Origin: a virus | Length of the DNA stretch: 64,000 nt | IMG/VR virus record: IMGVR_UViG_3300024239_000014 | Span: 1-64,000 of that record | Direction: 5' to 3' (one strand) | Shown: in pieces, positions 1 to 64,000 of the stretch | Position numbering within the stretch: position 1 is the first letter of the stretch | How the letters are laid out: each line of letters starts with the position of its first letter | Notes under the pieces: generated by a model | The model's input: only the letters and a program-made list of their open reading frames with translations | Told to the model about the DNA's origin: nothing | The model's database searches: none | Translations under genes and position numbers: made by a program

Positions 1-106
1 AAATGGTTAGTTCTTGCACTCATCCGACACCCTAACTGACAATGAAACGAATCCTAGTATACATGTACCCGGACCGTATAAAAAGACAGGAAAAATAGGT
101 TTGCGG

Positions 107-134
107 AAAAAACCCCTCCCATTACGGGAGGGGG
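107..134 (-). terminator. Intrinsic terminator ending the leftmost minus-strand operon
   Basis: An 8-bp GC-rich stem (113-120 with 126-133, loop ATTAC) is followed on the minus strand by a run of six T. It lies about 100 bases past the stop of the gene at 236-658. The canonical U-tract contrasts with most other hairpins in the window. Confidence 0.8.
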
Positions 135-235
135 TGTTAAAGCATTGAATCAGCGGCAACCGGGGAGATGAAACATCAACGCTTAACTGAGGAAAGGCTA
201 TGTTCAAGCACGTTGAGGCCGAGACGCCTCATAGA

Positions 236-658
236 TTAACTACCTGCTTCATCAACCAGACGCACAGTAGCGGCCTTGTAACCGTTAGCAGACAACGCCA
301 GAACGATCTTTTCCACATCGGATTGACCGATATCTTCCACGATGATTTCACAGCGCTGACGGTTACGGATGACAATCGTGGCGCCGTTAATCCACGGCGC
401 ACCGAGGTAGGTTACCTGACCCGACACCAAGCGCAGTTTGACAAACGGATACTGATTGGCATTATTGGGCGTGCCAGGTGGGATCGATGGAAACACATTG
501 GCGTGCATCGAATAGGGATCGAAACCCAGCTGGCGAGTGGTGTCAGCGTCCAGATGTGCCAGGACTACAGCATCGACAAAACTTCCACCCAAAATGGTCG
601 GAGCAAAAGTTTCAAACGTTACAGCGGTGCCAATCGGAAGTTGTGCCAGTGTAGCCAC
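236..658 (-). CDS. Hypothetical protein, beta-rich, 140 aa
   Basis: Function not recognised. The start chosen is GTG at 658, six bases after a clean AAGGAG. The longer in-frame reading upstream would overlap the terminator hairpin at 684-704. The protein begins MATLAQLPIG and is made of short hydrophobic strands (for example GATIVIRNRQRCEIIVED), which suggests a small beta-barrel or virion accessory protein. It is the last gene of a minus-strand series running down from 3665. Separation from 699-1088 by a hairpin suggests partial termination before it. No signal peptide or membrane segment is seen. Confidence 0.7.
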   Translation of the reverse strand: MATLAQLPIGTAVTFETFAPTILGGSFVDAVVLAHLDADTTRQLGFDPYSMHANVFPSIPPGTPNNANQYPFVKLRLVSGQVTYLGAPWINGATIVIRNRQRCEIIVEDIGQSDVEKIVLALSANGYKAATVRLVDEAGS

Positions 659-683
659 AAGAAACTCCTTAAAAAAAGAAAGT

Positions 684-704
684 GGGTGAGGGTAACCCTC
701 ACCC
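684..704 (-). terminator. Hairpin terminator overlapping the stop of the 699-1088 gene
   Basis: A perfect 9-bp stem GGGTGAGGG/CCCTCACCC with loop TAA. The TGA stop of the gene at 699-1088 lies within it. On the minus strand it is followed by a T-rich run (ACTTTCTTTTTTT), which also precedes the Shine-Dalgarno of the next gene. Confidence 0.75.
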
Positions 705-1088
705 AGAACATTGGCCTTGTCGGAGTACACCGATAGCAACATCGGTTCCGTTCAAGCATTGAATATTCGTCATACAAATGACCGATAGTCCCAGAATGTC
801 GAACTTTTCGACAATCTCGCAGGCGATCGAGTAGATGCGAGCATTCAACTCTGCTTTCTCAGGAATAAAGTCGGCAAACCCTTCTTCAGGGATTGGACTC
901 TCGAACCATGCGGTGAGCCATTTCCAAAGAATGATGCTCATACGCCCTTCGATTGTCTGACACCACTGACCTCGTTCTTCAAAACGAGCATCTAGTTCAC
1001 CAAACTCCAACTCCGGGCGAGCCAACAAAAATTCACGAAGCGAGTCGAGTGACGCTAGTTCAAGGATCCAGACATCGTGCTGGCGCAT
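699..1088 (-). CDS. Hypothetical protein, 129 aa
   Basis: Not recognised. The ATG at 1088 has a weak AGGGAA upstream. The protein is acidic and mixed alpha/beta, with two Trp residues in a W-K-W-L-T-A-W stretch near residue 56, and ends in a strand-like LNGTDVAIGVLRQG. Its size and hydrophobic C-terminal strand resemble the next genes upstream in the operon (1097-2798), so these may be diverged copies of one fold; this is inference from visual comparison only. Confidence 0.65.
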   Translation of the reverse strand: MRQHDVWILELASLDSLREFLLARPELEFGELDARFEERGQWCQTIEGRMSIILWKWLTAWFESPIPEEGFADFIPEKAELNARIYSIACEIVEKFDILGLSVICMTNIQCLNGTDVAIGVLRQGQCSG

Positions 1089-1096
1089 AAGGTTCC

Positions 1097-1513
1097 CTAT
1101 AGAGCAGCGACTTGTTTAGCCGCTTTAACAACCGCAATGGTGTAAACATAGCCATTTGACGATTGGGCAGTGACAAATGCACGAGTACCTGGCACCGCCA
1201 GCTGCCTGGCGATTTGCTGGGTGATCTGGCACGTCATCAAGGTCTCGATCACCTGAAGAACAGATTTCTCTGTCTCATTGAGCGATGTCCAAGCAATGTC
1301 GCTACTTCTGTTAGAACCAATATCGGTCGGCTCGCCTTGCATCAGCAATTGAATTTGCAGTAACAGGTACTGTGGCAAGATGTTCGAAGCATACATCGCT
1401 ACAGCTTGAGAATGACCAACCAGTTCGGCATTGGCGTGGAAAAAGGGTGTCAGATCCAACACGACCGTTGAGACGACTTCGTGAGAAGGTGTATTTACGG
1501 TACTAGAAGTCAT
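1097..1513 (-). CDS. Hypothetical protein, 138 aa
   Basis: Not recognised. ATG at 1513 is chosen because AAGGAAA sits 7 bases upstream; a longer reading starting at 1543 would run further into the preceding gene. The start overlaps the 3' end of the 1503-1904 gene by 11 bases, implying translational coupling. The protein is largely helical in the middle (repeated Gln/Leu, LLLQIQLLMQ) and ends with a strand-like GYVYTIAVVKAAKQV. It may be a small head or tail accessory protein. Confidence 0.7.
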   Translation of the reverse strand: MTSSTVNTPSHEVVSTVVLDLTPFFHANAELVGHSQAVAMYASNILPQYLLLQIQLLMQGEPTDIGSNRSSDIAWTSLNETEKSVLQVIETLMTCQITQQIARQLAVPGTRAFVTAQSSNGYVYTIAVVKAAKQVAAL

Positions 1514-1904
1514 ATTCGTATTTCCTTGGTTCGACCAGTACAATGACTTCGGTCGGTGATAGCCATTTGTAAAGTTCGGCTCGGTAGTCCGACGCCTTAC
1601 CTGAGGTGACTGGGATGAACTTCAACAGCGTTTTACGCAGGCTATGTTCAATTTCTTTACACAAGTCGGATAAGTACCGATGCCTATAGAGATAATCAAC
1701 CTGGTCCTCTGAACCGGATTGGGCGTAGTAATCCAGCCGTACAGGCAATCCTACACCATTATACCCGAAGTGTAAGAATGAACAGGACAAGATATCGCCG
1801 ACACTAACACCATTGTCACGAAACGTAAACGCTAATCGATCGCGGATGTATTCGATTTCATCCGTGACTTTAAGCACCACATAAGCGCGTTGGAATACGA
1901 CCAT
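1503..1904 (-). CDS. Hypothetical protein, 133 aa
   Basis: Not recognised. Two starts are possible. ATG at 1904 has GAGG six bases upstream. ATG at 1916 overlaps the TGA of the upstream gene as ATGA. I prefer 1904 for its Shine-Dalgarno. The C-terminus ends in a strand followed by aromatic and acidic residues (VIVLVEPRKYEYDF). A very similar ending (AILVIEQEFDYN) occurs near residue 107 of the protein starting at 3665, suggesting the two are distant paralogues. Confidence 0.7.
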   Translation of the reverse strand: MVVFQRAYVVLKVTDEIEYIRDRLAFTFRDNGVSVGDILSCSFLHFGYNGVGLPVRLDYYAQSGSEDQVDYLYRHRYLSDLCKEIEHSLRKTLLKFIPVTSGKASDYRAELYKWLSPTEVIVLVEPRKYEYDF

Positions 1905-1912
1905 ACGCCACC

Positions 1913-2323
1913 TCATTGATTCACTTGGACCAGCAGGTCACCATACCGCGTAACGCCGATGACCATGACAGACGACCCATCTGCCACAAAAGGTGCCAGC
2001 GGCAAACAAAGCCTAACAAACGCTTCACCGCGCAATGCCAGATAATCGATTAACACCCTGGCATGGTCAACCAATGCATCGGACAAAGTCAGGCGTTGAT
2101 CGACTACCTCCTGGGGGTCATCAGGCGACGTAAAATCTTCCAGGTACTGGCTGTCAACGATGTCAGCAATCTGCTGGCTAATGACGGTGTTCCACCAATA
2201 ATCGCTATAAGTCATCCCTGCGGCATAAATCTCCGCAGTAGTGCGGACAAGCACGTCGTAGATCACGACGTTAGCAAAATACTTGTCAGCACCACTTGCG
2301 CGGAGGTCGTTGTCAATCATCAT
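1913..2323 (-). CDS. Hypothetical protein, 136 aa, translationally coupled
   Basis: Not recognised. The frame stays open up to 2467, but the first 150 bases overlap the well-formed 2313-2798 gene and read like an out-of-frame shadow. I choose the double ATG at 2323/2320, which overlaps the stop of 2313-2798 by 11 bases. No Shine-Dalgarno is visible there, so initiation would depend on coupling. The protein begins MMIDNDLRASG, is acidic, and ends with two hydrophobic strands (SSVMVIGVTRYGDLLVQV) like its neighbours. Confidence 0.6.
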   Translation of the reverse strand: MMIDNDLRASGADKYFANVVIYDVLVRTTAEIYAAGMTYSDYWWNTVISQQIADIVDSQYLEDFTSPDDPQEVVDQRLTLSDALVDHARVLIDYLALRGEAFVRLCLPLAPFVADGSSVMVIGVTRYGDLLVQVNQ

Positions 2324-2798
2324 CTTGACAGACAGAAACGGGAGTGAGACCACTAAAGCGGTGGTCGGTGTAAGTGGGCGGTATGATCGGATGGACGACG
2401 ACATAGATCCCGTCCATCGCCGGTAAGATCCGGTACCCAACCGATGAATGGAATCCTTCAGTGCCATACGACCAACCTCTCTGTTTAACAGCAGCTATCC
2501 CAAAAGACGAAAAGTCAAACTCTAACCGGCGGTATACCGCATCAATTAACTCGGTGGCCAGTCCGCTAGGTAGGCCCATGTCAACGAGGCGTTCCACTGG
2601 AGTCTGCTCGGCGTAATCGTATTCCGATACGCCGTGGCAAAGTAGGTCCAGACAATACCGCACCAAATAGCACAGTATTTCTGGACCAAAGACCATTTCG
2701 AGAACGCGGCTGTTTTGCTGCCCACGGACAATCGTTCTAACACGATCCACCAACGGACCGTCCGCTAGAAGAATGTGGAATACATGATTGACGTCCAT
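2313..2798 (-). CDS. Hypothetical protein, 161 aa
   Basis: Not recognised. Starts at ATG 2798, 11 bases after the stop of the 2810-3346 gene. A helical N-terminal part (residues 1-90) includes FGPEILCYLVRYCLDLL; a strand-rich C-terminal part includes GIYVVVHPIIPPTY. The 3' end overlaps the next gene. It is one member of the tightly packed small-gene operon 3665-236, which looks like one transcription unit. Confidence 0.7.
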   Translation of the reverse strand: MDVNHVFHILLADGPLVDRVRTIVRGQQNSRVLEMVFGPEILCYLVRYCLDLLCHGVSEYDYAEQTPVERLVDMGLPSGLATELIDAVYRRLEFDFSSFGIAAVKQRGWSYGTEGFHSSVGYRILPAMDGIYVVVHPIIPPTYTDHRFSGLTPVSVCQDDD

Positions 2799-2809
2799 GG
2801 AATCCTCGT

Positions 2810-3346
2810 TTACGGCTGGGATTGCTCAGCCATCAGGCGGTGCCACTCTTTAATGCGGTAATCACCCTCATCAATCAGAATCAGGTTCATGTCCACTTGC
2901 TTGAGTGTCCACATCCGCCACGATGGTGGTTTCACTGCATCCACAATTGGTTTCATCATGGTATTGTATTCCAATTGGAAAGCCAATTCCGTCTGATGGA
3001 TGAACTCGTCCACCAAGGTTGAGTTGGTGCATTCCGTTCCGTAAATCAGCAGGTACAGACGAAGCCAAAATTTGCGCTGGTAGGCGATATCCGGGATGCC
3101 AGAACGCAGGGCGCGATGATCCGGGCGCTCGCCGTTGTCGATCCACAGCAACATTTCGTTCAGTGCCGTAGCGACGAGCGTCGCAGCCAATGATGTCGCA
3201 TTTCTCCATGGAACTTCTTTCGGCATGTCTGCGCTGCGTTGACTGCGGCAGTACGCGCGGATACAGTGAACCATCGGATATATGTCGATCACTACCGCTG
3301 GCAGTAAATCGACCTTTTCGAGACCATGGTGTTTCGAAGCGGGCAT
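2810..3346 (-). CDS. Hypothetical protein, 178 aa (possibly C-terminal half of a frameshifted gene)
   Basis: Not recognised. ATG at 3346 has AGGAG about 10 bases upstream. The protein begins MPASKHHGLEK and looks native: amphipathic helices, LLWIDNGERPDHRALRSG near the middle, and a helical C-terminus ending RLMAEQSQP. It lies inside the 3' part of another open frame (2871-3665), out of phase with it. Either the two genes overlap heavily, or a single-base shift near 3346 has split one gene of about 285 codons. The protein sequence favours this frame after 3346. Confidence 0.6.
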   Translation of the reverse strand: MPASKHHGLEKVDLLPAVVIDIYPMVHCIRAYCRSQRSADMPKEVPWRNATSLAATLVATALNEMLLWIDNGERPDHRALRSGIPDIAYQRKFWLRLYLLIYGTECTNSTLVDEFIHQTELAFQLEYNTMMKPIVDAVKPPSWRMWTLKQVDMNLILIDEGDYRIKEWHRLMAEQSQP

Positions 3347-3665
3347 TGTAGTCAAACTCCTGTTCGATAACGAGTATCGCAGTAAACGGTGAAATGAGAG
3401 CAATGTGGGCTTTGGGAAAACCCACGATGAAATTAAGGTGTTTTGCGTAAGCATCCCACAGACGACGTTCGAGGTCTTGTAGGTCAATACTTGTAGAACG
3501 CATGGGGCTGATGTAACTAACGCGACAATCAACGATCTCAAGGGCATCGACAGCACGCTGAAGCAATTGAAGGATATCACTACCGTTGAAGCGCATTCCG
3601 GGATGGCGTTTAAAAAACGCCAGGAGAGCTTCTTCAAGGTCTACACTAAGGGCAACATGGGTCAT
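2871..3665 (-). CDS. Hypothetical protein; first ~107 residues convincing, remainder a likely out-of-frame extension
   Basis: Not recognised. Starts at ATG 3665 with AAAGGG upstream and is the first gene of the leftmost minus-strand operon. Residues 1-107 look native (helical DLEEALLAFFKRHPGMRF, then strands ending SPFTAILVIEQEFDYN). Beyond this the translation becomes rich in Arg, Ser, Gly and His, typical of a wrong frame, while the overlapping frame 2810-3346 looks native. The natural stop may have been lost by a small indel near 3346, or a frameshift may join the two. Confidence 0.5.
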   Translation of the reverse strand: MTHVALSVDLEEALLAFFKRHPGMRFNGSDILQLLQRAVDALEIVDCRVSYISPMRSTSIDLQDLERRLWDAYAKHLNFIVGFPKAHIALISPFTAILVIEQEFDYNARFETPWSRKGRFTASGSDRHISDGSLYPRVLPQSTQRRHAERSSMEKCDIIGCDARRYGTERNVAVDRQRRAPGSSRPAFWHPGYRLPAQILASSVPADLRNGMHQLNLGGRVHPSDGIGFPIGIQYHDETNCGCSETTIVADVDTQASGHEPDSD

Positions 3666-3778
3666 AGCTTAAAACCCTTTCTACGATCGATCTAGACCTA
3701 TTGGTGATATATATCCAAAGGTTGTTTGAGATAGTCTCTATAAATAGACCCTGTGTGTAGTTTTTAATAGCGGCATAA

Positions 3779-3800
3779 GGGTAGGGAATGACCCCTACCC
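3779..3800. terminator. Hairpin with CATA flank
   Basis: An 8-bp stem GGGTAGGG/CCCTACCC with loop AATGAC. On the minus strand it is followed by TTATGCCGC and then an A/T-rich stretch. It would end transcripts coming from the zinc-ribbon/tubulin operon and the structured stretch 3801-4122. It belongs to the recurring hairpin class described in the findings. Confidence 0.65.
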
Positions 3801-4122
3801 CATGACCGGATTTTCCGTCCGTTGCACTCTGTGTTCCGAGCTCCTTAACGTGCTCATTGGTAACCAGCTGGCGTGGACGCTAAGATCTTTAACGACGGTA
3901 GGGAGTCACCCATCTTTTTTGCCTTTCGGCCCAGTTTGTTATTCGACAGCCACCGAGGTGGGGTAAACCAGCATCAACCAATGCCTATCCGTTTACCTCA
4001 GCTACGCTAATCCGAAGACTGGCTAGCTGTGTGCATACAATACACGCTAAAATCAAGGGGTTAGAGTTTGTGCTGTACCGCCCTAGGGGTCCAATCATCT
4101 AACGTGTTTCGTATTGGCTTCG
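3801..4122 (-). other. Noncoding structured stretch downstream of the tubulin operon
   Basis: About 320 bases carry no credible gene but many complementary pairs. Reading the minus strand: CAGCTA/TAGCTG, a 7-bp GGTAAAC/GTTTACC pair, CCAC-CTCG-GTGG, GCC-GAAA-GGC, and CGGA/TCCG near the end. It lies between the stop of the zinc-ribbon gene and the hairpin at 3779-3800, so it would be a long 3' UTR or a separate structured RNA. I do not recognise an RNA family; no group I intron core motifs are visible here. Confidence 0.4.
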
Positions 4123-4359
4123 TCAGTCCAGCGAGAAACCGGTCGGACGATTGAGCACGAACGCATTCCCTGGGGTGTACGTTTTGCGCTCAAAGAAATT
4201 ATGCCACTGGCCGGTACCGACTTTCAGCCATGGATAGGTCGGGGTCGTCGGTAAGCACGCAGTGCACAAGAGGATACCGCCAGGAGGAGCAGACGCAGTG
4301 AGTACCAGCGACAGTGCATCAACGGTACCGCATTTATCACAAACGAACAAGTCGTTCAC
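4123..4359 (-). CDS. Small zinc-ribbon-like protein, 78 aa
   Basis: Two CxxC pairs (CDKC at residues 7-10, CTAC near 32-35) are separated by about 22 residues, the spacing of a zinc ribbon or rubredoxin-like knuckle. The start is GTG at 4359, preceded by a strong GGAGGAGAA. It follows the tubulin gene by 27 bases, so it is probably co-transcribed with it. The C-terminal half has aromatic residues (GTGQWHNFFERKTYTPG). Function unknown; nucleic-acid or protein binding is inferred only from the knuckle. Confidence 0.7.
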   Translation of the reverse strand: MNDLFVCDKCGTVDALSLVLTASAPPGGILLCTACLPTTPTYPWLKVGTGQWHNFFERKTYTPGNAFVLNRPTGFSLD

Positions 4360-4386
4360 TTCGTTCTCCTCCAGGCAGTAAACCGA

Positions 4387-5424
4387 TTACAGGATCAGGC
4401 CGGTCTCGTCAACGACATCACTGCCAGTAACAAACTGGACAGAGTCTTTGCGGGACTTCGCCTTTTCCTCGTAAGCCTTCACGTGACCTTCGATCGTCTT
4501 GGCAATGACGCGCAGTTGATCGATAAAGACCACGTAATGGATCTCGCCGCAGTTTTGCAGCTGGGCTTCTTCAGGGATGTACCCTTCAGCCAGGTATTCC
4601 TGACCGATCTGGATCGGTACCGATTCACGGTCGGTGTACAACGACGCCACGGTAATCGGATGGACGACACCGGCGGCTTTAAACGCCTCGTCGTCTTTAC
4701 CAGCAAAGATTTCCAGCTGTGCCAACTGAGGTTGGGCACGGGACACCAGGTCAAATCGGAGCAGGTTGCGGATGTCTTGGGAATCCATGCCGTCATTGAG
4801 ACCGGAAGCAAGGATTCGCAGGGCGTTAACGGCGCGAACGCATTCAGCATCGATCTCGCTCTTGGGTGCTTCCACCGAATTGTGCGAATACCACATCACC
4901 AGAGGACGGCTGGTGGTTTTGGTAATGCTGTCAAGGCTCTTCAAAGTCTTGAACGTATTGCTGGCAGTGATAGCCGACTCGTGAGAACCAATCACGACGG
5001 CTACGACCGGGACTTCGCGCTTAAGCAGTTCCTGTACGATCAGTGGACCAAAGACCGACCCCGAACCACCCGAGGCCGAAAAGAGGACCACGTTAAAACC
5101 CAGTGCCCCGTGCTCCAGCAACAGGTCACCGATACTCGACGCGATGGGCGACGAGTTCTCACCACGGATCTTGCCGCTACCGTCAACGTCGGGTAGCAGA
5201 AAGACGGGAAGGTTGTCTCCGGCTTGACGGAGATTGGATCTGGAGGTGTCAGCCAGGACGATGTCCGGCGTGGCCAGGCCAGGCTGGTTTTCACCGTAAG
5301 CCAACTTACGGGCCAGGTTAATACCGCAGCCGCCACAACCGTAGATACGAATGCGATTCGGCGCAGTCTTCGCTTCATGGAAAGTCGCGATCTCTTGAGA
5401 CACGGCGACGGGACGTTTTGCCAT
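4387..5424 (-). CDS. phuZ: PhuZ-like phage tubulin/FtsZ-family GTPase
   Basis: A 345-residue tubulin-family GTPase, close to the length of phiKZ gp39. The glycine-rich N-terminal nucleotide loop RIYGCGGCGINLARK is at residues 25-40. The tubulin signature loop appears as SASGGSGSVFG at about 116-126, in place of GGGTGSG. The C-terminus is charged and ends EEKAKSRKDSVQFVTGSDVVD, as expected for a phage tubulin tail. ATG 5424 has GAGG upstream; a TTG 15 bases earlier is in frame but less likely. In phiKZ-type phages PhuZ forms a dynamic spindle that centres the phage nucleus and carries capsids. The gene lies between a 99-residue upstream partner and a zinc-ribbon gene in one minus-strand operon. 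Confidence 0.92.
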   Translation of the reverse strand: MAKRPVAVSQEIATFHEAKTAPNRIRIYGCGGCGINLARKLAYGENQPGLATPDIVLADTSRSNLRQAGDNLPVFLLPDVDGSGKIRGENSSPIASSIGDLLLEHGALGFNVVLFSASGGSGSVFGPLIVQELLKREVPVVAVVIGSHESAITASNTFKTLKSLDSITKTTSRPLVMWYSHNSVEAPKSEIDAECVRAVNALRILASGLNDGMDSQDIRNLLRFDLVSRAQPQLAQLEIFAGKDDEAFKAAGVVHPITVASLYTDRESVPIQIGQEYLAEGYIPEEAQLQNCGEIHYVVFIDQLRVIAKTIEGHVKAYEEKAKSRKDSVQFVTGSDVVDETGLIL

Positions 5425-5435
5425 AGGTATAAGCC

Positions 5436-5735
5436 TCAAATTCGTGGAGCAGTCGGACCTTTGTTCGGGCCGAGTTGATCGAAAGCAGCCATGGTGTTGG
5501 TCTGAATGCGGCGAGCTTCGCGAAGAAGCTCAATCACCCTGTGGTTGTTATCCACCGCAAGTCTCAAAGCGTCTTCAGCGGTCTTTGTCGACAGAGGTGC
5601 TGGTTTGGTGGCGGTCTGGATAGTGGTCAGAAGCATCGCGTTCTTGGCTTCGAGCTCCAGTAACACTTGCTCCAGCAGGTCTTCCAACTTGGCACCGTCA
5701 GGATTGTCACGCGACATCAGGATGGGGTTTTTCAC
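5436..5735 (-). CDS. Small helical protein upstream of the tubulin, 99 aa
   Basis: Not recognised. A mostly helical, charged protein (KLEDLLEQVLLELEAKNAML, then VDNNHRVIELLREARRIQTN) with likely coiled-coil character. It ends 11 bases before the tubulin start and is certainly co-transcribed. The start is uncertain: GTG at 5735 or ATG six codons later, neither with a strong Shine-Dalgarno. Its position would suit a tubulin regulator, but it has no visible DNA-binding motif and that role is a guess. Confidence 0.65.
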   Translation of the reverse strand: MKNPILMSRDNPDGAKLEDLLEQVLLELEAKNAMLLTTIQTATKPAPLSTKTAEDALRLAVDNNHRVIELLREARRIQTNTMAAFDQLGPNKGPTAPRI

Positions 5736-5803
5736 GGTTATTCACTCGATGGTATGAATCGTCACATGACTACCACCTACCGTAAAATTTAACGGAGTTC
5801 GCT

Positions 5804-6637
5804 ATGTCTGGTGCCATCCAAAAAGCGCTTGATGAAATCTTTTTCCAGATTCCGATCGAGGTACTGCAACTAGCGTTCACCTCACAAAACATCTTCCTGA
5901 CCCAACGTCAGGTCAGCATTCCCGCCATGATCCGCGAAGAAGTGATCGAACGACGCGTTCGCATCGATCTCGATTGCGCAGGGGCTTCGCAAGTAGCGAT
6001 CCCGCTGACCGGACTGGTACCCGAGTACCTGGATCAATACACCCGGGTGTTTATCATCCCTGCTTCGTTGACCGATGGTCGTTCAATCAGCGCAACGCTG
6101 AGTGTCTCCTTTGGCCAATACGGGATGTACGGTTATCCGAATGCCCTGAGCCAAGGTCAGTTCAGCGCAGGGATGCCGGGTACGGATCAGTCGGTACTGA
6201 CCAACATGATCGATAACCTGAACAATGCACGTCGTCCTATCGCTCAGGTATCTTCGGCAAATGTTCGTCTGATTGCCGAAAACACTGTGATGATCACCGA
6301 GGTCATTCAACCTACCGCTGAGCTGTACCTGAACTGCCTGCTGGGCAGCGATCAAGAACTGACTCACATCCAGCCGCCGTATTGGCCGATGTTCTCTGAA
6401 CTGGTGGTGTGGGCTACCAAAGCCTACGTGTACCGCAAGCTGAACATCCAGCTCGATACCGGTGCGCTGGTAGGCGGTCAGGGACTGGGACGTATCCGTG
6501 AAGTCGTGGACGGCTACAGCGATGCTGAGCAGACTTACCAAGACATGCGTCGAGAAAAGCTCGGGAAGATGCTCTTCCTGAACGACCCGACACGGCGTAA
6601 GCAGCATCTGCGTCTGCTCATCGGTGGCGGTAACTGA
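5804..6637 (+). CDS. Probable virion structural protein, 277 aa
   Basis: Divergent from the tubulin operon, with GGAGTT five bases before ATG 5804. No catalytic motif is seen. The protein is rich in beta-type stretches, Gly/Gln/Tyr (SFGQYGMYGYPNALSQGQF) and ends in a basic C-terminus. It is followed directly by a hairpin of the CATA/TATG class. Codon choice resembles the sheath and tube genes (many C-ending codons), which suits an abundant late protein. The virion role is inferred. Confidence 0.7.
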   Translation: MSGAIQKALDEIFFQIPIEVLQLAFTSQNIFLTQRQVSIPAMIREEVIERRVRIDLDCAGASQVAIPLTGLVPEYLDQYTRVFIIPASLTDGRSISATLSVSFGQYGMYGYPNALSQGQFSAGMPGTDQSVLTNMIDNLNNARRPIAQVSSANVRLIAENTVMITEVIQPTAELYLNCLLGSDQELTHIQPPYWPMFSELVVWATKAYVYRKLNIQLDTGALVGGQGLGRIREVVDGYSDAEQTYQDMRREKLGKMLFLNDPTRRKQHLRLLIGGGN

Positions 6638-6647
6638 GTCATAACAA

Positions 6648-6669
6648 GCGAGGGAGGAAACTCCCTCGC
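6648..6669 (+). terminator. GAAA-loop hairpin followed by TCTATGCCGC
   Basis: A perfect 9-bp stem GCGAGGGAG/CTCCCTCGC capped by GAAA, ten bases past the stop of the 5804-6637 gene. The tail is TCTATGCCGCAATTC, not a U-tract. It sits between convergent genes. Confidence 0.75.
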
Positions 6670-6750
6670 TCTATGCCGCAATTCGAATAACCGTTCTAAA
6701 TCGCTTTCTGAGCGAATCTCTAAGCACGACGGTTCCGTTGTGGGTCTTCA

Positions 6751-6771
6751 CGCTAGAAAACTTCTCTAGCG
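6751..6771 (-). terminator. Short hairpin after the 6776-7351 gene
   Basis: Stem CGCTAGA/TCTAGCG with a 7-base loop, four bases downstream of the stop of the minus-strand gene 6776-7351. There is no U-tract on the minus strand. It may act with the 6648-6669 hairpin at this convergent junction. Confidence 0.4.
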
Positions 6772-6775
6772 CGTT

Positions 6776-7351
6776 TTAGAAAGCACGGGTGTTGTATTCT
6801 GGTTCAGGGTATACTGGTTCGTGTAACTGTTCAGCTAAAATTTCGATTAGCTCTTTCTCGTCGTAGTGACGTTCGGTCGATGACAGCATGGTCAGGCATT
6901 GGTTGGCATAACGAGCGTATGCACGTTGGTGATCAGTCGCTGCGTACAGTTCAGCCAAGTGACCAGGGTCGTACCAGAGGGAATTGTTTTCAAGGTTCTG
7001 GAGCGGAATGCAATCGGGACAGCAGTACGTGAACGCTCGAAACATGTCGAACGTTTTGGTGTCGTTGATGGGGAGGAACCGAAGGGCGGTGGTCAGACCC
7101 AGCAGGACAGGGAAGATCTGGCCGATGTAGTAAAACCACGTTGGCTCAGGGGTGTCTGGTCGGTGTTGGTTCAAGCTGTCCAGGAGCTCGTCGTGGTCGA
7201 CGTTGTCCATCTCGACTGTGGACTGGACTGCCAGGTGATAGATTCGCCAACTGCCGTTGTACATCCCCAGTACGGCCAGCTGGGTGTTATCCGCGATGAG
7301 TGGTGAGAGGTCCAGGCTCAGGTGAAACTGATCGGTCAGTACTGCGCTCAT
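6776..7351 (-). CDS. Hypothetical protein, 191 aa
   Basis: Not recognised. ATG 7351 has GAGGGA six bases upstream; a longer reading to 7378 is less likely. The protein contains a hydrophobic central stretch (WFYYIGQIFPVLLGLTTAL, about residues 70-90), a Cys pair CCPDC near 110, and an acidic C-terminus. The central stretch could be a membrane segment or the core of a globular domain. It is the first minus-strand gene left of the AT-rich hairpin region and may be expressed early from there. Confidence 0.7.
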   Translation of the reverse strand: MSAVLTDQFHLSLDLSPLIADNTQLAVLGMYNGSWRIYHLAVQSTVEMDNVDHDELLDSLNQHRPDTPEPTWFYYIGQIFPVLLGLTTALRFLPINDTKTFDMFRAFTYCCPDCIPLQNLENNSLWYDPGHLAELYAATDHQRAYARYANQCLTMLSSTERHYDEKELIEILAEQLHEPVYPEPEYNTRAF

Positions 7352-7922
7352 GCAATGTCCCTCGGTGTGTCGCCCCATACGGTATATCCTGCTGTTAAGT
7401 TTAACGTTAGTTGCCTCTTTAGTTTATTACGTACGTACGCACACCCGCGCCCACCGGCGTTAAACAAGCCTTCGTACTACTTACGTAGTACTCAGGTGAT
7501 TATACGGTATTTTCCCTACGGGAAAAATACCGTGTATACACGTGCGTACCCGCACGTATAAATATATATTTAATTAAGAGAATTACGAAATATATAAATA
7601 TATTTCTATAATTTAAACTAAGGAAGTGTGCGCATAGGCGCACACGCTATTATAGTCAGGTACTTGACGTACCTTCCTGGTCGACAGACCACTCACAGTG
7701 TTTTTCACAGGATGCCTAACCTGGTGAAAAACACTATTCGTGTTCGACCTAACTGGGAGAACCTAGCAGGAGTGCTTGTGGTAAACCACGCACTCAAAAC
7801 CGAGTATATTCCTATGGACGGAAAATTCACACCGTAAAAAGTTTTGCACAAACGGGTGTTGCACACAAAGCCCCCCGACCCCCCGCGCTTCGCGGCCGGC
7901 CGGCTGGGTCAGGAGGACGACG
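7352..7922. other. Noncoding hairpin array around an AT-rich island; candidate origin or control region
   Basis: About 570 bases between divergent transcription units. Hairpins: 7474-7491 (GTACTAC/GTAGTAC), 7504-7533 (13 bp, one bulge), 7540-7557 (ACGTGCG/CGCACGT), then an almost pure A/T stretch 7558-7620, then 7626-7645 (GTGTGCGC/GCGCACAC), 7659-7673, 7679-7690 and 7697-7735 (12-bp AGTGTTTTTCAC stem). The right end (7865-7915) turns abruptly GC-rich. The A/T island could hold early promoters in both directions. Replication origin is a hypothesis from structure alone. Confidence 0.5.
7628..7837 (+). CDS. Possible small protein, 69 aa or shorter
   Basis: Weak call. The frame starts at GTG 7628 inside a hairpin, with AGGAA too close upstream. 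The C-terminal 35 residues (from NTIRVRPNWENLAG) look more native than the N-terminus. A start at ATG 7712 would give 41 residues but would lie in the loop of the 7697-7735 hairpin with no good Shine-Dalgarno. It may be an open frame by chance in a regulatory region. Confidence 0.25.
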   Translation: MRIGAHAIIVRYLTYLPGRQTTHSVFHRMPNLVKNTIRVRPNWENLAGVLVVNHALKTEYIPMDGKFTP

Positions 7923-8219
7923 ATGTCATGGCGGACGTGTTTAGCGCGGTGGTCGATGCGCAAACCGCAGGGTGCGGTGCAGGAGCCGCGTGAAGCGGCG
8001 GTAGCGCTGCTGGAGCAAGCGCTCCTGTTGGCGTACGCCAATGGCCTGACCGCACGGGACGTGGCGAGCCTCACCAACGGCGTATGGGATCGGGAGATCT
8101 TCTCACGACAGGCGGTGGATCAGACCGAAGTGCTGCACTCACTACTGGCAGCATGGAGACAGACCTGCGAAGCCAAAGGGGTGGATTGGGTCACCATGCT
8201 GCTGTGTGAAGTTACGTAA
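7923..8219 (+). CDS. Small helical protein with high-GC codons, 98 aa
   Basis: Not recognised. ATG 7923 follows GGAGGA at good spacing. The core from residue 20 is helical (EAAVALLEQALLLAYANG, then LTARDVASLTNG), with a possible helix-turn-helix feel but no confident match. GC content is clearly above that of neighbouring genes, with a GC-rich leader (CCCCCC runs), which suggests acquisition from another source. It is the first rightward gene after the AT-rich hairpin region. Confidence 0.6.
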   Translation: MSWRTCLARWSMRKPQGAVQEPREAAVALLEQALLLAYANGLTARDVASLTNGVWDREIFSRQAVDQTEVLHSLLAAWRQTCEAKGVDWVTMLLCEVT

Positions 8220-8274
8220 AAACTTACACGGGTAATTCATGGTGTGCGAGAGTCGCATGCTGGAGGGATTCGTG

Positions 8275-8421
8275 ATGACCAAACAATCTTGGGAGCCCCA
8301 ACGTCGCACATTGGAACGTTCTGAACTACGAGCAGGACAACCAGTTCGTCTTGAGGTTTACGGTCGTGATAACACACTTGTCGTCGTACGGGAAATTACA
8401 CCGGCAAGACCAGCGGCATAA
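8275..8421 (+). CDS. Very small protein, 48 aa
   Basis: Not recognised. ATG 8275 is chosen because GGAGG lies 8 bases upstream; an earlier in-frame ATG at 8239 has none. The protein begins MTKQSWEPQRRT, is basic, and ends with a strand-like TLVVVREITPARPAA. Its TAA stop lies in the GGCATAAC flank of the following hairpin. Probably co-transcribed with 7923-8219. Confidence 0.55.
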   Translation: MTKQSWEPQRRTLERSELRAGQPVRLEVYGRDNTLVVVREITPARPAA

Positions 8422-8422
8422 C

Positions 8423-8445
8423 GCCCTGAGGGATTCCCTCAGGGC
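8423..8445. terminator. 10-bp hairpin between convergent genes
   Basis: Perfect stem GCCCTGAGGG/CCCTCAGGGC with loop ATT. On the minus strand it is followed by GTTATGCCGC, the recurrent tail, so it most likely ends the 8459-8812 transcript. It may also end the rightward transcript (tail TGTTACG). Confidence 0.75.
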
Positions 8446-8458
8446 TGTTACGAAACGG

Positions 8459-8812
8459 TTACGGGGTGTACAGGCCCGCGAAAGCATCAGCCACAGGCTC
8501 AATGGCGTCGGCCAGGTCGGAGGGCTTCCGATCAAACGAGATAGCGAATTGCTCAGCAGTACCGAGATTGGACTGCACGTAATCGCCGATCGCAGTAGCG
8601 AGCTCGTCAGTGTCGCTGATGTTCGTGACAGCGTAGTAGCGAATGCCGCGATCACGAAAGTACGTTTTGAGTCGTTCCTGGGCAGGTGCTTCACCAGGAG
8701 CAGTAGCGTCGATGAACGCCTTGTTGCCGGAGTAGTCGGGATTAGCGTCTAGCACTAGACGCAGTTGGGTGTTGGCAGCGGCGGCTTCAGCCACCTTGGC
8801 GATGCGAAACAT
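8459..8812 (-). CDS. Hypothetical protein, 117 aa
   Basis: Not recognised. ATG 8812 is preceded by a perfect AGGAGG six bases upstream; the frame stays open further but lacks another ribosome site. Begins MFRIAKVAEAAAANTQL and is Ala/Asp rich. It shows an alternating alpha/beta pattern (RYYAVTNISDTDELATAIGD), compatible with a small ferredoxin-like or thioredoxin-like fold. No catalytic motif is seen. Confidence 0.7.
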   Translation of the reverse strand: MFRIAKVAEAAAANTQLRLVLDANPDYSGNKAFIDATAPGEAPAQERLKTYFRDRGIRYYAVTNISDTDELATAIGDYVQSNLGTAEQFAISFDRKPSDLADAIEPVADAFAGLYTP

Positions 8813-8910
8813 GTGCGTCCTCCTTTGGACTGATTCATGGAATATCTCCACGCTGAAAGTGGTCGACACCAGCGCCGACCATAAGAACTCACTCAAAACC
8901 GTACTAAAAC

Positions 8911-8940
8911 AAAAAAAAACAGCGGAGACGAACTCCGCTG
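8911..8940 (-). terminator. Canonical intrinsic terminator
   Basis: Stem CAGCGGAG/CTCCGCTG (8920-8927 with 8933-8940), loop ACGAA, followed on the minus strand by a run of nine T. It lies about 90 bases downstream of the 9033-9749 stop. It is one of the few classical U-tract terminators in the window. Confidence 0.85.
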
Positions 8941-9032
8941 CGTTGTGACGCCAATGGCTGTGGGTAGATCACTGGATCAAAGCGGCGTCCAAGGCTCCGT
9001 TACCGGAGCGACCCTACGACACAGAAACGGGT

Positions 9033-9749
9033 TTAATCAGCGGTATCCTCGGACACAGAAACCGGGAACACGTCGATGGAGTAACCCGGCAGAGCGCGAT
9101 AGCGCAGTTGACCACGTTGACGGTAGACAACCACCAGCGTGTCCTTACCGATCGATTGGAAGGGTTTGTACTGGTACTGGTAGAGCCAGGTGCCGTCGGT
9201 GAAGGTGTAGATGGTTTCCTTCCAGCTAGGCTTGCTGGAGATGACGGCCATCATACCGCGCTTGAAACCACCGAAGAACCCGCAGTTATCAAACAAACTG
9301 GCATCGAGGTACTGGCGGTCGAAATGTTCCGCCATGTCACCGAGACTGAGGTCTTCGTTCCAACGCGGTACGACTAGTGAACGAACCTCGTGCACCATCG
9401 ATTCGGGGTCGTAATCGAAGATCGAGTACAGACCAACGATGCTGTGATCTTCGAAAACGTTGGCGGTGAGTTCGCTCAGCTTCGGGATTCCATCTGTCAG
9501 AAGAGGACGCCAGTTAGATGTGTCAACCAGATCGTCGTGGAATTCTTCGACGGCATCGACGTAGGTCTTGACGTACGCCGTTTTCTTGGTGGCATAATAG
9601 TCAAGGTAAAAGGGTTCGTAGCCATCGTACAGCGCGCGAGCACTGAGCTCGCCGTCAGCGATTGGGTAGTGCGCCAAAAGGGCGTCCATGTTAAGTTGGA
9701 ATGCGGCGCGATCGTATTCGCGCTTATAAAAACGTTTGGAGTGATCCAT
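9033..9749 (-). CDS. Hypothetical protein, 238 aa
   Basis: Not recognised. ATG 9749 has AAGGAAA five bases upstream. The sequence is rich in Tyr, Phe and Asp and mixed alpha/beta, with GGFKRGMMAVISSKPSW near residue 165 and a strand-rich C-terminus (DTLVVVYRQRGQLRYRAL). It is bracketed by a hairpin on each side, so it looks like a single-gene transcription unit. Confidence 0.7.
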   Translation of the reverse strand: MDHSKRFYKREYDRAAFQLNMDALLAHYPIADGELSARALYDGYEPFYLDYYATKKTAYVKTYVDAVEEFHDDLVDTSNWRPLLTDGIPKLSELTANVFEDHSIVGLYSIFDYDPESMVHEVRSLVVPRWNEDLSLGDMAEHFDRQYLDASLFDNCGFFGGFKRGMMAVISSKPSWKETIYTFTDGTWLYQYQYKPFQSIGKDTLVVVYRQRGQLRYRALPGYSIDVFPVSVSEDTAD

Positions 9750-9777
9750 TGCAGTTTCCTTAACTAAAGAGAATAAA

Positions 9778-9800
9778 GCGGGTAGGGATTCCCTACCCGC
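9778..9800. terminator. 10-bp hairpin downstream of the exported transglycosylase gene
   Basis: Stem GCGGGTAGGG/CCCTACCCGC with loop ATT. In minus-strand RNA it is preceded by GTCATAGC and followed by TTTATTCTCTTT, a partial U-tract. It ends the 9810-10436 transcript. Confidence 0.75.
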
Positions 9801-9809
9801 GCTATGACG

Positions 9810-10436
9810 TTAACCGTTTTCCATGAAGTACCGGAAGTACTCAGCTTCGAATGTTTTTACACTCAAACCGAACTTCCAATTGACATAGCTCCTTACCTGA
9901 GAGACCGTGCGCGCTTTACCTTTATCAGTGTAAAACACCGACCGGTTATTCTGCGCAGCTCTCGGTAAGACGGCTGACGCCTTACGATTACTTTTCGCCA
10001 GCAGGAGTTTCTTTACCCCACCTTCTCCAAGGAGATGGGCGAGATAGAGTTCTCCGGGGGTCGGGTCACGACCGAGGATGCCTTTTAAGTACGTCTGGTT
10101 ATACGCCAGCAATTCAGCTGCCATCAAGGCATTGTAACGAGCGTTGTACTTTGACGCATTAAGGGGAATCCCGTGTTTCCGGCCGTGTCCTTTTAACATA
10201 GCCTTCCAGGTACGATCTGTAAACTGGAAAAGGCCGCCGGCTGAAGTCGTCTCGGATTGAGCCCGTCGTTTGAACCTCGATTCCTTGTAAGCAAAGGCGG
10301 CAAGAACTGCTGCATCTACTTCCACGGTCTCGGCTGCTAGGAGCAGCGTTCGTGCATGGTAGTCGAAATCTTTCCCGAAGATGGGAAACGACACCCCAAC
10401 GAGCAGCAGTAGAGCGAAGATGCTCTTCATCTGCAT
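9810..10436 (-). CDS. Exported lytic transglycosylase (SLT family), probable endolysin
   Basis: 208 residues. An N-terminal hydrophobic signal (MQMKSIFALLLLVGVSFPIF) ends near residue 21. An SLT/goose-lysozyme-like domain follows: catalytic Glu in AFAYKESRF (E52), then SAGGLFQFTDRTWKAM, and LYLAHLLGEGG. ATG 10436 has AAGGAG upstream. SLT enzymes cleave peptidoglycan glycan strands; the signal implies Sec-dependent export or a signal-anchor-release endolysin. The same domain occurs in the giant virion protein at 43209-50333, including the shared FYT-x(2)-G-x(2)-RTV-x(2)-V ending, so the two are paralogous. Lysis is the likely role. Confidence 0.88.
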   Translation of the reverse strand: MQMKSIFALLLLVGVSFPIFGKDFDYHARTLLLAAETVEVDAAVLAAFAYKESRFKRRAQSETTSAGGLFQFTDRTWKAMLKGHGRKHGIPLNASKYNARYNALMAAELLAYNQTYLKGILGRDPTPGELYLAHLLGEGGVKKLLLAKSNRKASAVLPRAAQNNRSVFYTDKGKARTVSQVRSYVNWKFGLSVKTFEAEYFRYFMENG

Positions 10437-10512
10437 GATACACTCCTTCTAGGTTATTATTTCGGTGTTTCCTCAACCTACCTAGTTTCACCTCCTTTTT
10501 CTGATTTACAGA

Positions 10513-11169
10513 TTAACCAACTTGTTTGGATTTAGGCGTCCAATGGAGTTTCCACAACCGGTCGGTAAGGCGCATATCCCATTTACCATCCTTCGCCTGG
10601 TGTCGCATGGTAGTGTGAATATCGACAGCCAGTTCACCGGACTGAAAGAGACTTTCTGGCGTATCCGATGGATCGATGAAGCCCTGTACTTCAATGTCGG
10701 CATAAAGGCCTTCGGGTTTATTACCGTGGCGATCATGGCAGACAAGGTTACTCAGAATAAAAGTCGTAAGAACCCAACGTTTAGATTCTGCATCAGTGAC
10801 GCAGGTCGAAACTTCAGCGCAGATAACGCTGTTCAGCTGGTTTTCACCACACTTCAATAACCACCAATAGTCCATGCAGCCGATGTCGCCAAAGATGTGT
10901 ACCTGTTTCGATGTCTGTAGAACATTCTTGCTTTTAACAATCAGGTACTTCTTGAGATGTTCTTCTTCGCACGGGATGTGGTAATCGCCGTGACGCATCT
11001 TCTTGATATCTGACGCCGTGATTGACCCGTCGCTGTAAAAGCATGCCACCGGCCGCGTTTCGACGTCGTCACCATTTTCAAGATAGTAGTACGTCTCATC
11101 AAGCCCTTCCAGATAGAAGGGCGATTTTACACGACGCACCAAAGTTTTGCACCGGTCGAGGATGGACAT
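10513..11169 (-). CDS. Hypothetical protein, 218 aa
   Basis: Not recognised. ATG 11169 follows AGGAGG. Mixed alpha/beta with an early YYYLENGDD turn and several Cys and His residues (GCMDYWWLLKCGENQ, NLVCHDRHGNKPEGLY), which could bind metal though no standard motif is complete. It is the last of three consecutive minus-strand genes (12376-10513) that follow one another by 20-30 bases. Confidence 0.7.
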   Translation of the reverse strand: MSILDRCKTLVRRVKSPFYLEGLDETYYYLENGDDVETRPVACFYSDGSITASDIKKMRHGDYHIPCEEEHLKKYLIVKSKNVLQTSKQVHIFGDIGCMDYWWLLKCGENQLNSVICAEVSTCVTDAESKRWVLTTFILSNLVCHDRHGNKPEGLYADIEVQGFIDPSDTPESLFQSGELAVDIHTTMRHQAKDGKWDMRLTDRLWKLHWTPKSKQVG

Positions 11170-11188
11170 GAAACCTCCTATTCGGCAG

Positions 11189-11452
11189 TTACAGCGAAAT
11201 CACACCTTTGTTAGTACGGATGCACCAGCGTTCGCTGTAACGGAAAACCGCGAACCCAGCGCGCTCGAAGGATGCCGCTTTCTGGGAGTCGAGTTTTCCA
11301 TCACTCGTGAGCAACAGCCGCCGGATGTCGTCGAGCAATCCGCGATAATAGTTGCGGATATCGGCCACCAGCGACTGGTTACTAATGAGAGAATCTGCGT
11401 CGGTGTTCTGCAGACGACGGATGGTGTTGATGGTCAGTGCATTGGAAGTCAT
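11189..11452 (-). CDS. Hypothetical protein, 87 aa
   Basis: Not recognised. ATG 11452 is preceded by AAAAGGAA. Helical N-terminus (TINTIRRLQNTDADSL, then VADIRNYYRGLLDDIRRLL) and a short strand-rich C-terminus (AGFAVFRYSERWCIRTNKG). The two-part layout is that of a small DNA- or protein-binding factor, but no known domain was identified. Confidence 0.65.
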   Translation of the reverse strand: MTSNALTINTIRRLQNTDADSLISNQSLVADIRNYYRGLLDDIRRLLLTSDGKLDSQKAASFERAGFAVFRYSERWCIRTNKGVISL

Positions 11453-11479
11453 TCGAGGTTCCTTTTCGTTAACATGGTT

Positions 11480-12376
11480 TTATAATTCGCGAAACAACAA
11501 AGAGCCTTGAGCCAACGCTGTTTCGATGTCAATGACGCCGTGAAGATGTGCTTCCCAGTCGATGTCGTTATCCATGACCAACCGTACGTTGTACGCATTG
11601 GCAATCATCTTGGTAGTTGGATCTCCAAGTTCGGCATTAGGTAATTCACGAAGGTCGGTGTAAGTAATCAGACAGGGCTTACCTATCAGGTGTCCTACAT
11701 TCCCTTCATTGATGTTCATCCGTTCACTGTCGTAGCGGTCAACGAGCAACAGTAGTCTTTTACCTGACTCCGTTGTTGCTATTAGTTGACGCCGTGACGG
11801 AACATAACCGGTGATGGTGACCTTTAACACCGAAGAGAACACACGGCGATACCAACGATAATAGCTGGTACCTGGGTTTCGACGAGCGATGTACATCCCG
11901 CAGATTTGTTTATCGCGTTCACTGCGCTCTGCCAGTTCGGCGTACATATCGTCAATGTCAGATTGCAGTAATACTTTTTCATGTTGCACCAACGGTAGGT
12001 TGGTCGACACGCCTGAGCCCTGACGATAGTAGACGTGCAGGTGATACAATTCCCACTTCAGCGGTTTATCGTTTTTGATCGTGTTCAGCAGGTGCTCTTT
12101 CACAGCAGTTTCCGGAATAGACCGGTGGTTTACTATGAAACTCAGCTCATTCAGGTCGTAACCATAGTGAGTGTTGATGTACTCCCACAGCGAGTCGCCA
12201 AAGACGGTACCTGGTACCGCTTGTCGGTCGATTACAGTTTCCCATCCTTCCCGTCCACGACTGACGGTGATGAGACAACCGCGGTATGCCGGCATGATGA
12301 TACATTCTCTGTCCAGAATACCGTCTTCTTTAGGGCATGCGCTGTAGGGCCCGATCGTAAAGCTCGCTTTGATCAT
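11480..12376 (-). CDS. Hypothetical protein, 298 aa
   Basis: Not recognised. ATG 12376 has GAGG four bases upstream and reads divergently from the virion gene at 12467. The protein is Tyr- and Arg-rich with a strand-dominated middle (SVLKVTITGYVPSRRQLIA) and a RYYRWYRR-like basic cluster near residue 175. The 90-base divergent gap contains the A/T-rich stretch TTTATTATTCTTTTTGATTC, a plausible promoter region for both directions. Confidence 0.7.
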   Translation of the reverse strand: MIKASFTIGPYSACPKEDGILDRECIIMPAYRGCLITVSRGREGWETVIDRQAVPGTVFGDSLWEYINTHYGYDLNELSFIVNHRSIPETAVKEHLLNTIKNDKPLKWELYHLHVYYRQGSGVSTNLPLVQHEKVLLQSDIDDMYAELAERSERDKQICGMYIARRNPGTSYYRWYRRVFSSVLKVTITGYVPSRRQLIATTESGKRLLLLVDRYDSERMNINEGNVGHLIGKPCLITYTDLRELPNAELGDPTTKMIANAYNVRLVMDNDIDWEAHLHGVIDIETALAQGSLLFREL

Positions 12377-12466
12377 AAGGCCTCAAAAAGGATGGGTGAT
12401 AAGTCACCTGTGTGATTTAGGTTTATTATTCTTTTTGATTCTATCCCGCCACATAGGAGACGGGTC

Positions 12467-13834
12467 ATGTCAGAATTGACATTGCTTGAACCGCAACCAT
12501 TGTTTAATGATGCTACCTCAGAGCACGACTGGGCTGCAGCACCGGATCTGGAAACTGCGTTTTCAGCCTTTAGTGAAGAAAACCATTCGTTGAGCCTGGA
12601 AGCTTACAAGGAAGTCGTGAATGGGGCGTATTTGATCCAAGCCTTTACGAAGGTCTGTGGTCATTTGAAGTTTGATGCCAAACTGGCCAAACAGATTCGC
12701 CGCTACGCCAACCATTTTGCCACTAAGAATGAAGAGCATATTCATTTCTTTGGCAGCATGCTCCTAGGTGTCCACAAAGTCCGTTTCACAGAAGACGACC
12801 GTCTGGCGTGGTACAATGACATTTTGGATTGCGATGAGATCGAATTGATCGAAGCTGTCCAGAACTGCCCTACGATTGAACCAGAGTTCGTGGTTTCCTC
12901 CGATCCGATGAACCAATCGTTCATTTGGATGTTGCACCAGTTTCATCACAGCAAGCTGCTGCACGAGCACGAGATCGAAGAAGTCAAAGTAGAACTGATG
13001 AAAATCATGCACTACAAGTTCGTGACTTCACTCATTGCGCATTCGTTCAAGTTCCCAGCAGATCGCGAAGTCGCACTTGCCGCTTACAGTGCCTTGTCGA
13101 AGAAGTACGACATTAAGCGCTACGGTAGTTGGGGTGCGCTGATCCAAGCACGTGCGGAGTCGATTGTATCACGTACTGGTTTACATTACCAGACGTATGT
13201 CCGGTATGACGATGACAAAAACACCGTCTACATGGTCAACGACATTCAATCCCGTATTCGCGAGGTGATTAAGAGCTATCGGGCAGAGTTCTATAACCAG
13301 CGGGAGCAGAACAGCCGAATCGGTACATCCAGTTCGACGATTGAACTGCAGGGCGAAAAAGTGATCCGGGATCGTACCCAGGCCTTTACCTTGTATCGTC
13401 GCTACCTGTACACCACACTGACAAACCGAAACGACTTCGTTAAACCGGAGCTCATTGCGGTTGTGTCTTCTGCCATGTCGGATGTATCGCCAGTCCACAT
13501 CACTGAAGCATTGGAAGGACTCCTTCTCGCCATGCGGGATGCTAAGTCGCCTTTTGCCGAACTGATCGATGAAACCTTGCTGCATGCGATTGACTTTATC
13601 CAGCGTCAACAGGTAAAGGTCAATGACCTGCAATTCATCATTACCAAGTTGCGCGCGCTGTATACAGCATCGCGATCTGCTGACGCCTCGGTTTTGCGGA
13701 TGCGTGCTTTGGGTGATGAATTGGTCAACGAGTTTGTGCGTTCTAAGAACGACACAGTGAAAGCTGGGGTACGTACCGCGGTATTGTTGTACCTTGTCCT
13801 GCGTGCCCTGTCGCGTAACTACTACACCAAGTAA
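12467..13834 (+). CDS. Probable virion protein, 455 aa
   Basis: ATG 12467 has AGGAG seven bases upstream. The protein is mostly helical, acidic at the N-terminus (LLEPQPLFNDATSEHDWAAA) and has no enzymatic motif. It is 10 bases upstream of the 438-residue gene 13845-15161, and both start MSEL, suggesting a functional pair. The location next to the terminase, and the acidic leader that may be a cleavable propeptide, suggest a head or inner-body component. The role is inferred from context. Confidence 0.7.
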   Translation: MSELTLLEPQPLFNDATSEHDWAAAPDLETAFSAFSEENHSLSLEAYKEVVNGAYLIQAFTKVCGHLKFDAKLAKQIRRYANHFATKNEEHIHFFGSMLLGVHKVRFTEDDRLAWYNDILDCDEIELIEAVQNCPTIEPEFVVSSDPMNQSFIWMLHQFHHSKLLHEHEIEEVKVELMKIMHYKFVTSLIAHSFKFPADREVALAAYSALSKKYDIKRYGSWGALIQARAESIVSRTGLHYQTYVRYDDDKNTVYMVNDIQSRIREVIKSYRAEFYNQREQNSRIGTSSSTIELQGEKVIRDRTQAFTLYRRYLYTTLTNRNDFVKPELIAVVSSAMSDVSPVHITEALEGLLLAMRDAKSPFAELIDETLLHAIDFIQRQQVKVNDLQFIITKLRALYTASRSADASVLRMRALGDELVNEFVRSKNDTVKAGVRTAVLLYLVLRALSRNYYTK

Positions 13835-13844
13835 GGAAAAGATC

Positions 13845-15161
13845 ATGTCAGAGTTGATGAAATTGCTGGCCACGAGCCTGTCACTGGAAGATGGGTTGGT
13901 AGCCCCAGCAGTAGAAGATGAAACGCAGACTGAACTTGAATCTGTGACTTCTGAATTTGATGGTGTCGTTGAGAACGTTACTGAAGCTGCGGTGGCGTTG
14001 GAGTCGCTCGTTGCGACTCTCGAACACTATGCGAATTCCGGAAAAGGGTTCAACCCACTCGAAGCCGCATTGTTCGATTCGGCTTACGCTGCGAACGCGC
14101 GTACGCTGGGTCTACCTGTTGTAAAGCTACCTGCGTTGGAGTCGTTTTCAAACGATCCGGTGGCTGCTACCAAGTTGTCGATGGAGATGGTGAGTGTGCT
14201 GTCCATCCTCCATGTCGCGGTTGTAGAACCTATCAAGAAACTGTTCATCTATGTCTTCAACTTCCTGAAGAAAATCGCAGACCGTTTTGCCAAATTCCTC
14301 AACAGAATTCTTGGCAGGCGCGATGAGGTGGCCGAAAAGTCCATGATTGAAAAACTTCAGCACTACGCCAGTACTGGTGCGAAGATGCAGAAGGTCAGAA
14401 TGGCACACTGCGAGTACATCTCCTTTGATAAGTATAACACAGCAGCGCACCGCCAGGTTACAGTCGCTAACCAGGTTGACATTGTTGCTAACACTCTAAA
14501 GCTACTCCAGGCTGCCGAAGAAATGCTGGCGAAAAACGGATCCGATATTGCATCGCACAGCAAGGAGTACAGCCAGTTTATTCGAGAAGTTCTGCATAGC
14601 CCCGATCGAGTTGACTACAGTAAAAAGATCCCCGATTTCGCTGTAGATGGTTTTTACCACCAGTCAATTAGCCTGGTCAAAAGTTCACGCCTACCGGGCG
14701 AGATCGTCACACCCGCGGAAATGGGTGATAACGGTCTTCTGGGGTACCACTTTAAAACCGAGCGTGGTTTTACTCTCGGTAACCATACTGAAGTCTTCCC
14801 GCCTTCAGCAGCAGACGCCGTTAAGATGGACGGCTACGTACAGCAGATGTTTGTTGAATTTCAAAAGATCCTGAAAGCCGACGCACTCAAACGTACCATC
14901 GATGACTTGAAACAAGATATCGAGATGCTTGAGTCGTATAAGCACACGGAGGATCTTCACGCCATGGCCGGTCATCCTTACGAAAAGAGACCGACCGAAT
15001 ACTACAGAAACTTCCACGACATCACTAAAGCCGGTAAGGCTGCGGTTAAAAAGATGTATTTGTACGTTTCTTTTGTTGTTAATGCCTCTAGTTATGGCGG
15101 CCATATACACAAGGACGCTCTACGTCTTATTAAGGCGTCGCTGGAGTCTTACCAAGGCTGA
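13845..15161 (+). CDS. Probable inner-head/virion protein with acidic N-terminal propeptide, 438 aa
   Basis: ATG 13845 has AAGGAAA upstream; an earlier in-frame ATG lies inside the preceding gene. The first ~80 residues are acidic and Ala/Glu/Val-rich with S-x-E type tripeptides (LSLED, LSMEM later). Then comes a hydrophobic/basic segment (KKLFIYVFNFLKKIADRFAKFL, residues ~140-162) and a helical body. This layout is shared with the protein at 31613-32797 and with the family of phiKZ inner-body proteins processed by the head protease. It is likely packed in the capsid; exact role unknown. Confidence 0.7.
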   Translation: MSELMKLLATSLSLEDGLVAPAVEDETQTELESVTSEFDGVVENVTEAAVALESLVATLEHYANSGKGFNPLEAALFDSAYAANARTLGLPVVKLPALESFSNDPVAATKLSMEMVSVLSILHVAVVEPIKKLFIYVFNFLKKIADRFAKFLNRILGRRDEVAEKSMIEKLQHYASTGAKMQKVRMAHCEYISFDKYNTAAHRQVTVANQVDIVANTLKLLQAAEEMLAKNGSDIASHSKEYSQFIREVLHSPDRVDYSKKIPDFAVDGFYHQSISLVKSSRLPGEIVTPAEMGDNGLLGYHFKTERGFTLGNHTEVFPPSAADAVKMDGYVQQMFVEFQKILKADALKRTIDDLKQDIEMLESYKHTEDLHAMAGHPYEKRPTEYYRNFHDITKAGKAAVKKMYLYVSFVVNASSYGGHIHKDALRLIKASLESYQG

Positions 15162-15177
15162 TGTCCCGGGACATAGA

Positions 15178-15199
15178 GGGAGGGTCGAAAGACCCTCCC
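15178..15199. terminator. Bidirectional GAAA-loop hairpin with CATA/TATG flanks
   Basis: Stem GGGAGGGTC/GACCCTCCC with GAAA loop between convergent genes (virion protein and terminase). Left flank GACATAGA, right flank CTTATGCCG, so each direction of transcription ends in (C)T(T/C)TATG(C/T)C. Confidence 0.8.
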
Positions 15200-15208
15200 C
15201 TTATGCCG

Positions 15209-17575
15209 TTAAGCAGCTCGACTGTTCCAGGGGTTGTAGCCTCCTCGACCACCACCCATTCGGTTAATACCACCCATTCGCGAACGAAGCTGGCGTTTCT
15301 GTTTGATCGATTCCACCAAGTTAGTCAAGGTGTTCATCACCAGTTCTTCCTCGGTGTTAATCTGGCTAGTCAATACTTTAATGCGGTTTTCATATCGCAT
15401 CAAGGTAAAGTCGTCCGTGATGGACTTAATTTGACTTGCCATCATTTCCAGTTCTTCGCGCAGTTTCGTTTGTTCGCGCTTCTTCCGAATGTCCTCTTCG
15501 GTCATCGGTTTCGAAGCATCACCAACGAGTGCCATGACCGACAAGGTATCAATGCCATAGAAGTCCAGGTGTTTACCTTCCATGATAAACCAGGCTGCCA
15601 ACAGCCATGACATCACCATGTCGTCGTGTCCGCTGGTTTCATGGTCAATACGCCCCTTCTTCACCACCAGCGATCGAATCTGTTCCGACAGCTGTTTATC
15701 GCGTACCAGGTGCCCTGCCTTCTTCGCAGCATTCTGCAAGATACGAGAGTACAGATGCTCACGACTATTCCCGGTCGTTACGAAACCGAATTCACGGATG
15801 TAGCGATCGTGGAAATAGGTGCTTCTGCGACACAAATCGACCATAATGGCCTTGAAGTCTTCACGGCGATCGTGCTGTTCATCGACAATCTTGTTGTAGA
15901 TGCGCTTGAAGGGGTCTATTCCGCGCTGTGGCAGCATCAGCAGAAGTTTACCTAGGATGGCCGGCGCTGAGCTCTTACGTTCAATCACGAGCGTGGTATT
16001 GCGATACCGCGTCATGAAGTCCGCAAGGAAGTCCGCAAAGGTAATCAAGTTCGTTTCGTTAAACGACCCTGCACCTACCGTTGACATATCTCGTACGTCC
16101 ATCACTAACATCGCGATTTCATCTCGACCAATAGCATCACTGGTATCCATGCCAATGACGAAGTGACCTTGATGCATGGTGTTGTACACCAACGATTCTG
16201 GAATGTACCATCGGAATGCGTAGCAGTCTTTGGTAATTTCTGTGTGCTTTGGTGATTGCTCGCTCTTTTGGATGATTTCCAGCAACTGGATCGACAGCGG
16301 TGAGCCTTGAGAACCACTACTCCAAACGTTGAAGAAGTCGCGGTTGATCTGCTCAGGCGTACCACCGGCGTTGCTGATAGCGTCTTTGAGCCAAGCATCG
16401 CTAAAGCCCAACTGACGGTGCGAGAAGGTACAGTTCACCATGGTACGCTTCGGCGCGTTGTCGTTCTCGCTGAGCTTACGACAACTGTTCCTCACGACCA
16501 AGTGCAAGCGTACTTTACTCGGGATGTCCATAAAGGCTTCAGACCACGGTGCAGCCCGTTGGAACATCTCGTACATAAACCGTCCTGACCGGTCATCCTT
16601 CTTACCAGCCGTTGTGGTGAAGATGTTCCCGTATGGCTGACCAGTACGCTTGGACTCGTTACGGGCAGCGGTACCTGCTGCCAGTGCCGCTGGTAGTGTG
16701 ATGTCAATGTACGTCGTAAACGGACCTTCGTCACACTGCGTGATGGGTACGGTGTTACCACGAGCCACGTTGTTAGCAGCTGTTTCAGAGTTCTGAGCCA
16801 CTGACGTGATGTACTTGTTACCCAGCTTCTTGTAAGTCAGTTCTTGTTGGTTGTTGGCATCGAGCTTATCGGGATAGACCAAGTACTTGGGCAACAGGTC
16901 TCGAATCTTCTTCAACCGCTCGATGTTTGCCGTTCGCAGTTTATCGTCTTTAGTAATCAGCGAAATTGTGGTGTTGTTAAGTCCGATGAACAACAGGTAA
17001 ATCATCAAACAGTCCGTAGACACTGACTTACCAGTCTGACGAGGTTGGATCAACCCAACGTCGACATTGGAGAAGAACAACCAAATGAGCGAGATGTTCC
17101 CACGGTTTGCTCGGAACTTATCGGGAATGTTACCGGCAGACGGTGGGATGCGGACCACTTCACGGAAGTAATACCATGGATTGTATTTACACTCCATGGC
17201 GATCTTGACTTTGGTGTCAAAATCCAAATTCGGATCATGGGGGTCTACATGCTCCAGTTCAGGCTGCATAAGCGCCAACATGAAGTAGTAGTTCTTCACA
17301 CCCATCTTGCGGTATAGTCCAGCGAGTTCCACAAACGAGCGGTTACGCGTCGAGGTGTGAACCATCGCTGTAGGGAAGTACCGCCAGTCATCGGCAAAAC
17401 GAATCATGGGAATAGGATTGACACCAGGTTCTTCGCCTTCGATTGTGTCGTCCAACTCGTCCGTTTCTAATGCTGAGGCTAGTTCTTCCAAATCACGATT
17501 GATGAAGGCGTCAGTTAGGTCACCAGTCTTTTTGGCGGTAACGCCTAACTCAGCTTCTTTGCTTTTCACGAACAT
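15209..17575 (-). CDS. terL: Terminase large subunit (packaging ATPase/nuclease)
   Basis: 788 residues, in the size range of jumbo-phage TerL (phiKZ gp25 type). ATPase domain: adenine/Walker A region QPRQTGKS (177-184), Walker B-like ITQCDEGPF, and a coupling-type TTTAGKKDD. Nuclease domain of RNase H fold: GMDTSDAIGRDE, then VIERKSSAPAILG, then SGHDDMVMSWLLA. It powers DNA translocation into the prohead and cuts the genome. The C-terminal ~80 residues are a charged helix followed by a Gly/Arg/Asn tail. A strong GGGGAGGA precedes ATG 17575. A hairpin (17591-17620) separates it from the upstream gene. Confidence 0.95.
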   Translation of the reverse strand: MFVKSKEAELGVTAKKTGDLTDAFINRDLEELASALETDELDDTIEGEEPGVNPIPMIRFADDWRYFPTAMVHTSTRNRSFVELAGLYRKMGVKNYYFMLALMQPELEHVDPHDPNLDFDTKVKIAMECKYNPWYYFREVVRIPPSAGNIPDKFRANRGNISLIWLFFSNVDVGLIQPRQTGKSVSTDCLMIYLLFIGLNNTTISLITKDDKLRTANIERLKKIRDLLPKYLVYPDKLDANNQQELTYKKLGNKYITSVAQNSETAANNVARGNTVPITQCDEGPFTTYIDITLPAALAAGTAARNESKRTGQPYGNIFTTTAGKKDDRSGRFMYEMFQRAAPWSEAFMDIPSKVRLHLVVRNSCRKLSENDNAPKRTMVNCTFSHRQLGFSDAWLKDAISNAGGTPEQINRDFFNVWSSGSQGSPLSIQLLEIIQKSEQSPKHTEITKDCYAFRWYIPESLVYNTMHQGHFVIGMDTSDAIGRDEIAMLVMDVRDMSTVGAGSFNETNLITFADFLADFMTRYRNTTLVIERKSSAPAILGKLLLMLPQRGIDPFKRIYNKIVDEQHDRREDFKAIMVDLCRRSTYFHDRYIREFGFVTTGNSREHLYSRILQNAAKKAGHLVRDKQLSEQIRSLVVKKGRIDHETSGHDDMVMSWLLAAWFIMEGKHLDFYGIDTLSVMALVGDASKPMTEEDIRKKREQTKLREELEMMASQIKSITDDFTLMRYENRIKVLTSQINTEEELVMNTLTNLVESIKQKRQLRSRMGGINRMGGGRGGYNPWNSRAA

Positions 17576-17590
17576 AGGGATATCCTCCCC

Positions 17591-17620
17591 TACTGGTAGG
17601 TCCGCAAAGACCTACCAGTA
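17591..17620 (-). terminator. 12-bp hairpin between the terminase and the upstream structural gene
   Basis: Perfect stem TACTGGTAGGTC/GACCTACCAGTA with loop CGCAAA. It lies downstream of the 17632-19269 stop and immediately upstream of the terminase ribosome site. Partial termination or RNA processing here could set the low TerL level relative to structural proteins. Confidence 0.7.
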
Positions 17621-17631
17621 GGGACTATCGT

Positions 17632-19269
17632 TTACATGTGGCGTGCAGTCACTGCACTGACCCCCAGATGGAGATCATTCCCACCATCACGCTTGATCCA
17701 GTGCAGATACAGGTTCTGACCGTGTTTTACTTCGGTCGGAATGATCAGTTCAGCACCAAAGGCGTTGAGCGGGTATTCAGTCATCACACCATGAGCGTTA
17801 ACCACAAAGTGCGTCGGACGAGGCGGTCTGACTTCGAAGTCCGAATTGGTAACCGGCAGAGACTGGTAATAGAACCGTTCCAGCCAGGCATCCACGTTCG
17901 CCCAACGGTCGTTCAGACGAGCCTTGTAGGTATAGCCACTGATGTGCTCCATCATGGCGTACACTTCGGCACCGTACGGGGTGTCAGAACCGGTATCGTA
18001 GCTCACGGTCCACAGGGTCTGGGCTGCCGTACCGGCTGCAAACAGCGTCAGGCGCACAGTCTGTACGTGACGATATTTGGCAAACAGCGGGCTGACCTTG
18101 CTCAGATCGAGACTAACAGTGATGTCCTGGGTCTGACCGTACAGGTTAGCTTGGAACGGATTGCTGGTGACAGCAAATTCCACCAAGTCATCCACACGGT
18201 AGTAGGTTTCACGGTTCAGGTTGTACAGGAACCACTCCAGTCGGTATTGACTGAGCGTGTAATCCCAGTATGGGCAACAGAACAGCTTCACCGAATAAGC
18301 TCCGTCCACCGCAGTGGTCTTGGCACGGTAGTTGGCCATCACGACCTTCTCACCAATCCCCACTGCATTAAAGCTTGACTCATTTGGAGCCAGGCTGTAA
18401 CGAAGGTACAGCGGTACGCTGTTACCCAGAATGGTAGAAACGTAGTTCTCCAGACCCAGCAGTTGGATCTTGTCGCCGTCAATCGCTACGTCACGATGAC
18501 CGTCGGTGTAGTTCACCCGAGCCATCATGGTTACGGACGCCAGTGTTACGTTGATCGGGAATTCGATCAACTGAGGATCAACCGCCGATTTGAACGGCGA
18601 TACGATTTCCACGCTGGTGATGTAGCGTTCCGGTGTTTCGATGGCGCGTACGAACGACGTGTTCCACGCCAGCAGCTGTGCCTTGGAAGCAACACCACCA
18701 GCATCATCGTAGAACACCGCGGTGACCAACTCGCCGTCCACAAGACGATCGGTGCAATAACCGGTCTTCGGTGCCTTGATAGCGTAGTTGTTGTGGTCAG
18801 GCATCGCCACCACTTCGAACGGGATGTTATCACTGATGAAGTTGCCGTTCTGGTCGTAGTACTTCGAGATCACCCGACCCTGGGGGCCGATGTCAGACCC
18901 CAGAAACACTTTGCAGTACGACACCGTGCTGCTGTAGGCATGTAGGCGACGATCAAACTGCAAACGGAACGGTACGACACTGCTGTCGATCAGCATGCGC
19001 CAGCTTTCACTGGCGTACCCGGGACCCACACCGCTCAGGATGTCCAGACGGTTTTCAGGTTCTGGTTCGGCGGGTGCTTGCCAAGCCTGCAAGGTCGACA
19101 GACCCGTGGACATATCCACGGCGACCACGCGCAAAATACCTTGTACCCAATCCCACACCTTGTCGTCCACATTCGGAACGTACACGCCCGTACCGGTGGG
19201 TCCGGTATAGATTTCACTTCTGAGCCATTCGCGAAAACCGCGATTGGAGTCGAAAATAGGCTGAATCAT
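17632..19269 (-). CDS. Virion structural protein (phiKZ gp26-like position), 545 aa
   Basis: ATG 19269 has AGGAG six bases upstream. The sequence is beta-rich with many Tyr, Trp and Asn residues, no catalytic motif, and repeated strand-turn patterns. It is third in a minus-strand run 22758-15209 ending with the terminase, the same order as phiKZ gp28-gp25 as I recall it. A neck, connector or tail-associated role is likely. The start is 12 bases after the stop of the 848-residue gene. Confidence 0.75.
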   Translation of the reverse strand: MIQPIFDSNRGFREWLRSEIYTGPTGTGVYVPNVDDKVWDWVQGILRVVAVDMSTGLSTLQAWQAPAEPEPENRLDILSGVGPGYASESWRMLIDSSVVPFRLQFDRRLHAYSSTVSYCKVFLGSDIGPQGRVISKYYDQNGNFISDNIPFEVVAMPDHNNYAIKAPKTGYCTDRLVDGELVTAVFYDDAGGVASKAQLLAWNTSFVRAIETPERYITSVEIVSPFKSAVDPQLIEFPINVTLASVTMMARVNYTDGHRDVAIDGDKIQLLGLENYVSTILGNSVPLYLRYSLAPNESSFNAVGIGEKVVMANYRAKTTAVDGAYSVKLFCCPYWDYTLSQYRLEWFLYNLNRETYYRVDDLVEFAVTSNPFQANLYGQTQDITVSLDLSKVSPLFAKYRHVQTVRLTLFAAGTAAQTLWTVSYDTGSDTPYGAEVYAMMEHISGYTYKARLNDRWANVDAWLERFYYQSLPVTNSDFEVRPPRPTHFVVNAHGVMTEYPLNAFGAELIIPTEVKHGQNLYLHWIKRDGGNDLHLGVSAVTARHM

Positions 19270-19281
19270 TACAGACTCCTG

Positions 19282-21828
19282 TTACTTAACCGTCACGAAC
19301 CGCGTCAGGTCCACTTTGTTTTGCAGGAAGAGACCGATGACCCGTGACAGGTAAGCATATTCCTGCATGGTCACCTCAAGCGTCAGAACCGAGTCGTGAG
19401 GATGAATCGCCACGTACCGTAAATCCAAGCCAGTGTTCAGACATGGATCGTACGTCAGTAGCGGTTGGTAAACATTACATTCAGACATGATCTGGTGATC
19501 ACTTCTAAACGATCCGTCAATGGTTTTTACACCTGTGACGATGTCGTAAAGGATCTTGGCCAGGAACGGGCTGTACAGTGCGTACTTATCCCGAATGAAG
19601 GTAATTTCACCGATGACCGGTTCCGGCAGATACGTAGACAGGTAGGCTTTCACCTTGGTATCGATTACACGAGCTTCTTGGCGCAATACCAGCGTGTTGA
19701 AGTTCGTCACCCCGCGTACCGGCACAAACAGCTCGTTGACCTGGTACGGTGCACCTTCGTACACCGATTCAACAGTCACCCCAGAATCGTCTTCCGAAAA
19801 GCGTAACTGATCGCGATGAAGCATCCGTCCATCGGCGACACACCGAATGACCTTATCATCACGAATGTCAAACTGGTTATTGCGGCTGAGCATGCGATGC
19901 TTTACAAAGCCGAATTCGCCGATCGGTTCACGATTCAGTTCAGCATCACAAAAGCCAGTGCAACGCACCACGATCTTTTGTGTCCAAGGGGTGATATCGC
20001 TGAGATACTGCTTGTTACAGATCACGACTTCCGGGAAGTTCACGACATAATCAAGGCCTTCGATCAATGATCGACCGTTCATCCAAACGGCGATCCGACC
20101 TGGCGGTACTTCCATGATCTGTGCTTCTTGGCCAACTGGTTTCCACCGCAGGCTGAATTTCAACAGATGGTCGCGATACGTCAAGTCGAAACTGTAGGTC
20201 AGGAACTTCTTGTCAGAAATGACCAGATACGTCCAGGCTTCGGTGTTATCGGTGAAGGTAATCAGGTTGTTTTCCAGGACGTAGTCCGTGGTACCGGTGA
20301 CATCTTCCCAAGTCCGCACGCCCGGCAGATAACCGTTCTGGGTGCGGTAAACGCGATAGCTGTAATTCGGGTCTACTGTTACTGGATCAAAACCGATGAT
20401 ACCGTCGAGCTCTAAACCAGCTCGCCCTGAAATCGCTTCGATCATGACACAGCTAGGATACTGCGGAATGTAGGTCACGTTGTTTTCGTGGTACATAACG
20501 CCCAACAGTAACCCATCGCCGTCGTATTCAAACACCGTGGCATTCTGACGCAGCTCCGGAGGGAGAACAACATACCGCCGCTCACCAGAAACAGTCACCC
20601 GTTGTGGTGTGTTCGCCGCCACAACCGTCATCCCATTATAGCCGTAAGCTGTCGCTACTGCATCCAGGGTAACGTTCTCGTACGGCAACCGCATCAAGGT
20701 AGTGTAGTTGGACTGTTCCAGATTAGGCGCTTGCCATTCTTCCACGGTGGCGTTTGTGCCAATCATGGCCCGCACAATCTGAATGTCATTGAGCTTATAC
20801 AGCTCATGTATCCGATTGTTTTCAAACACCAATGGCCGATAGACGCTAGCATCACGGATATGGAACCGGAGATACACGTCTTCCATGTTAACCCAACTTT
20901 CACCATGTGGTTGATACGCCTGAACGTACATCACCGGCACGGAGTAGTCGTTGTGGGTTACCATGCGCACAGCGTCTGGTTGGTTCTTGTGGTAGTACAG
21001 CCCACGTGCATGACCGCGGGTGTTACGCTTGATCAAGAACACGTCCAGATCGTCGTAAAAGTCAATGCGGTCAGCCAGTGCCTTTGGCAAATGGATCAGG
21101 TATTTACCCTTGGCATCCAAGTTGCTGTCGAAGATGTCCAAATCACCGATCTTGATTTCATGGATACGGTCGACGGTTGGATCGAAGACAAACTCAACGA
21201 CATCGCCGATGACCACACTGCCTGAATCAAAATGGTCAACAAACCGACCATTGTGGAACGCATAAGCGTGTCCAGTGGGACTGCCTTTGTAGATCTCGAA
21301 TGTGTGTTGCAGGTTAAGCAACTCGGACATGGTTTTAATCAAACCGCCACGCACTACAATTTTGTTATTTGCAGGACGGACGACGTCAGAATCAAACCAA
21401 GCGTTGGAGTACATCCGCAGATAAAGATCCTGGTCATCGAGGTTATCGATGGTCGGACAAATCCGTACCGCCAGAATCAGGTTACCGTCATCGTTACGAT
21501 GCATCCACGATTCAGACCGAGGAATCTGTAACCCGTTGGTGAGGTACAGATCCATGACCAGGTTTTCGATTTCGCACGCATCGGACATTTTTGTCCAGAT
21601 CTCCGTGATCGTCGGTAGGCCCAATCCCGGTGAGCGGTTCTGACCGATCTGATAGACGTGGTAGCGGGCATCGCGAGACGGCATGTAGATGCGTTCAAAC
21701 TGGTAGTCGATGCTGACATACGCCCCGGTACGAGGCGTCAGGCGAGTCAGTCGTAAAACGTGCTGACGGTCCTGCTGGGGTGCACACCAAACATTTCGGA
21801 GTGCGTGCTCGACCAGGTAATGGTTCAT
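19282..21828 (-). CDS. Large virion structural protein (phiKZ gp27-like position), 848 aa
   Basis: ATG 21828 has GGAGAGG upstream. A large beta-rich protein, dense in Tyr, Asp, Asn and Arg, with repeated motifs of the type VYxPLxFENNRIHELY and VIRxVADGRMLHR. No enzyme motif is seen. Long beta-rich proteins next to sheath/tube genes in jumbo phages are typically tail or neck components; fibre-like function is possible. It shares style and probably fold elements with the 545-residue neighbour. Confidence 0.75.
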   Translation of the reverse strand: MNHYLVEHALRNVWCAPQQDRQHVLRLTRLTPRTGAYVSIDYQFERIYMPSRDARYHVYQIGQNRSPGLGLPTITEIWTKMSDACEIENLVMDLYLTNGLQIPRSESWMHRNDDGNLILAVRICPTIDNLDDQDLYLRMYSNAWFDSDVVRPANNKIVVRGGLIKTMSELLNLQHTFEIYKGSPTGHAYAFHNGRFVDHFDSGSVVIGDVVEFVFDPTVDRIHEIKIGDLDIFDSNLDAKGKYLIHLPKALADRIDFYDDLDVFLIKRNTRGHARGLYYHKNQPDAVRMVTHNDYSVPVMYVQAYQPHGESWVNMEDVYLRFHIRDASVYRPLVFENNRIHELYKLNDIQIVRAMIGTNATVEEWQAPNLEQSNYTTLMRLPYENVTLDAVATAYGYNGMTVVAANTPQRVTVSGERRYVVLPPELRQNATVFEYDGDGLLLGVMYHENNVTYIPQYPSCVMIEAISGRAGLELDGIIGFDPVTVDPNYSYRVYRTQNGYLPGVRTWEDVTGTTDYVLENNLITFTDNTEAWTYLVISDKKFLTYSFDLTYRDHLLKFSLRWKPVGQEAQIMEVPPGRIAVWMNGRSLIEGLDYVVNFPEVVICNKQYLSDITPWTQKIVVRCTGFCDAELNREPIGEFGFVKHRMLSRNNQFDIRDDKVIRCVADGRMLHRDQLRFSEDDSGVTVESVYEGAPYQVNELFVPVRGVTNFNTLVLRQEARVIDTKVKAYLSTYLPEPVIGEITFIRDKYALYSPFLAKILYDIVTGVKTIDGSFRSDHQIMSECNVYQPLLTYDPCLNTGLDLRYVAIHPHDSVLTLEVTMQEYAYLSRVIGLFLQNKVDLTRFVTVK

Positions 21829-21831
21829 GAA

Positions 21832-22758
21832 TCAACCTCTCCAGTGATCAAGGCAACGACGGTAATTGGTGGAGAAGACGGCAAAGTTATCGCCCTTGTT
21901 ATAGGAGCGATGCAAGATATCACCCAGACGGGTCTTCTTCCCACCGCGGTCGTTGATGGCTTCGTAAACGAGAACGGTGAACGTCGGTGGGTGTTCCAAT
22001 GCGACGGCCACCATTTCACGAGCATGTTGACCCATCCAGCTACCTGCCAGAATCTGAATCATGATAGCCGGCGTGAAGTTCTCCAGACGGATGGACCAGT
22101 TGCGTTCTCTGACTGCCTGACAGAATTCGGTCAGATTGCCGATAAACGGCACACCGTCCAACGCTTCCTTAATAAAGGCTGTCCCGATACCGGTAACGCG
22201 TGACAGGTTGGACTCATGCATGGTGCGGTTCATGTCGTCGCCGTTTTCTTTAAACTGGCAGCTATAGAAGTGTGCAGCGATGCAGGCGATTTTGGCCTGT
22301 ACTTCCGGTGCGAGGTTGTACTGGCGTGACACCACTTCAGACACCCAACGTTGATACAGCTGATGAGGAATCGGCGAAATGTTACGGATGTCGGAATAGT
22401 GTCCGTTGTCCCAACACTGTTGCATAACAGCGCGAGCCAGGAGCATCGCGAATTCGTTACGAGAGCGCAGCGATGGCGACGCGTTTCGGTCAGCGCGCTG
22501 TGATACCATCGACCGTGCATCGATGGCGATACGGTCTTCACCGTCTACGGTTTTAAAGTGGATCGGATGGGCGAAAGGCTTGATAATCACACTCTGAAAA
22601 CGAAGCGGAGTGACTACGATAATGTTCGTGTTGACCTGTTCAGTCAACACAGGTTCAACGCCGATTTCATTGACCACCAGCGCCTTAGCCAAAGCCTGCT
22701 GGATTTCAACCAGGTTGTATCCGCGGCAGGCGGTGGTGCTGTAGGGAGAAATAATCAT
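21832..22758 (-). CDS. Virion structural protein (phiKZ gp28-like position), 308 aa
   Basis: ATG 22758 follows AGAGGT. Alpha/beta protein without recognised catalytic residues; includes MLLARAVMQQCWDNGHYSD and EVQAKIACIAAHFYSCQF. Its stop lies 3 bases from the start of the next gene, showing tight coupling. It is the first gene of the leftward structural operon, facing the rightward sheath gene across a 430-base noncoding region. Possible neck or tail-completion protein. Confidence 0.72.
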   Translation of the reverse strand: MIISPYSTTACRGYNLVEIQQALAKALVVNEIGVEPVLTEQVNTNIIVVTPLRFQSVIIKPFAHPIHFKTVDGEDRIAIDARSMVSQRADRNASPSLRSRNEFAMLLARAVMQQCWDNGHYSDIRNISPIPHQLYQRWVSEVVSRQYNLAPEVQAKIACIAAHFYSCQFKENGDDMNRTMHESNLSRVTGIGTAFIKEALDGVPFIGNLTEFCQAVRERNWSIRLENFTPAIMIQILAGSWMGQHAREMVAVALEHPPTFTVLVYEAINDRGGKKTRLGDILHRSYNKGDNFAVFSTNYRRCLDHWRG

Positions 22759-23188
22759 GTGGACCTCTGGTTTACGTTAACTTTTAGGGAATACCGTAAT
22801 AGGCCAAAACATTTTAATGTTTATGACGTGCGGTTGTTCCCGCTGTCGCATGCCTATACGATTTGAGTCTCCATCGGCATCGATGGCGATTTCTCGACTA
22901 TACCCCGATTTTCGTAAGAAGTCGCGGCACTAAAGCCTGGTCGATTAGCTCTACTACGATAGCGCTATCGTGGTAGGTATCCAACGTGCAACGATAGGTG
23001 GTGGCTGAGTAGGCTACTTATAGTTGGTGGTGTAAATCTGTCCTGGGGTAGCAGGGTTGCTTTTCATCACGTTAAACCGTTGAATACAGTCGGCGTAACT
23101 CAGACCTTCTCTGGTAGGTTACCAGACAAAAGACGTCTTTTGTAAACCCTCAGTTGCAGGAATATACCCCCTGCTCAAGGAGTCGTTA
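22759..23188. promoter_or_regulatory. Divergent noncoding region between structural operon and sheath gene
   Basis: 430 bases with no credible gene. It holds several inverted repeats: CTACTACGATAGC/GCTATCGTGGTAG around 22950-22975, TCTGGTA-GGT-TACCAGA near 23112-23128, and ACAAAAGA-CG-TCTTTTGT near 23126-23145. A TATG occurs at 22819 and a TATATTCC on the minus strand near 23162. It must contain the promoters for both structural operons, and the rightward RNA would carry a long structured leader before the sheath. No exact promoter can be assigned by eye. Confidence 0.5.
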
Positions 23189-25261
23189 ATGACCGCGATT
23201 CAGAACGCGGCACCGCAGTATGTGCTTGATGGTATCAAGGACAACAGTGGTCGTCGTGCCGATCCGGAGCGCGAAGCGCTTCCTATTCACCTGCCCCTCG
23301 TGTTCTTCTACGCCGAACGTGGTCCGTCGGCCGCCCAGATCCTGACTGGCGGTGACGCCCGTCGTCTCTACGGTGCCAAGACCTTTGACTATCGTGGTGC
23401 TTACGCCAACCATGCAACTGCCCTGTTGCAGGAAGCCCTTTATCCGGGCAGCGGTGCGGTCATGCACCAGCGCGTGATCCCCGCTGATGCCCGCAAAGCT
23501 CGTCTGGCCGTCTACCTGGACCTGCTCGAAACCGCAATCCCGGTCTATGAGCGCAACAGCGACGGTTCGTTCCGTCTGGATACCAACGGCGACCGCATCA
23601 GTACCGGTAGTACTGTGCCGGGCTATAAAGGCAAGTGGGTGGTGGAAGCCATTCCGCCTACTGGTATTGGCGCACGTGCCATCGGTGCTGCTGTGCAGCT
23701 GCCGGGTACCCAGAATGACGGCGAATACGGCCAGTCGGTGAAATACCCGATCTTTGACGCCGAAGTGTCGTTCGAAGGCAAATACGGCGACAACGTTGGT
23801 TTCCGCCTGTATGCTCCGACCACTCGTTCTGCACTGCCGGTTAACCCGTCGCTGGTGACCGACCTGAACGCCTACGTCTTCCGTCTCCAGTTCCTGGAGC
23901 GTCCGACTGCTCAGTCGACTCCGAACATCATTCGCACCCGCGAAGATGAAGTGGCCGTTGACTTCTGTCTGAAGCCGGACTCGTTCCACGACAAGACCAA
24001 GCGTGAATACGGTATGGCCGAAGCGGTACTGCCGGCTTACAGCGACAAGACCATCGGGGTTGCTCCGACCTTCTCGCCGTTTGGCACTTTCCACGCCTAC
24101 CAGAACAACATCGACACCGTACTGAGTCTGATCTACGAAGGCGAAGAGAGCTACATGGGCCTCGGCGCCGGCATTGACGGTACCTACCTGATCGACCCGT
24201 TCACTGGAACTACGGTTGATGGCGTACCGTACCACACCTACGAGGTGGTTGGTGTGCTGGATGGCGGTGCTGCGTTCAACGACAGCGCTGTGTACTATGC
24301 CAAAGACGGTACTGACGGCACGATGTCCGATACGGCCTTCGACCTGCTCGTTCGCAACGAGCTCGAGAAGTACGGCGAACTGGAAAACCGTTACCTGGAC
24401 GAACTGCGCTTCCCGCACTCCTTCGTCTACGACAGTGGCTTCTCTGTGGAAACCAAAGAAGCGCTCCTGTCGCTGCTGTCCCGTCGCAAGGACATCATCC
24501 CGATCGTTTCGACTCAGGATGTGTCTCAGCCTCAGAACAGCCAGACTGTGGAATCGTCGATGGGTGTGGCGCTGGCCACTGCTGCGCGTTTCCATCCGGA
24601 ATCCGTCCTGCACGGTACCGGCGTCTGTCGTGCGGCCATCATCGGCCAGTCGGGTTACCTGATCAATTCGACCTACAAGAAGCTCGTACCGATGACTTTC
24701 GAAGTCGCGTACAAGCTGGCTCGTTGGGCCGGTGCCAGCAACGGTATCCTCAACGAACGTTGGGCGCCGGATGTCAGCCCGAACAACAAGCTCGAACTGC
24801 TCACTCGCGTCAACTGTACCTACAAGACCGCCGCCGTCCGTAACAAGGACTGGGTCAACGGCGTGGTGTGGGCGCAGTCCTACGACACCATGTCAGACTT
24901 CATTCCGGCGATTCAGACTGTCTATGGCGATGACACTTCGGTGCTCAACAGCCTGCTGGTGGTCATCATCGCATCGGAACTCCAGAAGGTCTGTATGCGT
25001 GTCTGGCGTGACCTGGTCGGTCGTACCGATCTGACCAAGGATCAGTTCAAGAAGAAATCCGACCAGCTGATCACCCAGTATGGTTCGGAAACGCGTTTCG
25101 GTAACCGTGTCCGTATCGTTCCCGATACCCACTTTACCGTACGTGACGAGCAGCTGGGCTACAAGGTCTCGGCTAACATCAATCTGTACGCCAACAACAT
25201 GATCTCCGTCGGGAGCTTCACCATTGTGGCGGACCGTATGGAGGCCTTGAACAATGGCTAA
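23189..25261 (+). CDS. Contractile tail sheath protein
   Basis: 690 residues, matching phiKZ gp29-type sheaths. Typical features: N-terminal PIHLPLVFFYAERGP, a variable middle, then the conserved C-terminal fold with KDIIPIVSTQDVS, STYKKLVPMTFEVA and a final NINLYANNMISVGSFTIVADRM. AAGGAG precedes ATG 23189. It overlaps the tube gene by 8 bases, the usual sheath-tube coupling. Codons end strongly in C or G compared with accessory genes, as expected for a very abundant protein. The sheath contracts to drive the tube through the envelope. Confidence 0.93.
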   Translation: MTAIQNAAPQYVLDGIKDNSGRRADPEREALPIHLPLVFFYAERGPSAAQILTGGDARRLYGAKTFDYRGAYANHATALLQEALYPGSGAVMHQRVIPADARKARLAVYLDLLETAIPVYERNSDGSFRLDTNGDRISTGSTVPGYKGKWVVEAIPPTGIGARAIGAAVQLPGTQNDGEYGQSVKYPIFDAEVSFEGKYGDNVGFRLYAPTTRSALPVNPSLVTDLNAYVFRLQFLERPTAQSTPNIIRTREDEVAVDFCLKPDSFHDKTKREYGMAEAVLPAYSDKTIGVAPTFSPFGTFHAYQNNIDTVLSLIYEGEESYMGLGAGIDGTYLIDPFTGTTVDGVPYHTYEVVGVLDGGAAFNDSAVYYAKDGTDGTMSDTAFDLLVRNELEKYGELENRYLDELRFPHSFVYDSGFSVETKEALLSLLSRRKDIIPIVSTQDVSQPQNSQTVESSMGVALATAARFHPESVLHGTGVCRAAIIGQSGYLINSTYKKLVPMTFEVAYKLARWAGASNGILNERWAPDVSPNNKLELLTRVNCTYKTAAVRNKDWVNGVVWAQSYDTMSDFIPAIQTVYGDDTSVLNSLLVVIIASELQKVCMRVWRDLVGRTDLTKDQFKKKSDQLITQYGSETRFGNRVRIVPDTHFTVRDEQLGYKVSANINLYANNMISVGSFTIVADRMEALNNG

Positions 25262-26144
25262 TGATCCGCTGAGCTATCTGCTCGCCTCCGGTCAAACCGG
25301 TCGCAAAGGCTTTCTCGAAGGCACTGTATCCGATGTTGCGGATGTCACCAAGGGTGGTCAGATGGGCTTCATGCCCGACTACACCACCATCAATGCGAAC
25401 GTCCCGTACGTTCGCAAGAACATCTTCGCCGTCGTGATTCAGGCACCGCTGGGTTTCGACGACCTGCCGGAACCTGATCTGTGGTACTCGGCCTTTAAGG
25501 CCATGGTCGAACGTCATCCGACTCGTATCGAAGGTCTGCGTTCCACCGTGAACGTGGAATGGGTGGAAACCCCCGTCGGTGGTGCCGGTGAAGTTCAGCA
25601 GGACGTTGGTAACGTGACGCGTGAGCGTTCCGAGCCGGCGTTCACCTGGCAGGAGAAACTCGGTCGTCCGTTTACCCGCTTCCTCGAAAGCTGGATTACG
25701 GAACTGATGGGCGATCCCAACAGCAAGGTGCCGAACGTCATCACTCGTGGTCTGCGTAAGACCCCGAACATGCTGCCGCAGTACAAGTCGGCCACCGTGA
25801 TGTTCATCGAGCCTGATGTGACTCACACCAAGGTCGAAAAGGCCTGGCTGTGCACCAACATGATGCCGAACATCTCCGGCCCGATCGAAGGTAGCCGCGA
25901 CATCACCGCCGGCGGCGAAATCCTGGAAATCAGCGTGACCTTCAGCGCCATCACCCAAGTGGGTTATGGTGTTGATACCTACGCGCAGAAACTCCTGGAC
26001 GACCTGAACCTGGTGGGTGCAAACCCGATGCTGGCTCCGGCTTTCGTTGACGGCATCGACCCCGATGTTTCTTCGAAGCAAGTGGGTTACATGGATCAGG
26101 TCAAGAAGGCTCGTGAGACCTTCCTGACTCGTTCTCCGACCTAA
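25254..26144 (+). CDS. Tail tube protein
   Basis: 296 residues, directly after and overlapping the sheath gene, matching phiKZ gp30 in position and size. The sequence has the beta-sandwich pattern of tube proteins: YVRKNIFAVVIQAPLGFDDL, EVEPDVTHTKVEKAWLC-type strands, and GGEILEISVTFSAITQVG near residue 220, which resembles the last strand of gp19-like tubes. The C-terminal tail is polar. It forms the inner tube for DNA passage. It is followed by a hairpin and a bidirectional terminator. Confidence 0.88.
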   Translation: MANDPLSYLLASGQTGRKGFLEGTVSDVADVTKGGQMGFMPDYTTINANVPYVRKNIFAVVIQAPLGFDDLPEPDLWYSAFKAMVERHPTRIEGLRSTVNVEWVETPVGGAGEVQQDVGNVTRERSEPAFTWQEKLGRPFTRFLESWITELMGDPNSKVPNVITRGLRKTPNMLPQYKSATVMFIEPDVTHTKVEKAWLCTNMMPNISGPIEGSRDITAGGEILEISVTFSAITQVGYGVDTYAQKLLDDLNLVGANPMLAPAFVDGIDPDVSSKQVGYMDQVKKARETFLTRSPT

Positions 26145-26166
26145 TCCGTTAAAGGAGAGGGGTATA

Positions 26167-26190
26167 CGGGAGGACCGAAAGGTCCTCCCG
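26167..26190 (+). terminator. 10-bp GAAA-loop hairpin after the tube gene
   Basis: Perfect stem CGGGAGGACC/GGTCCTCCCG with GAAA loop, followed by CTATGCCGCAATGC and then a run of nine A. Confidence 0.85.
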
Positions 26191-26204
26191 CTATGCCGCA
26201 ATGC

Positions 26205-26232
26205 AAAAAAAAACAGCGCGATTGCTGTTTTT
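26205..26232. terminator. Bidirectional A/T-tract terminator
   Basis: Stem AAAACAGC/GCTGTTTT with loop GCGATT. It gives a T-run in either direction (nine T on the minus strand). It ends the 26252-26716 transcript and backs up the tube terminator. Confidence 0.8.
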
Positions 26233-26251
26233 CCGTAGCATTGCACTACGG

Positions 26252-26716
26252 TTACTCCTCGCGAGCCCATTCGGCTACCGCAGTTTTCAGGTTCTGCAGT
26301 CCACAGCGGTAGCCGTTGCGACCCGGTGTTGCAGCCTTACCGTTGACCCACTCCGGAGCCTCCTTGAGGATTTCTTCGAAGGAGCGCTTGGTGCCCGATA
26401 GTCCGATGCAGAGGTAACCGAGCGGGCGTTCGGTCGCCCGGAGTTCTCGCCAAAACTCCAACATCCGCGCTTTGCGCGCGGCGCCGGCGTTGTATACCCG
26501 TTGGGCCGGCCCGCCGATTACGAGATATACCACACTCTCGCTCTCGTAGAGATCTTCGAGCGTTTCAACCACGTCATCCCAATTGACAACACAGACGCGG
26601 TGAACGAGGCGATGATGGCCAACTCCGAAGGTGGCGCCGTCGAGCTCGATCAAGTAGCCAGAGGCTACCTCGATAGAGACAGGGCAGTCTTCTCTAAAAA
26701 TTGCTTCTACGTACAT
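26252..26716 (-). CDS. Hypothetical protein, paralogue of 27195-27584, 154 aa
   Basis: Not recognised. ATG 26716 has AGGAGAG upstream. It is clearly related to the protein at 27195-27584. Shared landmarks are YVE-x-IFR-x-DCP(I/V)S at the N-terminus, VVYLV(I/V)GGP-x-QR-x-YN-x-G in the middle, and EAPEWV/QAPEWV near the end. This copy carries a C-terminal extension of about 30 residues (GRNGYRCGLQNLKTAVAEW). The GGPxQRxYN block looks like a conserved active or binding loop of an alpha/beta fold; the function is unknown. Confidence 0.75.
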   Translation of the reverse strand: MYVEAIFREDCPVSIEVASGYLIELDGATFGVGHHRLVHRVCVVNWDDVVETLEDLYESESVVYLVIGGPAQRVYNAGAARKARMLEFWRELRATERPLGYLCIGLSGTKRSFEEILKEAPEWVNGKAATPGRNGYRCGLQNLKTAVAEWAREE

Positions 26717-26719
26717 GAA

Positions 26720-26896
26720 TTAGCTCTCCTTGTTGTACGCTGCGAGGATTGCACCGGCAGTTGCGCACAATGATGCGCCGATGCTCACACCAATCGCCAA
26801 CCCTGTCCACCAGCCACGGTTTTCACCGCGCTCGTACCCTTTTATCCACCCCGCAGCAAAGGTTTCTGGATTGGTGTTGTTATTTTGGTTTTCCAT
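26720..26896 (-). CDS. Small single-pass membrane protein, 58 aa
   Basis: A short gene, found from a good Shine-Dalgarno (GGAGGG, six bases before ATG 26896). A polar Asn-rich N-terminus (MENQNNNTNPETF), the motif KGYERGENRG, then one hydrophobic helix WWTGLAIGVSIGASLCATAG and a short tail AYNKES. Its stop is 3 bases before the start of the 26252-26716 gene. It resembles the adjacent 58-residue protein in length, KxYExG motif and membrane segment, so the two look like duplicates. Holin-like or membrane-anchor roles are possible. Confidence 0.7.
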   Translation of the reverse strand: MENQNNNTNPETFAAGWIKGYERGENRGWWTGLAIGVSIGASLCATAGAILAAYNKES

Positions 26897-26908
26897 AGTC
26901 GACCCTCC

Positions 26909-27085
26909 TTACTTGTTTTTGACGATGGCCACCACCGCCGCTGTGATGACCAGACCCACCAGGGCACCTGCGGCCCAGCCGCGGAGCTTCACGCGGACCC
27001 GGCCGTTCTCGAACCCGGCCTCGTAAGCTTTCACCACCTTGGCTGTTTGTTCGTCCATGGTCGGGGTGTTGATGTTGGTATTCAT
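26909..27085 (-). CDS. Small single-pass membrane protein, paralogue of 26720-26896, 58 aa
   Basis: ATG 27085 has AGGAG six bases upstream. N-terminus MNTNINTPTMDEQTAKV, then KAYEAGFENGRVRV (compare KGYERGENRG in the neighbour), then a hydrophobic helix GWAAGALVGLVITAAVVAIV and a basic end KNK. This gives an N-out or N-in single-pass protein. With 26720-26896 and the two flanking paralogues, this forms a nested duplication of two gene types. Function unknown. Confidence 0.7.
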   Translation of the reverse strand: MNTNINTPTMDEQTAKVVKAYEAGFENGRVRVKLRGWAAGALVGLVITAAVVAIVKNK

Positions 27086-27115
27086 GATTTTCTCCTGGTT
27101 AAAGATTCACCCCAG

Positions 27116-27132
27116 CAATATAGGTCTGAAAT
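27116..27132 (-). promoter_or_regulatory. Promoter-like motif ACCTATATT upstream of the membrane-protein operon
   Basis: Reads ATTTCAGACCTATATTG on the minus strand, about 31 bases upstream of ATG 27085. A near-identical copy (ATTTCAAACCTATATTC) lies at 31535-31551 upstream of another small membrane-protein gene. The TATATT core resembles my recollection of phiKZ early promoters (TATATTAC). Assignment is by repetition and position only. Confidence 0.45.
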
Positions 27133-27151
27133 AAAGTGGGATTAGAATTGC

Positions 27152-27184
27152 AAAAAAAAAGAGGAAAGGGATTTCCCTCTCCTC
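27152..27184 (-). terminator. Terminator with nine-T tract
   Basis: Stem GAGGAAAGGG/CCCTCTCCTC with one mismatch and loop ATTT, followed on the minus strand by nine T. Located 10 bases after the stop of 27195-27584. Confidence 0.8.
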
Positions 27185-27194
27185 CTATGTCAGA

Positions 27195-27584
27195 TCAGTA
27201 CGTACAACTTGTCACCCATTCGGGAGCTTGTTTAAGCATTTCTGCAAATGCCTCTTGGGTGGTCGAAAAGCCTAAGCAGAGATATTGAAACGGGTGTTTC
27301 TCAGGTGCAAGACTTCGCCAGAAGTCCAACATCTGCTTCTTCCGATCAGGACCCACGTTATAAGCCCGTTGACCTGGACCTCCAACGACGAGGTAGACGA
27401 CGTCGCTGTTATCGGTTATATCAGATACCCTGTCCGCAACATCATCCCAGTACGCCACCTTGACACGATGACCACGGTCGTATCCTGTCATTACCCATTC
27501 ATCGTCTTGCTTCGCGAGGTAGTCTGTCGCAATCTGAACGCTAATCGGACAATCGGTCCGAAAGATTACTTCGACGTAAGCCAT
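27195..27584 (-). CDS. Hypothetical protein, paralogue of 26252-26716, 129 aa
   Basis: Not recognised. Starts at ATG 27584, seven bases downstream of the 27591-28103 stop. It shares with 26252-26716 the N-terminal YVEVIFRTDCPIS, the central VVYLVVGGPGQRAYNVG, a following FWRSL, and the end KQAPEWV. It is shorter and lacks the C-terminal extension. It ends a minus-strand run from 29956. The duplication with diverged sequence suggests two specialised copies acting on related targets. Confidence 0.75.
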   Translation of the reverse strand: MAYVEVIFRTDCPISVQIATDYLAKQDDEWVMTGYDRGHRVKVAYWDDVADRVSDITDNSDVVYLVVGGPGQRAYNVGPDRKKQMLDFWRSLAPEKHPFQYLCLGFSTTQEAFAEMLKQAPEWVTSCTY

Positions 27585-27590
27585 GTTACC

Positions 27591-28103
27591 TTACTCCACT
27601 TTACTCGCCGTGTCCTGGTACAGTGGTCCTGGCACCAAACCGTGGCGCTCGATGAAGCCGCGGATCAAGCGCCGAGATACTTCATCGATTTCTTCGAATT
27701 CGACCAGCTCTACACCCGTGGCGAACTTCTTGTGGAAGAAATCGCGATATGCGTAGATATCCGCCACATTGTCACGCGGTTTAGACGTGAAGGTGTCGAA
27801 GTGACTACCGTCAATCTCAAACCATGCATGGAACGATGTCATGTGGTACGTCACCCGGACGTCGTACAGATCAAAGATGACCGAACCGATCGCAAGAGCC
27901 GCTGTCACCGAATCGTTGAAGTTGATGGACATCACCGCTTCACGATGCGCATCGTCACTGTACTCGTGTACTTGCATGTGGTTGTACATCTCACCATTCA
28001 CACAGAGTTTGTCCAACGTCTGCAGTGGGACGCGACCTTTGCTGTATTCCACAAAGTCATCGATCAGCGCACTAACCTTTTCCAACAATTTACCCTTGTC
28101 CAT
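27591..28103 (-). CDS. Hypothetical protein with weak transglutaminase-like core, 170 aa
   Basis: ATG 28103 has GAGGG upstream. Residues ~90-120 contain SFHAWFEIDGSHFDTF, the H...D phrasing common in transglutaminase-like proteins. The segment where the catalytic Cys would lie (TAALAIGSVIFDLY) has none, so an active cysteine enzyme is unlikely. Two other Cys-free helices surround it. I rate the fold resemblance as weak. It is expressed with NADAR-like and DUF488-like genes in one minus-strand operon. Confidence 0.65.
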   Translation of the reverse strand: MDKGKLLEKVSALIDDFVEYSKGRVPLQTLDKLCVNGEMYNHMQVHEYSDDAHREAVMSINFNDSVTAALAIGSVIFDLYDVRVTYHMTSFHAWFEIDGSHFDTFTSKPRDNVADIYAYRDFFHKKFATGVELVEFEEIDEVSRRLIRGFIERHGLVPGPLYQDTASKVE

Positions 28104-28113
28104 AAAGCCCTCG

Positions 28114-28641
28114 TTAACCTGGTGTTAATTGATTTGCTTTCCACGCATCGAGTAGTTCTTTCCAGTACCCGAGAATGGTGTGCTGTTGTTTGTCGCTCAC
28201 GTACGCTCGAACAATATCGTAGCGGCTGACACGCAGTCGCTTTTGCGTGTACTTGTGCATCACTTCACGATCAGCGTCAGAAAGGATTGCAAACTGCGTA
28301 GCTACCGCGGCTTTAATCCGGCCTAAGCGCTCGTCTGTCTTGATCAAACGGCGACTGATAGGTGGATAGCCGATCATGGTAAAGAGTCGCGCAGCTGCGC
28401 TTACAGCAGCTTCACTGTGGCTATTTCTGAGTCGCTCGCGACCAGCCAAGACCCACGGCATCTTGACGAGTCGGGTTTGTTTATCTACCAACCAGTCTTC
28501 CACATCGGTATCGATGATAAAACTGAAGAGGCAAGCATACTCACGTACTTCATCACTACCTTCGGGTTTATACAGCACAGGTAGCGGGTAAATCGGACTC
28601 GGGTTAATCGACACTTGGTTCGACGTGACGGGGTGTTTCAC
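28114..28641 (-). CDS. Hypothetical protein, 175 aa
   Basis: Not recognised. GTG start at 28641 with GGAGGAG upstream, overlapping the stop of the NADAR-like gene by 4 bases (GTGA). Pro-rich N-terminus (SPIYPLPVLYKPEG) and a helical, basic C-terminal half (RRLIKTDERLGRIKAAVATQ, KRLRVSRYDIVRAYVSDK). The basic helices could bind nucleic acid, but no domain is recognised. Confidence 0.65.
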   Translation of the reverse strand: MKHPVTSNQVSINPSPIYPLPVLYKPEGSDEVREYACLFSFIIDTDVEDWLVDKQTRLVKMPWVLAGRERLRNSHSEAAVSAAARLFTMIGYPPISRRLIKTDERLGRIKAAVATQFAILSDADREVMHKYTQKRLRVSRYDIVRAYVSDKQQHTILGYWKELLDAWKANQLTPG

Positions 28642-29180
28642 GTAGTCTCCTCCTTTAACTCCTGTCTCAAACCTTCCCAGAACATCAACTGCCAGTCGTG
28701 GTGGGGAAGTTCGATAACACGGTACGGCACTTTCATGCCGTAGTAGTAATAGTGCTTAAACGGTAATGTTGACTCAGCTAGTAGCCGTGCTAATTCCTCA
28801 TTGAGTTCTACCTTGCTTCGCAATGCCACGCGAAAGGCGCGACGGAATGCTTCGCTTGAAGTGATCTCAATCTTCTCTTCATCCGTGATGCCGGCTTCAT
28901 CACACAGCGTACGGCCCAGCTTCTTGGCATAGCCGCCATACGCCGTACGTAAATCCGACCAGGGTTTCTTCTTGACATCAAACCCATCCACGCGATGGGA
29001 ACATTCAATTAGATTGCAGTACCAGAACGCTTCTGCCGAGTTATAGCGCACGTCGCCAAACACCACCGGAGAATTCGCTAGGTTCGACAACAGTCGACCT
29101 AAGCGGGTAATTCCCGATGAATAGATGTTGATGTGGGTGCGACCGTCTTCTGCCGGCAATTCACTCAGGTTTGGGGTCAC
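28638..29180 (-). CDS. NADAR/YbiA-like family protein
   Basis: 180 residues from GTG 29180, chosen for AAGGAGAG seven bases upstream; the frame is open further but would overlap the previous gene more. The N-terminal half carries the NADAR signature RLLSNLANSPVVFGDVRYNS followed by AEAFWYCNLI (residues ~29-58), matching the LSNF...V..(S)VE..(Y/W)Q pattern of YbiA-type proteins. Known members are N-glycosidases on NAD-related or riboflavin-pathway compounds, and some remove ADP-ribose from guanine in DNA or RNA. A counter-defence role against ADP-ribosylation is a reasonable inference. It overlaps the DUF488-like gene. Confidence 0.8.
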   Translation of the reverse strand: MTPNLSELPAEDGRTHINIYSSGITRLGRLLSNLANSPVVFGDVRYNSAEAFWYCNLIECSHRVDGFDVKKKPWSDLRTAYGGYAKKLGRTLCDEAGITDEEKIEITSSEAFRRAFRVALRSKVELNEELARLLAESTLPFKHYYYYGMKVPYRVIELPHHDWQLMFWEGLRQELKEETT

Positions 29181-29541
29181 AGTAAAGCTCTCCTTGGTAC
29201 TGGAATTCAAAGCCATGCTTCTTGGCAATGGCTTCAAGGAAGTTCACCAGCAGGTACCGGTGACAAAAGGTGTGGGGTGTGCAGTAACAACCAATCGCAA
29301 TTGATGGATACTGAAAGAGCTCATGCCAGTGTGCTTGATGGTCTTTGTACGACTGCCGCATCCGTTCGGTGTAAATGCGACGGTACTCCGCTTCAGTCAT
29401 CGTTTGGTTCTTAATCCCCATGACGATGTCCCAACCGGGCGCAAAGACTGCATCACCAGTCTTGGTCGTGCTGTCGAGTAGGAAGTGGTTTTCCTTTCTG
29501 ACCTTACGCCAATGAGAGAGATGGACTGTGTGGCATTTCAC
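29161..29541 (-). CDS. DUF488-like protein with C-x-C...FCHR motif, 126 aa
   Basis: Contains IAIGCYCTPHTFCHRYLL (residues ~81-98: C85, C87, C93-H94-R95), the hallmark of DUF488-like proteins, usually read as CYC..g.FCHR..L. The N-terminal part has FAPGWDIVMG and a helix rich in charged residues. ATG 29541 lies inside the 3' end of the 29504-29956 gene, and its own 3' end overlaps the NADAR-like gene by 20 bases. The biochemical function of the family is not settled; the neighbour suggests nucleotide or ADP-ribose chemistry. Confidence 0.75.
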   Translation of the reverse strand: MKCHTVHLSHWRKVRKENHFLLDSTTKTGDAVFAPGWDIVMGIKNQTMTEAEYRRIYTERMRQSYKDHQAHWHELFQYPSIAIGCYCTPHTFCHRYLLVNFLEAIAKKHGFEFQYQGELYCDPKPE

Positions 29542-29956
29542 GGCGCTTCCCCCATTTGAGTTGTTTCAGATCAGCTTCTAATCCCAATCGCCCTACAGCG
29601 ATACCCAAAGCTAGTGCTTTGTTAGACGAGCAGGTTTCAAACTGCACCGTATCGTATTGGAGTTCGTGGTGATGACTAAACGTCCCGGGTGCGAAGGGTG
29701 GTCGCACACTCACGAAGTGACGATAGGTGTTACGTTCGCCGCTGATTCGTTCTTGAGAGATCTTCACACCCAATCGACGAGACTCCCGCAGCAACCAATC
29801 TGAATCATCCACTAAAGAGATGATGCGTTCCATGCCATTAATGAGCACCAGTGATTTACGCTTTTTAACGTCATAACCGATGAAAGTGATGTCACGGATG
29901 ATACAGAGCAGCTGCTCCAGCTCCAAGTCACTGGCAGTGAGCGTTTGAAATAGCAT
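29504..29956 (-). CDS. Hypothetical protein, 150 aa
   Basis: Not recognised. ATG 29956 has AGAGG five bases upstream and is the first gene of the minus-strand operon 29956-27195. Early helix LTASDLELEQLLCIIRD, strands SLVLINGMERIISLVDD, then a Cys- and Lys-containing C-terminus (TCSSNKALALGIAVGRLG). The last 12 codons overlap the DUF488-like gene and read less natively. Confidence 0.65.
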   Translation of the reverse strand: MLFQTLTASDLELEQLLCIIRDITFIGYDVKKRKSLVLINGMERIISLVDDSDWLLRESRRLGVKISQERISGERNTYRHFVSVRPPFAPGTFSHHHELQYDTVQFETCSSNKALALGIAVGRLGLEADLKQLKWGKRREMPHSPSLSLA

Positions 29957-29981
29957 AAAGGCCTCTCAGAGCGATTTGTCA

Positions 29982-30001
29982 GGGGTAGGTGACACTACCC
30001 C
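29982..30001 (-). terminator. Hairpin after the exported 185-aa protein gene
   Basis: Stem GGGGTAG/CTACCCC with loop GTGACA. In minus-strand RNA it is preceded by CGTCATAGTG, the same flank as at 9778-9800, and followed by TGACAAATCG without a U-tract. Confidence 0.65.
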
Positions 30002-30034
30002 ACTATGACGCATAACAATGCAGTACAGCGCGTT

Positions 30035-30592
30035 TTAGAGTGCCCTGCCTGAATAGCTTTCACACATCGCGGTCATCCAATCCATCGCTTCCTTGCCTTG
30101 ACGGATGTCGAAGAACTCCGAGTACTTCCCGCCTGTCATGGTGTACAGTTCGGTACGCATCACGCGGTGGTTACTCAGGTAGTCCCAGAACTTCTGACCT
30201 TGCTTCGGCGGGGCGCTACCAGCCATCATGTGCATAAAGGCGACATCATCACCTGTTTTGTACACATACTTGATCGGTGTGCCAATGATCGGTTCGTCGT
30301 CGATCAGCACACGCACAAACCCGAAGTCAGGATCTACGTAGTCTTCGGTGTCGCTATTAGGTACAGCAAGCTGTGTTGTGAAGTTTTCGCAGTCGTTGAC
30401 TTTGGATGTGACAACAAACTTAGTGTCGCTATCCTCGGATACAACCGGGTTGATTGCCGAAACAATTACATTCCCGCTAGCTGCCGTAATGACGCTGACG
30501 TACCAGTCACCGAATACCTTACCGGTGTCCTCATTAGCCGAAACGCCGGCCACCGAAAGAAGCAACACAAAGAAAAACAGAATAGATTTCAT
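30035..30592 (-). CDS. Exported (periplasmic) protein of unknown function, 185 aa
   Basis: A clear Sec signal peptide MKSILFFFVLLLSVAGVSAN with an AxA-like cleavage site near residue 19 (VSA-N). The mature part is beta-rich (GDWYVSVITAASGNVIVSA, FGFVRVLIDDEPIIGTP) and has two Cys that could form a disulfide (NDCENF and TAMCESY). No catalytic motif. The GDWYVS strand pattern is reminiscent of IalB-like periplasmic proteins, but the match is weak. It could act in the envelope during lysis or superinfection exclusion. Confidence 0.75.
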   Translation of the reverse strand: MKSILFFFVLLLSVAGVSANEDTGKVFGDWYVSVITAASGNVIVSAINPVVSEDSDTKFVVTSKVNDCENFTTQLAVPNSDTEDYVDPDFGFVRVLIDDEPIIGTPIKYVYKTGDDVAFMHMMAGSAPPKQGQKFWDYLSNHRVMRTELYTMTGGKYSEFFDIRQGKEAMDWMTAMCESYSGRAL

Positions 30593-30625
30593 AACCTTTT
30601 CTCTCTATTAACAAAAGTGGCATAA

Positions 30626-30655
30626 AGCCCACTCCCTAACACAAGGGAGTGGGCT
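30626..30655 (-). terminator. 12-bp hairpin after the 156-aa gene
   Basis: Perfect stem AGCCCACTCCCT/AGGGAGTGGGCT with loop AACACA. The minus-strand tail is TTATGCCACTTTTG. Confidence 0.8.
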
Positions 30656-30662
30656 ACCAGAC

Positions 30663-31133
30663 TTACTTCTCGGTGCCGAAGGTTTCGCGGAACATCGCGC
30701 GCACGTTGTCGCGGACGTTCTTGTGTTCACCACGGTCACCAGCACCAGCCAGAATAACTTTACCGGTTACACGACCCCAAGTGGTGGTCATGCCGGGGTT
30801 ATTCTTGTCGCCGTTCGGCACCTGTGCTTCACGGTAGACGTCGAAGTCAAACTTCAGGCCTTTGACGGCCGGCAGCGTAGCGCTGACAATGTCGACACCA
30901 CTGTTCTGTTGCATGTAGTCGTGAGCAGCTTCGGCCACCACGAGACTACCGGCCGCGCTGACGTTGCCGATGTGTCTGACCGCCTTTTGGAATTGGTCGA
31001 TGTCCAGACCGGTACCGGTAAGCGACTTTTCGAACACACCTTCGCTGAACGCGCCAGTGCCGGCATCACCGATTGTGAAGCCGTCGGCCAGTACGGTGGC
31101 CAGTTGGCGTGTTCTTTCTTTGATCTCAGCCAT
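30663..31133 (-). CDS. Hypothetical protein, 156 aa
   Basis: Not recognised. ATG 31133 is preceded by GGAG seven bases upstream; another ATG six bases earlier is almost as good. Begins MAEIKERTRQLATVLAD. Gly/Ala-rich stretches (GDAGTGAFSEGVF, GNVSAAGSLVVAEAAHDY) and a basic C-terminus (GEHKNVRDNVRAMFRETFG). Codon use is GC-ending like the sheath and tube, suggesting high expression and perhaps a virion or nucleoid-type protein. It is a single-gene unit between hairpins. Confidence 0.7.
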   Translation of the reverse strand: MAEIKERTRQLATVLADGFTIGDAGTGAFSEGVFEKSLTGTGLDIDQFQKAVRHIGNVSAAGSLVVAEAAHDYMQQNSGVDIVSATLPAVKGLKFDFDVYREAQVPNGDKNNPGMTTTWGRVTGKVILAGAGDRGEHKNVRDNVRAMFRETFGTEK

Positions 31134-31274
31134 TTTCATACTCCGGAGTGTGTGGATAGGAAACATTCAGCACCGCGCGATGCTGTTTCTGCACAACTAG
31201 ACCCCAAACGTTAAAGTTAACAGGGCCTAATTGCACGGAAAGGGACAAAAAGAAGGGTCCAGTGAAGGACCTCT

Positions 31275-31300
31275 CTCCTGCTACCCGAAGGCAGCAGGAG
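31275..31300 (-). terminator. Hairpin after the 50-aa membrane protein gene
   Basis: Stem CTCCTGCT/AGCAGGAG with an inner CC/GG pair, five bases past the stop of 31306-31458. The minus-strand tail AGAGGTCCTTCACTGG has no U-tract, so efficiency is uncertain. Confidence 0.5.
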
Positions 31301-31305
31301 ACTTC

Positions 31306-31458
31306 TTAGGTTGGGATACCCATCACCAGTCCGCCGTAGATGACGGCGATGGTGACGAGAACAAAAGTTATGCCGTTAAGCAGCTCGTTGGTCTGCTCTT
31401 TGGCACCAGCGCGCTGGGCGCTGTTGCGATAATGCTTTAATGGTTTTACCTGAGTCAT
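31306..31458 (-). CDS. Small single-pass membrane protein, 50 aa
   Basis: A short gene identified from its membrane segment and upstream GAGGA (spacing about 10). Sequence begins MTQVKPLKHYRNSAQRAGAK, a basic N-terminus, followed by NELLNG and one hydrophobic helix ITFVLVTIAVIYGGLVMG near the C-terminus. Positive-inside topology suggests a cytoplasmic N-terminus. A promoter-like motif shared with the 27085 operon lies about 77 bases upstream. Holin or small regulatory membrane protein are possibilities. Confidence 0.65.
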   Translation of the reverse strand: MTQVKPLKHYRNSAQRAGAKEQTNELLNGITFVLVTIAVIYGGLVMGIPT

Positions 31459-31534
31459 TTTTTTTTCGTCCTCTTAACTGGTTTTATATACCGATAACGC
31501 GATTGATGTTACCGGTCTTTGATGGTCACCTAGG

Positions 31535-31551
31535 GAATATAGGTTTGAAAT
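31535..31551 (-). promoter_or_regulatory. Second copy of the ACCTATATT promoter-like motif
   Basis: Reads ATTTCAAACCTATATTC on the minus strand, differing from the 27116-27132 copy at few positions. It lies upstream of the 50-residue membrane protein. The surrounding sequence is A/T-rich. Function inferred from recurrence. Confidence 0.45.
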
Positions 31552-31575
31552 GTTTTTAAACTCAATTGCGGCATA

Positions 31576-31601
31576 GAGGGGGGATCTTTCGATCCCCCCT
31601 C
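31576..31601 (-). terminator. 11-bp hairpin after the inner-head protein gene
   Basis: Perfect stem GAGGGGGGATC/GATCCCCCCTC; in minus-strand RNA the loop is GAAA and the tail is TATGCCGCAATTGAG. This is the same tail as after the 5804-6637 and tube genes on the other strand. Confidence 0.85.
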
Positions 31602-31612
31602 TTTCTTACCGT

Positions 31613-32797
31613 TTACAGGTTCAACAGAGTACCGGCCAGTTTGGAGTCCATGGTGGAGATGTAGCTGATCCACGCACGCGGTACTTGAGAAGTTGTTTTC
31701 CACAGCGCCTTGACCATGACTCGACCTTGCGAGAAGGTGCCAAAGTCTTGAGCATTGTCCATCTTCTCGATGACACCACCTCTGGACACGTGCCGCTGGC
31801 TATTCTCAACCAACTGCGCAACGGCTTTGCCGATTGCCTCGTCGGTTGCGCGCCATCCGCGGATGTAACTGGATGCGTATTCCAGAGCCGTGATCATTGA
31901 ATCAACCATCTTTTCGGCATCAGCCTTGGCGATCGTCATGCCTTGACCTGGGATGACTTTGGCGTTGCGTTCGACGCGAACAGTCATCTTACTACCGAAC
32001 CAAGACCACTTGAAGTTGAATTCAGGCGCCCCTGGCAGATCGTAATGCGTCAGATCAACTTCTTTCTGGAGAGCATGGTGGTTGAAGTAGAGGCCTGGGT
32101 TTCTGATGATGAAGAAGACGTTATCGTTGCGATACTGGGCGTTCAATTTCTTGACGCCTGAGTTGATTTCGTTCACGTAATCAACAAGCACTTGCTTACT
32201 CGCCTTGGCGAGATCGTCGTAGACCTTTACCGGGTTATTACCGGTGTCACCTGAAAACTCAAGCCAGCGAGCCGTTTGACGCGGGGTCATAACGATATCG
32301 CCATGGATGTTGCCGCGAGCTTTCTTGTAGGCCTTGATTGAACGTGCGGCGTGGTCAGCCACTTTAGCAAAGAAGTCTTTGATACCTGCACGTACCTTGG
32401 CGAAAGCATCGCCGATGGCATCGCCAATACGACCCAGGGTATCGCCAACACCTTCCATTGAAAAACCGCCGTCGGCGCTTTCCAGGGAAATGTTTTCCAT
32501 GCTCACGCCGATGCGGCCGAATTCGGCGCGCAGTTTGTCGGTAACGAGCACACGCTCGAGGTCAGACTTACAACCACCGAAGCTTTCGAGCTGGATGATC
32601 AGGTTTTCGATCGATACCGCAGCAGATTCAGCGTTGTCGATTTCAGCTTCATTGGCAGCCAGTGCTTCGCCGGTGGCGATGACGCTTTCAGCTGATTCAA
32701 CGTGCTCAGTTACAGTGGCATGGGCTTCACCGTCTTCAATCACTTCGTCATTTTCCATGGCCAGCCCATTGGCTTTCAGATATTGTTGCAACAGCAT
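31613..32797 (-). CDS. Inner-head/virion protein with protease-cleaved acidic propeptide
   Basis: 394 residues. The first ~115 residues are very acidic (EDGEAHATVTEHVESAES) and contain a cluster of candidate S-x-E cleavage sites: SME at 99-101, SLE at 104-106, SME at 113-115. Then a Gly/Ala/Asp segment (GVGDTLGRIGDAIGDAF) and a helical basic body. This is the layout of phiKZ inner-body proteins matured by the gp175 protease, and the gene lies right beside the protease gene (29-base gap). AAAGGAA precedes ATG 32797. Predicted to be packaged in the capsid after cleavage. Confidence 0.8.
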   Translation of the reverse strand: MLLQQYLKANGLAMENDEVIEDGEAHATVTEHVESAESVIATGEALAANEAEIDNAESAAVSIENLIIQLESFGGCKSDLERVLVTDKLRAEFGRIGVSMENISLESADGGFSMEGVGDTLGRIGDAIGDAFAKVRAGIKDFFAKVADHAARSIKAYKKARGNIHGDIVMTPRQTARWLEFSGDTGNNPVKVYDDLAKASKQVLVDYVNEINSGVKKLNAQYRNDNVFFIIRNPGLYFNHHALQKEVDLTHYDLPGAPEFNFKWSWFGSKMTVRVERNAKVIPGQGMTIAKADAEKMVDSMITALEYASSYIRGWRATDEAIGKAVAQLVENSQRHVSRGGVIEKMDNAQDFGTFSQGRVMVKALWKTTSQVPRAWISYISTMDSKLAGTLLNL

Positions 32798-32826
32798 GAG
32801 GAACGTTCCTTTACGTGATGATAGAC

Positions 32827-33597
32827 TTACCAGCGACCGCTGGCGGGTTTTTCGTAGGTTTGTTCACCAGGTACAAAACCCAGCGACTCCATGAGGTCTT
32901 CCAGCGATAGCGCCAACGATTCCATTGACACCATCCCACGAGACTGGGCGGTCGCCAGCGACGAAATGATGTCAGTTGTTACCATCAGCGTATCGCCGGC
33001 AAAACATTCGAGGGTGGGCGAGTGCCACTTCTTGGCCGGCCACAATCCTGGCTCGTTCACATAATCCCATGTCACGATTTGCTTCAGTTCCTTTTGCAAC
33101 TCTCCTCTGACGTATTTGTCATCGGTCAGTGCACGAATACTGAAACAGACATTTTCATCGGGGTTGTTGAGTTGGCGTTCCAGTGCCGGACCGTAAGGAC
33201 CTGACGGGAGGATCTTGGCGATGATTGCCACCACCTTACGACCATCCGGACCTTTGATCAGGCTATCATCCAACCGTACCGATTTGATGTGGAATGCCTG
33301 AAGTGTTTCTTCGATGGTCATGCAACGCAGCAGGTAGTCCTGCATGCTCTGCCCGGTCTGACGTTTCGGATGTCCATACTCGCCGCGCAGTGCACCGTCT
33401 TTAATACGACGCTGCAACAACCCGCTATCTTCAAACAAAGTACGTGCCTTCTGGGTAGCCGGATACCAGGCTTGGCCTGAGTTATACACATCCAGCGCGC
33501 CGAGCAGTACTTCGTAATACCCCTTCTCATCTTTCTTCAGGTTCCCAACTTTGTTGGTTCCCATCAAGGCTGTACAGCCGTATTCTACACATTTCAT
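32827..33597 (-). CDS. Prohead (head maturation) serine protease, T4 gp21/phiKZ gp175-like
   Basis: 256 residues. Herpesvirus/T4-type protease core: GALRGEYGHPK with His76, the strand block VVAIIAKILPSGPYG, and the catalytic Ser in CFSIRALTDD (Ser153). The C-terminal tail contains S-x-E sites of its own (VSMESLALSLEDLMESLG, about residues 224-240), consistent with autoprocessing. The enzyme trims head and inner-body proteins at (S/A)-x-E sites during capsid maturation. AGGAG precedes ATG 33597. Neighbours are a substrate-like inner-head gene and a phiKZ gp176-gp180-like run. Confidence 0.88.
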   Translation of the reverse strand: MKCVEYGCTALMGTNKVGNLKKDEKGYYEVLLGALDVYNSGQAWYPATQKARTLFEDSGLLQRRIKDGALRGEYGHPKRQTGQSMQDYLLRCMTIEETLQAFHIKSVRLDDSLIKGPDGRKVVAIIAKILPSGPYGPALERQLNNPDENVCFSIRALTDDKYVRGELQKELKQIVTWDYVNEPGLWPAKKWHSPTLECFAGDTLMVTTDIISSLATAQSRGMVSMESLALSLEDLMESLGFVPGEQTYEKPASGRW

Positions 33598-33609
33598 ACC
33601 CGACTACTC

Positions 33610-34326
33610 CTACCAGTGGGCAGAAGGCACCGAATGCTCGAGCGCCACCTGTTCTTTGACGTACTGTTGATATTCCGCACGGCTAATGGAAACAGCTTCA
33701 ACGACTGTGTCCTTCAAGGTGTTACCGCAGCCGTACCAGTTCTTCACTTCGACACGATGATACCCGCGACCCAACAGCACGCCGTCAGAAAACAGGATAG
33801 GTTCTTCGCCGTTGACCTTCACCACCAATTCCATACCACCGGTCAACACGTTATTGATGTACCGTGAAATCACAGAAGTGAGTTTCACAATGCCAATAAT
33901 GTCAGCTCGGTATTCACGGGTTTCGGGGCTATAGGTCACGAGCCAATGCTCGTTTGTTTCTTTTTGGTCAGGCAGGAGTTTCTTCGTCGGTTTAATGGCC
34001 TTGTCAAACACAAAGCGGTACACCGACCACATTGCCTCGTTCCCTTTACCTTGGAAGAAGTCGCGGTACACCGCGCCATACCCCGCCATACACTCGAGTA
34101 CCGACGGAGCGGTACAGACACGAGGTACGCGGTTATCTTCGCCATTGGCGACCCGAGCGGAGACCATGGGAACGAACTTCGGGATTTTACCGTTGGTGGA
34201 GATGTGGTACAGAGTCCCTTGCGCGAACTCGTCCTTATCCACCACTTGCACGTTGTTCTTGATGATGTCCGGTAGGAGTTCTACCCACTTCATCATGTCA
34301 GGATCAGTCGTCAATGCCCGTGGCAT
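33610..34326 (-). CDS. Hypothetical protein in the protease-RNA polymerase block (phiKZ gp176-like position), 238 aa
   Basis: Function not recognised. ATG 34326 has AAGGA upstream. Alpha/beta protein with GTLYHISTNGKIPKFVPM, a helical middle, and a strand block ELVVKVNGEEPILFSDG. The C-terminal ~25 residues are helical (SRAEYQQYVKEQVALEH). Tight spacing to both neighbours (12 and 9 bases) places it in the late operon with the protease. A virion or assembly role is inferred. Confidence 0.72.
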   Translation of the reverse strand: MPRALTTDPDMMKWVELLPDIIKNNVQVVDKDEFAQGTLYHISTNGKIPKFVPMVSARVANGEDNRVPRVCTAPSVLECMAGYGAVYRDFFQGKGNEAMWSVYRFVFDKAIKPTKKLLPDQKETNEHWLVTYSPETREYRADIIGIVKLTSVISRYINNVLTGGMELVVKVNGEEPILFSDGVLLGRGYHRVEVKNWYGCGNTLKDTVVEAVSISRAEYQQYVKEQVALEHSVPSAHW

Positions 34327-34335
34327 AATTCATCC

Positions 34336-35061
34336 TTACTGACGCAGCAGTTCTTCGATGTTTTCATTACGCGTACTGGGGTTCACCAGTGCCGAGGTCA
34401 CTGCCAGGTCAGCATAACTGCCCATGAGCTTGGCTGTCACGTTGGTGGCGCCGTACTGAATATCCTTAAACGGAATCCAATAGGGCTTCACCGACCACTG
34501 CTGGTCTATAGACTCGATGGCGGTACAGTACTTCAGGGCTGGGTTCTCGGGGTTTCTGGCAATGTCCGATGCAATCAGAGACATTACCGACTCGTTGGCG
34601 GCCAACGATACCCCGGTGTAATACGGACAGGAAGTGAACAGATTCACCACATCCAGGAATCCGAAGTACCACGGAATGCGCGCGTGGGCAATGAAATGGT
34701 TATACGTCCGATAAGGAAGAACGTCGTCCATCACGCAATCGGTCGTGGGGATAACCACGGTACCCGGATCAAACACCAGCTCGTAGTAGTCTTCATCGTA
34801 GATCTTGACCACATTCACAATGGCTGGCGAAAACTTCACCAGCGTGCAGGCCGACATCACCGCATAAGCGTGCTTCTCAGGAAAGATGATGGCCAGATAC
34901 CCGATGGCGCTGACTTCTTCGCCAATGAACGCTAATTGATGTTCAGCATAGTTAACAGGAAATACAACCCGACAAGCTGCGTCGGTAAACACAGTCCCAT
35001 CTGGCAGTGTTTTCCAAGCACCCATGACCGATGCATCGCGTTTGAGTTTCCGGTAATCCAT
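34336..35061 (-). CDS. Hypothetical protein, probable virion-associated, 241 aa
   Basis: Not recognised. ATG 35061 follows AAGGA; a TTG two codons earlier is in frame but unlikely. Beta-rich with hydrophobic strands (FIGEEVSAIGYLAIIFPEKH, YYELVFDPGTVVIPTTD) and an aromatic middle (ARIPWYFGFLDVVNLF). No catalytic motif. It is downstream of the 489-residue gene, with a 10-bp hairpin (35079-35115) between them. Confidence 0.7.
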   Translation of the reverse strand: MDYRKLKRDASVMGAWKTLPDGTVFTDAACRVVFPVNYAEHQLAFIGEEVSAIGYLAIIFPEKHAYAVMSACTLVKFSPAIVNVVKIYDEDYYELVFDPGTVVIPTTDCVMDDVLPYRTYNHFIAHARIPWYFGFLDVVNLFTSCPYYTGVSLAANESVMSLIASDIARNPENPALKYCTAIESIDQQWSVKPYWIPFKDIQYGATNVTAKLMGSYADLAVTSALVNPSTRNENIEELLRQ

Positions 35062-35078
35062 AAGCAATCCTTGAATAA

Positions 35079-35115
35079 GTCGCTACCGCTACCCTATTCA
35101 GGCAACGGTAGCGAC
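35079..35115 (-). terminator. 10-bp long-loop hairpin
   Basis: Stem GTCGCTACCG/CGGTAGCGAC with a 17-base loop, between the stop of 35122-36591 and the start at 35061. The minus-strand tail TTATTCAAGGATT contains the next ribosome site, so it may attenuate instead of ending transcription. Confidence 0.55.
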
Positions 35116-35121
35116 GCACGG

Positions 35122-36591
35122 TTAGGGTTTGATCACTGTCAGGTATTCGCAGACCCAGTCCGCCAGCACTTCTACTGAAGCGTAGTAGCTCAGCAGTCGA
35201 CCATCGGCCGACGGCATGCGCTTGGCCAGATCGTCCATATAGGTCAGGATTGACAGTACATTGGTGCCGTAGAAGAAGCAGTGACAGACCAACTTGCGTG
35301 CCACGACCCAAAGGTTATCGAGATCAGCCAAAGTAACGTACTTCAGGTGTTCTTCGATTTCCTTCACGGCATCACCACGAGTGCGGGTGCTCTGACCTTC
35401 TTTCAGTCGCTCATTGAGAGTCTGGTAGAGTTCAGCACGCAAACTGGCAATGGTGCGGGCGTGGTATTCGGTGTTGTCACGCTCGATCATATTGCGAGCG
35501 TACACCTGCTGTGCTGCCAGGTAGCGTTCCATCCCTTTGGCGATTTCATCCTTCAGCAGCGCTTTGTCAGTCAGAGCATTGCCAATGATGGCCTCGACAC
35601 TACCACCTTCTTTCAGAAACTGGGTGTAGACGTCAGCGTTGACCAGAATGGTGGTCTTGGTCTTACCACGATCCAGCAACTTTTCAGACTGACTCAGCAC
35701 CAGACGGCCAGAGGCGTAGTCACGACGCCGTGCTTCGAGCGCGCCAGCCAAACGACGGCCGGTTTGACCCACCAGCACACCCATCGATGCTTCAAACTTC
35801 TTGGCGTCGCCAGAGAAGCCGTCAGGGATTGATTTCAACAGACCCTTGGCCAGGAAGTGCAGAACAGCAACGTGATTGCAACCTACCTGATTCGGGGTGA
35901 AGCTGGCGCTACCAACCGTCGAACCCGGTGCCATGAACGATGCGGTCAAGGCAGTGGCTTCGTTGTTGAAGAAGACGTCGTTGTACAGGCGAACCAGATA
36001 GTCATCTTCTTCAGACGACATCTTCTCGACGTATTCGAGTACCGCCTTTTCCACCGAGCTGCTACCCTTGATCAGAGCACGCAGTTCGTCTTTGGTCATC
36101 TGACCCAGACCACCACTGAACACCCAGGGTTCTGCTACCATTTCACGGTATTTCTCAACCGTGGCAACAAACCCGCTGTTGTCCCAGAAATCAGCATACT
36201 CAAACGGCACCACGTCAAACCCGTAGGCGAAGCGGGCATCGCGATTAGCCTCGCGTGTCTTGATCCCTTCGACCACCTGTTCGATCAGTGGGTTCACCAC
36301 GTGGCGTGCATAGGCGATGTTGTTCTGCAGCGCTTTGCTGGCCAGTTCAACCACCTGAGCGGTAGCAACATCGTGCGGATATTGGTCGGTGGGAGTCTTC
36401 TTGGCACTAGCCACTTCCAGGCCAGCCACAATCAGTTCCAGCGACAGGTCGGGACCCAGAGCCACTTCACACATGCACTGGTCAACCATCAGACGCAACG
36501 GGGTACCCGATTTAGCGTCTGCATACACCCCGGAGGTTTCCAGGGCAGTCGTCACGGCGGTCGCAGCGGCGACAGCATTTTTAGTCAGCAT
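35122..36591 (-). CDS. Probable virion structural protein (phiKZ gp177-like position), 489 aa
   Basis: ATG 36591 has GAGGG upstream. Mostly helical, Ala/Glu/Leu-rich, with an initial AAATAVTTALETSG and long charged helices (LKDEIAKGMERYLAAQQVYA). No enzyme motif. Located directly downstream of the virion RNA polymerase beta gene and a 62-residue small protein, as in phiKZ between gp176 and gp178. It may be co-packaged with the polymerase in the virion, which is an inference from gene order. Confidence 0.75.
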   Translation of the reverse strand: MLTKNAVAAATAVTTALETSGVYADAKSGTPLRLMVDQCMCEVALGPDLSLELIVAGLEVASAKKTPTDQYPHDVATAQVVELASKALQNNIAYARHVVNPLIEQVVEGIKTREANRDARFAYGFDVVPFEYADFWDNSGFVATVEKYREMVAEPWVFSGGLGQMTKDELRALIKGSSSVEKAVLEYVEKMSSEEDDYLVRLYNDVFFNNEATALTASFMAPGSTVGSASFTPNQVGCNHVAVLHFLAKGLLKSIPDGFSGDAKKFEASMGVLVGQTGRRLAGALEARRRDYASGRLVLSQSEKLLDRGKTKTTILVNADVYTQFLKEGGSVEAIIGNALTDKALLKDEIAKGMERYLAAQQVYARNMIERDNTEYHARTIASLRAELYQTLNERLKEGQSTRTRGDAVKEIEEHLKYVTLADLDNLWVVARKLVCHCFFYGTNVLSILTYMDDLAKRMPSADGRLLSYYASVEVLADWVCEYLTVIKP

Positions 36592-36602
36592 GTTCAGCCC
36601 TC

Positions 36603-36791
36603 TTAAACAGCCGTGAATTTGTTCAGGCGTACCTGAATCTTGGCAGCGATCAGTTCATCCACCACCGCATCATCGGCCTGCGGTACTGCGATGTCGTTCC
36701 CTGCCACACTGTCCACCACCTGCCGCACCAGATGCACCGCGTTAGCGATTGCATTGAGCGACTGGTAACGCATATCACTCGTAAGACTCAT
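36603..36791 (-). CDS. Small protein, 62 aa
   Basis: Not recognised. ATG 36791 with AGGAG six bases upstream. Begins MSLTSDMRYQSLNAIANAVH, followed by an acidic middle (NDIAVPQADDAVVDELI) and a short basic end. Its stop is 11 bases from the 489-residue gene, so it is co-translated with it. Possibly an accessory or chaperone for that protein. Confidence 0.6.
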   Translation of the reverse strand: MSLTSDMRYQSLNAIANAVHLVRQVVDSVAGNDIAVPQADDAVVDELIAAKIQVRLNKFTAV

Positions 36792-36820
36792 GGATTGCTC
36801 CTATCAAAAAGAAGTGAAAG

Positions 36821-36847
36821 CACCGGTACCCATCAAGGGTACCGGTG
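36821..36847 (-). terminator. 11-bp hairpin after the RNA polymerase beta gene
   Basis: Perfect stem CACCGGTACCC/GGGTACCGGTG with loop ATCAA, 13 bases past the beta stop. The minus-strand tail GCTTTCACTTCTTTTTG is moderately T-rich. Confidence 0.75.
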
Positions 36848-36860
36848 TCTTTTCGTGACG

Positions 36861-37988
36861 TTAACTGTCTTCAAAAAAGAGGGCAGCCCCAACTTTCGAG
36901 CCTTCCAGCATCAGTCGGCTCATGATACCGATCTGATAAGGAGAACCCACGATACGGTTAAAAATCGACATGTGTCCGAACTTGCCGTCCAGCTGCAAAC
37001 CGGACTCGGTTTCCATCACCCCTTCGTACGTTCGACAGGTTACGGATTTCAGCTGGTTACCAAACACCAACTTATCACCGCCGCCGTAGTCTTCTTCGTA
37101 GGTAATGAAATAACGCACCGCCACGGTATCCTGTTCAAGTGGATACCCTTCGATTCGTACCCGGTCCATGACTTCGCCGTCTTCTGCTTCGTCGTTCCGG
37201 AGTTTCCGGACCAATGCAGCGCGTTTACGGTTGTAGGCTTTCACCAACTCCCGCAATGAGTCGGACATGTCTTCGAGGTCCCCTCGATAAAAGACCTCAA
37301 TCTTTTCCACCGTACCCTCGACTTTCGCCTTGGGTGTATGGGATGACAGCATCTTCAAAGTGTCCAACGACATCTCGTCGAAGAGCCCTGAATTGGCCGT
37401 CAGTTGGTCTTCAATCGTACATAGAATTGAGTCAGAGTCAACGATTTCGCCCTCTTTCACAATCCCACGGACCTCTTGGTCGAACTTCAAAATCACTGCT
37501 TTGACTTTCGTGAGTTTGGTCTTAAGCTTCTCGGCAGAACGTGACATCAACGCCGAGGAGTCCTCAAACGTATCTGCGTCATCAAGGATCGCCACGTTAA
37601 ACAGTGCGCCAGATTTCCACAACACCTGTGTCGGGTAGAAGTGGTCTCTGACGAACCAGTGACTATTCCAAGCCAAGACATCGCCCTTAACGAACGATTG
37701 ACCAACCACCACATCTGTTTCTACCTGATGTGGATAGCAACTCCCTTCAGCCCGCCCGAAGCGGCGACCGAGTTCTACCGACGTAACGGTCCCGTCTTTG
37801 TACTCGATCAACAGATGGTTCGGGCTAACCTCTTTCACCATCCCATCAGCCGTCGCAGCAAATGCGTAAAGGTCGCCCACACGCTTAGACAGGACATTTT
37901 CATATCCGGTCACAGTCGGCATGTAGGTATAACCTTCAGCAGCAATACCTGACGATTGTTGGATGCTGGCAAAGAGGGCACGTTTCAT
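36861..37988 (-). CDS. Virion RNA polymerase beta subunit, exon 2 (C-terminal part of the spliced protein)
   Basis: Encodes 375 residues beginning (M)KRALFASIQQSSG, equivalent to E. coli beta ANRALMGANMQRQAV. It includes KLVFGNQLKSV, equivalent to the catalytic-lysine region GDKMAGRHGNKGV, and ESGLQLDGKFGHMSIFNRIV, equivalent to the NPLGVPSRMNIGQ segment. The reading frame starts with ATG but has no Shine-Dalgarno, and homology begins before it: joining to exon 1 gives HDD-M-KRALF, which lines up residue for residue with E. coli HDDANRAL. This is therefore an exon rather than a separate gene. The extreme beta C-terminus is encoded elsewhere (56643-57317). Confidence 0.88.
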   Translation of the reverse strand: MKRALFASIQQSSGIAAEGYTYMPTVTGYENVLSKRVGDLYAFAATADGMVKEVSPNHLLIEYKDGTVTSVELGRRFGRAEGSCYPHQVETDVVVGQSFVKGDVLAWNSHWFVRDHFYPTQVLWKSGALFNVAILDDADTFEDSSALMSRSAEKLKTKLTKVKAVILKFDQEVRGIVKEGEIVDSDSILCTIEDQLTANSGLFDEMSLDTLKMLSSHTPKAKVEGTVEKIEVFYRGDLEDMSDSLRELVKAYNRKRAALVRKLRNDEAEDGEVMDRVRIEGYPLEQDTVAVRYFITYEEDYGGGDKLVFGNQLKSVTCRTYEGVMETESGLQLDGKFGHMSIFNRIVGSPYQIGIMSRLMLEGSKVGAALFFEDS

Positions 37989-38330
37989 CTAATGTCTTCA
38001 ATGTGGCCTAACCACACCCGTGCACCGCATGCACTGCTCCAGGTTTTCCCTGGATGTAGAGACTATATCTTCACCCTCGCTGGATTTGCGATAGGGTGCC
38101 TCCCATTTCGGCGGATGCCTACGAGCTCGCGCTCTAGTCGTTGAACGTTCTTCCCAGTAGGAAGCTTCGCTGCGGATTACCCAATCCCAGTCTCTTTTAC
38201 CATACCCAAGTGATTAGCTTGGCCACCTGTACATTACTGTTACAAGCTTGGTGTACTGGGCTTTCAGTGGATTCCCGTCAGTTAGAGAGGATTCGCTACC
38301 GGATTACGCCGGTAGAGGACTATGTAAATA
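37989..38330 (-). ncRNA. Group I self-splicing intron in the RNA polymerase beta gene, 342 nt, no ORF
   Basis: On the minus strand the conserved group I elements occur in order: P1 (exon GAT^TAT pairing with intron ATAGTC, U.G pair at the splice site), P2 hairpin CTACCGG/CCGGTAG, the Q-like AATCCGCAGCGAAGC (near 38164-38182), R GTTCAACGACTAGAG (near 38132-38150), and S GAAGATATAGTCTC (near 38060-38073). GACTA pairs with TAGTC to form P7. Two hairpins follow (CCAGG/CCTGG, GTGCA/TGCAC). The last intron base is G (37989). Removal fuses the two exons in frame across a conserved polymerase motif. No homing endonuclease is encoded. Confidence 0.93.
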
Positions 38331-41300
38331 ATCGTCGTGAACGATCGAGGGTGACAGGTTACCAGTAGTACTCAACACCGATGTCAACCCGTCGCCATTC
38401 TTGTCGAACGCTCGTGTGACACCATAAAGGTTGGTGAAGTTCGGATCAGAAGACAGGTAGGTGTTCACCGCCACTTCAGACGAGTCCACCGTTGCTTCAG
38501 AAACCACCCCGAAGTCAGAATCATCGTACGCACGTGTGCTGCGCACCATGGTGCGACTACTGCGACCGCCAGTACCACCAAAGGTCACAGCTTCCTGTTC
38601 TTTCAAGTGGTGAACCGGGTTGATGTCCTGCACCAGTGTGATACTCGGATCGCTCTGAATTGCATTCCATACCGCATTGGGCTTGATGTCAATGCTGGCT
38701 CGACTCGTTACCGGTTTTCCATGGTACTGTTTCAGCGCCATAGCCAATTCACGATACACGGCACCGGCAATACGCTCGTAGCCTTTGAATCGATCTGGAC
38801 GGTGTTCCACTTCATCATTCTGAAGCATTTCCACGGAGCGGAAAAGCAGCCCATCAAAAGTGGTTGGTTCCTGGTAGCTTTCCAGCAACGTCTTCGTGAT
38901 CGGATCTACGAAGTGCAGCATCAGCACATCAAGCTCACGCAGCTGTCTGGCTGTCATCCCAAGCCCATCGAGCAGGTTCAGGTAGACATCCTGCCGGTTG
39001 AACTCCTTCACGGAATAGTGCGACATCTGCCGGTGGAAACGGTTCATGCCAGAAAGCACCAACGCTGCTTTTCGGTCGTGGCGCGACAGAGCCCAGGTTT
39101 CATCCTTAAAGCGCAGTGAATATTCACCATGCTCCAGGGTGGCCTTTTGCCCCTTGGGAATACGGCGAGGTGTTACCCCCAGTCGTCGGCAGAGTTCGTC
39201 CAAACCGAAGTAGTAGCCGAAGACAAACCCGAGCGGGATTTCCTTACCGGCCACTTTTATCTCGATCTGTTCAATCGGCGCTTGGTTGTTATCAAAACCA
39301 ACCAGATCGCCAATATCGCCCACTGGCATTGGTTTACCGTCTTCCGTGGTATAAAGCGCATCGCGATCATCGACGTACAGGAACTTCGAGTTGTCTTCAC
39401 GTCGTCCCATGACCACCAAGCCGTCGATCTCACCTGCCAAGGCATCTGCACCAAAGAAGGCGGCGCGGTTGTCGTAGTCGAAGTTCAACTCCCAGCCATT
39501 TACGGTAAAGCCGATAAAGCGACTGGTCAGGATGGTGTACAGACGAGGAAGGCGCGACCCCTTCTTCCGACCCTGGGTTTTGTACGCCAGCTTGGAAACA
39601 GTGGCGTTATCACCCATTGACATGTAGATGATGCGGTTCTGCAACCACCGACCGTAGTTGTGCACGGCCTTCTCAGAACGTTTCACAAAGAGCTTGCCGT
39701 AGTAGCTGGTCAAAGCCACTTTATCCGGAGCCACCTTGTGGATCGGACAATCACCTCGTTGCTTACGCAGACGGTATTTCACGCCATCGGCCACCCAGCT
39801 ACCGTCTTCAGCCACGACCGGCAGCTCGATCCGCACGGTCGTGGGTTTGCCAGCCACTGGGACCAGTTTAACAGTGATCACGTCGTATTTGTTCAGAGCG
39901 TCTTTGACGCGCTCTACTTCGTACGACGTCACGGCAACACCCGAATGCTGCAGCGACATGATCATCCGCGCTACGTCTCGATGCAGGACGTCTTTGATGT
40001 ACGCCTTGTCGAAATCGAGCAGCGTACTTCTCAGCATGGTCTTGTCAGTGACTGCTTCATGGTCAGTTACAGAGAGTCGTTCGGGCTTCAACGAAACATC
40101 GCTGTCTTTGACATCAATCAAGTCAGCCAATGTCCCTTGACCAAAGGGGTTTTCGATGGACTTGTAACTGTTCGCCAGTTTTTCAAAGCGACGAAATTCG
40201 GCTCCAGAAATCATAGCGTGTTCAAGCAAGCGTTCAGCGCTGTGGATTACACCGAGTTCCGGTTTCGCAGTCAGGTCAATCGCCGCTTTACTTTCATTAC
40301 CCACCTGCCCCAGTTCCACACCAGGGATGTGGAGCTCAAACAGATCGTCATTCCAAATGTCCACAGCACCTTCTGCCAGAGCTTCGAGTTCTTCGCGATA
40401 CTCGTCAGCTTCTTTTTCAGACATTTCAGGAATGGCGGCTTCCTGCTCTTCTGGCATCGGTGTATCTTTCAGACGTTCAGGTACGGTAGCGCCTGGTGCT
40501 TCGCTACCGCTGTCGCTTTCATCGTCAGTGTCGTGGACTGGCGGTAGATCACTGTCTTCTTCGACAGCATCGACCTGTACTGCGGTGAAGACGTTTTCAG
40601 CACGCAGCTTGGCGAGTTGGATAAAGAAGTAGTAGACCTTCCGTTGAAAGGTTTCCATGCTTGCATCGATGACATCACCATCGGTCTTTGCACGCGCTTT
40701 GCGCCACCCATCCAATTGACCGAGGTTGATCACCCCACCCTGACCGTTATCAGTAACCACCAGGTTCACACGAGCCAGAGCCTCGGGCTTGATTTTCGAC
40801 AGCAACGACTCACCGTGCTTCTTACCAGCCCAAGTCCACAGGTCGAGCAGAAACATCGACTCGTACGTCGACAACGATTCCACCACGTTTTTAGACAGGC
40901 TATTTTCACCCATCTTCAACAGCGCTAACCGCGGCAGGTGTTGCGGTAGGTTGATGTGGATGTAATGCTGACGATCGCTCTGGATAGCAATGTCGTTGAT
41001 GGTTTCGATCATCGTGGCAAAAATGTTCTGCCAACGATAATAGTTTGCCATGAAGTTAACGGGGTAGCGGTACAGATGCTGGAGTAACGCGTAGTTGATA
41101 ACCAGGGTAGACCGCAGGTCACGATCCACCATGTCAAACTGCCGCACCCGTCTGAGCAGACGGTTCTTCTTCTCCAGGTCGCGGATTGCAGTACCGGCAT
41201 TGATAGACCCCATGCGAATAGGTCTACCTACTTCACTTTTAAGTTCTGCCACATGCTGACAGTACAGCAACCCGCCCTTGCGCTGAATGAACGGGTCGTT

Positions 41301-41459
41301 GTTATCCAACGACCGTTCTTGTGTGTTCAGTGGCAGATAATGGTACACCGGCCGTAGGGGAAAGGCCAATTCAACCAAGGGCTTAAATGCAAAGCCTGTC
41401 AGTTGTTGCTCTTTCCACACCCCGTTCTTACGGTAGTACTGTGGGTATTTTAAAAACAT
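38331..41459 (-). CDS. Virion RNA polymerase beta subunit, exon 1 (N-terminal 1043 residues)
   Basis: ATG 41459 with AAGGA upstream, 10 bases after the beta' gene. The first 1043 codons form the large N-terminal part of a multisubunit RNA polymerase beta, ending NLSPSIVHDD, the counterpart of E. coli SLIPFLEHDD. An acidic low-complexity insert (DSDLPPVHDTDDESDSGSEA, near residue 310) is an unusual feature. Unspliced RNA would read eight further codons into the intron and stop at 38304. With exon 2 the protein has 1418 residues. It would be carried in the virion and injected to start early transcription (phiKZ gp178 type). Confidence 0.88.
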
Positions 41460-41469
41460 TCGACCGTCC

Positions 41470-43098
41470 TTATGCTGGGGTGGTCAGAAGTGACTTCAGC
41501 ACGAGTGTGATGGTGTCGTTGTTGGCTGAAGTCACCAGCTTCCCTGACGCACTGATCGCAAAGGACCGGCTGTGCAGGTAGCGCTTGATTTCTTCACCAG
41601 AATCTTTCAGGTAGACAGTTTCTGCCGAGCAGGTATCGCCGTCATAGTCACCACCCAGATCGGCCAAGAACGCCGGGTGGGGTGCCATCGTGGAAATAAA
41701 CTTCGCATTGATGTCGGTGTCGGGAAATTCACGTGCCGTAAACTCGGCGCCTTTAGGTTCCCACGCTTCGTCCAACTCAATCTTGGCAGACGCTTTGACA
41801 GTAGTCCGACAATACAGCTGCGACGGGTACATACTTCCCACGCCTGCTACCGGATAGCGGGTTACAAAGGTGTACAGTTCGTACCACTTCTGATATCCAC
41901 TCAGGTAGAACAGTTCAGTGTACGTCATCGGATGGACATTCTTGCGACTCAGATTCTTCGGCAGGTCTTCAATGTCATTAAAGACCTTGAAGTGCTTGTC
42001 GTCGCTGTACACGAGCCCCAAGTAATACCCTTCAATCTTCACGGGCTTTTGACGCAACTTGGGATTTTCAAATGCTTCAATGAGCTTCTCGATCCCAGCC
42101 GCTGTTGTCCACTTGTCGATGGTTTCCACGCCGACTGATTTGTATTCAGCTTTGAGCGTTTTAGGGTTTACCAATAACGCGTCACGATCCGCGCCAGCAA
42201 AGACGTGACTGACCACGCCGGTCAAGATAAGGTGTACTGCTACAGGTAAGGCTGACTTCAGTGTTTGATACAACCCCATCTGGGTGTTGATCACGGACAT
42301 ACTGCGCAGACCACCGAAGTAGTCCGCCACGGTGTCCATTGAAGAAATAACGTTACGTGTCCCGTTGAATACGCGACGACTACCCCATTTAGCCTGAACG
42401 AACCCTTTCTTGCCGTAAAGGATTTCAGCGATCTTGTCGTAGATATCCGTGAACGCTCGTTCAAGACTCAGGCGAGCTGGGTCGAACGCGGAGTCGTCGT
42501 AACTGTTGACGTTACCAAGCGTGTTGCTGACCGCAATCAGGCGACGATAGGGGTCGTTGATCTCATCTTCGATGGTACGACCGTACTCATCTACCTCAAT
42601 GTCGCGCAGCCCAGCAGGAAGAACCAGGATCTTGTCGACCATGGCAACGCTGCGGTACTTTTCAACAAACTGCAGCGCAATACGACGGCGGATGCTTTTG
42701 GTTTCTCCAAATACAATCGATTGCCACTTTTCGGCAAAAAAACCAAATCCGGTTCCAGCACCATCCTCTTCAGGTAGTGCAGGAACAAAATCATTCTTTT
42801 GACCATCCCACTTGGCGTAGGCTTTACCGGTAGCAACGTCACCGTATAGGCCTTTCAGGTCCACCAGACGTCGATAAATCAGCGGGTGGAAGATCAAAGC
42901 TTTGATGTCGATGTAACCGAAGTTGGTATCGCGTTCAGGACTCCCGACTCGGCCAAAGGTCGTTGTAGAAAACAGACCATCTTCATGGTAGTTGTTGGTC
43001 ATCCCGTCGAAGATATCGAGCGACTTCACTTGGCGCATGGCCTTAAGTGATTCGGTCGTGGGTTTCAACAACCGTAAATTAAAGGGCGCTTTGGCCAT
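41470..43098 (-). CDS. Virion RNA polymerase beta' subunit, N-terminal part (phiKZ gp180-like)
   Basis: 542 residues from ATG 43098 (GGAG upstream; an earlier GTG at 43143 is less likely). The catalytic magnesium motif of beta' appears near the C-terminus as GGDYDGDTCSAE, the counterpart of NADFDGD. Upstream are RIALQFVEKYRSVAMVDKIL-type core elements and MTYTELFYLSGYQ. The beta' C-terminal half is absent here and must be encoded elsewhere in the genome, as in phiKZ where it is a separate gene. It is transcribed together with beta, 10 bases apart. Confidence 0.9.
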   Translation of the reverse strand: MAKAPFNLRLLKPTTESLKAMRQVKSLDIFDGMTNNYHEDGLFSTTTFGRVGSPERDTNFGYIDIKALIFHPLIYRRLVDLKGLYGDVATGKAYAKWDGQKNDFVPALPEEDGAGTGFGFFAEKWQSIVFGETKSIRRRIALQFVEKYRSVAMVDKILVLPAGLRDIEVDEYGRTIEDEINDPYRRLIAVSNTLGNVNSYDDSAFDPARLSLERAFTDIYDKIAEILYGKKGFVQAKWGSRRVFNGTRNVISSMDTVADYFGGLRSMSVINTQMGLYQTLKSALPVAVHLILTGVVSHVFAGADRDALLVNPKTLKAEYKSVGVETIDKWTTAAGIEKLIEAFENPKLRQKPVKIEGYYLGLVYSDDKHFKVFNDIEDLPKNLSRKNVHPMTYTELFYLSGYQKWYELYTFVTRYPVAGVGSMYPSQLYCRTTVKASAKIELDEAWEPKGAEFTAREFPDTDINAKFISTMAPHPAFLADLGGDYDGDTCSAETVYLKDSGEEIKRYLHSRSFAISASGKLVTSANNDTITLVLKSLLTTPA

Positions 43099-43208
43099 AG
43101 TGGACTCCGTCAGCGTAAAACTATGAGGGTTCCCAACGACCAATCCGCGCCGGGGTGTAACGAACCCGACAGGCGCCGATAGTCTATATGTCTTACAGGA
43201 ACAAACCG

Positions 43209-46200
43209 ATGGCTAAGAAAGACGATATCGATCTGGACAATGACTTCGATTTCGATGATTTCGAAGACTTTGACGATTTTAATGTCGATCCCCCGAAAGA
43301 CGACCGAAACCCTATTGTTAAAACAGGGGTGGCGGTCATTAAAGGCGCTGCCGAAGGGGTCGCTAGTGAGACCTTTTTGCGCGAGTTTACTCGCGCTGCT
43401 ATGCCCCCTGGATATAGCGAAGCATTTGACCTCGTCAGCGACGTCAAGAACCGTACGAGCAGTCTATACAATGAAGCCCGTACTAAATTAAAGCCAGCCA
43501 TCCGTGACGCCAAGAAAGCCGTCAATGCAGTGATGCCTGCGGCAGAAAAACTCCTGCCCAAAAGGCTGGCTGAAAAGATCAAAGCGGCAGTGGCACCCGA
43601 GAAGGAATTCTCGAACCAACAAGCTACTGCACAGGACTCTGAAATCACTGGCACCTTGGCATCGATCTTTGATGCACAAGTTCAGTTGGCTGAAGCAGAT
43701 AAAAACCGCCAAGAAGCCGAAGCGGTTATCAAAGACCGCCGTGACAGCAAGCGCCATGAAGAATCCGTGGTGGTTCTCCAAGACATCCGCGATGCTGCTG
43801 CCCGTCTGGTAGGGTATCAGGATAACGTTCTGTCCAAGTTCCAGCGCAAATCGCTGGAGCTCCAGTACCGCCAGTTCTTTGCTACTCGCGATTTGTTGGC
43901 GGTTACCCAATCGACAGCAAAAGCCACCATCGACGAACTCAAGGCAATTGCGAAGAACACCGGCCTTCCGGATTACGTGAAGATCCACAGCAGCGAAGCC
44001 TTTAAACAGGCGATGCGCGATAAGCTGATTGGACGCTTCACTGATTCTGCCGCCGAGTTTTCGCGGAACTTCCGTGAGAAGGTGTTTAAGAACATCAGCG
44101 AACGCGTGATGTCGAATGTCAATACATTCAAGGACTCCTTCTCTGCTGCCGCCCAGATGGGTGATGATCTCTCATCAATGAATGAGATGATGGCGGATGC
44201 GGAAGAGATGGGTATGGGTGGTGGTCGGACCGAGATGGCCGGCAACTTCGCTGGCGGTATGCTTGGTCAGTGGTTGGGGATTCGTGCAGGACGAAAACTT
44301 AGAAAGTACACTGAGTCGCACGATAAGACGGTTGCAACTGGCGCCGACCTGCTGTACAAGGTCCGTAACTCACCACAGCTGCTGTCTGAGTGGGCGAAGT
44401 CGCCTACTGACTACATGTCTAAGTACGGGATGTTGACTGACCTTGCAAAGTCGGTCATTCCGATCTTCAGTGGTCCTGGGGCAGAAGTTACAAATGCAGG
44501 CACGGCAGACGTTGTCGGCAATGCCTTCTTTGATAACCAAACCCATCGTTCAATCAACGAGGTAATTCCGGGATATCTGTCCCGTATTTACCAGACCATG
44601 GAAGGGATTCGTACCGGCGAAATGCCGGACCGCGTGGTGTACAACCACGAGCGCAACGCATTCACCTCGTACAAGCAGTCGGTTGGCGATATCAAACGCC
44701 GCCTGATTGCTCCCCAGGAACTTGAGTACTTCAAGAAAAATGTCGACGCCACGGTCGACCGGGTGGATGGTGATAAGAAGCTGAGTCCAGAAGCGCGGAA
44801 GGCACTGGCCGATCAGTTGTCAAAAGACGCCTATGCTAATAAGCGGTTTGACCCGACTCGTATGGTAACAGACGACGGGTATCATTCATCGATCGATACT
44901 GCAGTGCGGGATGAGTTGAAGGAGCATTTCCGGAACGCATTCGACCTCGACGATGACGGCAAAATGAGAGAAGGTGCAAAACCTCGCACGTTCTTGAATG
45001 AAGTCGATCGCTATTACAAAGACGTCATCAACAGCATGCCCAACCCCTACAGTCGTGTTAACCTGTATGCCAATACAGGACAGCGCGAACAGTTGCGGTC
45101 ATTGGGACTACTTAATCGCGTCGGTTTGCAAGATACCGTGGATGGTGCTTGGATGTCGCGTGTCCTCGCTGACCACCAGGCTGATACCCTGGATTACGAC
45201 GGCGTTGAGACGGACAGACCTACTGACACCCTGCGCCAGCGTGGCGGGAAGGGTCGGGCATCTAAAGCAGAGATTGCTGCATTCCGCACCCTTGCCGAGG
45301 AGTTAAAGAAGTTACGTGAGCAAGGAATTTCGAGCGGCCTTTCGAATGGCCAAAATGGGCCTCTTCATACTGGCAATGGCGCTCCTGGCGGTCCTGCTGC
45401 TGGTCCTGGAGCTACCCCTACGCCTGTGCCGCCGCCCCCGCAAGCGGGTGGAGCCGGTGGAGTAAGCAAGTGGGAAGAGACGATTAACTCAATCGTTGAC
45501 GGAACGGATCGGACTACGCAAGAAATCCGATCCTTCCGCGACGCACTGATGTCTGCTACTGGCGGAACCAACGAACTACTTGTGAAGGTGGTCGAAGCAT
45601 CCGCAATCATTGCCGATTTGATTCCTACAGCCGGTAGCGGGAGCGCTGGTACACGTGGCGGCAATCGCCGTTCGGTGGGTCAGATGATCAGCGGTGGGTT
45701 GGCAGGTATCATTGATAAAGGTCTGTGGTTGGGTGGTAAAGGCCTTGGTGCTATTTGGCGTGGCACTGGCCATACAGCCAAGGGTGCTTGGTGGGTTACC
45801 AAGAAACTCGCGGGACTCCCTTTGGCAGTGGCTTCAGGTACGATTAAGTACGGCCAGAAGCTTATGGAAAAGAGTCCGTTGAATTGGCTGCGCGAGAAGA
45901 AAGAAGCCATCAAGGGAGCTATCGACTTGCGTGCTGCCGATGGTCGCATTCTGATCGAGAAAGCTCGGCTGGCCGCCGGTGAATACCGCGATGCCATTAC
46001 AGGAGAAGTGATCAAACGTGTTCAGGATATCAAAGGTCAGCTACTGGATCCGGATGGTAAAGTAGTTTTGACCATTGAAGACATCAAGAAAGGTCTTTTT
46101 ACGGAAGAGGGTCGTCGCGTCTATTTGAAGCATGTGGGTGACATCATCCACGGCATTGATGGACGTGTGCGTGGTAGTGCCACTTTCCGTCGTATCCGGA

Positions 46201-49200
46201 ACCTTTGGAACTGGGATGCTGAAAAGATCTGTGACGTCTATATCCGTGATAAACCTGACCTTCCGGTCATGCAGGCGGTGGATATCCAACAGGGTAAATA
46301 CCGTGACAAGAAGTCAGGTCGGGTGATCAAAACGATCGGGGACATTGAAGGTGCTGTGGTTGACTGGGATAACAACCTGGTACTGACCGATGAACAGTAT
46401 TCAGATGGTCTCTTCGACCACAAGGGCAAACGCCTCAACCGCAATGTTGTTGGACGGGCCTTTGGTGCAGCCGTTGGTCTCGTCAAAGGCGGGCTCAATA
46501 TAAGCAGCTTGATGATGAAGCCGATGCAATGGATGGCTAAGAAGGCCAAGAGCGGCCTTAGGTCAATCCTTGTACCTTTTGACGTGTACGTCAAGGGCGA
46601 AACGTCGCCGCGACTGTTAGCCAGACTGATTCGTGCTGGTCAGTACATCTGTAAGTCCACCGGTAAAACAGTGGTATTGTATTCAGATATCGAAGGCCCT
46701 ATCGTCCACCGTAGCGATCCAAACGGTAATGAGCTCGTTACATTGGCCGAAGTTACCGCAGGACTTGTAGACCGTTTTGGGCGCCCTATCGAAGGGATTC
46801 CAAAGCGCCTTGTGAAGCTGGGTGTTGAAGCTGGCATCAAGGCTATTAGAATGGTTGGCAAGGTTGGTAAGTGGGCGTTGGATAAATCCAAAGGTGCGTG
46901 GGACGTGATGTCCAAGGGACTGGGTAAGTTCACGAGTTATCTCCGCGAACACTGGATCGGTAGCACTGAGGAAGTCAAACGCAGCAACAGCCTCCTGGAG
47001 AAAATCTACGAGCTGTTGGATGAGCGTTTACCAGGCGGTGGCAAGCGACGTCGCAAGGGTCGTAAAGGCCGTGGTGCAGCGGTGGCTGACAATGTCAAAC
47101 TCGACCAGAATGGCAATCCTGTCGGTAAACACGATAGTGATGGCGATGGTGATCGTGACGGGTCTTGGCGTGATATCTTGGCCAACAAAGCCAAGAACGC
47201 CAAAGACAAAGCGAAAGCACTGATTGAGAAGGTCAAAGCACCGAAAGGTAAAGGCCTGCTTGGCATGCTCTCCACGCTGACAGCAGGGATCGGTTCACTG
47301 ATTTCTGCCATTGCGACATTCAACCCGCTGAAGTTCCTGACTAAGATTCCTGGCCTTGGTAAGCTCGGTAAACTGGCTGCCGGTGCTTGGGGTGGTATGA
47401 AGGCACTCGGGTTAGGAATTGCTGGTCGCGCCACAGCCGGTGGAGTCATGGGTACGCTGGGTAAAGGGATTGGTGCGGTTGGCCGGTTTGTTGGTCGCAA
47501 CATTCTCTGGCGTGGGTTAACTTGGGCTGCCTTTGGCTTGGCCAGCGTGGTCAGCACGCCAGTACTGGCTGTTGGTGCGGTGGTTGCCGGTGCTGCGATC
47601 GGTGGATATCTGCTGTATAAGTACCTGACCAAAGAAAACAAGCTGACTCGACTGCGCGCCTTGCAGTACGGTATCGACCCGGATGATAACGACCAGGTAG
47701 GACCTGTTGCCAAGCTCGAAGAAATCTTTGGTCCTCATGTGACGGTAAATCGCGTGGGTGATTTGAAGGTAGAAGGCGAGCCTGACATGAAACAAATGTT
47801 GGAGCCTTTTGGTATCGATCCTCAGAATGACGGCGATGTCGCACGTTTCGCTCAATGGACGGTGTGGTTCAAGGATCGTTTCAAACCGGTCTACTGTAAG
47901 CATCGCATCGAACTCGGGACCCGTGTACCTGAAGCCGATATTGGCGATGTGGATAAAGTGATCAAGCCCGAATACAAACTCCCGTTTGCTCGGGGTACGA
48001 TGATTACCACCGAACCCAGCCCGTACAACGTGACACATTCGCCGTTTGGCGATCAACCATTGCCTGTGGGTACGGAAAAGATCCGTGCCTTGATTTCTGA
48101 GATCGAAAAGGAATTCGGTCAGAAGGAAATTAAAACCGATAAAGGTACTTACCGTCCTGCTTTGCAGGGGTTGACGGTTCCTAATCGGTTCGCTGGCAAT
48201 AGCGCTGCAGATGAGGCCGCACGACGGACACTCGAAGGCTTGAGCAAAGACGAGTACTTGACTGAAGACGAAGCCAAACGCCAACGTGATAAGTTGGGTA
48301 CTGTGGGTGCTGGCACTGTTACCTGGAGCACTCTGCCGGTGAATCGGATCGATGAGATCACCTCTATTCGATTCCGTGTTTACGGGATGTCCAAGCTTCT
48401 GGTATCGCACACCAATGCGTTGATGTCGTTCGAGAAGGACGTCATGGACATGGTGGACCTTGGTGCTGGTAAAGACGCAGTATTCAGCGGTGATCAAATT
48501 ACCATCTACGAAAAGTATGCTTCGTTGTTTAACCGCTTGGCGGGTAATGAGGCAGACCGGACGCAGTGGACCTACTGGATGATGAACCGTTTCTTGCCGA
48601 CCTTCTTGGCGTATGTCGGAATGGTTCGTAAGTTGGTTCCCGGTGGATTGGTCAGTGAAGCATGGAAGAACTTCAAACCTGAGCAGAAGCTTCAGGTGGC
48701 AGAGGCGTTAGCAAACGTGCGCGTGAAAATCAAGGATGATGAAGTCTCGGTCTGGAAGATCGAGGCGGGTCCGTTCCCAGATCTGGAAGTGAACACCAAC
48801 CCAGAAAGTATCAAGCCGATCCTGGACGCGCTCCGTAAGGCGGTACTGGACAAGAAGGTGGAGGAATCCTTCAAAACGGACGCGCAGAAGAAAGCCGAAG
48901 CCGAAGTCGGTAAGCTGGTCAAAGGAAAGAATCTTGGGATCGCCCCAGGTACTGGTCCGCTCATGCCTACGGGCAACGGGAATCAGGTAGGCTTCCTGGA
49001 CGGCATGATGGGTGGACTGGCGGCTTCGGCTGGTGGTCAACCTGTAGCGGCTATCGTAACGGGTAGTGGTGGTAAGGCGTCGGATATCACAGCAGGTACG
49101 GCGTACCAGAAACTGGCTAGCAATGCTAGCCGTGCTCAACGGTGGGATGCCGTGAAAGACATTATCACACAAGCAGCGCGGATGGCTGGGGTTGACCCGG

Positions 49201-50333
49201 CGTTGATGGCGGCTATTGCTGGGGTAGAGTCTAACATGAACCCGAACGCTGGTGCGTCGACGTCGTCTGCTAAGGGGTTGTACCAGTTCACCAAGTCAAC
49301 TTGGGCTGAGACTCTCCAGAAGCATGGGATGAAGTATAACCTGCCGTCAGATGCTGATCCAATGGACCCGGTGGCTAATGCCCTGATGGGTGCAGAGTTC
49401 TTAAAGGACAACATGGCATACTTCGAACGCCGGATGGGTCGCAGACCGTCTGACTACGAGTTGTACATGATGCACTTCTTAGGCGCAGGGGGCGGTGTTC
49501 ATTTCCTGAAGTCGCCGATGACAGCTATGGCATCTGATGCCTTGGTCGATAAAGGTGCGCTGTCCGCTAACAAACCGATCTTCTACACCGAGAGTGGGCG
49601 GATGCGGACAGTTGCAGAGGTTACTCAGGAAGTCCAACGTCGGATGGAAGCAAATGGTCGTCCGTACGGGCGATTGGCTAGTACCTACGTGGGTACGGGT
49701 CAAACACCCATTTCGCCAATGTTGGAGCGTCCGACTGAACCGGAAGGTACTGCAGCTCCGGCTGCTCCGGCGATGTCGGTAACCACCATGCCTGCCGTTC
49801 CAGGGTCAGCACCCGTTGCTCCGGCAAAAGTATCGCCGTTGCCAGACATGACACCGGTTAAGCCAGACCCGTCCAGTGGTTATCGAACCACCGTTAACGT
49901 TCCGGGTGCTGGCGATGCAGGGATTGCAGCACCGTCTGTGACCACTACTGCTTCCATGATCATGCCGGTATCGTCGCCCGTGGCGACCATTCCGACCGCT
50001 GATCCGGGTACCAAACAGCGCGAACGCGCTATCAGGGACCAGGAAGTCAGACAGCAGCGTCAACAGCAAATCCGTCAGGCACAGGAAGCCGAAGTATCGC
50101 GGATGACCACCGAGCAAGCAATCAAAGTTGAAACGGTTTTGAACCAACAGCTTGAGGTCCAAAAGACCATGGTTGTGAAACTCGATGAGGTGGTCAAGGA
50201 ACTCAGGGCACAGTCAAAGCAGTTGAAGGCTAGCCAGCAGGCGCCTGCGCAAGCAAGCACACCAGCAAAACCAGTCCGTCAGACGCGAGACGCCTTGCCA
50301 AGGGAACCGGTTGTTGATATGAGGTCACGTTAA
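43209..50333 (+). CDS. Giant virion protein with lytic transglycosylase domain (phiKZ gp181-like, tape-measure-like)
   Basis: 2374 residues from ATG 43209 (AGGA upstream). The N-terminus is very acidic (DDIDLDNDFDFDDFEDFDDF). A helical region is followed by a Pro/Gly linker (~residues 725-750). Three diverged repeats occur at ~908-975, 1012-1077 and 1126-1196 (GxYxDxxTGxVIKxxxDIxG...LTxxxxxxGL). Gly/Ala hydrophobic segments at ~1350-1480 resemble tape-measure membrane segments. An SLT lytic transglycosylase domain spans ~1980-2165 (AIAGVESNMNPNA, catalytic Glu ~2007; SAKGLYQFTKSTW). A Pro/Ala tail and a coiled coil end the protein. It likely spans the tail and digests peptidoglycan during entry. 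Confidence 0.88.
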   Translation: MAKKDDIDLDNDFDFDDFEDFDDFNVDPPKDDRNPIVKTGVAVIKGAAEGVASETFLREFTRAAMPPGYSEAFDLVSDVKNRTSSLYNEARTKLKPAIRDAKKAVNAVMPAAEKLLPKRLAEKIKAAVAPEKEFSNQQATAQDSEITGTLASIFDAQVQLAEADKNRQEAEAVIKDRRDSKRHEESVVVLQDIRDAAARLVGYQDNVLSKFQRKSLELQYRQFFATRDLLAVTQSTAKATIDELKAIAKNTGLPDYVKIHSSEAFKQAMRDKLIGRFTDSAAEFSRNFREKVFKNISERVMSNVNTFKDSFSAAAQMGDDLSSMNEMMADAEEMGMGGGRTEMAGNFAGGMLGQWLGIRAGRKLRKYTESHDKTVATGADLLYKVRNSPQLLSEWAKSPTDYMSKYGMLTDLAKSVIPIFSGPGAEVTNAGTADVVGNAFFDNQTHRSINEVIPGYLSRIYQTMEGIRTGEMPDRVVYNHERNAFTSYKQSVGDIKRRLIAPQELEYFKKNVDATVDRVDGDKKLSPEARKALADQLSKDAYANKRFDPTRMVTDDGYHSSIDTAVRDELKEHFRNAFDLDDDGKMREGAKPRTFLNEVDRYYKDVINSMPNPYSRVNLYANTGQREQLRSLGLLNRVGLQDTVDGAWMSRVLADHQADTLDYDGVETDRPTDTLRQRGGKGRASKAEIAAFRTLAEELKKLREQGISSGLSNGQNGPLHTGNGAPGGPAAGPGATPTPVPPPPQAGGAGGVSKWEETINSIVDGTDRTTQEIRSFRDALMSATGGTNELLVKVVEASAIIADLIPTAGSGSAGTRGGNRRSVGQMISGGLAGIIDKGLWLGGKGLGAIWRGTGHTAKGAWWVTKKLAGLPLAVASGTIKYGQKLMEKSPLNWLREKKEAIKGAIDLRAADGRILIEKARLAAGEYRDAITGEVIKRVQDIKGQLLDPDGKVVLTIEDIKKGLFTEEGRRVYLKHVGDIIHGIDGRVRGSATFRRIRNLWNWDAEKICDVYIRDKPDLPVMQAVDIQQGKYRDKKSGRVIKTIGDIEGAVVDWDNNLVLTDEQYSDGLFDHKGKRLNRNVVGRAFGAAVGLVKGGLNISSLMMKPMQWMAKKAKSGLRSILVPFDVYVKGETSPRLLARLIRAGQYICKSTGKTVVLYSDIEGPIVHRSDPNGNELVTLAEVTAGLVDRFGRPIEGIPKRLVKLGVEAGIKAIRMVGKVGKWALDKSKGAWDVMSKGLGKFTSYLREHWIGSTEEVKRSNSLLEKIYELLDERLPGGGKRRRKGRKGRGAAVADNVKLDQNGNPVGKHDSDGDGDRDGSWRDILANKAKNAKDKAKALIEKVKAPKGKGLLGMLSTLTAGIGSLISAIATFNPLKFLTKIPGLGKLGKLAAGAWGGMKALGLGIAGRATAGGVMGTLGKGIGAVGRFVGRNILWRGLTWAAFGLASVVSTPVLAVGAVVAGAAIGGYLLYKYLTKENKLTRLRALQYGIDPDDNDQVGPVAKLEEIFGPHVTVNRVGDLKVEGEPDMKQMLEPFGIDPQNDGDVARFAQWTVWFKDRFKPVYCKHRIELGTRVPEADIGDVDKVIKPEYKLPFARGTMITTEPSPYNVTHSPFGDQPLPVGTEKIRALISEIEKEFGQKEIKTDKGTYRPALQGLTVPNRFAGNSAADEAARRTLEGLSKDEYLTEDEAKRQRDKLGTVGAGTVTWSTLPVNRIDEITSIRFRVYGMSKLLVSHTNALMSFEKDVMDMVDLGAGKDAVFSGDQITIYEKYASLFNRLAGNEADRTQWTYWMMNRFLPTFLAYVGMVRKLVPGGLVSEAWKNFKPEQKLQVAEALANVRVKIKDDEVSVWKIEAGPFPDLEVNTNPESIKPILDALRKAVLDKKVEESFKTDAQKKAEAEVGKLVKGKNLGIAPGTGPLMPTGNGNQVGFLDGMMGGLAASAGGQPVAAIVTGSGGKASDITAGTAYQKLASNASRAQRWDAVKDIITQAARMAGVDPALMAAIAGVESNMNPNAGASTSSAKGLYQFTKSTWAETLQKHGMKYNLPSDADPMDPVANALMGAEFLKDNMAYFERRMGRRPSDYELYMMHFLGAGGGVHFLKSPMTAMASDALVDKGALSANKPIFYTESGRMRTVAEVTQEVQRRMEANGRPYGRLASTYVGTGQTPISPMLERPTEPEGTAAPAAPAMSVTTMPAVPGSAPVAPAKVSPLPDMTPVKPDPSSGYRTTVNVPGAGDAGIAAPSVTTTASMIMPVSSPVATIPTADPGTKQRERAIRDQEVRQQRQQQIRQAQEAEVSRMTTEQAIKVETVLNQQLEVQKTMVVKLDEVVKELRAQSKQLKASQQAPAQASTPAKPVRQTRDALPREPVVDMRSR

Positions 50334-50341
50334 CCCATTAG

Positions 50342-50365
50342 AGGGGAGCGGTCACCCGCTCCCCT
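50342..50365 (+). terminator. Terminator after the giant virion gene
   Basis: 10-bp stem AGGGGAGCGG/CCGCTCCCCT with loop TCAC, followed by TTATTTTCC, a fair U-tract. Confidence 0.8.
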
Positions 50366-50393
50366 TTATTTTCCGCATTCTGAGGTAACTACC

Positions 50394-52436
50394 ATGAATC
50401 TGTTTGGACGCGAAGATGTCACCACTTGGGTCAGACATGCGTTTGTACTTCCACCACAAGCACTTGATGCCGTGGCACAACGTCGCCGGATTTACAGCGA
50501 CACGTCACTGAAGTTCACTGATACCTCACTAGGTGGTAACTTTTGTATTAACCCTCCGGCACAATTCACGCCCACTGCTGATCCGCGAATGAAGTCCTTC
50601 TGGACCACGACTACTGCCGATGGCATGGGTCGTTACTACAGTGAAGCAATTGACGATAATAACGTACTTGCTCATTTCCGTTTTGGAGTAGCCGAATTTA
50701 ACTCCATGCGGAACTTCTTCACTAACTTCTACGACTACGATGTTGGCTACATGGCACGTACAGGTCGTACCACGAATCTTGGGTTTGTATTAGGTAAATT
50801 GATCGGAACGGTTGTTGGTTGGCCGTTGGTTGGGATGTCGATTATCGGTAGAGCTTATCGCTTTGCTTTTGGTAAACCTGCATCCAAATACTACTACCTG
50901 AAACCCACGATGCCGGTGTACTGGAACGCTGTGAATGACATTGCCAATAACATGGCAGTAAACCTCGGTATCGTCGCTCCTTTGTGGCCGTCGGCTTACG
51001 ACGTTAGCAAGAACGCGGTCTTTAACCAGTCCGTTTCAACCGAACAGCAAAAACAGGCGCTGAATTCAATTATTCCCGATGTCTGGCGTGAGAACGGAAC
51101 GATCGATGTTTACGGTGTTGCCACCCGTGCTCAGCGCTTGTCAGCGTCTTTGAATGAACGCATCCTCGAAGCCTTGGGCGGTAGTTTAGAAGAAGCCAAC
51201 CAGCGCCAGCTGACGATGCGAGAGGCAATCGAGAAGATCAGGGACATCAAACAAGAATCGCTTCAAGAGCGAAAGGTTTCGCTTCGTGATTACTTGTCTA
51301 AGTACCTGCGACTGCAAGGTGCACAACCTACACACTCGCTTGTCGAACAGGACGCTGAAGGCGTCGATAAGGATACAGGCAAGATTGTCTATCGGTCGGA
51401 TACGATCAGTGACGCAGAAGCTTACCCGTCGTTCTACCCGAACAACGATGAAAGCAACAATGATACGTCCAATACAACCAATAGCGCCGCTGCGTTCCTT
51501 ATGGGCGAAGTTCGCGACGGGGCACAGTTCATCACCTACCGTATTGATAACCCCGGCAATACCGGCGAATCGTTTAACAACAGCACCCGTGAATCAGACA
51601 TTGCTTCGACGCTGAATGGGTTTTCTGGCGGGATGAAGAACACGCGCTTCTCGTTGATGGACGGCCAGATCGCCGGTCTTCGTGATATTCCGGTAGTGGG
51701 GGACATGATTGTTGGGGCGATGGAACAGGTCAAAGGGGTGATTACCGGCGCAATTGCTGGTGCTAAGCTCGATGGTCTGCTGGGCCTGGCTGGTTCTGCA
51801 TTTGTTGACATCCCCAAACACTGGGAATCTTCAACGGCAAACATGCCACGCGCCGAGTTCACCATTCCGCTACGGTCTCCTTACGGTAATGATGCTTCGC
51901 GGTATCAGGCGATCTTGTTGCCAATCGCTACGCTGCTAGCAGCAGCCTTACCGATGGCTACCGGTGGTGCTTCCTACACAAGTCCGTTCCTCTGCGAATG
52001 TTACGTACAAGGTCGTTGCCAGATTCGTCTGGGGATGATTGAATCGTTAACGTTCACCCGTGGTACCGGTAACCAAGGCTGGACTCCCGATGGCAAGTTC
52101 CTAGGTGTCGACGTTACTGTTTCTGTGGTCGATATGTCATCGATCTTGACAGTACCAGTCGGGTCGGCAATGTCACCAACAGACCTGCTTGATCCAGATG
52201 CACTCGTAGCAAAGATCCTGGGCGAAGATTCGCCTTGGCATGATTACTTGGCAGTATTGACCAGTATGTCGTTGTCAAGTCAGATCTACCAGTTTCCTAA
52301 GCTGATGAGGAACATTACTCGGTTTGGTGCCAACTGGGATGCGTTTTGGTCGGTATCGCACGGAGCGAACTGGTTACGTGGAACCTGGCCAGTTTCAACA
52401 TTGTCGAACTTCTTCAAAACTGCTGAACGAATGTGA
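50394..52436 (+). CDS. Virion structural protein, probable tail/baseplate component (phiKZ gp182-like position), 680 aa
   Basis: ATG 50394 with TGAGGT upstream. Two hydrophobic Gly-rich segments (LGKLIGTVVGWPLVGMSIIG near residue 140 and IVGAMEQVKGVITGAIAGAK near 445) and a C-terminal beta-rich region (GRCQIRLGMIESLTFTRGTG, LGVDVTVSVVDMSSILTV) that resembles baseplate or tail-hub type strands. No enzyme motif. It follows the giant transglycosylase protein, probably sharing late expression. Confidence 0.75.
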   Translation: MNLFGREDVTTWVRHAFVLPPQALDAVAQRRRIYSDTSLKFTDTSLGGNFCINPPAQFTPTADPRMKSFWTTTTADGMGRYYSEAIDDNNVLAHFRFGVAEFNSMRNFFTNFYDYDVGYMARTGRTTNLGFVLGKLIGTVVGWPLVGMSIIGRAYRFAFGKPASKYYYLKPTMPVYWNAVNDIANNMAVNLGIVAPLWPSAYDVSKNAVFNQSVSTEQQKQALNSIIPDVWRENGTIDVYGVATRAQRLSASLNERILEALGGSLEEANQRQLTMREAIEKIRDIKQESLQERKVSLRDYLSKYLRLQGAQPTHSLVEQDAEGVDKDTGKIVYRSDTISDAEAYPSFYPNNDESNNDTSNTTNSAAAFLMGEVRDGAQFITYRIDNPGNTGESFNNSTRESDIASTLNGFSGGMKNTRFSLMDGQIAGLRDIPVVGDMIVGAMEQVKGVITGAIAGAKLDGLLGLAGSAFVDIPKHWESSTANMPRAEFTIPLRSPYGNDASRYQAILLPIATLLAAALPMATGGASYTSPFLCECYVQGRCQIRLGMIESLTFTRGTGNQGWTPDGKFLGVDVTVSVVDMSSILTVPVGSAMSPTDLLDPDALVAKILGEDSPWHDYLAVLTSMSLSSQIYQFPKLMRNITRFGANWDAFWSVSHGANWLRGTWPVSTLSNFFKTAERM

Positions 52437-52446
52437 TTGTGGCATA

Positions 52447-52472
52447 GAGGGAGGGCCATTCGGCCCTCCCTC
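52447..52472. terminator. 11-bp hairpin between convergent genes
   Basis: Perfect stem GAGGGAGGGCC/GGCCCTCCCTC with loop ATTC. Left flank GGCATA gives minus-strand tail TATGCCAC; right tail TTATTTCGC serves the rightward gene. Confidence 0.85.
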
Positions 52473-53474
52473 TTATTTCGCATCTACGGTCAACCACTTC
52501 CCAGCAGGTGATTGTGGGAAATGCTGCCTTATCATCGTTCTCAGTTGATTGGTGGGGTATGATTTTGCAATCATGGCCTCGGTGCGGTAAATCCCAGCCT
52601 GTGTGAACACCGCCAAGGTGTCTTCACTGGCATGAGCAAAATAACCGATAAAACTAATCGGTTCGCCGAGACGGTCACGTCGACTCCATTCGGGATCCAG
52701 GCTGTCGAAGAGCTCAATCAACTCGTTGTAAATTGATCCATAGTTCGGCGTCTCGTCTTCCTCAGTTTTCAGACGGAACCCGGCCATAATCAATTGAACG
52801 ATGTTAGGTAGGCGAGCGTACATTTCAGCCGCGCCAATCCAACCGCGAATCTTTCGGAGGTTGGGTAAGTCACCTGCCCGTGCTACTCGTTCGAGGTTGG
52901 CAATCAGAGCCTTCTTCTTGGCCTTATCGTCATCGATCTTTTCAAGCAGCTTGTCGATGGCTTCGGGAAGTTCCAATTCAATGGCCAAACCAATCAAGCT
53001 GCCGATCATGGCGACATTGACGTAATCGTCCACCACCGGCGGTAGTAAGTCAGACTTCAACAAGTCATTGACAAACTCGGTAAATTCGCTGGCGCTGCCG
53101 GTAATATCACCACCAAATCCAACGCCTGTGGCATCGCTGGCAATATCAAGCATCTGTCGCTTGAAATCGTCCATGAATGCGCGTTTGGATGAAAGATCAA
53201 TCCCAGCGGCGCGTTCAGCTCGCCGACCAATTGCGTTTTGATTGCCCTTGATTGCACCATCTTCGATGTCAATCAAATCGACTAGGTCGGATAACGACGT
53301 ATTATCACCCTTTAGACGGGAGAGCATGTCGTTCGATCCCTGTGTTACCGACGACACATAATCGTTCAGTAACGCATCACTCCCGCTTTCGGCTTTATAG
53401 ACATCGGTAACTTTAAGCTGTTCGTCACCGCCGCCGCCAAAGACGGTACTCACAATCGTTGGTCGGTTGGCCAT
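52473..53474 (-). CDS. Probable virion or assembly protein, 333 aa
   Basis: Not recognised. ATG 53474 with a weak AGTAGGTG upstream. N-terminus MANRPTIVSTVFGGGGDEQ, then long helical stretches (LLEKIDDDKAKKKALIANLE). A conserved-looking VNVAMIGSLIGLAIELELPE could be an amphipathic or membrane-proximal helix. It is convergent with the 680-residue structural gene. A position equivalent to phiKZ gp183 suggests a virion role, but this is gene-order inference. Confidence 0.7.
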   Translation of the reverse strand: MANRPTIVSTVFGGGGDEQLKVTDVYKAESGSDALLNDYVSSVTQGSNDMLSRLKGDNTSLSDLVDLIDIEDGAIKGNQNAIGRRAERAAGIDLSSKRAFMDDFKRQMLDIASDATGVGFGGDITGSASEFTEFVNDLLKSDLLPPVVDDYVNVAMIGSLIGLAIELELPEAIDKLLEKIDDDKAKKKALIANLERVARAGDLPNLRKIRGWIGAAEMYARLPNIVQLIMAGFRLKTEEDETPNYGSIYNELIELFDSLDPEWSRRDRLGEPISFIGYFAHASEDTLAVFTQAGIYRTEAMIAKSYPTNQLRTMIRQHFPQSPAGKWLTVDAK

Positions 53475-53519
53475 AGCACCTACTCGTTAGTAACATTCCA
53501 TACGATGAACACGTGTAAA

Positions 53520-53813
53520 CTACCATCGTTTTCTAGGAGCCATCAGTTCGTCGGTACGCAGCAAATACGGTGGGTAGTCTCTTTCACGAACGTTGATGAC
53601 TTCATGCTCGCGTCGAAAGTCGTATTCCATTTTGGTAGGCGGTCCCTGAATGGTCATGCGATAACTGCGTTCTTTCTGTGCCGCGACCATCGCCTCTTTT
53701 TCTTTTTCGTTTCTAGCTTCGGGTAAATGACCGTAATGACCACTCCAGTTAACCGATGTTTCTACATACCCTTTTTCGAGTCTGCTGCTGTAAGCCAGAT
53801 AGTCCGATTCCAT
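53520..53813 (-). CDS. Small charged protein, 97 aa
   Basis: Not recognised. ATG 53813 has GGAGGT five bases upstream; an open frame extends upstream through the terminator hairpin at 53837-53865 and is not credible. Begins MESDYLAYSSRLEKGYVE; many Glu, Arg and Tyr residues (ARNEKEKEAMVAAQKERSYR) and a basic end APRKRW. Mostly helical. Confidence 0.65.
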   Translation of the reverse strand: MESDYLAYSSRLEKGYVETSVNWSGHYGHLPEARNEKEKEAMVAAQKERSYRMTIQGPPTKMEYDFRREHEVINVRERDYPPYLLRTDELMAPRKRW

Positions 53814-53836
53814 AAAGCACCTCCAGTTGAACAAAA

Positions 53837-53865
53837 AAAACAGGGAGGTCGCTCCTCCCTGTTTT
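53837..53865 (-). terminator. Intrinsic terminator with eight-T tract
   Basis: Stem AAAACAGGGAGG/CCTCCCTGTTTT, loop TCGCT, followed on the minus strand by a T-run. It ends the 53869-54291 gene. It is symmetrical enough to work both ways. Confidence 0.85.
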
Positions 53866-53868
53866 GCC

Positions 53869-54291
53869 TTACTCGTCTTCTTGCTCGAGTTCGCGTGTAA
53901 TGTCCAATGCATTGCCATCCAATTTATTCACAACATCAAACCCGCGTTTACGGATGACGTTGCCACGTTTATAGTGGACTTCAAACCGAATGTAAGGTAC
54001 TGCATAAGACAACAACCGCAACGCCCTGATAAACGATTTCCACGTCATCGTGTTGCTGAGTAACGCTTTGTTCAGGTTCCCAGCAGCAGTCGATCGATCC
54101 TTTGAAGTGGCAGCCACCCCGTTAGCAGGGTCTTCCACAAACTGTTTCATTAGCGTGCGCCAATAAAACGGATCGATTCGTAAATCCGCCAGGATGGCAC
54201 GAAAGGTTCGCGCCAGGTGATCGTTTGCCCGACTCTCACCTTTGTCGGTGGTCATTAAAATGTCCAACCGTTCAGATTTGTCGTCACGCAT
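53869..54291 (-). CDS. Conserved-looking phage protein with NLNKALL...MTWK motif, 140 aa
   Basis: ATG 54291 has AGGTGGAG seven bases upstream and overlaps the stop of 54284-54799 by 8 bases. Residues ~30-110 contain RANDHLARTFRAILADLRID, GNLNKALLSNTMTWKSFIRA and a final strand RFEVHYKRG. I recall similar NLNK...MTWKxFxK blocks in small proteins of many large phages. Their function is unknown to me; the basic helical nature suggests nucleic-acid or assembly binding. The acidic tail ends ITRELEQEDE. Confidence 0.65.
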   Translation of the reverse strand: MRDDKSERLDILMTTDKGESRANDHLARTFRAILADLRIDPFYWRTLMKQFVEDPANGVAATSKDRSTAAGNLNKALLSNTMTWKSFIRALRLLSYAVPYIRFEVHYKRGNVIRKRGFDVVNKLDGNALDITRELEQEDE

Positions 54292-54799
54292 ACGCCAACT
54301 CCACCTGGTACAGGACCAGCAACAATTGGTGCAGGTCATTACAAACGCCCCGTAGGCTGCGGTCGTAATAACTGATTTTGTCCTGCCGTGTTAACTGAGC
54401 ACTGCGGTAAACCGTTACCAGCTTATCCAGTTTTTGCGATAACAATGGAAGGTATCCAGTCATCGAAATGTACCGGGTGTTTGCCACGAACCACTCTTCG
54501 AAGTAGAGGCTCTGCTTTAACTGGTTCAGATACGATGTGCTGATAACTGCGTCTTCGCCAATACAACTCGTGAAGACATCAAGGGTTTCAAGTAAGCTGG
54601 AGGGCGAATGGTAATACTGGCCTGAAATGCGTCCATCTGCAGGCGTGTATACCTTCGCGATATTAACTCGATCAAGCAGACCCCAGTGACGATACAATTG
54701 CAGTAGCGTCGGTCTTTGAAGCTCTTTCAAGCTTTCAAATTCTTTTAGCATTGCATGCCGCCTCCGTTGTCGCTTAAAGCGCTCGATTAAAGATCTCAT
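54284..54799 (-). CDS. Hypothetical protein, 171 aa
   Basis: Not recognised. ATG 54799 with GGAGTT upstream. N-terminus very basic (MRSLIERFKRQRRRHAMLKE), then helices (LKELQRPTLLQLYRHWGLLD) and an aromatic middle. C-terminal helices (SLRGVCNDLHQLLLVLYQVE) are Leu-rich. The basic N-terminus suggests nucleic-acid binding. It precedes and overlaps the 140-residue gene. Confidence 0.65.
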   Translation of the reverse strand: MRSLIERFKRQRRRHAMLKEFESLKELQRPTLLQLYRHWGLLDRVNIAKVYTPADGRISGQYYHSPSSLLETLDVFTSCIGEDAVISTSYLNQLKQSLYFEEWFVANTRYISMTGYLPLLSQKLDKLVTVYRSAQLTRQDKISYYDRSLRGVCNDLHQLLLVLYQVELAYA

Positions 54800-54978
54800 G
54801 AGAACTCCGTTAATCCAGCAGACCAGGTTACCGGTATGGTCTGTTAGACAGTGATGATCCTTAGACGTCCATCGACTTGGCCGAGTCGTTTGGAATATGG
54901 GCGTTTTCGGTCCATTCTGATGATATGAGTCTATTATTCCTTTCGATTCGTCGAAAGAGGGCGGTTAGGAGGTATACG

Positions 54979-55380
54979 ATGGCCCTTTTTAACAATGATG
55001 GAGAAGCGCTGGCGTATACGCAGTCCCTACGTAAACGCCTCGTAGAAGAATGTTTAATCACCGACGGTAAGCTACCTGGCCATGAAGAAGGTCAGGCTAT
55101 GCTCCTGAAAGTTCTCGGTGATATGGACAAACAAACCCTCGTTCTGAAGAAGATCGAGGTGGATGCAGGTAATGCCGACGCCGACCGCCAAGCTGCATTG
55201 ATGGTTGCTCAAATCAATCGCGGCGTTACCAGTAGCCCATTCTTCTCGGCAGAATACACTCGTTCCGCTCCGCAGCCGGAACTCGAAATTCCGATTCCAG
55301 AAGCAGTGGAAGAGTCTGTTATGGCTATCGGTATTTCTACCGAACGCTACGAAGATTTCTGTGATCGTGCTGGTGACTGA
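54979..55380 (+). CDS. Candidate terminase small subunit-like protein, 133 aa
   Basis: ATG 54979 with AGGAGG six bases upstream; an earlier frame start lacks a site. Residues 10-75 read AYTQSLRKRLVEECLITDGK and then LPGHEEGQAMLLKVLGDMDK followed by QTLVLKKIEVDAGNAD. This resembles the pattern R...L...G.P...(x)LL.(A/V)L..MD...L..(K)I..D.. that I associate with small terminase-like proteins of T4-related phages. The C-terminus is acidic and Pro-rich. Small terminases bind packaging DNA and regulate TerL. The match is by eye and tentative; a small unrelated virion factor is possible. Confidence 0.5.
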   Translation: MALFNNDGEALAYTQSLRKRLVEECLITDGKLPGHEEGQAMLLKVLGDMDKQTLVLKKIEVDAGNADADRQAALMVAQINRGVTSSPFFSAEYTRSAPQPELEIPIPEAVEESVMAIGISTERYEDFCDRAGD

Positions 55381-55394
55381 TCCTTGGGACATAA

Positions 55395-55416
55395 GGGGAG
55401 GGCGAATGCCCTCCCT
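55395..55416. terminator. Hairpin between convergent genes with both CATA and TATG flanks
   Basis: Stem GGGAGGGC/GCCCTCCC with loop GAAT; left flank GACATAAG, right flank CTCTATGCCGC. Confidence 0.8.
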
Positions 55417-55430
55417 CTATGCCGCGGGTT

Positions 55431-56141
55431 TTACCCCAAGGGCTTTACGCACCATTCGTAGACAGGTAGACACCGGAGTTTCATCCGACCTTCCCACGAT
55501 GCTTCAATCACCCGAAAAGCTGGAATCTCTTTTACCAGTTTCAGGTTTTCTTCTGGGGGTGAAGAATACATGCTAATCAACTCCGGTGCGACCACAGTAG
55601 TCCTAAGCATGTACACCTGTTCAAAGTCATCGGCAAAACGTTTTAACCAGCCGAAGAGATCGTAGATGAACATTAAGTCCCATTGCTCCGTAGCCGCTTT
55701 CGGGTGGAGAAAATCAATGGGATTAAAGATAGCATCAACCGTCACATGCATCGGCATCATCGAAGCAACAGCATCTACCACCGCACGACGTTCATCGAGG
55801 TTGCATTCGTACGGCCAGAAGTTGATATCGATGTTCACTTTCTTGGTCGCGCCAGCATCGCTATCGAGCGCCCAGTTAATGGATAACACGGACTCCCACA
55901 ACACTTCTGCAATGCACGTCCGCACTGCTTGTGCCAGGTGTCGATAACCACGCCCCTGCCAGGCCTTTACCCAGTCTTCACGGGTAACCTTAGACCCTAA
56001 CAGTGACCAGTCGTCAGACAGTCGTGTCCGGTATACGTCGGGTAACTTTTCTTCCACGAATTCTGGATCAAGCTCGTGTAGGATAGGTAGTCGCGTATCC
56101 ATCAAACTGTCGAGATCGACATAGATACGGTGGCAAGCCAT
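55431..56141 (-). CDS. Hypothetical protein, 236 aa
   Basis: Not recognised. ATG 56141 with AAGGA upstream. Begins MACHRIYVDLDSLMDTRLPI; Trp-rich (EDWVKAWQGRGYRHLAQAVR), then NIDINFWPYECNLDERRAVV and a C-terminal Cys/Trp end. The early DLDSLMDTR might suggest a phosphohydrolase-like D-x-D, but no further motif supports this. It is the last gene of a minus-strand run starting at 59857. Confidence 0.68.
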   Translation of the reverse strand: MACHRIYVDLDSLMDTRLPILHELDPEFVEEKLPDVYRTRLSDDWSLLGSKVTREDWVKAWQGRGYRHLAQAVRTCIAEVLWESVLSINWALDSDAGATKKVNIDINFWPYECNLDERRAVVDAVASMMPMHVTVDAIFNPIDFLHPKAATEQWDLMFIYDLFGWLKRFADDFEQVYMLRTTVVAPELISMYSSPPEENLKLVKEIPAFRVIEASWEGRMKLRCLPVYEWCVKPLG

Positions 56142-56150
56142 GTGTGGTCC

Positions 56151-56633
56151 TTATCGCCGCTTGGGGTCGGGGAGGCGGATAGTGAGTGTGTGCATGATGT
56201 AGATCGGCAGCAACCAGATATTGGCTGACAACGTGTCAATCCCTGTCTGGAGCTTAGGAATCAGAAACAGTGACTCACGTGGAATCGCAGTTCGCTCATC
56301 GTGCAACGAAACAATGTTGCTGGCAAATGTGGCGATGAATGCTACTTTACTGTCTTCATCATTGAACGACCGTTGCAGGAGCTCGGTCGTAACACTCAAG
56401 ATGAAGTTAGCGGCAAAGGTGTCTTCTGCAAAATACCGCGCCCAGATATCGCGTGCAACGCCATTGCCCAGCAACTGCCAATCAGTCACGTTATTGGACA
56501 GATTGAGATACAGCTTCAAGAAGTCGGTGTACATATCCGGATCAGTTGCTGCATACCAACGACTTTTGCGTTCGATGATCTCTGCCATGGTTTTGCGGAG
56601 CAATTCCACAGTGTCAGTGTAATCCAAGAACAT
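56151..56633 (-). CDS. Hypothetical protein, 160 aa
   Basis: Not recognised. ATG 56633 with AAGGAA upstream. Almost entirely helical, with hydrophobic helices (FILSVTTELLQRSF, VAFIATFASNIVSL, WLLPIYIMHTLTIRL). The last could be membrane-associated. Follows the beta C-terminal gene by 9 bases, so it is co-transcribed with it. Confidence 0.65.
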   Translation of the reverse strand: MFLDYTDTVELLRKTMAEIIERKSRWYAATDPDMYTDFLKLYLNLSNNVTDWQLLGNGVARDIWARYFAEDTFAANFILSVTTELLQRSFNDEDSKVAFIATFASNIVSLHDERTAIPRESLFLIPKLQTGIDTLSANIWLLPIYIMHTLTIRLPDPKRR

Positions 56634-56642
56634 AGCCGTTCC

Positions 56643-57317
56643 TTACAAGTTATTATCCAGATGCTGCGCCTTCAGGTACGTCGACAGCACTTCCGATGAC
56701 TTCGCCCGAGAACCGAGCTCCCGCAACTCAGCTACGGTAGCGACACCGCGTTCGTAAATCATCCGGTTTGACGCATCAAAGGCAGTACCGTCCCCACCAC
56801 GTACCTTCAACAATTCAAAGGCCGCACTCTTCAGACCACGCGACTCCAGGATCAGTGCCTGAGGGAAACTGATGCTACTGCCTTTAGAATCACCGGTGGG
56901 TTGTCCGGTCATGGTGTCAATGTGCGAGTTGTCGCTTGCCAGCGACCCTTTCTTTCGCTGGATCTGACTTTGACGACGGGTTGGCAATGTGAGGATCAGT
57001 GCCGGTTTGTTCGTGAAGGTGTCAATCCCTGTTGCTGGGTCGGTGAACTTCACACGTTCCCAGAACTTGATCCCCATGCTTTCACCGATATCCAACAACT
57101 CTTCAACACCCAGATGGGCTTCGCTGTTTGGCAGAGTAATTCGAAGATGATGTTTGCCATTTTGAAAATCGGTCATCAGAGCTTCGAACTGCTGATCGGT
57201 CAGGCGATCGAGCTGAGTTCGCGTTAGAGCTGCGTTGGGGGTATTGGGAGCGCACCTTTCCATCAGGCTGACGAAGTATTGGGTTGCCTTCTCCCGACGT
57301 TCTTTGAGGTTTTTCAT
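56643..57317 (-). CDS. RNA polymerase beta subunit C-terminal fragment (phiKZ gp149-like)
   Basis: 224 residues from ATG 57317 (GAAGGAAA upstream). Residues ~105-195 parallel the C-terminal part of bacterial beta: NKPALILTLPTRRQSQ with TGQPTGDSKGSSISFPQALI matches the segment YMLKLNHLV...[20 protein letters not shown], and the following ESRGLKSAAFELLKV matches ALEAYGAAYTLQEMLTV. It supplies the beta C-terminal region missing from the intron-split beta gene 15 kb to the left. It lies near UvsX and RNase H, as in phiKZ gp149-gp155. Assigning it to the virion enzyme follows phiKZ precedent. Confidence 0.8.
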   Translation of the reverse strand: MKNLKERREKATQYFVSLMERCAPNTPNAALTRTQLDRLTDQQFEALMTDFQNGKHHLRITLPNSEAHLGVEELLDIGESMGIKFWERVKFTDPATGIDTFTNKPALILTLPTRRQSQIQRKKGSLASDNSHIDTMTGQPTGDSKGSSISFPQALILESRGLKSAAFELLKVRGGDGTAFDASNRMIYERGVATVAELRELGSRAKSSEVLSTYLKAQHLDNNL

Positions 57318-57708
57318 GAATGCTTTCCTTCAAAACAGATTCAGGTGGGATGGAAACACACACCCGTAGGTTTGCTTCTTTAGCACGCCGGATCAGTGCA
57401 TCGGTACCACGGTGCTTGGTATCCCAGATCGCGATCAGGTGAGTAGCATAATCTACCGCTTCCTCATCGCGTTCAATGGGTGCCATTTTGTCGTGGGTCT
57501 CCCAATCAAGCTCGATGATCTTGTATGCGTAATCATTTTGCTTGGCGTACGAACATGCTAGTTCATGCACCCCGCCTTCAGCATACATCACTAACTCCAC
57601 AACGCTCTTATCGAACGCCGATAACAAATCATCGAGCTCAGCAAAGACGTACTCACGATTCTTGATCTGCGGTGGCCCGGCTACAATGAAGCGGTACTTG
57701 GCTAGCAT
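57103..57708 (-). CDS. SLOG/DUF2493-like nucleotide-binding protein, 201 aa
   Basis: ATG 57708 has AAGGGGG upstream. The first ~115 residues show the YspA/SLOG pattern: N-terminal strand RFIVAGPPQI, ELVMYAEGGVHELACSYAKQ (glycine-rich nucleotide loop), and ATHLIAIWDTKHRGTDALIR, a typical GT(D/S) end of the Rossmannoid domain. Such proteins bind or process NAD-derived or nucleotide ligands in stress and conflict systems. After ~125 residues the chain becomes Ser/Arg/Asn-rich where it overlaps the beta C-terminal gene by 215 bases; this tail may be disordered or due to a lost stop. Confidence 0.72.
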   Translation of the reverse strand: MLAKYRFIVAGPPQIKNREYVFAELDDLLSAFDKSVVELVMYAEGGVHELACSYAKQNDYAYKIIELDWETHDKMAPIERDEEAVDYATHLIAIWDTKHRGTDALIRRAKEANLRVCVSIPPESVLKESIHEKPQRTSGEGNPILRQPDGKVRSQYPQRSSNANSARSPDRSAVRSSDDRFSKWQTSSSNYSAKQRSPSGC

Positions 57709-58132
57709 GTGAGCCCCCTTGGACCCAGCGTTTGCGTTCGTTTTCGCGGTGAGCGAGGACTTGTCTGGCGATTTCGATAGATTCATCACACCCTCCGATA
57801 ACCACCAGCTCGCCATCCGCCATGACGCGTACAAGGGAAATCGATGACCCGTCGGGTAGATCTTTGTAGATCGTCACTGCTTCCCAGTAGGTACTGTCTT
57901 CGATGGCAGCGCATACTGCTTCGGACGACTTCGCAGTACTTTGGAAGAAAATACTGCGGACGCACGCACCGAGGATGACAGAAACAATCAGAATTGGACC
58001 GACATGTATCGCCACTCGTAGCAAACGTTCCGGTTCCATCGTCGGCAGTGCTACGAACAGACTTACCAGCAACACCACCAACATAAACGAAGCCGCAACT
58101 ACAGTAACGGTGTTATTTGGATGTTGATTCAT
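57653..58132 (-). CDS. Two-helix membrane protein, 159 aa
   Basis: Starts at ATG 58132, overlapping the previous gene's stop as ATGA. Two membrane segments (TVVAASFMLVVLLVSLFVAL at ~9-29 and HVGPILIVSVILGACVRSIF at ~43-63) and a soluble C-terminal domain (SLVRVMADGELVVIGGCDES). The 3' end overlaps the SLOG gene by 56 bases. Membrane pairing with a SLOG protein is a recurring theme in nucleotide-sensing effector systems, so the pair is notable. Its own function is unknown. Confidence 0.7.
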   Translation of the reverse strand: MNQHPNNTVTVVAASFMLVVLLVSLFVALPTMEPERLLRVAIHVGPILIVSVILGACVRSIFFQSTAKSSEAVCAAIEDSTYWEAVTIYKDLPDGSSISLVRVMADGELVVIGGCDESIEIARQVLAHRENERKRWVQGGSHASQVPLHCSRATADQES

Positions 58133-58416
58133 TGCGGTAGTCCATTATTTACCATAAACGGGATGATGGAAAGTTCGACCTGTTGAAGCCAACGGTCGTA
58201 GTCTTCACCCACATTCAGAATTTCGCGTAAATCTCGGGTATCTTGACCAGGTACCCGCCCTAACTGAATTCGCAGCATTCCGTTGGCGTATTGCCAGTCA
58301 CCTTGACGACTCACGGTTCGGGTCGGGCACAAGGCCCGCCACCGGTTTGCTGCGTCAGTGTTCAGGCGGTCCAACGCAGCTGCGACATCATCAATCGCAT
58401 TGCGTGTAAGTTCCAT
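58129..58416 (-). CDS. Hypothetical protein, 95 aa
   Basis: Not recognised. ATG 58416 with GAGGA upstream, 7 bases after the UvsX-like stop. Helical N-terminus (RNAIDDVAAALDRLNTDAAN), a Trp/Gly-rich turn (SRQGDWQYANGMLRIQ), and a helical end. Co-transcribed with UvsX and the membrane protein. Confidence 0.65.
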   Translation of the reverse strand: MELTRNAIDDVAAALDRLNTDAANRWRALCPTRTVSRQGDWQYANGMLRIQLGRVPGQDTRDLREILNVGEDYDRWLQQVELSIIPFMVNNGLPQ

Positions 58417-58423
58417 AACGTCC

Positions 58424-59857
58424 TCATTCGGTAACAGCCAGCGCTTTGGGCTTCTCGGCCATCCAGAACGGATGGTACAAGCCAGCGCGCATATTCAGCA
58501 AATCGCCTGTGCTCAGGTAGTTCTTCACGCCCTTGGCACCATTCCATGTCCACCAGCCGCGGGTATCCAGGAGCTGGTCCCAGTCATAGCCTTTGGCCTT
58601 AAGGTCATCATACAGTTCTTTGGGAGTGCAGAGCCAACCTTCCGGCAAGTCATGCCAGAAGTTCCGCATCTGACACATTTCACCAGTGATCTCCAGCGCA
58701 CGACGCAGTTTAGCGTCGGCATCAATCTTCCCGCGCACGGTGGTACGCGAAAGCTTCACGTCAGGCAGAATGTCCAGGAAGTAGTTGCGGTCGTTACCGC
58801 CGATCCCGTACCCATCGTTGTCTTTCAGATACACCAGTGCAGTCAGGTGAGACAGAATACCTTCGCTCTGAGAAACGATGACGTCGACCACATGACCCGA
58901 TGGTCCGTTCTTGGAACGCACCAGCATGAAGGTCACGCGCATCAGGTCGGTATCACCTTCAAGGTTGTCTTCACTGCTTCTCGGGAATTCCGGTGCACCG
59001 GTCGTGCGGTTCTTCAGCGGTGTGCCTGTAATCAGGTACCACAGGTGAGTGGTCAGGAACCCGAAGTTTTCAGGAACGCGTTTGAACTTCACATCGGCTT
59101 TCAAGAACGCCAGTGATTTACTCAAAGGGGCTCTGGGGTCAAGTTGATAGACCTTGCCGACGTGAGCGGTGGAAATGCAGCAGACGTTCGCAGAAGCACA
59201 GAGATCCGGCATCTGCACCAACATCTGGGTCTTCGCAGCCTGACCCTTCATGGCTTCGATGTTGGCACCGGATTCACCGATTTCGTTTTCATCCAAGATG
59301 CGATCAACCACCTCCGCCTGTAACATCGACAAAGAGTCGATCTCTACCACATGCGGCAGGTAGTTCGTCAAGAACTTACCGGTCTTCTTATCGAGGAACG
59401 GGTATTCCACCAGCTCGGGTTTCTTGTCATCCAACGTTTCTTTGATACCGTCGCGAAACGCCTTGAAGAACTTATTACCAGTCATCACCGTGGAGTCGGT
59501 GAACATCATAACGGACTCGACATCCATTTCGGCCAAACGTTCGCGTTTGCGAACCAAACCTTGGAAACGACCAGGGTTAACACTGGGTGGCTCGGTATCG
59601 TACACCAACGAACGTGCTTTGGCTTCAGCGGGGTCCAGCATCGCGTAACGATCGATCATCGTCACATTGAATTCGTGTGCAGCCAGAGACTTACCCAGGT
59701 TACCTTGCCCACCGATCCCGGTGAAGGTCAAAATGCCGCCATTGAGCAACATCTCACCGTAGATGCCTTTGTAGTAACGGCCAGTCGGGATATCCCAAGG
59801 GAAACCCATGTTGTAAGCAGGACGAAGAGAAGGTGCGGGGATGACTTTGCCAAACAT
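58424..59857 (-). CDS. RecA/UvsX-like recombinase-type ATPase
   Basis: 477 residues. A P-loop of RecA type, FTGIGGQGNLGKSLAAHE (Walker A at ~47-57), and a Walker B-like HVVEIDSLSML near residue 170, followed by the AKTQMLVQMPDLCAS and ISTAHVGKVY blocks. The size and phage context fit phiKZ gp152-type UvsX-like proteins, used in recombination-dependent replication and repair. AAAAGGAA precedes ATG 59857. It heads a minus-strand operon that includes the SLOG, membrane and beta C-terminal genes. Confidence 0.82.
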   Translation of the reverse strand: MFGKVIPAPSLRPAYNMGFPWDIPTGRYYKGIYGEMLLNGGILTFTGIGGQGNLGKSLAAHEFNVTMIDRYAMLDPAEAKARSLVYDTEPPSVNPGRFQGLVRKRERLAEMDVESVMMFTDSTVMTGNKFFKAFRDGIKETLDDKKPELVEYPFLDKKTGKFLTNYLPHVVEIDSLSMLQAEVVDRILDENEIGESGANIEAMKGQAAKTQMLVQMPDLCASANVCCISTAHVGKVYQLDPRAPLSKSLAFLKADVKFKRVPENFGFLTTHLWYLITGTPLKNRTTGAPEFPRSSEDNLEGDTDLMRVTFMLVRSKNGPSGHVVDVIVSQSEGILSHLTALVYLKDNDGYGIGGNDRNYFLDILPDVKLSRTTVRGKIDADAKLRRALEITGEMCQMRNFWHDLPEGWLCTPKELYDDLKAKGYDWDQLLDTRGWWTWNGAKGVKNYLSTGDLLNMRAGLYHPFWMAEKPKALAVTE

Positions 59858-59997
59858 TTTACCCGATTCCTTTTAGTGCGAGTTCAGGGACGTACATAGA
59901 AATACCTCTCCTGTATTTTTTAAAGAACAGATACAGATAAATGCATCGTATGACAGGACTTCTTCTATATGTCCCACTTGCCCAATGAGGAATTTCC

Positions 59998-61245
59998 ATG
60001 ACCATGACGTTCGAACAGGACGTGTTGACCGCCCATGACTTTGTGGTCAATCACACCGAAAACGCTGAGGTGAGCCCCGGTGAAGTCGTCCCCGAATCCA
60101 TTTATCAGGACGACTACGACGACAGCATCCAGAAATTGGCTCTCGTCTTTCCTGACAAGTCCGTTCACAAACAAGTGCGTGAATGGGATCGTGAAGAATT
60201 TGAGAAGTACGACCAAATGGCCCGCAACAACGGCTTTGCCAACAAACACGAACAGTTCGAATACATCAACAGCCATTCGCAACTCAAAGAAGATCTGGTG
60301 GAAGAAACACCAAAGACTGTTGCAGATGCGCAGGCTCAGTTGGTAGGCAGCAAGGTATCGCTGGAAGCCTTCCTGGACGCTCGTGGTTTGCGTGCCAATG
60401 AAGATGGTACCCTTACCCCTATGTTCACGCTGGAATCGCTCCAGCGGCTCTCTATGGAGCTTTCGATTGCGCTGAATACCCGTGAGCTGATGGCAGGTAT
60501 TTCCGGTAAACTCCGCGGCCTCATGAAGGGCTTTAGCGGCTACCTGAAAATGCGTCAATTCACCACGGTCTATAACTTCCAGTACAATCGTATTGAGAAG
60601 GCAGCCACGATTGCTCGCGACACGCCTTACGCTGCTGTGGCTCGCACCAAGCTCAATGCCATGCGCGGTCAGAACGCCAGTTATGTCGATGTGCTCAACG
60701 CGCTCATCCTGGCTCAAGATGCCGCTGAGAAAACCTTTACCGACAGCATCACGTCTCTGAAACGCTGGCTGGGCGGTCTGTCGAGTTCGCACGACTTACG
60801 CCAGTCGATTCGCGATACATCGTCACTGCGTCCCAACCTGGGTACTGGCGACACCAGCATCTATGCTCCTGTGCGTGAAGCGCTGGCACGTTGTATCGTC
60901 AACCGCCCTGAAGTGCAGCACCAGTACAACCTGCTGTTTAAGAACCATACCGAGTGGTTCGATCTGCTCGCTGCAACACCGGCACTGCTGGGTCGTTTGG
61001 AAAGTCATGGTCCTGCGGCCTTTAACCAAGCCATTGAAGGCTGTGTTCATCTGATCGACCATTTGATCTCAATCATTGATCGTCAGCAGGATCAGGCGCT
61101 TTCTCGGGAAGTGGCACAGAAGATCGGCGAAGTTGTTTACGCAGTTGCTCAGGAAGTCGAGTTCTGTGCGGCGTATAACACCCTCGTGATTCAGTTCTGT
61201 AACGGGTTGAGTGAAACGGCCGATCATTTCATCAAAACCCGGTAA
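59998..61245 (+). CDS. Probable virion protein, 415 aa
   Basis: ATG 59998 has GAGGA six bases upstream and reads divergently from the UvsX-like gene. Acidic N-terminal ~100 residues, then helical body (SLQRLSMELSIALNTREL, MAGISGKLRGLMKGFSGYLK). It contains S-x-E tripeptides (LSMEL, VSLEAF) similar to those in inner-head proteins, and has the same acidic-head, helical-body layout. Codon usage is C/G-ending as in other structural genes. Capsid inner-body function is inferred. Confidence 0.68.
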   Translation: MTMTFEQDVLTAHDFVVNHTENAEVSPGEVVPESIYQDDYDDSIQKLALVFPDKSVHKQVREWDREEFEKYDQMARNNGFANKHEQFEYINSHSQLKEDLVEETPKTVADAQAQLVGSKVSLEAFLDARGLRANEDGTLTPMFTLESLQRLSMELSIALNTRELMAGISGKLRGLMKGFSGYLKMRQFTTVYNFQYNRIEKAATIARDTPYAAVARTKLNAMRGQNASYVDVLNALILAQDAAEKTFTDSITSLKRWLGGLSSSHDLRQSIRDTSSLRPNLGTGDTSIYAPVREALARCIVNRPEVQHQYNLLFKNHTEWFDLLAATPALLGRLESHGPAAFNQAIEGCVHLIDHLISIIDRQQDQALSREVAQKIGEVVYAVAQEVEFCAAYNTLVIQFCNGLSETADHFIKTR

Positions 61246-61256
61246 TGCGTGAATAG

Positions 61257-61280
61257 GCGGGGACCCGGATGGGTCCCCGC
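61257..61280 (+). terminator. 10-bp hairpin after the 415-aa gene
   Basis: Perfect stem GCGGGGACCC/GGGTCCCCGC with loop GGAT; tail TCTATGTTGTC. Confidence 0.82.
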
Positions 61281-61296
61281 TCTATGTTGTCAATGG

Positions 61297-61710
61297 TCAG
61301 CGCGCGAGATTTCGTTCGATGACATTACAGAGAGTATTGAAATCCCTCTGGAAGTCACTTTCTTGTCCGTAGACCATCCAGTCTGGTAGCTTGCTCAAAA
61401 TTTCACGAGCTACTGCTTTGCGTTTGCTGCTTTCATGCGACCTAGCAGCGTCGGCTACCCGTGAAACTAAAGGTTCTTCGTCCTGCCACAGAAGGTTACG
61501 GAAACTGATCGGTACATCCAGACTGCGAGTATCGCTCACCAGACACAAACTTGTGTTGAGGTCGGTCACTTCACTCACTGGACGACGGCTCTGTTCCATA
61601 CACTTTGCAAACAGTGAAGTCATCACGAAAACACGATGTCCCTTTGGCGGTTGGCGTCTGAGAATCCACCTCACCACCGTGGCCAAAAAGCCAGTTTTGT
61701 TGACAGTCAT
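61297..61710 (-). CDS. Hypothetical protein, 137 aa
   Basis: Not recognised. ATG 61710 without a strong Shine-Dalgarno. N-terminus MTVNKTGFLATVVRWILRR has a hydrophobic, basic helix that may be a membrane anchor or amphipathic segment; the rest is helical and charged (ARSHESSKRKAVAREILSKL). Follows the RNase H gene by about 50 bases. Confidence 0.62.
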   Translation of the reverse strand: MTVNKTGFLATVVRWILRRQPPKGHRVFVMTSLFAKCMEQSRRPVSEVTDLNTSLCLVSDTRSLDVPISFRNLLWQDEEPLVSRVADAARSHESSKRKAVAREILSKLPDWMVYGQESDFQRDFNTLCNVIERNLAR

Positions 61711-61763
61711 TTAAGCACCATAGGTAGAGGTTGGGGTGATCGTCACGTAACTACAGACGACCG

Positions 61764-63287
61764 TTATTTACGCAAAATGCGCAGATTGGAGAACACTCCT
61801 GCCCAGATCCCACTGTCATCGCCAACCTCGACGATGACCGCGTATCGGAATCCATGATCGGATTCGCGCCATGTAACCACCTTAATCGCCGGCTTGATTT
61901 CCGACGCAATGGCAGATAGAGCGTTTCTGGTGGGGAGGTCAACACCTACCGCAAGGGTAAGCTTGCAGGTCTCCAGGGAGCCAGTTACGTTATAAAGAAC
62001 GTCCACTTCCAACGACCGAGTGGTCGGTAAGATATCTCCCTTGAGCCGGTATACCGGCTTCTTCTTTGACACGTCTTCTTCATAGACATGGTCACTAATG
62101 TCGGTAACTACCAGCGTATTCATCGCTGTACCGACGTCACCGCGAGCGTATTCGAGATAGGTATCGCGCAGCGCGTTCATTCGCAACTCGGCGTTCCACG
62201 CCATCATGGGCGGATTAACTTGTTCCGTCAGGCTAACACCGCCGACGTATTCCAAGCTTTCCGTTACCCCAGGGCGATGTACATAACGAGATCCATGTTC
62301 ACAAAGATCAGAATAGTTCTTTGCTGACAAGGTCCCCGAGAGGTTGCCAACGAACGGCGAGCCGTAAAGGCCCTTAGCAATCGATTCCTGATACGCTCGA
62401 ATGCAATCCAGTACAGGCTCAGGTTCCTTCAGGAACAAAACAGCGAAGCTGCCGCTAGATTGCACTTTACCGTGGTCTTCATCGTCCTTGCCGTGTTTAC
62501 CGGTATAGTAGATGTGGCGACCATCGGGTGCCAAACGTGCTTGGTTCGACATAGTCGAGAAGTACCAAGCATTCTGGCAAAACAACCGGTTATAATCCGC
62601 CTTGAAGTTCCAGTAACCTTTAGCCGGCTTATACGTTGTGACGGGCTCCAACAAACCCTTACTGGCCAAGATCAACCCACGAGTCGCTTGGTTATCGGCC
62701 GTGTCGTTACCGAGATTGCCCGAATGCCCCATGACCCAATACATCTGAACCGGAACTTTCTTGTCATCGAGTTGTCCGACCAACCCGTAGATCTTTTTCC
62801 AGTATTCGACATTCTGGACCGGGATACCACCACCCTTGCACCAGTTATTCTTCACCCACTTGTGCATGTGGTTCAGCGTACCTTCAAGGACGTACTTGCT
62901 ATCGGCCGCAACGACCACCGAACGCACTTCATTTTCCAGTGCCACTGTCAGGGCTGAAATCATCCCTTCAAGTTCACCGATGTTATTCGTGCCGTTGGGT
63001 ACAGGTACATGGGAGTCTACCATGACCAACGGTTTGACCACCCTGGCACCCATGCTGATTAGTTCAGCCAGATTGTTTTCATCCACATAGCCGTGGGTGG
63101 TCGGCGTTTCTTTCTTGGCGGGTGGTTCTTTGACCAACACTTCCAATTCTTCGCCTGGACTTGTTGCGTAAATATACGCATGCAGACCACCGCCTGCCAT
63201 CGGCGGTGTCCACCGGCACCCGCCATCAGAATACGCCACCAAATGGAGCGTCTTCCCTGCTTCGAGTGCTTTTGTCAATTCGCTCAT
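61764..63287 (-). CDS. RNase HI-domain protein (phiKZ gp155-like), 507 aa
   Basis: ATG 63287 with GTGGAG upstream. N-terminal RNase H fold with all acidic catalytic residues visible: Asp21 in VAYSDGGC, Glu105 in NNIGELEG, Asp129 in AADSKYV, and the final GHSGNLGNDTAD (His188, Asp195/198). The C-terminal ~300 residues form a second, unrecognised domain rich in Tyr and Gly (LAPDGRHIYYTGKHGKDDED). RNase H removes RNA primers or RNA-DNA hybrids during replication. The length is much greater than cellular RNase HI (~155 residues). Confidence 0.87.
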   Translation of the reverse strand: MSELTKALEAGKTLHLVAYSDGGCRWTPPMAGGGLHAYIYATSPGEELEVLVKEPPAKKETPTTHGYVDENNLAELISMGARVVKPLVMVDSHVPVPNGTNNIGELEGMISALTVALENEVRSVVVAADSKYVLEGTLNHMHKWVKNNWCKGGGIPVQNVEYWKKIYGLVGQLDDKKVPVQMYWVMGHSGNLGNDTADNQATRGLILASKGLLEPVTTYKPAKGYWNFKADYNRLFCQNAWYFSTMSNQARLAPDGRHIYYTGKHGKDDEDHGKVQSSGSFAVLFLKEPEPVLDCIRAYQESIAKGLYGSPFVGNLSGTLSAKNYSDLCEHGSRYVHRPGVTESLEYVGGVSLTEQVNPPMMAWNAELRMNALRDTYLEYARGDVGTAMNTLVVTDISDHVYEEDVSKKKPVYRLKGDILPTTRSLEVDVLYNVTGSLETCKLTLAVGVDLPTRNALSAIASEIKPAIKVVTWRESDHGFRYAVIVEVGDDSGIWAGVFSNLRILRK

Positions 63288-63335
63288 GTAAAGCTCCACT
63301 GATTACGCCTACAGATTATCCGTCGACGTAAAGAC

Positions 63336-63818
63336 TTACCGGACACAAGTTTTCAACCAATCTTGATACGCCTTTGCCAGCGCAGCGTCGTAATCAATAA
63401 TGTGTTTCTTCAAGTCCAGTATGTAGTACTTCATGGCCAGGATAACTTCACGATCATCGCGAATATCTGACACCTTACCAATCACAGGCATCTGTGGCCG
63501 CTGTGGTGGTGTAAATTCCTTTGTACAGCTCATGCCGGCAGCTTGGGGTGGGGTGACAACCTTAGGAGTCGGCAAAGGTTCTATGGCCACGCGGTGGCGT
63601 TTCAGGTAATCGATGTAAGCATCCAGCTCAGCGACGTAAGCGGCGCTTTCATCGTGGTAATAAGTACCTTCAGGCAAACCTTCATTGGAAACTGGGACTG
63701 GGGGTGATAACAATTCGGCAGGATAAGCCGTATCAACTTGGCGATAATCAACGTGACTCTGAGGAGACAGTGTACAACCGGAGAGAAGAGCGATCGCAGC
63801 AAGAATAACAGCTTTCAT
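63336..63818 (-). CDS. Outer-membrane spanin-like lipoprotein (o-spanin), 160 aa
   Basis: A lipoprotein signal MKAVILAAIALLSGC with lipobox LSGC and Cys15. The mature part is Pro-rich (PVPVSNEGLPEGTYY, PTPKVVTPPQAAG) with a helical C-terminus. It overlaps the upstream coiled-coil gene by four bases (ATGA). A lipoprotein directly after a coiled-coil protein is the usual Rz/Rz1-type arrangement. It would fuse outer and inner membranes in the last lysis step. At 160 residues it is longer than typical Rz1. Confidence 0.7.
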   Translation of the reverse strand: MKAVILAAIALLSGCTLSPQSHVDYRQVDTAYPAELLSPPVPVSNEGLPEGTYYHDESAAYVAELDAYIDYLKRHRVAIEPLPTPKVVTPPQAAGMSCTKEFTPPQRPQMPVIGKVSDIRDDREVILAMKYYILDLKKHIIDYDAALAKAYQDWLKTCVR

Positions 63819-64000
63819 TTGGCACCTTCGGTCAATTCGTTGTACACGTCCGCACCGACCCCTTTCTTCTTAGGCGTCGAAGGAGTGGTTGTTGTGCAGA
63901 GCTTGCGCTTACGGAGTTCTGCTTCCATGCGAGCATTATCGCTCACCAGGATTGACAGATCCTGATTCATTTTGGCGTTTTCCAAAAGCGCCGTGCTCAA
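63815..64000 (-). CDS. Partial gene: C-terminal part of a probable inner-membrane spanin (Rz-like)
   Basis: Only the last ~61 codons are in the window; the true start lies beyond position 64000. The visible part is a charged coiled coil (LENAKMNQDLSILVSDNARM) with a Thr/Pro/Lys stretch and a short end GADVYNELTEGAK. Coupling to the lipoprotein gene suggests an i-spanin. The membrane anchor expected at its N-terminus cannot be seen. Confidence 0.55.
   Translation of the reverse strand: MSTALLENAKMNQDLSILVSDNARMEAELRKRKLCTTTTPSTPKKKGVGADVYNELTEGAK

Follow-up and report, generated by a model that had tools for sequence, protein, structure and literature searches.

A hairpin array around an A/T-rich island, kept at one place in several genera of phiKZ-like jumbo phages, is a candidate replication origin

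Introduction

Does an array of hairpins in a non-coding gap of a phiKZ-like phage mark the place where replication of its DNA begins? The usual replication origin consists of an easily melting A/T-rich stretch at one site of the genome, framed by inverted repeats. For the phiKZ-type family we found no origin in the papers searchable without subscription, and the novelty of a candidate is provisional in this sense. A 2026 review on jumbo phages makes no mention of a replication origin (PMC13282480), and in a 2025 paper the origins of two giant phages were only predicted, with low reliability (PMC12390700).

The locus studied here belongs to the IMG/VR record IMGVR_UViG_3300024239_000014 of 249,640 bases. 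The ends of the record carry a direct repeat of about 126-131 bases, indicating that it is probably a complete, circularly assembled genome of about 249.5 kb. The window, that is the stretch analysed, comprises its first 64 kb. We assigned the phage to the phiKZ-like (Chimalliviridae-type) phages because the window encodes the large terminase subunit TerL (15209-17575, minus strand), the tubulin PhuZ (4387-5439, minus strand; phrog_4733, E 6.6e-80), a homologue of PHIKZ042 (DUF7484; 5804-6637, plus strand) and split RNA polymerase subunits. Together with a PHIKZ032 homologue (phrog_2921; 12467-13834, plus strand), the first three of these genes serve as syntenic landmarks. The phage has no close relative in the searched collections. 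Among isolates, the best matches to its TerL have about 48-49% identity, and a nucleotide search with the element region gave no match among phage records.

Results

The array lies in a non-coding gap of 571 bases (7352-7922), which holds the whole element. An earlier note, made from the letters of the window, had described seven hairpins around an island made of A and T only, at a point of divergent transcription. The divergence is confirmed: an orphan gene on the minus strand (6776-7351) starts at 7351 with a Shine-Dalgarno sequence, and a small orphan gene on the plus strand (7923-8219) has a Shine-Dalgarno sequence and an ATG at 7923. Relatives of the left-hand gene were absent in IMG/VR and phage searches. 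The sharp GC jump reported near 7865-7870 is real as well; the site marks the leader of the right-hand gene.

All seven inverted repeats were recovered at coordinates that were exact or 1-2 nt off. Hairpin A (7474-7491) reads GTACTAC-TTAC-GTAGTAC, and hairpin B (7504-7533) has 13 bp with a one-base bulge. Hairpin C (7540-7557, ACGTGCG-TACC-CGCACGT) and hairpin D (7626-7645, GTGTGCGC-ATAG-GCGCACAC) form the left and the right border of the island and carry GTGCG/CGCAC cores. The island itself (7558-7620) is A/T-rich, not A/T-only, as 6 of its 63 bases are G or C (90.5% A/T), and it contains an 8-bp palindrome at 7587-7606. On its right side follow hairpin E (7658-7674, 6 bp, loop TTGAC), the minor hairpin F (7678-7691, 4-5 bp) and hairpin G (7696-7736) with the long stem GTGTTTTTCACAGG / CCTGGTGAAAAACAC. 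Beyond the earlier list we found an eighth, hairpin H (7770-7795, GAGTGC..GTGG-TAAA-CCAC-GCACTC).

Perfect stems of 6 bp or more number six between 7464 and 7740; 500 dinucleotide shuffles have 0.56 of them on average and never more than 4. Folded as single-stranded DNA, the segment 7460-7740 forms a row of separate hairpins with an energy of -62.2 kcal/mol, against -24.9 +/- 3.3 in shuffles (z = -11.4). In this fold all stems are Watson-Crick paired, which is compatible with palindromes acting at the level of DNA; the search methods favour such stems.

The island is the sole stretch of the genome with 50-mers of at least 88% A/T, and its richest 60-mer reaches 92%, while the runner-up elsewhere reaches 75%. 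An A/T-rich segment that could serve as an unwinding element is hence found at one place in this replicon. Hairpin density alone is not unique because hairpin-dense coding regions exist at 164.8-165.1 and 223.9-224.2 kb, both of them without an island. It is the combination of hairpins and A/T-rich island that is unique in the genome.

The two coding regions were considered as sister elements and rejected, as they are coding DNA and have no island. The cluster at 223,950-224,170, where 350 bases contain nine hairpins with stems of 7 bp or more, lies inside an apparently real minus-strand gene (MSSTLTWGSFEPQ...). Relative to its composition, it folds more strongly than any other 200-mer of the genome, according to a GC-corrected energy scan without shuffles. 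The second cluster, at 164,850-165,100, also lies in a minus-strand gene (MNTIDTTTTIAAL...). A promoter-like motif, TCAAACCTATAT followed by AGGTGA, has three copies in the genome, all on the minus strand (31538-31546, 165,243 and 224,588), and each hairpin-dense gene is preceded by one of them. In phage Ea35-70, a similar ATATAGGTTTGA is located ahead of the PHIKZ032-type gene.

The earlier note had named conservation in related phages as a test of its proposal, and we found such conservation, including in distant relatives. LucasX and the IMG/VR contig L227 each carry a single, letter-for-letter identical copy of hairpin A, in the orthologous gap about 160-210 bases before the PHIKZ032-type gene. 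The TerL proteins of both are 48-50% identical to that of this phage. Across 2.9 million IMG/VR contigs, hairpin A had only two exact matches, in L227 and L228; the match in L228 lies inside a long open frame and was taken as chance. In L235, a hairpin at the same distance has the same TTAC loop on a different, still complementary stem (AGTACCC/GGGTACT), and L236 carries the related hairpin AGTAGTACC-GTA-GGTACTACT. The loop of hairpin A in LucasX is inverted relative to the others.

Other groups have their own versions of the element. The islands of Seoulvirus and Wellingtonvirus have sequence in common and GCGTGCG-rich repeats on both sides, which flank them much as hairpins C and D do here. 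GATC is in excess in these islands (10 against 3.5 expected, and 9 against 2.0). In five Chiangmaiviruses, few sequences of which two are nearly identical, 10 pairs within the hairpin stems have compensatory changes on both sides, a number reached in 0 of 500 shuffles, with 0-1 in slid controls, and 97.7% of the cells are paired. At the level of sequence, this demonstrates selection on stem pairing in these phages. The Chiangmaivirus helix closest to the start of the gene shows covariation with G-U pairs and has GNRA loops, and this one RNA-like helix raises the possibility that some of the array is part of a transcript leader. Finally, a non-coding core of about 60-120 bases with 80-89% identity (blastn) is common to phiKZ, PhiPA3, PA1C, Psa21, D6 and Viktualia.

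Between the groups (this phage and LucasX, Seoulvirus and Wellingtonvirus, the Chiangmaiviruses, the Pseudomonas phages) the sequences cannot be aligned, and only layout and place agree. From position and layout, the elements of the different genera are likely to descend from one ancestor; this ancestry is not proven because the sequence is unalignable between groups. The same lack of alignable sequence would be expected of a chance cluster, or of functionless recombination debris in a non-coding gap. The fold energy far beyond shuffles, the identical hairpin in orthologous gaps, the Chiangmaivirus covariation and the conservation across genera in the Pseudomonas phages all argue against such an explanation, which we regard as very improbable.

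What the groups have in common is the place. A hairpin-plus-A/T element lies between terL and the PHIKZ042 gene in SPN3US (at about 0.1-0.3 kb), Wellington, the Chiangmaiviruses (RSF1, at about 13.2-13.5 kb, and relatives), CR5, PhiPA3 and phiKZ (at 31.13-31.25 kb). The order terL, PHIKZ032-type gene, element, PHIKZ042 is found in this phage, LucasX, SPN3US, Wellington, RSF1 and CR5, and wherever PhuZ was detected among these phages it adjoins PHIKZ042. Only in the present phage does a block of minus-strand genes (8459-12376) separate the element from the PHIKZ032-type gene. The block includes an SLT transglycosylase, whose homologues sit far off in the relatives.

In this phage, SPN3US, Wellington and RSF1, the A/T-richest 60-mer of the genome falls within the terL-PHIKZ042 interval, and in LucasX and PhiPA3 a 60-mer of the interval ties for first. 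An extreme island is absent in LucasX, pEa_SNUABM_54 and Ea35-70. We defined a composite element as a 60-mer at least 0.20 above the A/T content of the genome with at least three hairpins within 200 bp. Seven of ten complete genomes have one, and all seven carry one within the interval, which makes up 3-8% of the genome; this figure is partly biased because RSF1 and Wellington had been picked for islands near terL and SPN3US was reached via Wellington. The placement test is therefore unbiased only for CR5, PhiPA3 and phiKZ and for a survey of PHIKZ032-type loci. In CR5 and PhiPA3, neither of which was chosen for having it, the composite element of the interval is the only one in the genome, and phiKZ has one at 31,142 and three elsewhere.

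For the survey, collections were scanned with a PHIKZ032 alignment of four sequences, as an alignment of nine was too diverse. Among 68 IMG/VR loci, elements of at least two hairpins were found in 34 on the side of the gene that corresponds to the island and in 4 on the terL side. With near-duplicates removed, 56 nonredundant loci remained; their island side carried 34 elements over 52.2 kb of non-coding DNA and their terL side 4 over 20.7 kb, an excess of 3.4-fold per non-coding kb. A deeper search from L242 found nothing. In the IMG/VR relative L034 (a 174-kb contig), two long A/T-rich tracts lie downstream of terL at a distance of about 7 kb (18855-19640), and one tract is nearly pure A/T over more than 200 bases. 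The architecture of the element, its near-uniqueness, its placement relative to terL/PHIKZ032 and PHIKZ042/PhuZ and its recurrence in other genera can all be read from the genome sequences themselves.

The proximity to terL in all lineages, at a distance of 2-10 kb, might hint at a packaging start site (pac) or at some other use of the site by the terminase. However, the PHIKZ032-type gene and others intervene, and the distance to terL varies. For the related giant phage 332-Vera, a defined end did not emerge from terminus analysis, and the proposal was a headful mechanism that lacks a certain signal (PMC12390700). A function in packaging is, in our view, improbable.

The main rival to an origin is a control region for transcription, in which the island would act as a promoter hub for a phage or host RNA polymerase and the repeats as operators or as hairpins of structured 5' leaders. 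The earlier note had listed early promoters in both directions as its principal alternative. Such a role would agree with the divergent flanking genes in this phage, LucasX and the Chiangmaiviruses, with the RNA-like covariation of one Chiangmaivirus helix, and with the predicted leaders on both sides of the element, which fold better than shuffles (z -4.3 and -3.7). However, the flanking genes are co-directional in SPN3US and pEa_SNUABM_11, and this weakens divergent early promoters as a general explanation. The neighbouring genes and their orientation vary between lineages. Sigma-70-like sites are not in excess in the gap (they may differ from the phage's own promoters), the motif TCAAACCTATAT has no copy there, and the Watson-Crick-only stems of this phage also speak against an RNA leader. 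We consider a control region unlikely on the whole, yet a much stronger contender than packaging.

The strong folding of both strands, and the G-U pairs of the one Chiangmaivirus helix, would also suit a non-coding RNA gene or a terminator made of clustered hairpins. Against this, no Rfam covariance model matched the element; the sole match in the window was a group I intron (RF00028, 78.5 bits) at 38037-38340 on the minus strand, adjacent to an RNA polymerase subunit gene or inside it. A terminator is not required between divergent genes, a scan for intrinsic terminators found none in the gap (the single match in the scanned region is at 8289-8301), and none of the stems in the gap is followed by a U-run. 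In phiKZ, Grad-seq yielded two phage non-coding RNA candidates, in the PHIKZ297-298 gap and in the 5' UTR of gene p40, and neither was described in the PHIKZ037-038 gap (PMC8545117). An RNA gene or terminator seems as improbable to us as a pac site.

Two further signals of origins were considered. Cumulative GC skew, which had been suggested as a check, has no inflection at the element in this phage. In SPN3US, RSF1 and Wellington a minimum of the raw or detrended skew is located no more than about 3 kb from the element; with gene strand as a covariate, SPN3US is marginal (5.8% of positions do better) and the others are at chance. The raw minima are explained mainly by gene orientation, and we rejected skew as origin evidence; for a lytic phage it is a weak test and not strictly origin-defining. 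Two words that resemble DnaA boxes (TTWTNCACA) occur on the plus strand of the gap, TTTTTCACA at 7701-7709 and TTTTGCACA at 7842-7850, where 0.04 would be expected, a comparison made after the fact. The gaps of eight relatives contain none. A DnaA-dependent, oriC-like origin is not supported, as the words are found in this phage only and do not form a conserved cluster of DnaA boxes.

Discussion

Overall, our data provide evidence that the segment is very probably a conserved cis element. A replication origin is its most likely function, which we infer at slightly less than even probability. The proposal of an origin or master control site is thus partly supported, by conservation and not by skew, and an origin is the leading reading. 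Position and architecture are kept independently of the neighbouring genes: the element stays while these genes and their orientation change, which favours a DNA site of the genome as a whole over the promoter or leader of one gene.

If the element is an origin, initiator proteins of the phage, perhaps also of the host, would attach to the inverted repeats that flank the island; alternatively, the repeats may be recognized as extruded hairpins. The island would then melt and become the loading site for the replicative helicase and primase or for a transcript primed within it. Initiator binding, melting and the start of replication at the element are steps that we infer from its layout.

Several known systems resemble the element in part. 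In the primary origin of phage T7, an A/T-rich non-coding stretch of about 60 bp melts beside transcription start signals. The A/T-rich non-coding stretch described here is of similar size. In contrast, T7 has no hairpin array, and T7 RNA polymerase promoters provide the priming, whereas we identified no promoter of this phage's multisubunit polymerases. The bacterial oriC combines an A/T-rich unwinding element with DnaA boxes. The element likewise has an A/T-rich stretch beside repeated sites and, in this phage, two TTWTNCACA words, and the enterobacterial relatives SPN3US and Wellington show a GATC excess. It differs from oriC in that DnaA boxes are not conserved, the repeats are inverted and are not iterons, and no skew minimum at the element survives the correction for strand. 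The oriV of the RSF1010 type has an A/T-rich segment and single-strand initiation hairpins. Similarly, the A/T-rich segment here is accompanied by inverted repeats that could form hairpins in single strands, but there are many more of them, and neither iterons nor a matching primase were identified.

Within the family, the closest comparison is the core between PHIKZ037 and PHIKZ038 of phiKZ and its homologues in PhiPA3, PA1C, Psa21, D6 and Viktualia, whose location in the terL-PHIKZ042 interval was shown for phiKZ and PhiPA3. This core is also non-coding and A/T-rich with a strong hairpin. In contrast to the element of this phage, it has one GC-rich hairpin inside A/T-rich DNA instead of hairpins that flank an island, and its sequence is unrelated.

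A broader proposal is that nucleus-forming jumbo phages have a family-wide origin at this fixed site between terL/PHIKZ032 and PHIKZ042/PhuZ, whose hairpins would be read by the phages' own initiator as folded single strands, so that the sequence may drift while architecture and place persist. We put this forward tentatively and regard it as possible but doubtful.

The element is more general than could be seen from the window in which it was first noticed. An observation in one genome has become a set of exact, testable places in phages that are grown in the laboratory, namely phiKZ (31.13-31.25 kb), SPN3US and RSF1. Should the region serve the control of transcription, it would still be a cis element whose place is conserved in several genera. 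If it is an origin, the protein that binds it would give access to the machinery that replicates the DNA within the phage nucleus.

Follow-up and report, generated by a model that had tools for sequence, protein, structure and literature searches.

A group I intron without an ORF at a previously known insertion site in the virion RNA polymerase beta gene of a predicted nucleus-forming jumbo phage

A described counterpart of the locus reported here lies in phage PhiPA3, in which the gp210 intron interrupts the beta gene of the virion RNA polymerase (vRNAP) at the identical position (Birkholz 2024, PMC11620839). The phiKZ homologue of this gene is gp178, one of the subunits of the polymerase carried in the virion (PMC11620839). 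Reverse splicing, collaborative homing, and endonucleases of relaxed specificity are listed as candidate routes by which group I introns may reach new sites, and the RNA-based route of site change is still without direct experimental evidence (PMC3984707). The intron in our window (the whole 64-kb stretch of phage DNA that was analyzed) is not a new kind; the site directly after the HDD codons is already known to be occupied in related phages. The novelty implied in a preliminary description of this DNA does not hold, with the same site filled in PhiPA3 (PMC11620839), 201phi2-1, EL, HPP-Temi, and others.

That description had placed an ORF-less group I intron of 342 nt at 37989-38330 on the minus strand, coordinates that prove right to the base, and had proposed a covariance search with the Rfam group I model. 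The search matched RF00028 over its full length (1-253) with 78.5 bits and an E value of 2.8e-18, the gathering cut-off being 50 bits, and this was the sole Rfam family found across the 64-kb window. The last exon base is U38331, the last intron base is G37989, and the insertion is in phase 0, between codons; stop codons occur in all frames of the 342 nt, which contain no ORF. The 5′ exon strand of P1, GACGAU (38331-38336, minus strand, with U38331 at the splice site), pairs with the internal guide sequence (IGS) GUCCUC (38315-38320, minus strand) through U.G, A-U, G-C, a CxC mismatch, A-U, and, including the final C, G-C. The U.G wobble at the 5′ splice site (U38331.G38320) and the terminal G37989 are thus both in place; the wobble had been read correctly at the outset, as had the P7 pairing GACTA/TAGTC, whose strands GACUA (38135-38139, minus strand) and UAGUC (38061-38065, minus strand) are located by the RF00028 match and the covariation alignment. 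Sequence and fold also delimit a P2 hairpin, CUACCGG-CGUAAU-CCGGUAG (38296-38315, minus strand). Two further hairpins, P7.1 GAGC-GCGA-GCUC and P7.2 GGC-AUCC-GCC, could be read from the sequence between 38135 and the 3′ strand of P3, a placement between P7 5′ and P3 3′ strands that we take to be the mark of subgroup IA, and P8 and P9 are present as well.

The assignment to group I draws on the RF00028 match together with covariation. An alignment of 11 related introns contained 70 two-sided changes, compared to 26 after shuffling and 6-20 with slid partners; such changes affected 26 of the 43 pairs, and the covariation score was 0.414 versus 0.189 for the shuffled control. P7 is invariant and hence uninformative. 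Folding the intron alone returned a z of -2.1 and missed the pseudoknotted core, and was set aside as evidence. Self-splicing after U38331 is predicted from these sequence features. The GUCC core of the IGS would match GGAU mismatch-free, and GGAU is the exon end at related DNA polymerase sites; the argument that the IGS "remembers" a DNA polymerase exon is weakened by several HDD-site introns that likewise pair imperfectly.

Joining 38331 to 37988 produces one continuous vRNAP beta subunit of 1419 aa. Exon 1 (38331-41459, minus strand; 1043 codons ending in VHDD) matches PHROG 3148 at positions 2-1050 (1032 bits), and exon 2 (36861-37988, minus strand; 375 codons starting MKRALF) at positions 1051-1414 (462 bits), so that the two exons abut at consecutive positions of the profile. 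Aligned to the Thermus RNAP beta subunit (PDB), the spliced peptide shows no gap across the junction. The initial proposals that the ORFs at 38304-41459 and 36861-37988 form one gene, and that joining them restores HDD-M-KRALF, aligned with the HDDANRAL motif of bacterial beta, are borne out by both alignments; the unspliced exon 1 reading terminates within the intron, at a stop codon at 38304. These assignments came from PHROGs and PDB matches, and Pfam gave no match for RNAP or DNA polymerase fragments. The upstream neighbor is a vRNAP beta′ fragment (41470-43143, minus strand; PHROG 2986, 676 bits). Intron-free relatives (FLC9, LucasX, KTN4, Moabite, and IMG/VR contigs) are continuous through DD/PKR or DD/AKR, where the slash in peptide motifs, here and below, marks the insertion point. 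The gene model is corrected to a single beta subunit in place of two truncated ORFs, and the same two-ORF mis-annotation is seen in the deposited EL, Yaphecito, and CF8 records.

The genome also encodes a chimallin homologue of 615 aa (26% identity over 455 columns to PhiPA3 gp053, E 9e-22), and chimallin matched 75 phage records. Possession of chimallin places the phage among the nucleus-forming phages, and judged by its sequence it is a divergent nucleus-forming (chimallivirus) jumbo phage. When 20 kb of the window were compared at the nucleotide level to the phage collection, no close relative emerged. The present case adds an uncultivated and distant nucleus-forming phage to those occupied at the site of the "weaponised" PhiPA3 intron.

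The same boundary between codons is interrupted in EL, MIZ-Pa99, Yaphecito, HPP-Temi, 2050HW, and four IMG/VR contigs (L022, L023, L025, L026), Yaphecito being counted solely as a same-codon insertion because its in-frame boundary lacks a terminal G that would fix the 3′ splice site. Approximately half of the HDD-site introns are without an ORF. Searches of the genome record for HNH_3, NUMOD4, and LAGLIDADG_3 gave no match, and GIY-YIG, the last of the four endonuclease families searched, gave one, beside the thymidylate synthase gene. The introns of CF8, PS1, and ZK_P1 (L010, L011, and L013) were left out of the HDD-site set; they lie at a second site ~10 nt downstream (DDSKR/), and one has an HNH ORF. 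In the IMG/VR contig 3300036546_000129 (L022, 4489-5996), this vRNAP beta motif is interrupted by two group I introns in tandem, with an apparent 11-nt exon, CCAAAACGAGT (PKRV), between them; the first has an HNH ORF, and a P1 of GAGU/GCUC with a U.G pair in the second fits this boundary.

How the window intron relates to these occupants was queried with a tree of 38 intron cores (~150-240 columns), in which it joins the DNA polymerase introns of PhiPA3 and HPP-Temi (96/83) and the HDD-site introns scatter. Ultrafast bootstrap support for the grouping with DNA polymerase introns was 96-98% in four of the six treatments; it fell to 72% when the column filter was at its strictest and to 51% under one of the alignment modes. 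A single clade of all HDD-site introns was rejected (p-AU 0.00025; 6e-6 to 0.0014 with other alignments), as was a clade of the window intron, the PhiPA3 gp210 intron, and 201phi2-1 (p-AU 0.0125). On the vRNAP beta tree, well supported branches impose no fewer than five changes in the presence of an intron at the HDD site. What is new here is that the window intron is not a sister of the other HDD-site introns and groups instead with DNA polymerase introns. The same trees bear on an alternative that we regard as unlikely, namely that the window intron shares descent, vertical or through homing, with the PhiPA3 gp210 intron and has simply lost the HNH ORF. Besides the identical insertion site, this alternative can draw on the HNH ORFs of six HDD-site introns, which are mutually homologous (26-50% identity) and start at ~nt 37-67 of the intron, in the 5′ region where the window intron has P2, and on ORF-less forms at the site in 201phi2-1 and HPP-Temi. 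The intron bodies, however, do not group in either of the rejected clades, and the nearest relatives of the window intron are the DNA polymerase introns.

From its sequence record, then, the HDD site appears to be a hot spot in which different introns have settled on more than one occasion. We lean toward the view that the HDD codons were filled repeatedly and independently by different group I introns that move among the codons for catalytic motifs in the vRNAP, nvRNAP, and DNA polymerase genes of nucleus-forming phages, with the window intron as a case in point; the intron tree gives no direction of transfer between genes. The natural series of empty, ORF-less, and endonuclease-bearing forms, across several lineages at one codon, makes tractable the question of how group I introns move to new sites.

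Part of this series is seen in three Serratia phages (Moabitevirus) with near-identical beta genes: the HDD site is empty in Moabite (L015), holds an ORF-less insertion in Yaphecito (L008), and an HNH-bearing one in 2050HW (L012). Across most of the exons, identity is 95-100%; the positions at which the sequences depart from Moabite are concentrated within ~15 nt of the insertion, and identity is 85% in the first 60 nt downstream of it. Such clustering in the flanking sequence is what co-conversion during homing would be expected to leave. Between Yaphecito and 2050HW, the introns themselves align only in part, with 77% identity over 111 nt. The patchy intron states and the co-conversion signature point to mobility and dispensability rather than to a regulatory role.

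Taken together, we consider it highly probable that the window holds an ORF-less IA intron, predicted to self-splice, at a recurrent homing site in the vRNAP beta gene, most likely as a largely neutral, selfish passenger. The RNA would excise itself after U38331, bringing HDD next to MKRALF in the 1419-aa subunit; the neutrality of the passenger we infer. Its residence in the most conserved codons would arise because homing endonucleases target them and imprecise loss there would be lethal, and its movement may have proceeded by collaborative or ectopic homing, or by reverse splicing.

The preliminary description had gone further, suggesting that splicing could serve to time or gate virion polymerase assembly, a domesticated role that we find without support and judge very improbable. 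Unspliced RNA cannot encode an intact beta subunit, and bacteria offer examples of group I introns domesticated as regulators (PMC3984707), but intron presence is patchy among near-identical beta genes, no added regulatory domain is apparent in the 342 nt, and the phage also has introns in its nvRNAP beta′ and DNA polymerase genes. Both of the latter are ORF-less group I introns. The nvRNAP beta′ intron (G000 242299-242698, L005 7300-7699, minus strand) directly precedes the catalytic ADFDGDQ motif (GPN/ADFDGDQ); the DNA polymerase intron (297 nt; G000 216137-216393, L006 8138-8394, plus strand) sits at motif A (HVAD/IDVAAAYPN), 6 nt upstream of the PhiPA3 DNA polymerase intron site. Least probable of all is a genuinely split beta, with the two ORFs translated as separate subunits and no splicing: exon 2 does start with ATG, and split RNAP subunits are frequent in jumbo phages (PMC7598289), but a split here would cut HDD/KRAL in the active center, relatives have V, P, or A at the position of the ATG codon, the GAA(G)-rich stretch ahead of the junction is common to the 3′ ends of related introns and hence no specific RBS, and the unspliced exon 1 product would end with 8 additional residues.

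Two further loci came to light in the survey. In the same genome, a thymidylate synthase gene (L030 ~700-2498, minus strand; genome ~152-154 kb) is split by a 285-aa GIY-YIG endonuclease ORF; the arrangement is reminiscent of the T4 td intron and has an intron-like tail, with no Rfam match at E<0.1. In the nvRNAP beta′ gene of another contig (L055/L059, contig of L029, 109166-110355), three successive group I matches suggest several introns around the DFDGD codons.

Returning to the predicted passenger intron of the window, its likeness to described introns divides between insertion site and intron body. The PhiPA3 gp211/gp210/gp209 intron likewise lies in vRNAP beta directly after two conserved Asp residues and has a group I core (PMC11620839); unlike the window intron, it encodes the HNH homing endonuclease gp210, and its body falls on another branch. 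The 201phi2-1 gp273/274 intron (336 nt) shares gene, site, and the lack of an ORF, and its host gene is already deposited as a single joined CDS, with a product identified by mass spectrometry and a mobile element noted as the interruption; it too belongs to another branch, and its alignment to the window intron is short (47 nt at 79%). The vRNAP beta intron of HPP-Temi (348 nt) has the same site and no endonuclease ORF but a different branch; the HNH-bearing DNA polymerase intron of that phage is close to the window intron. The closest sequence relative is the PhiPA3 gp085/084 DNA polymerase intron (73.9% over 268 nt, 75% of the length), which is also ORF-less (344 nt) and has the P5 and P9 peripheral elements in common with the window intron, but sits in the motif A codons of DNA polymerase (HVADLD/IVSTYPN).
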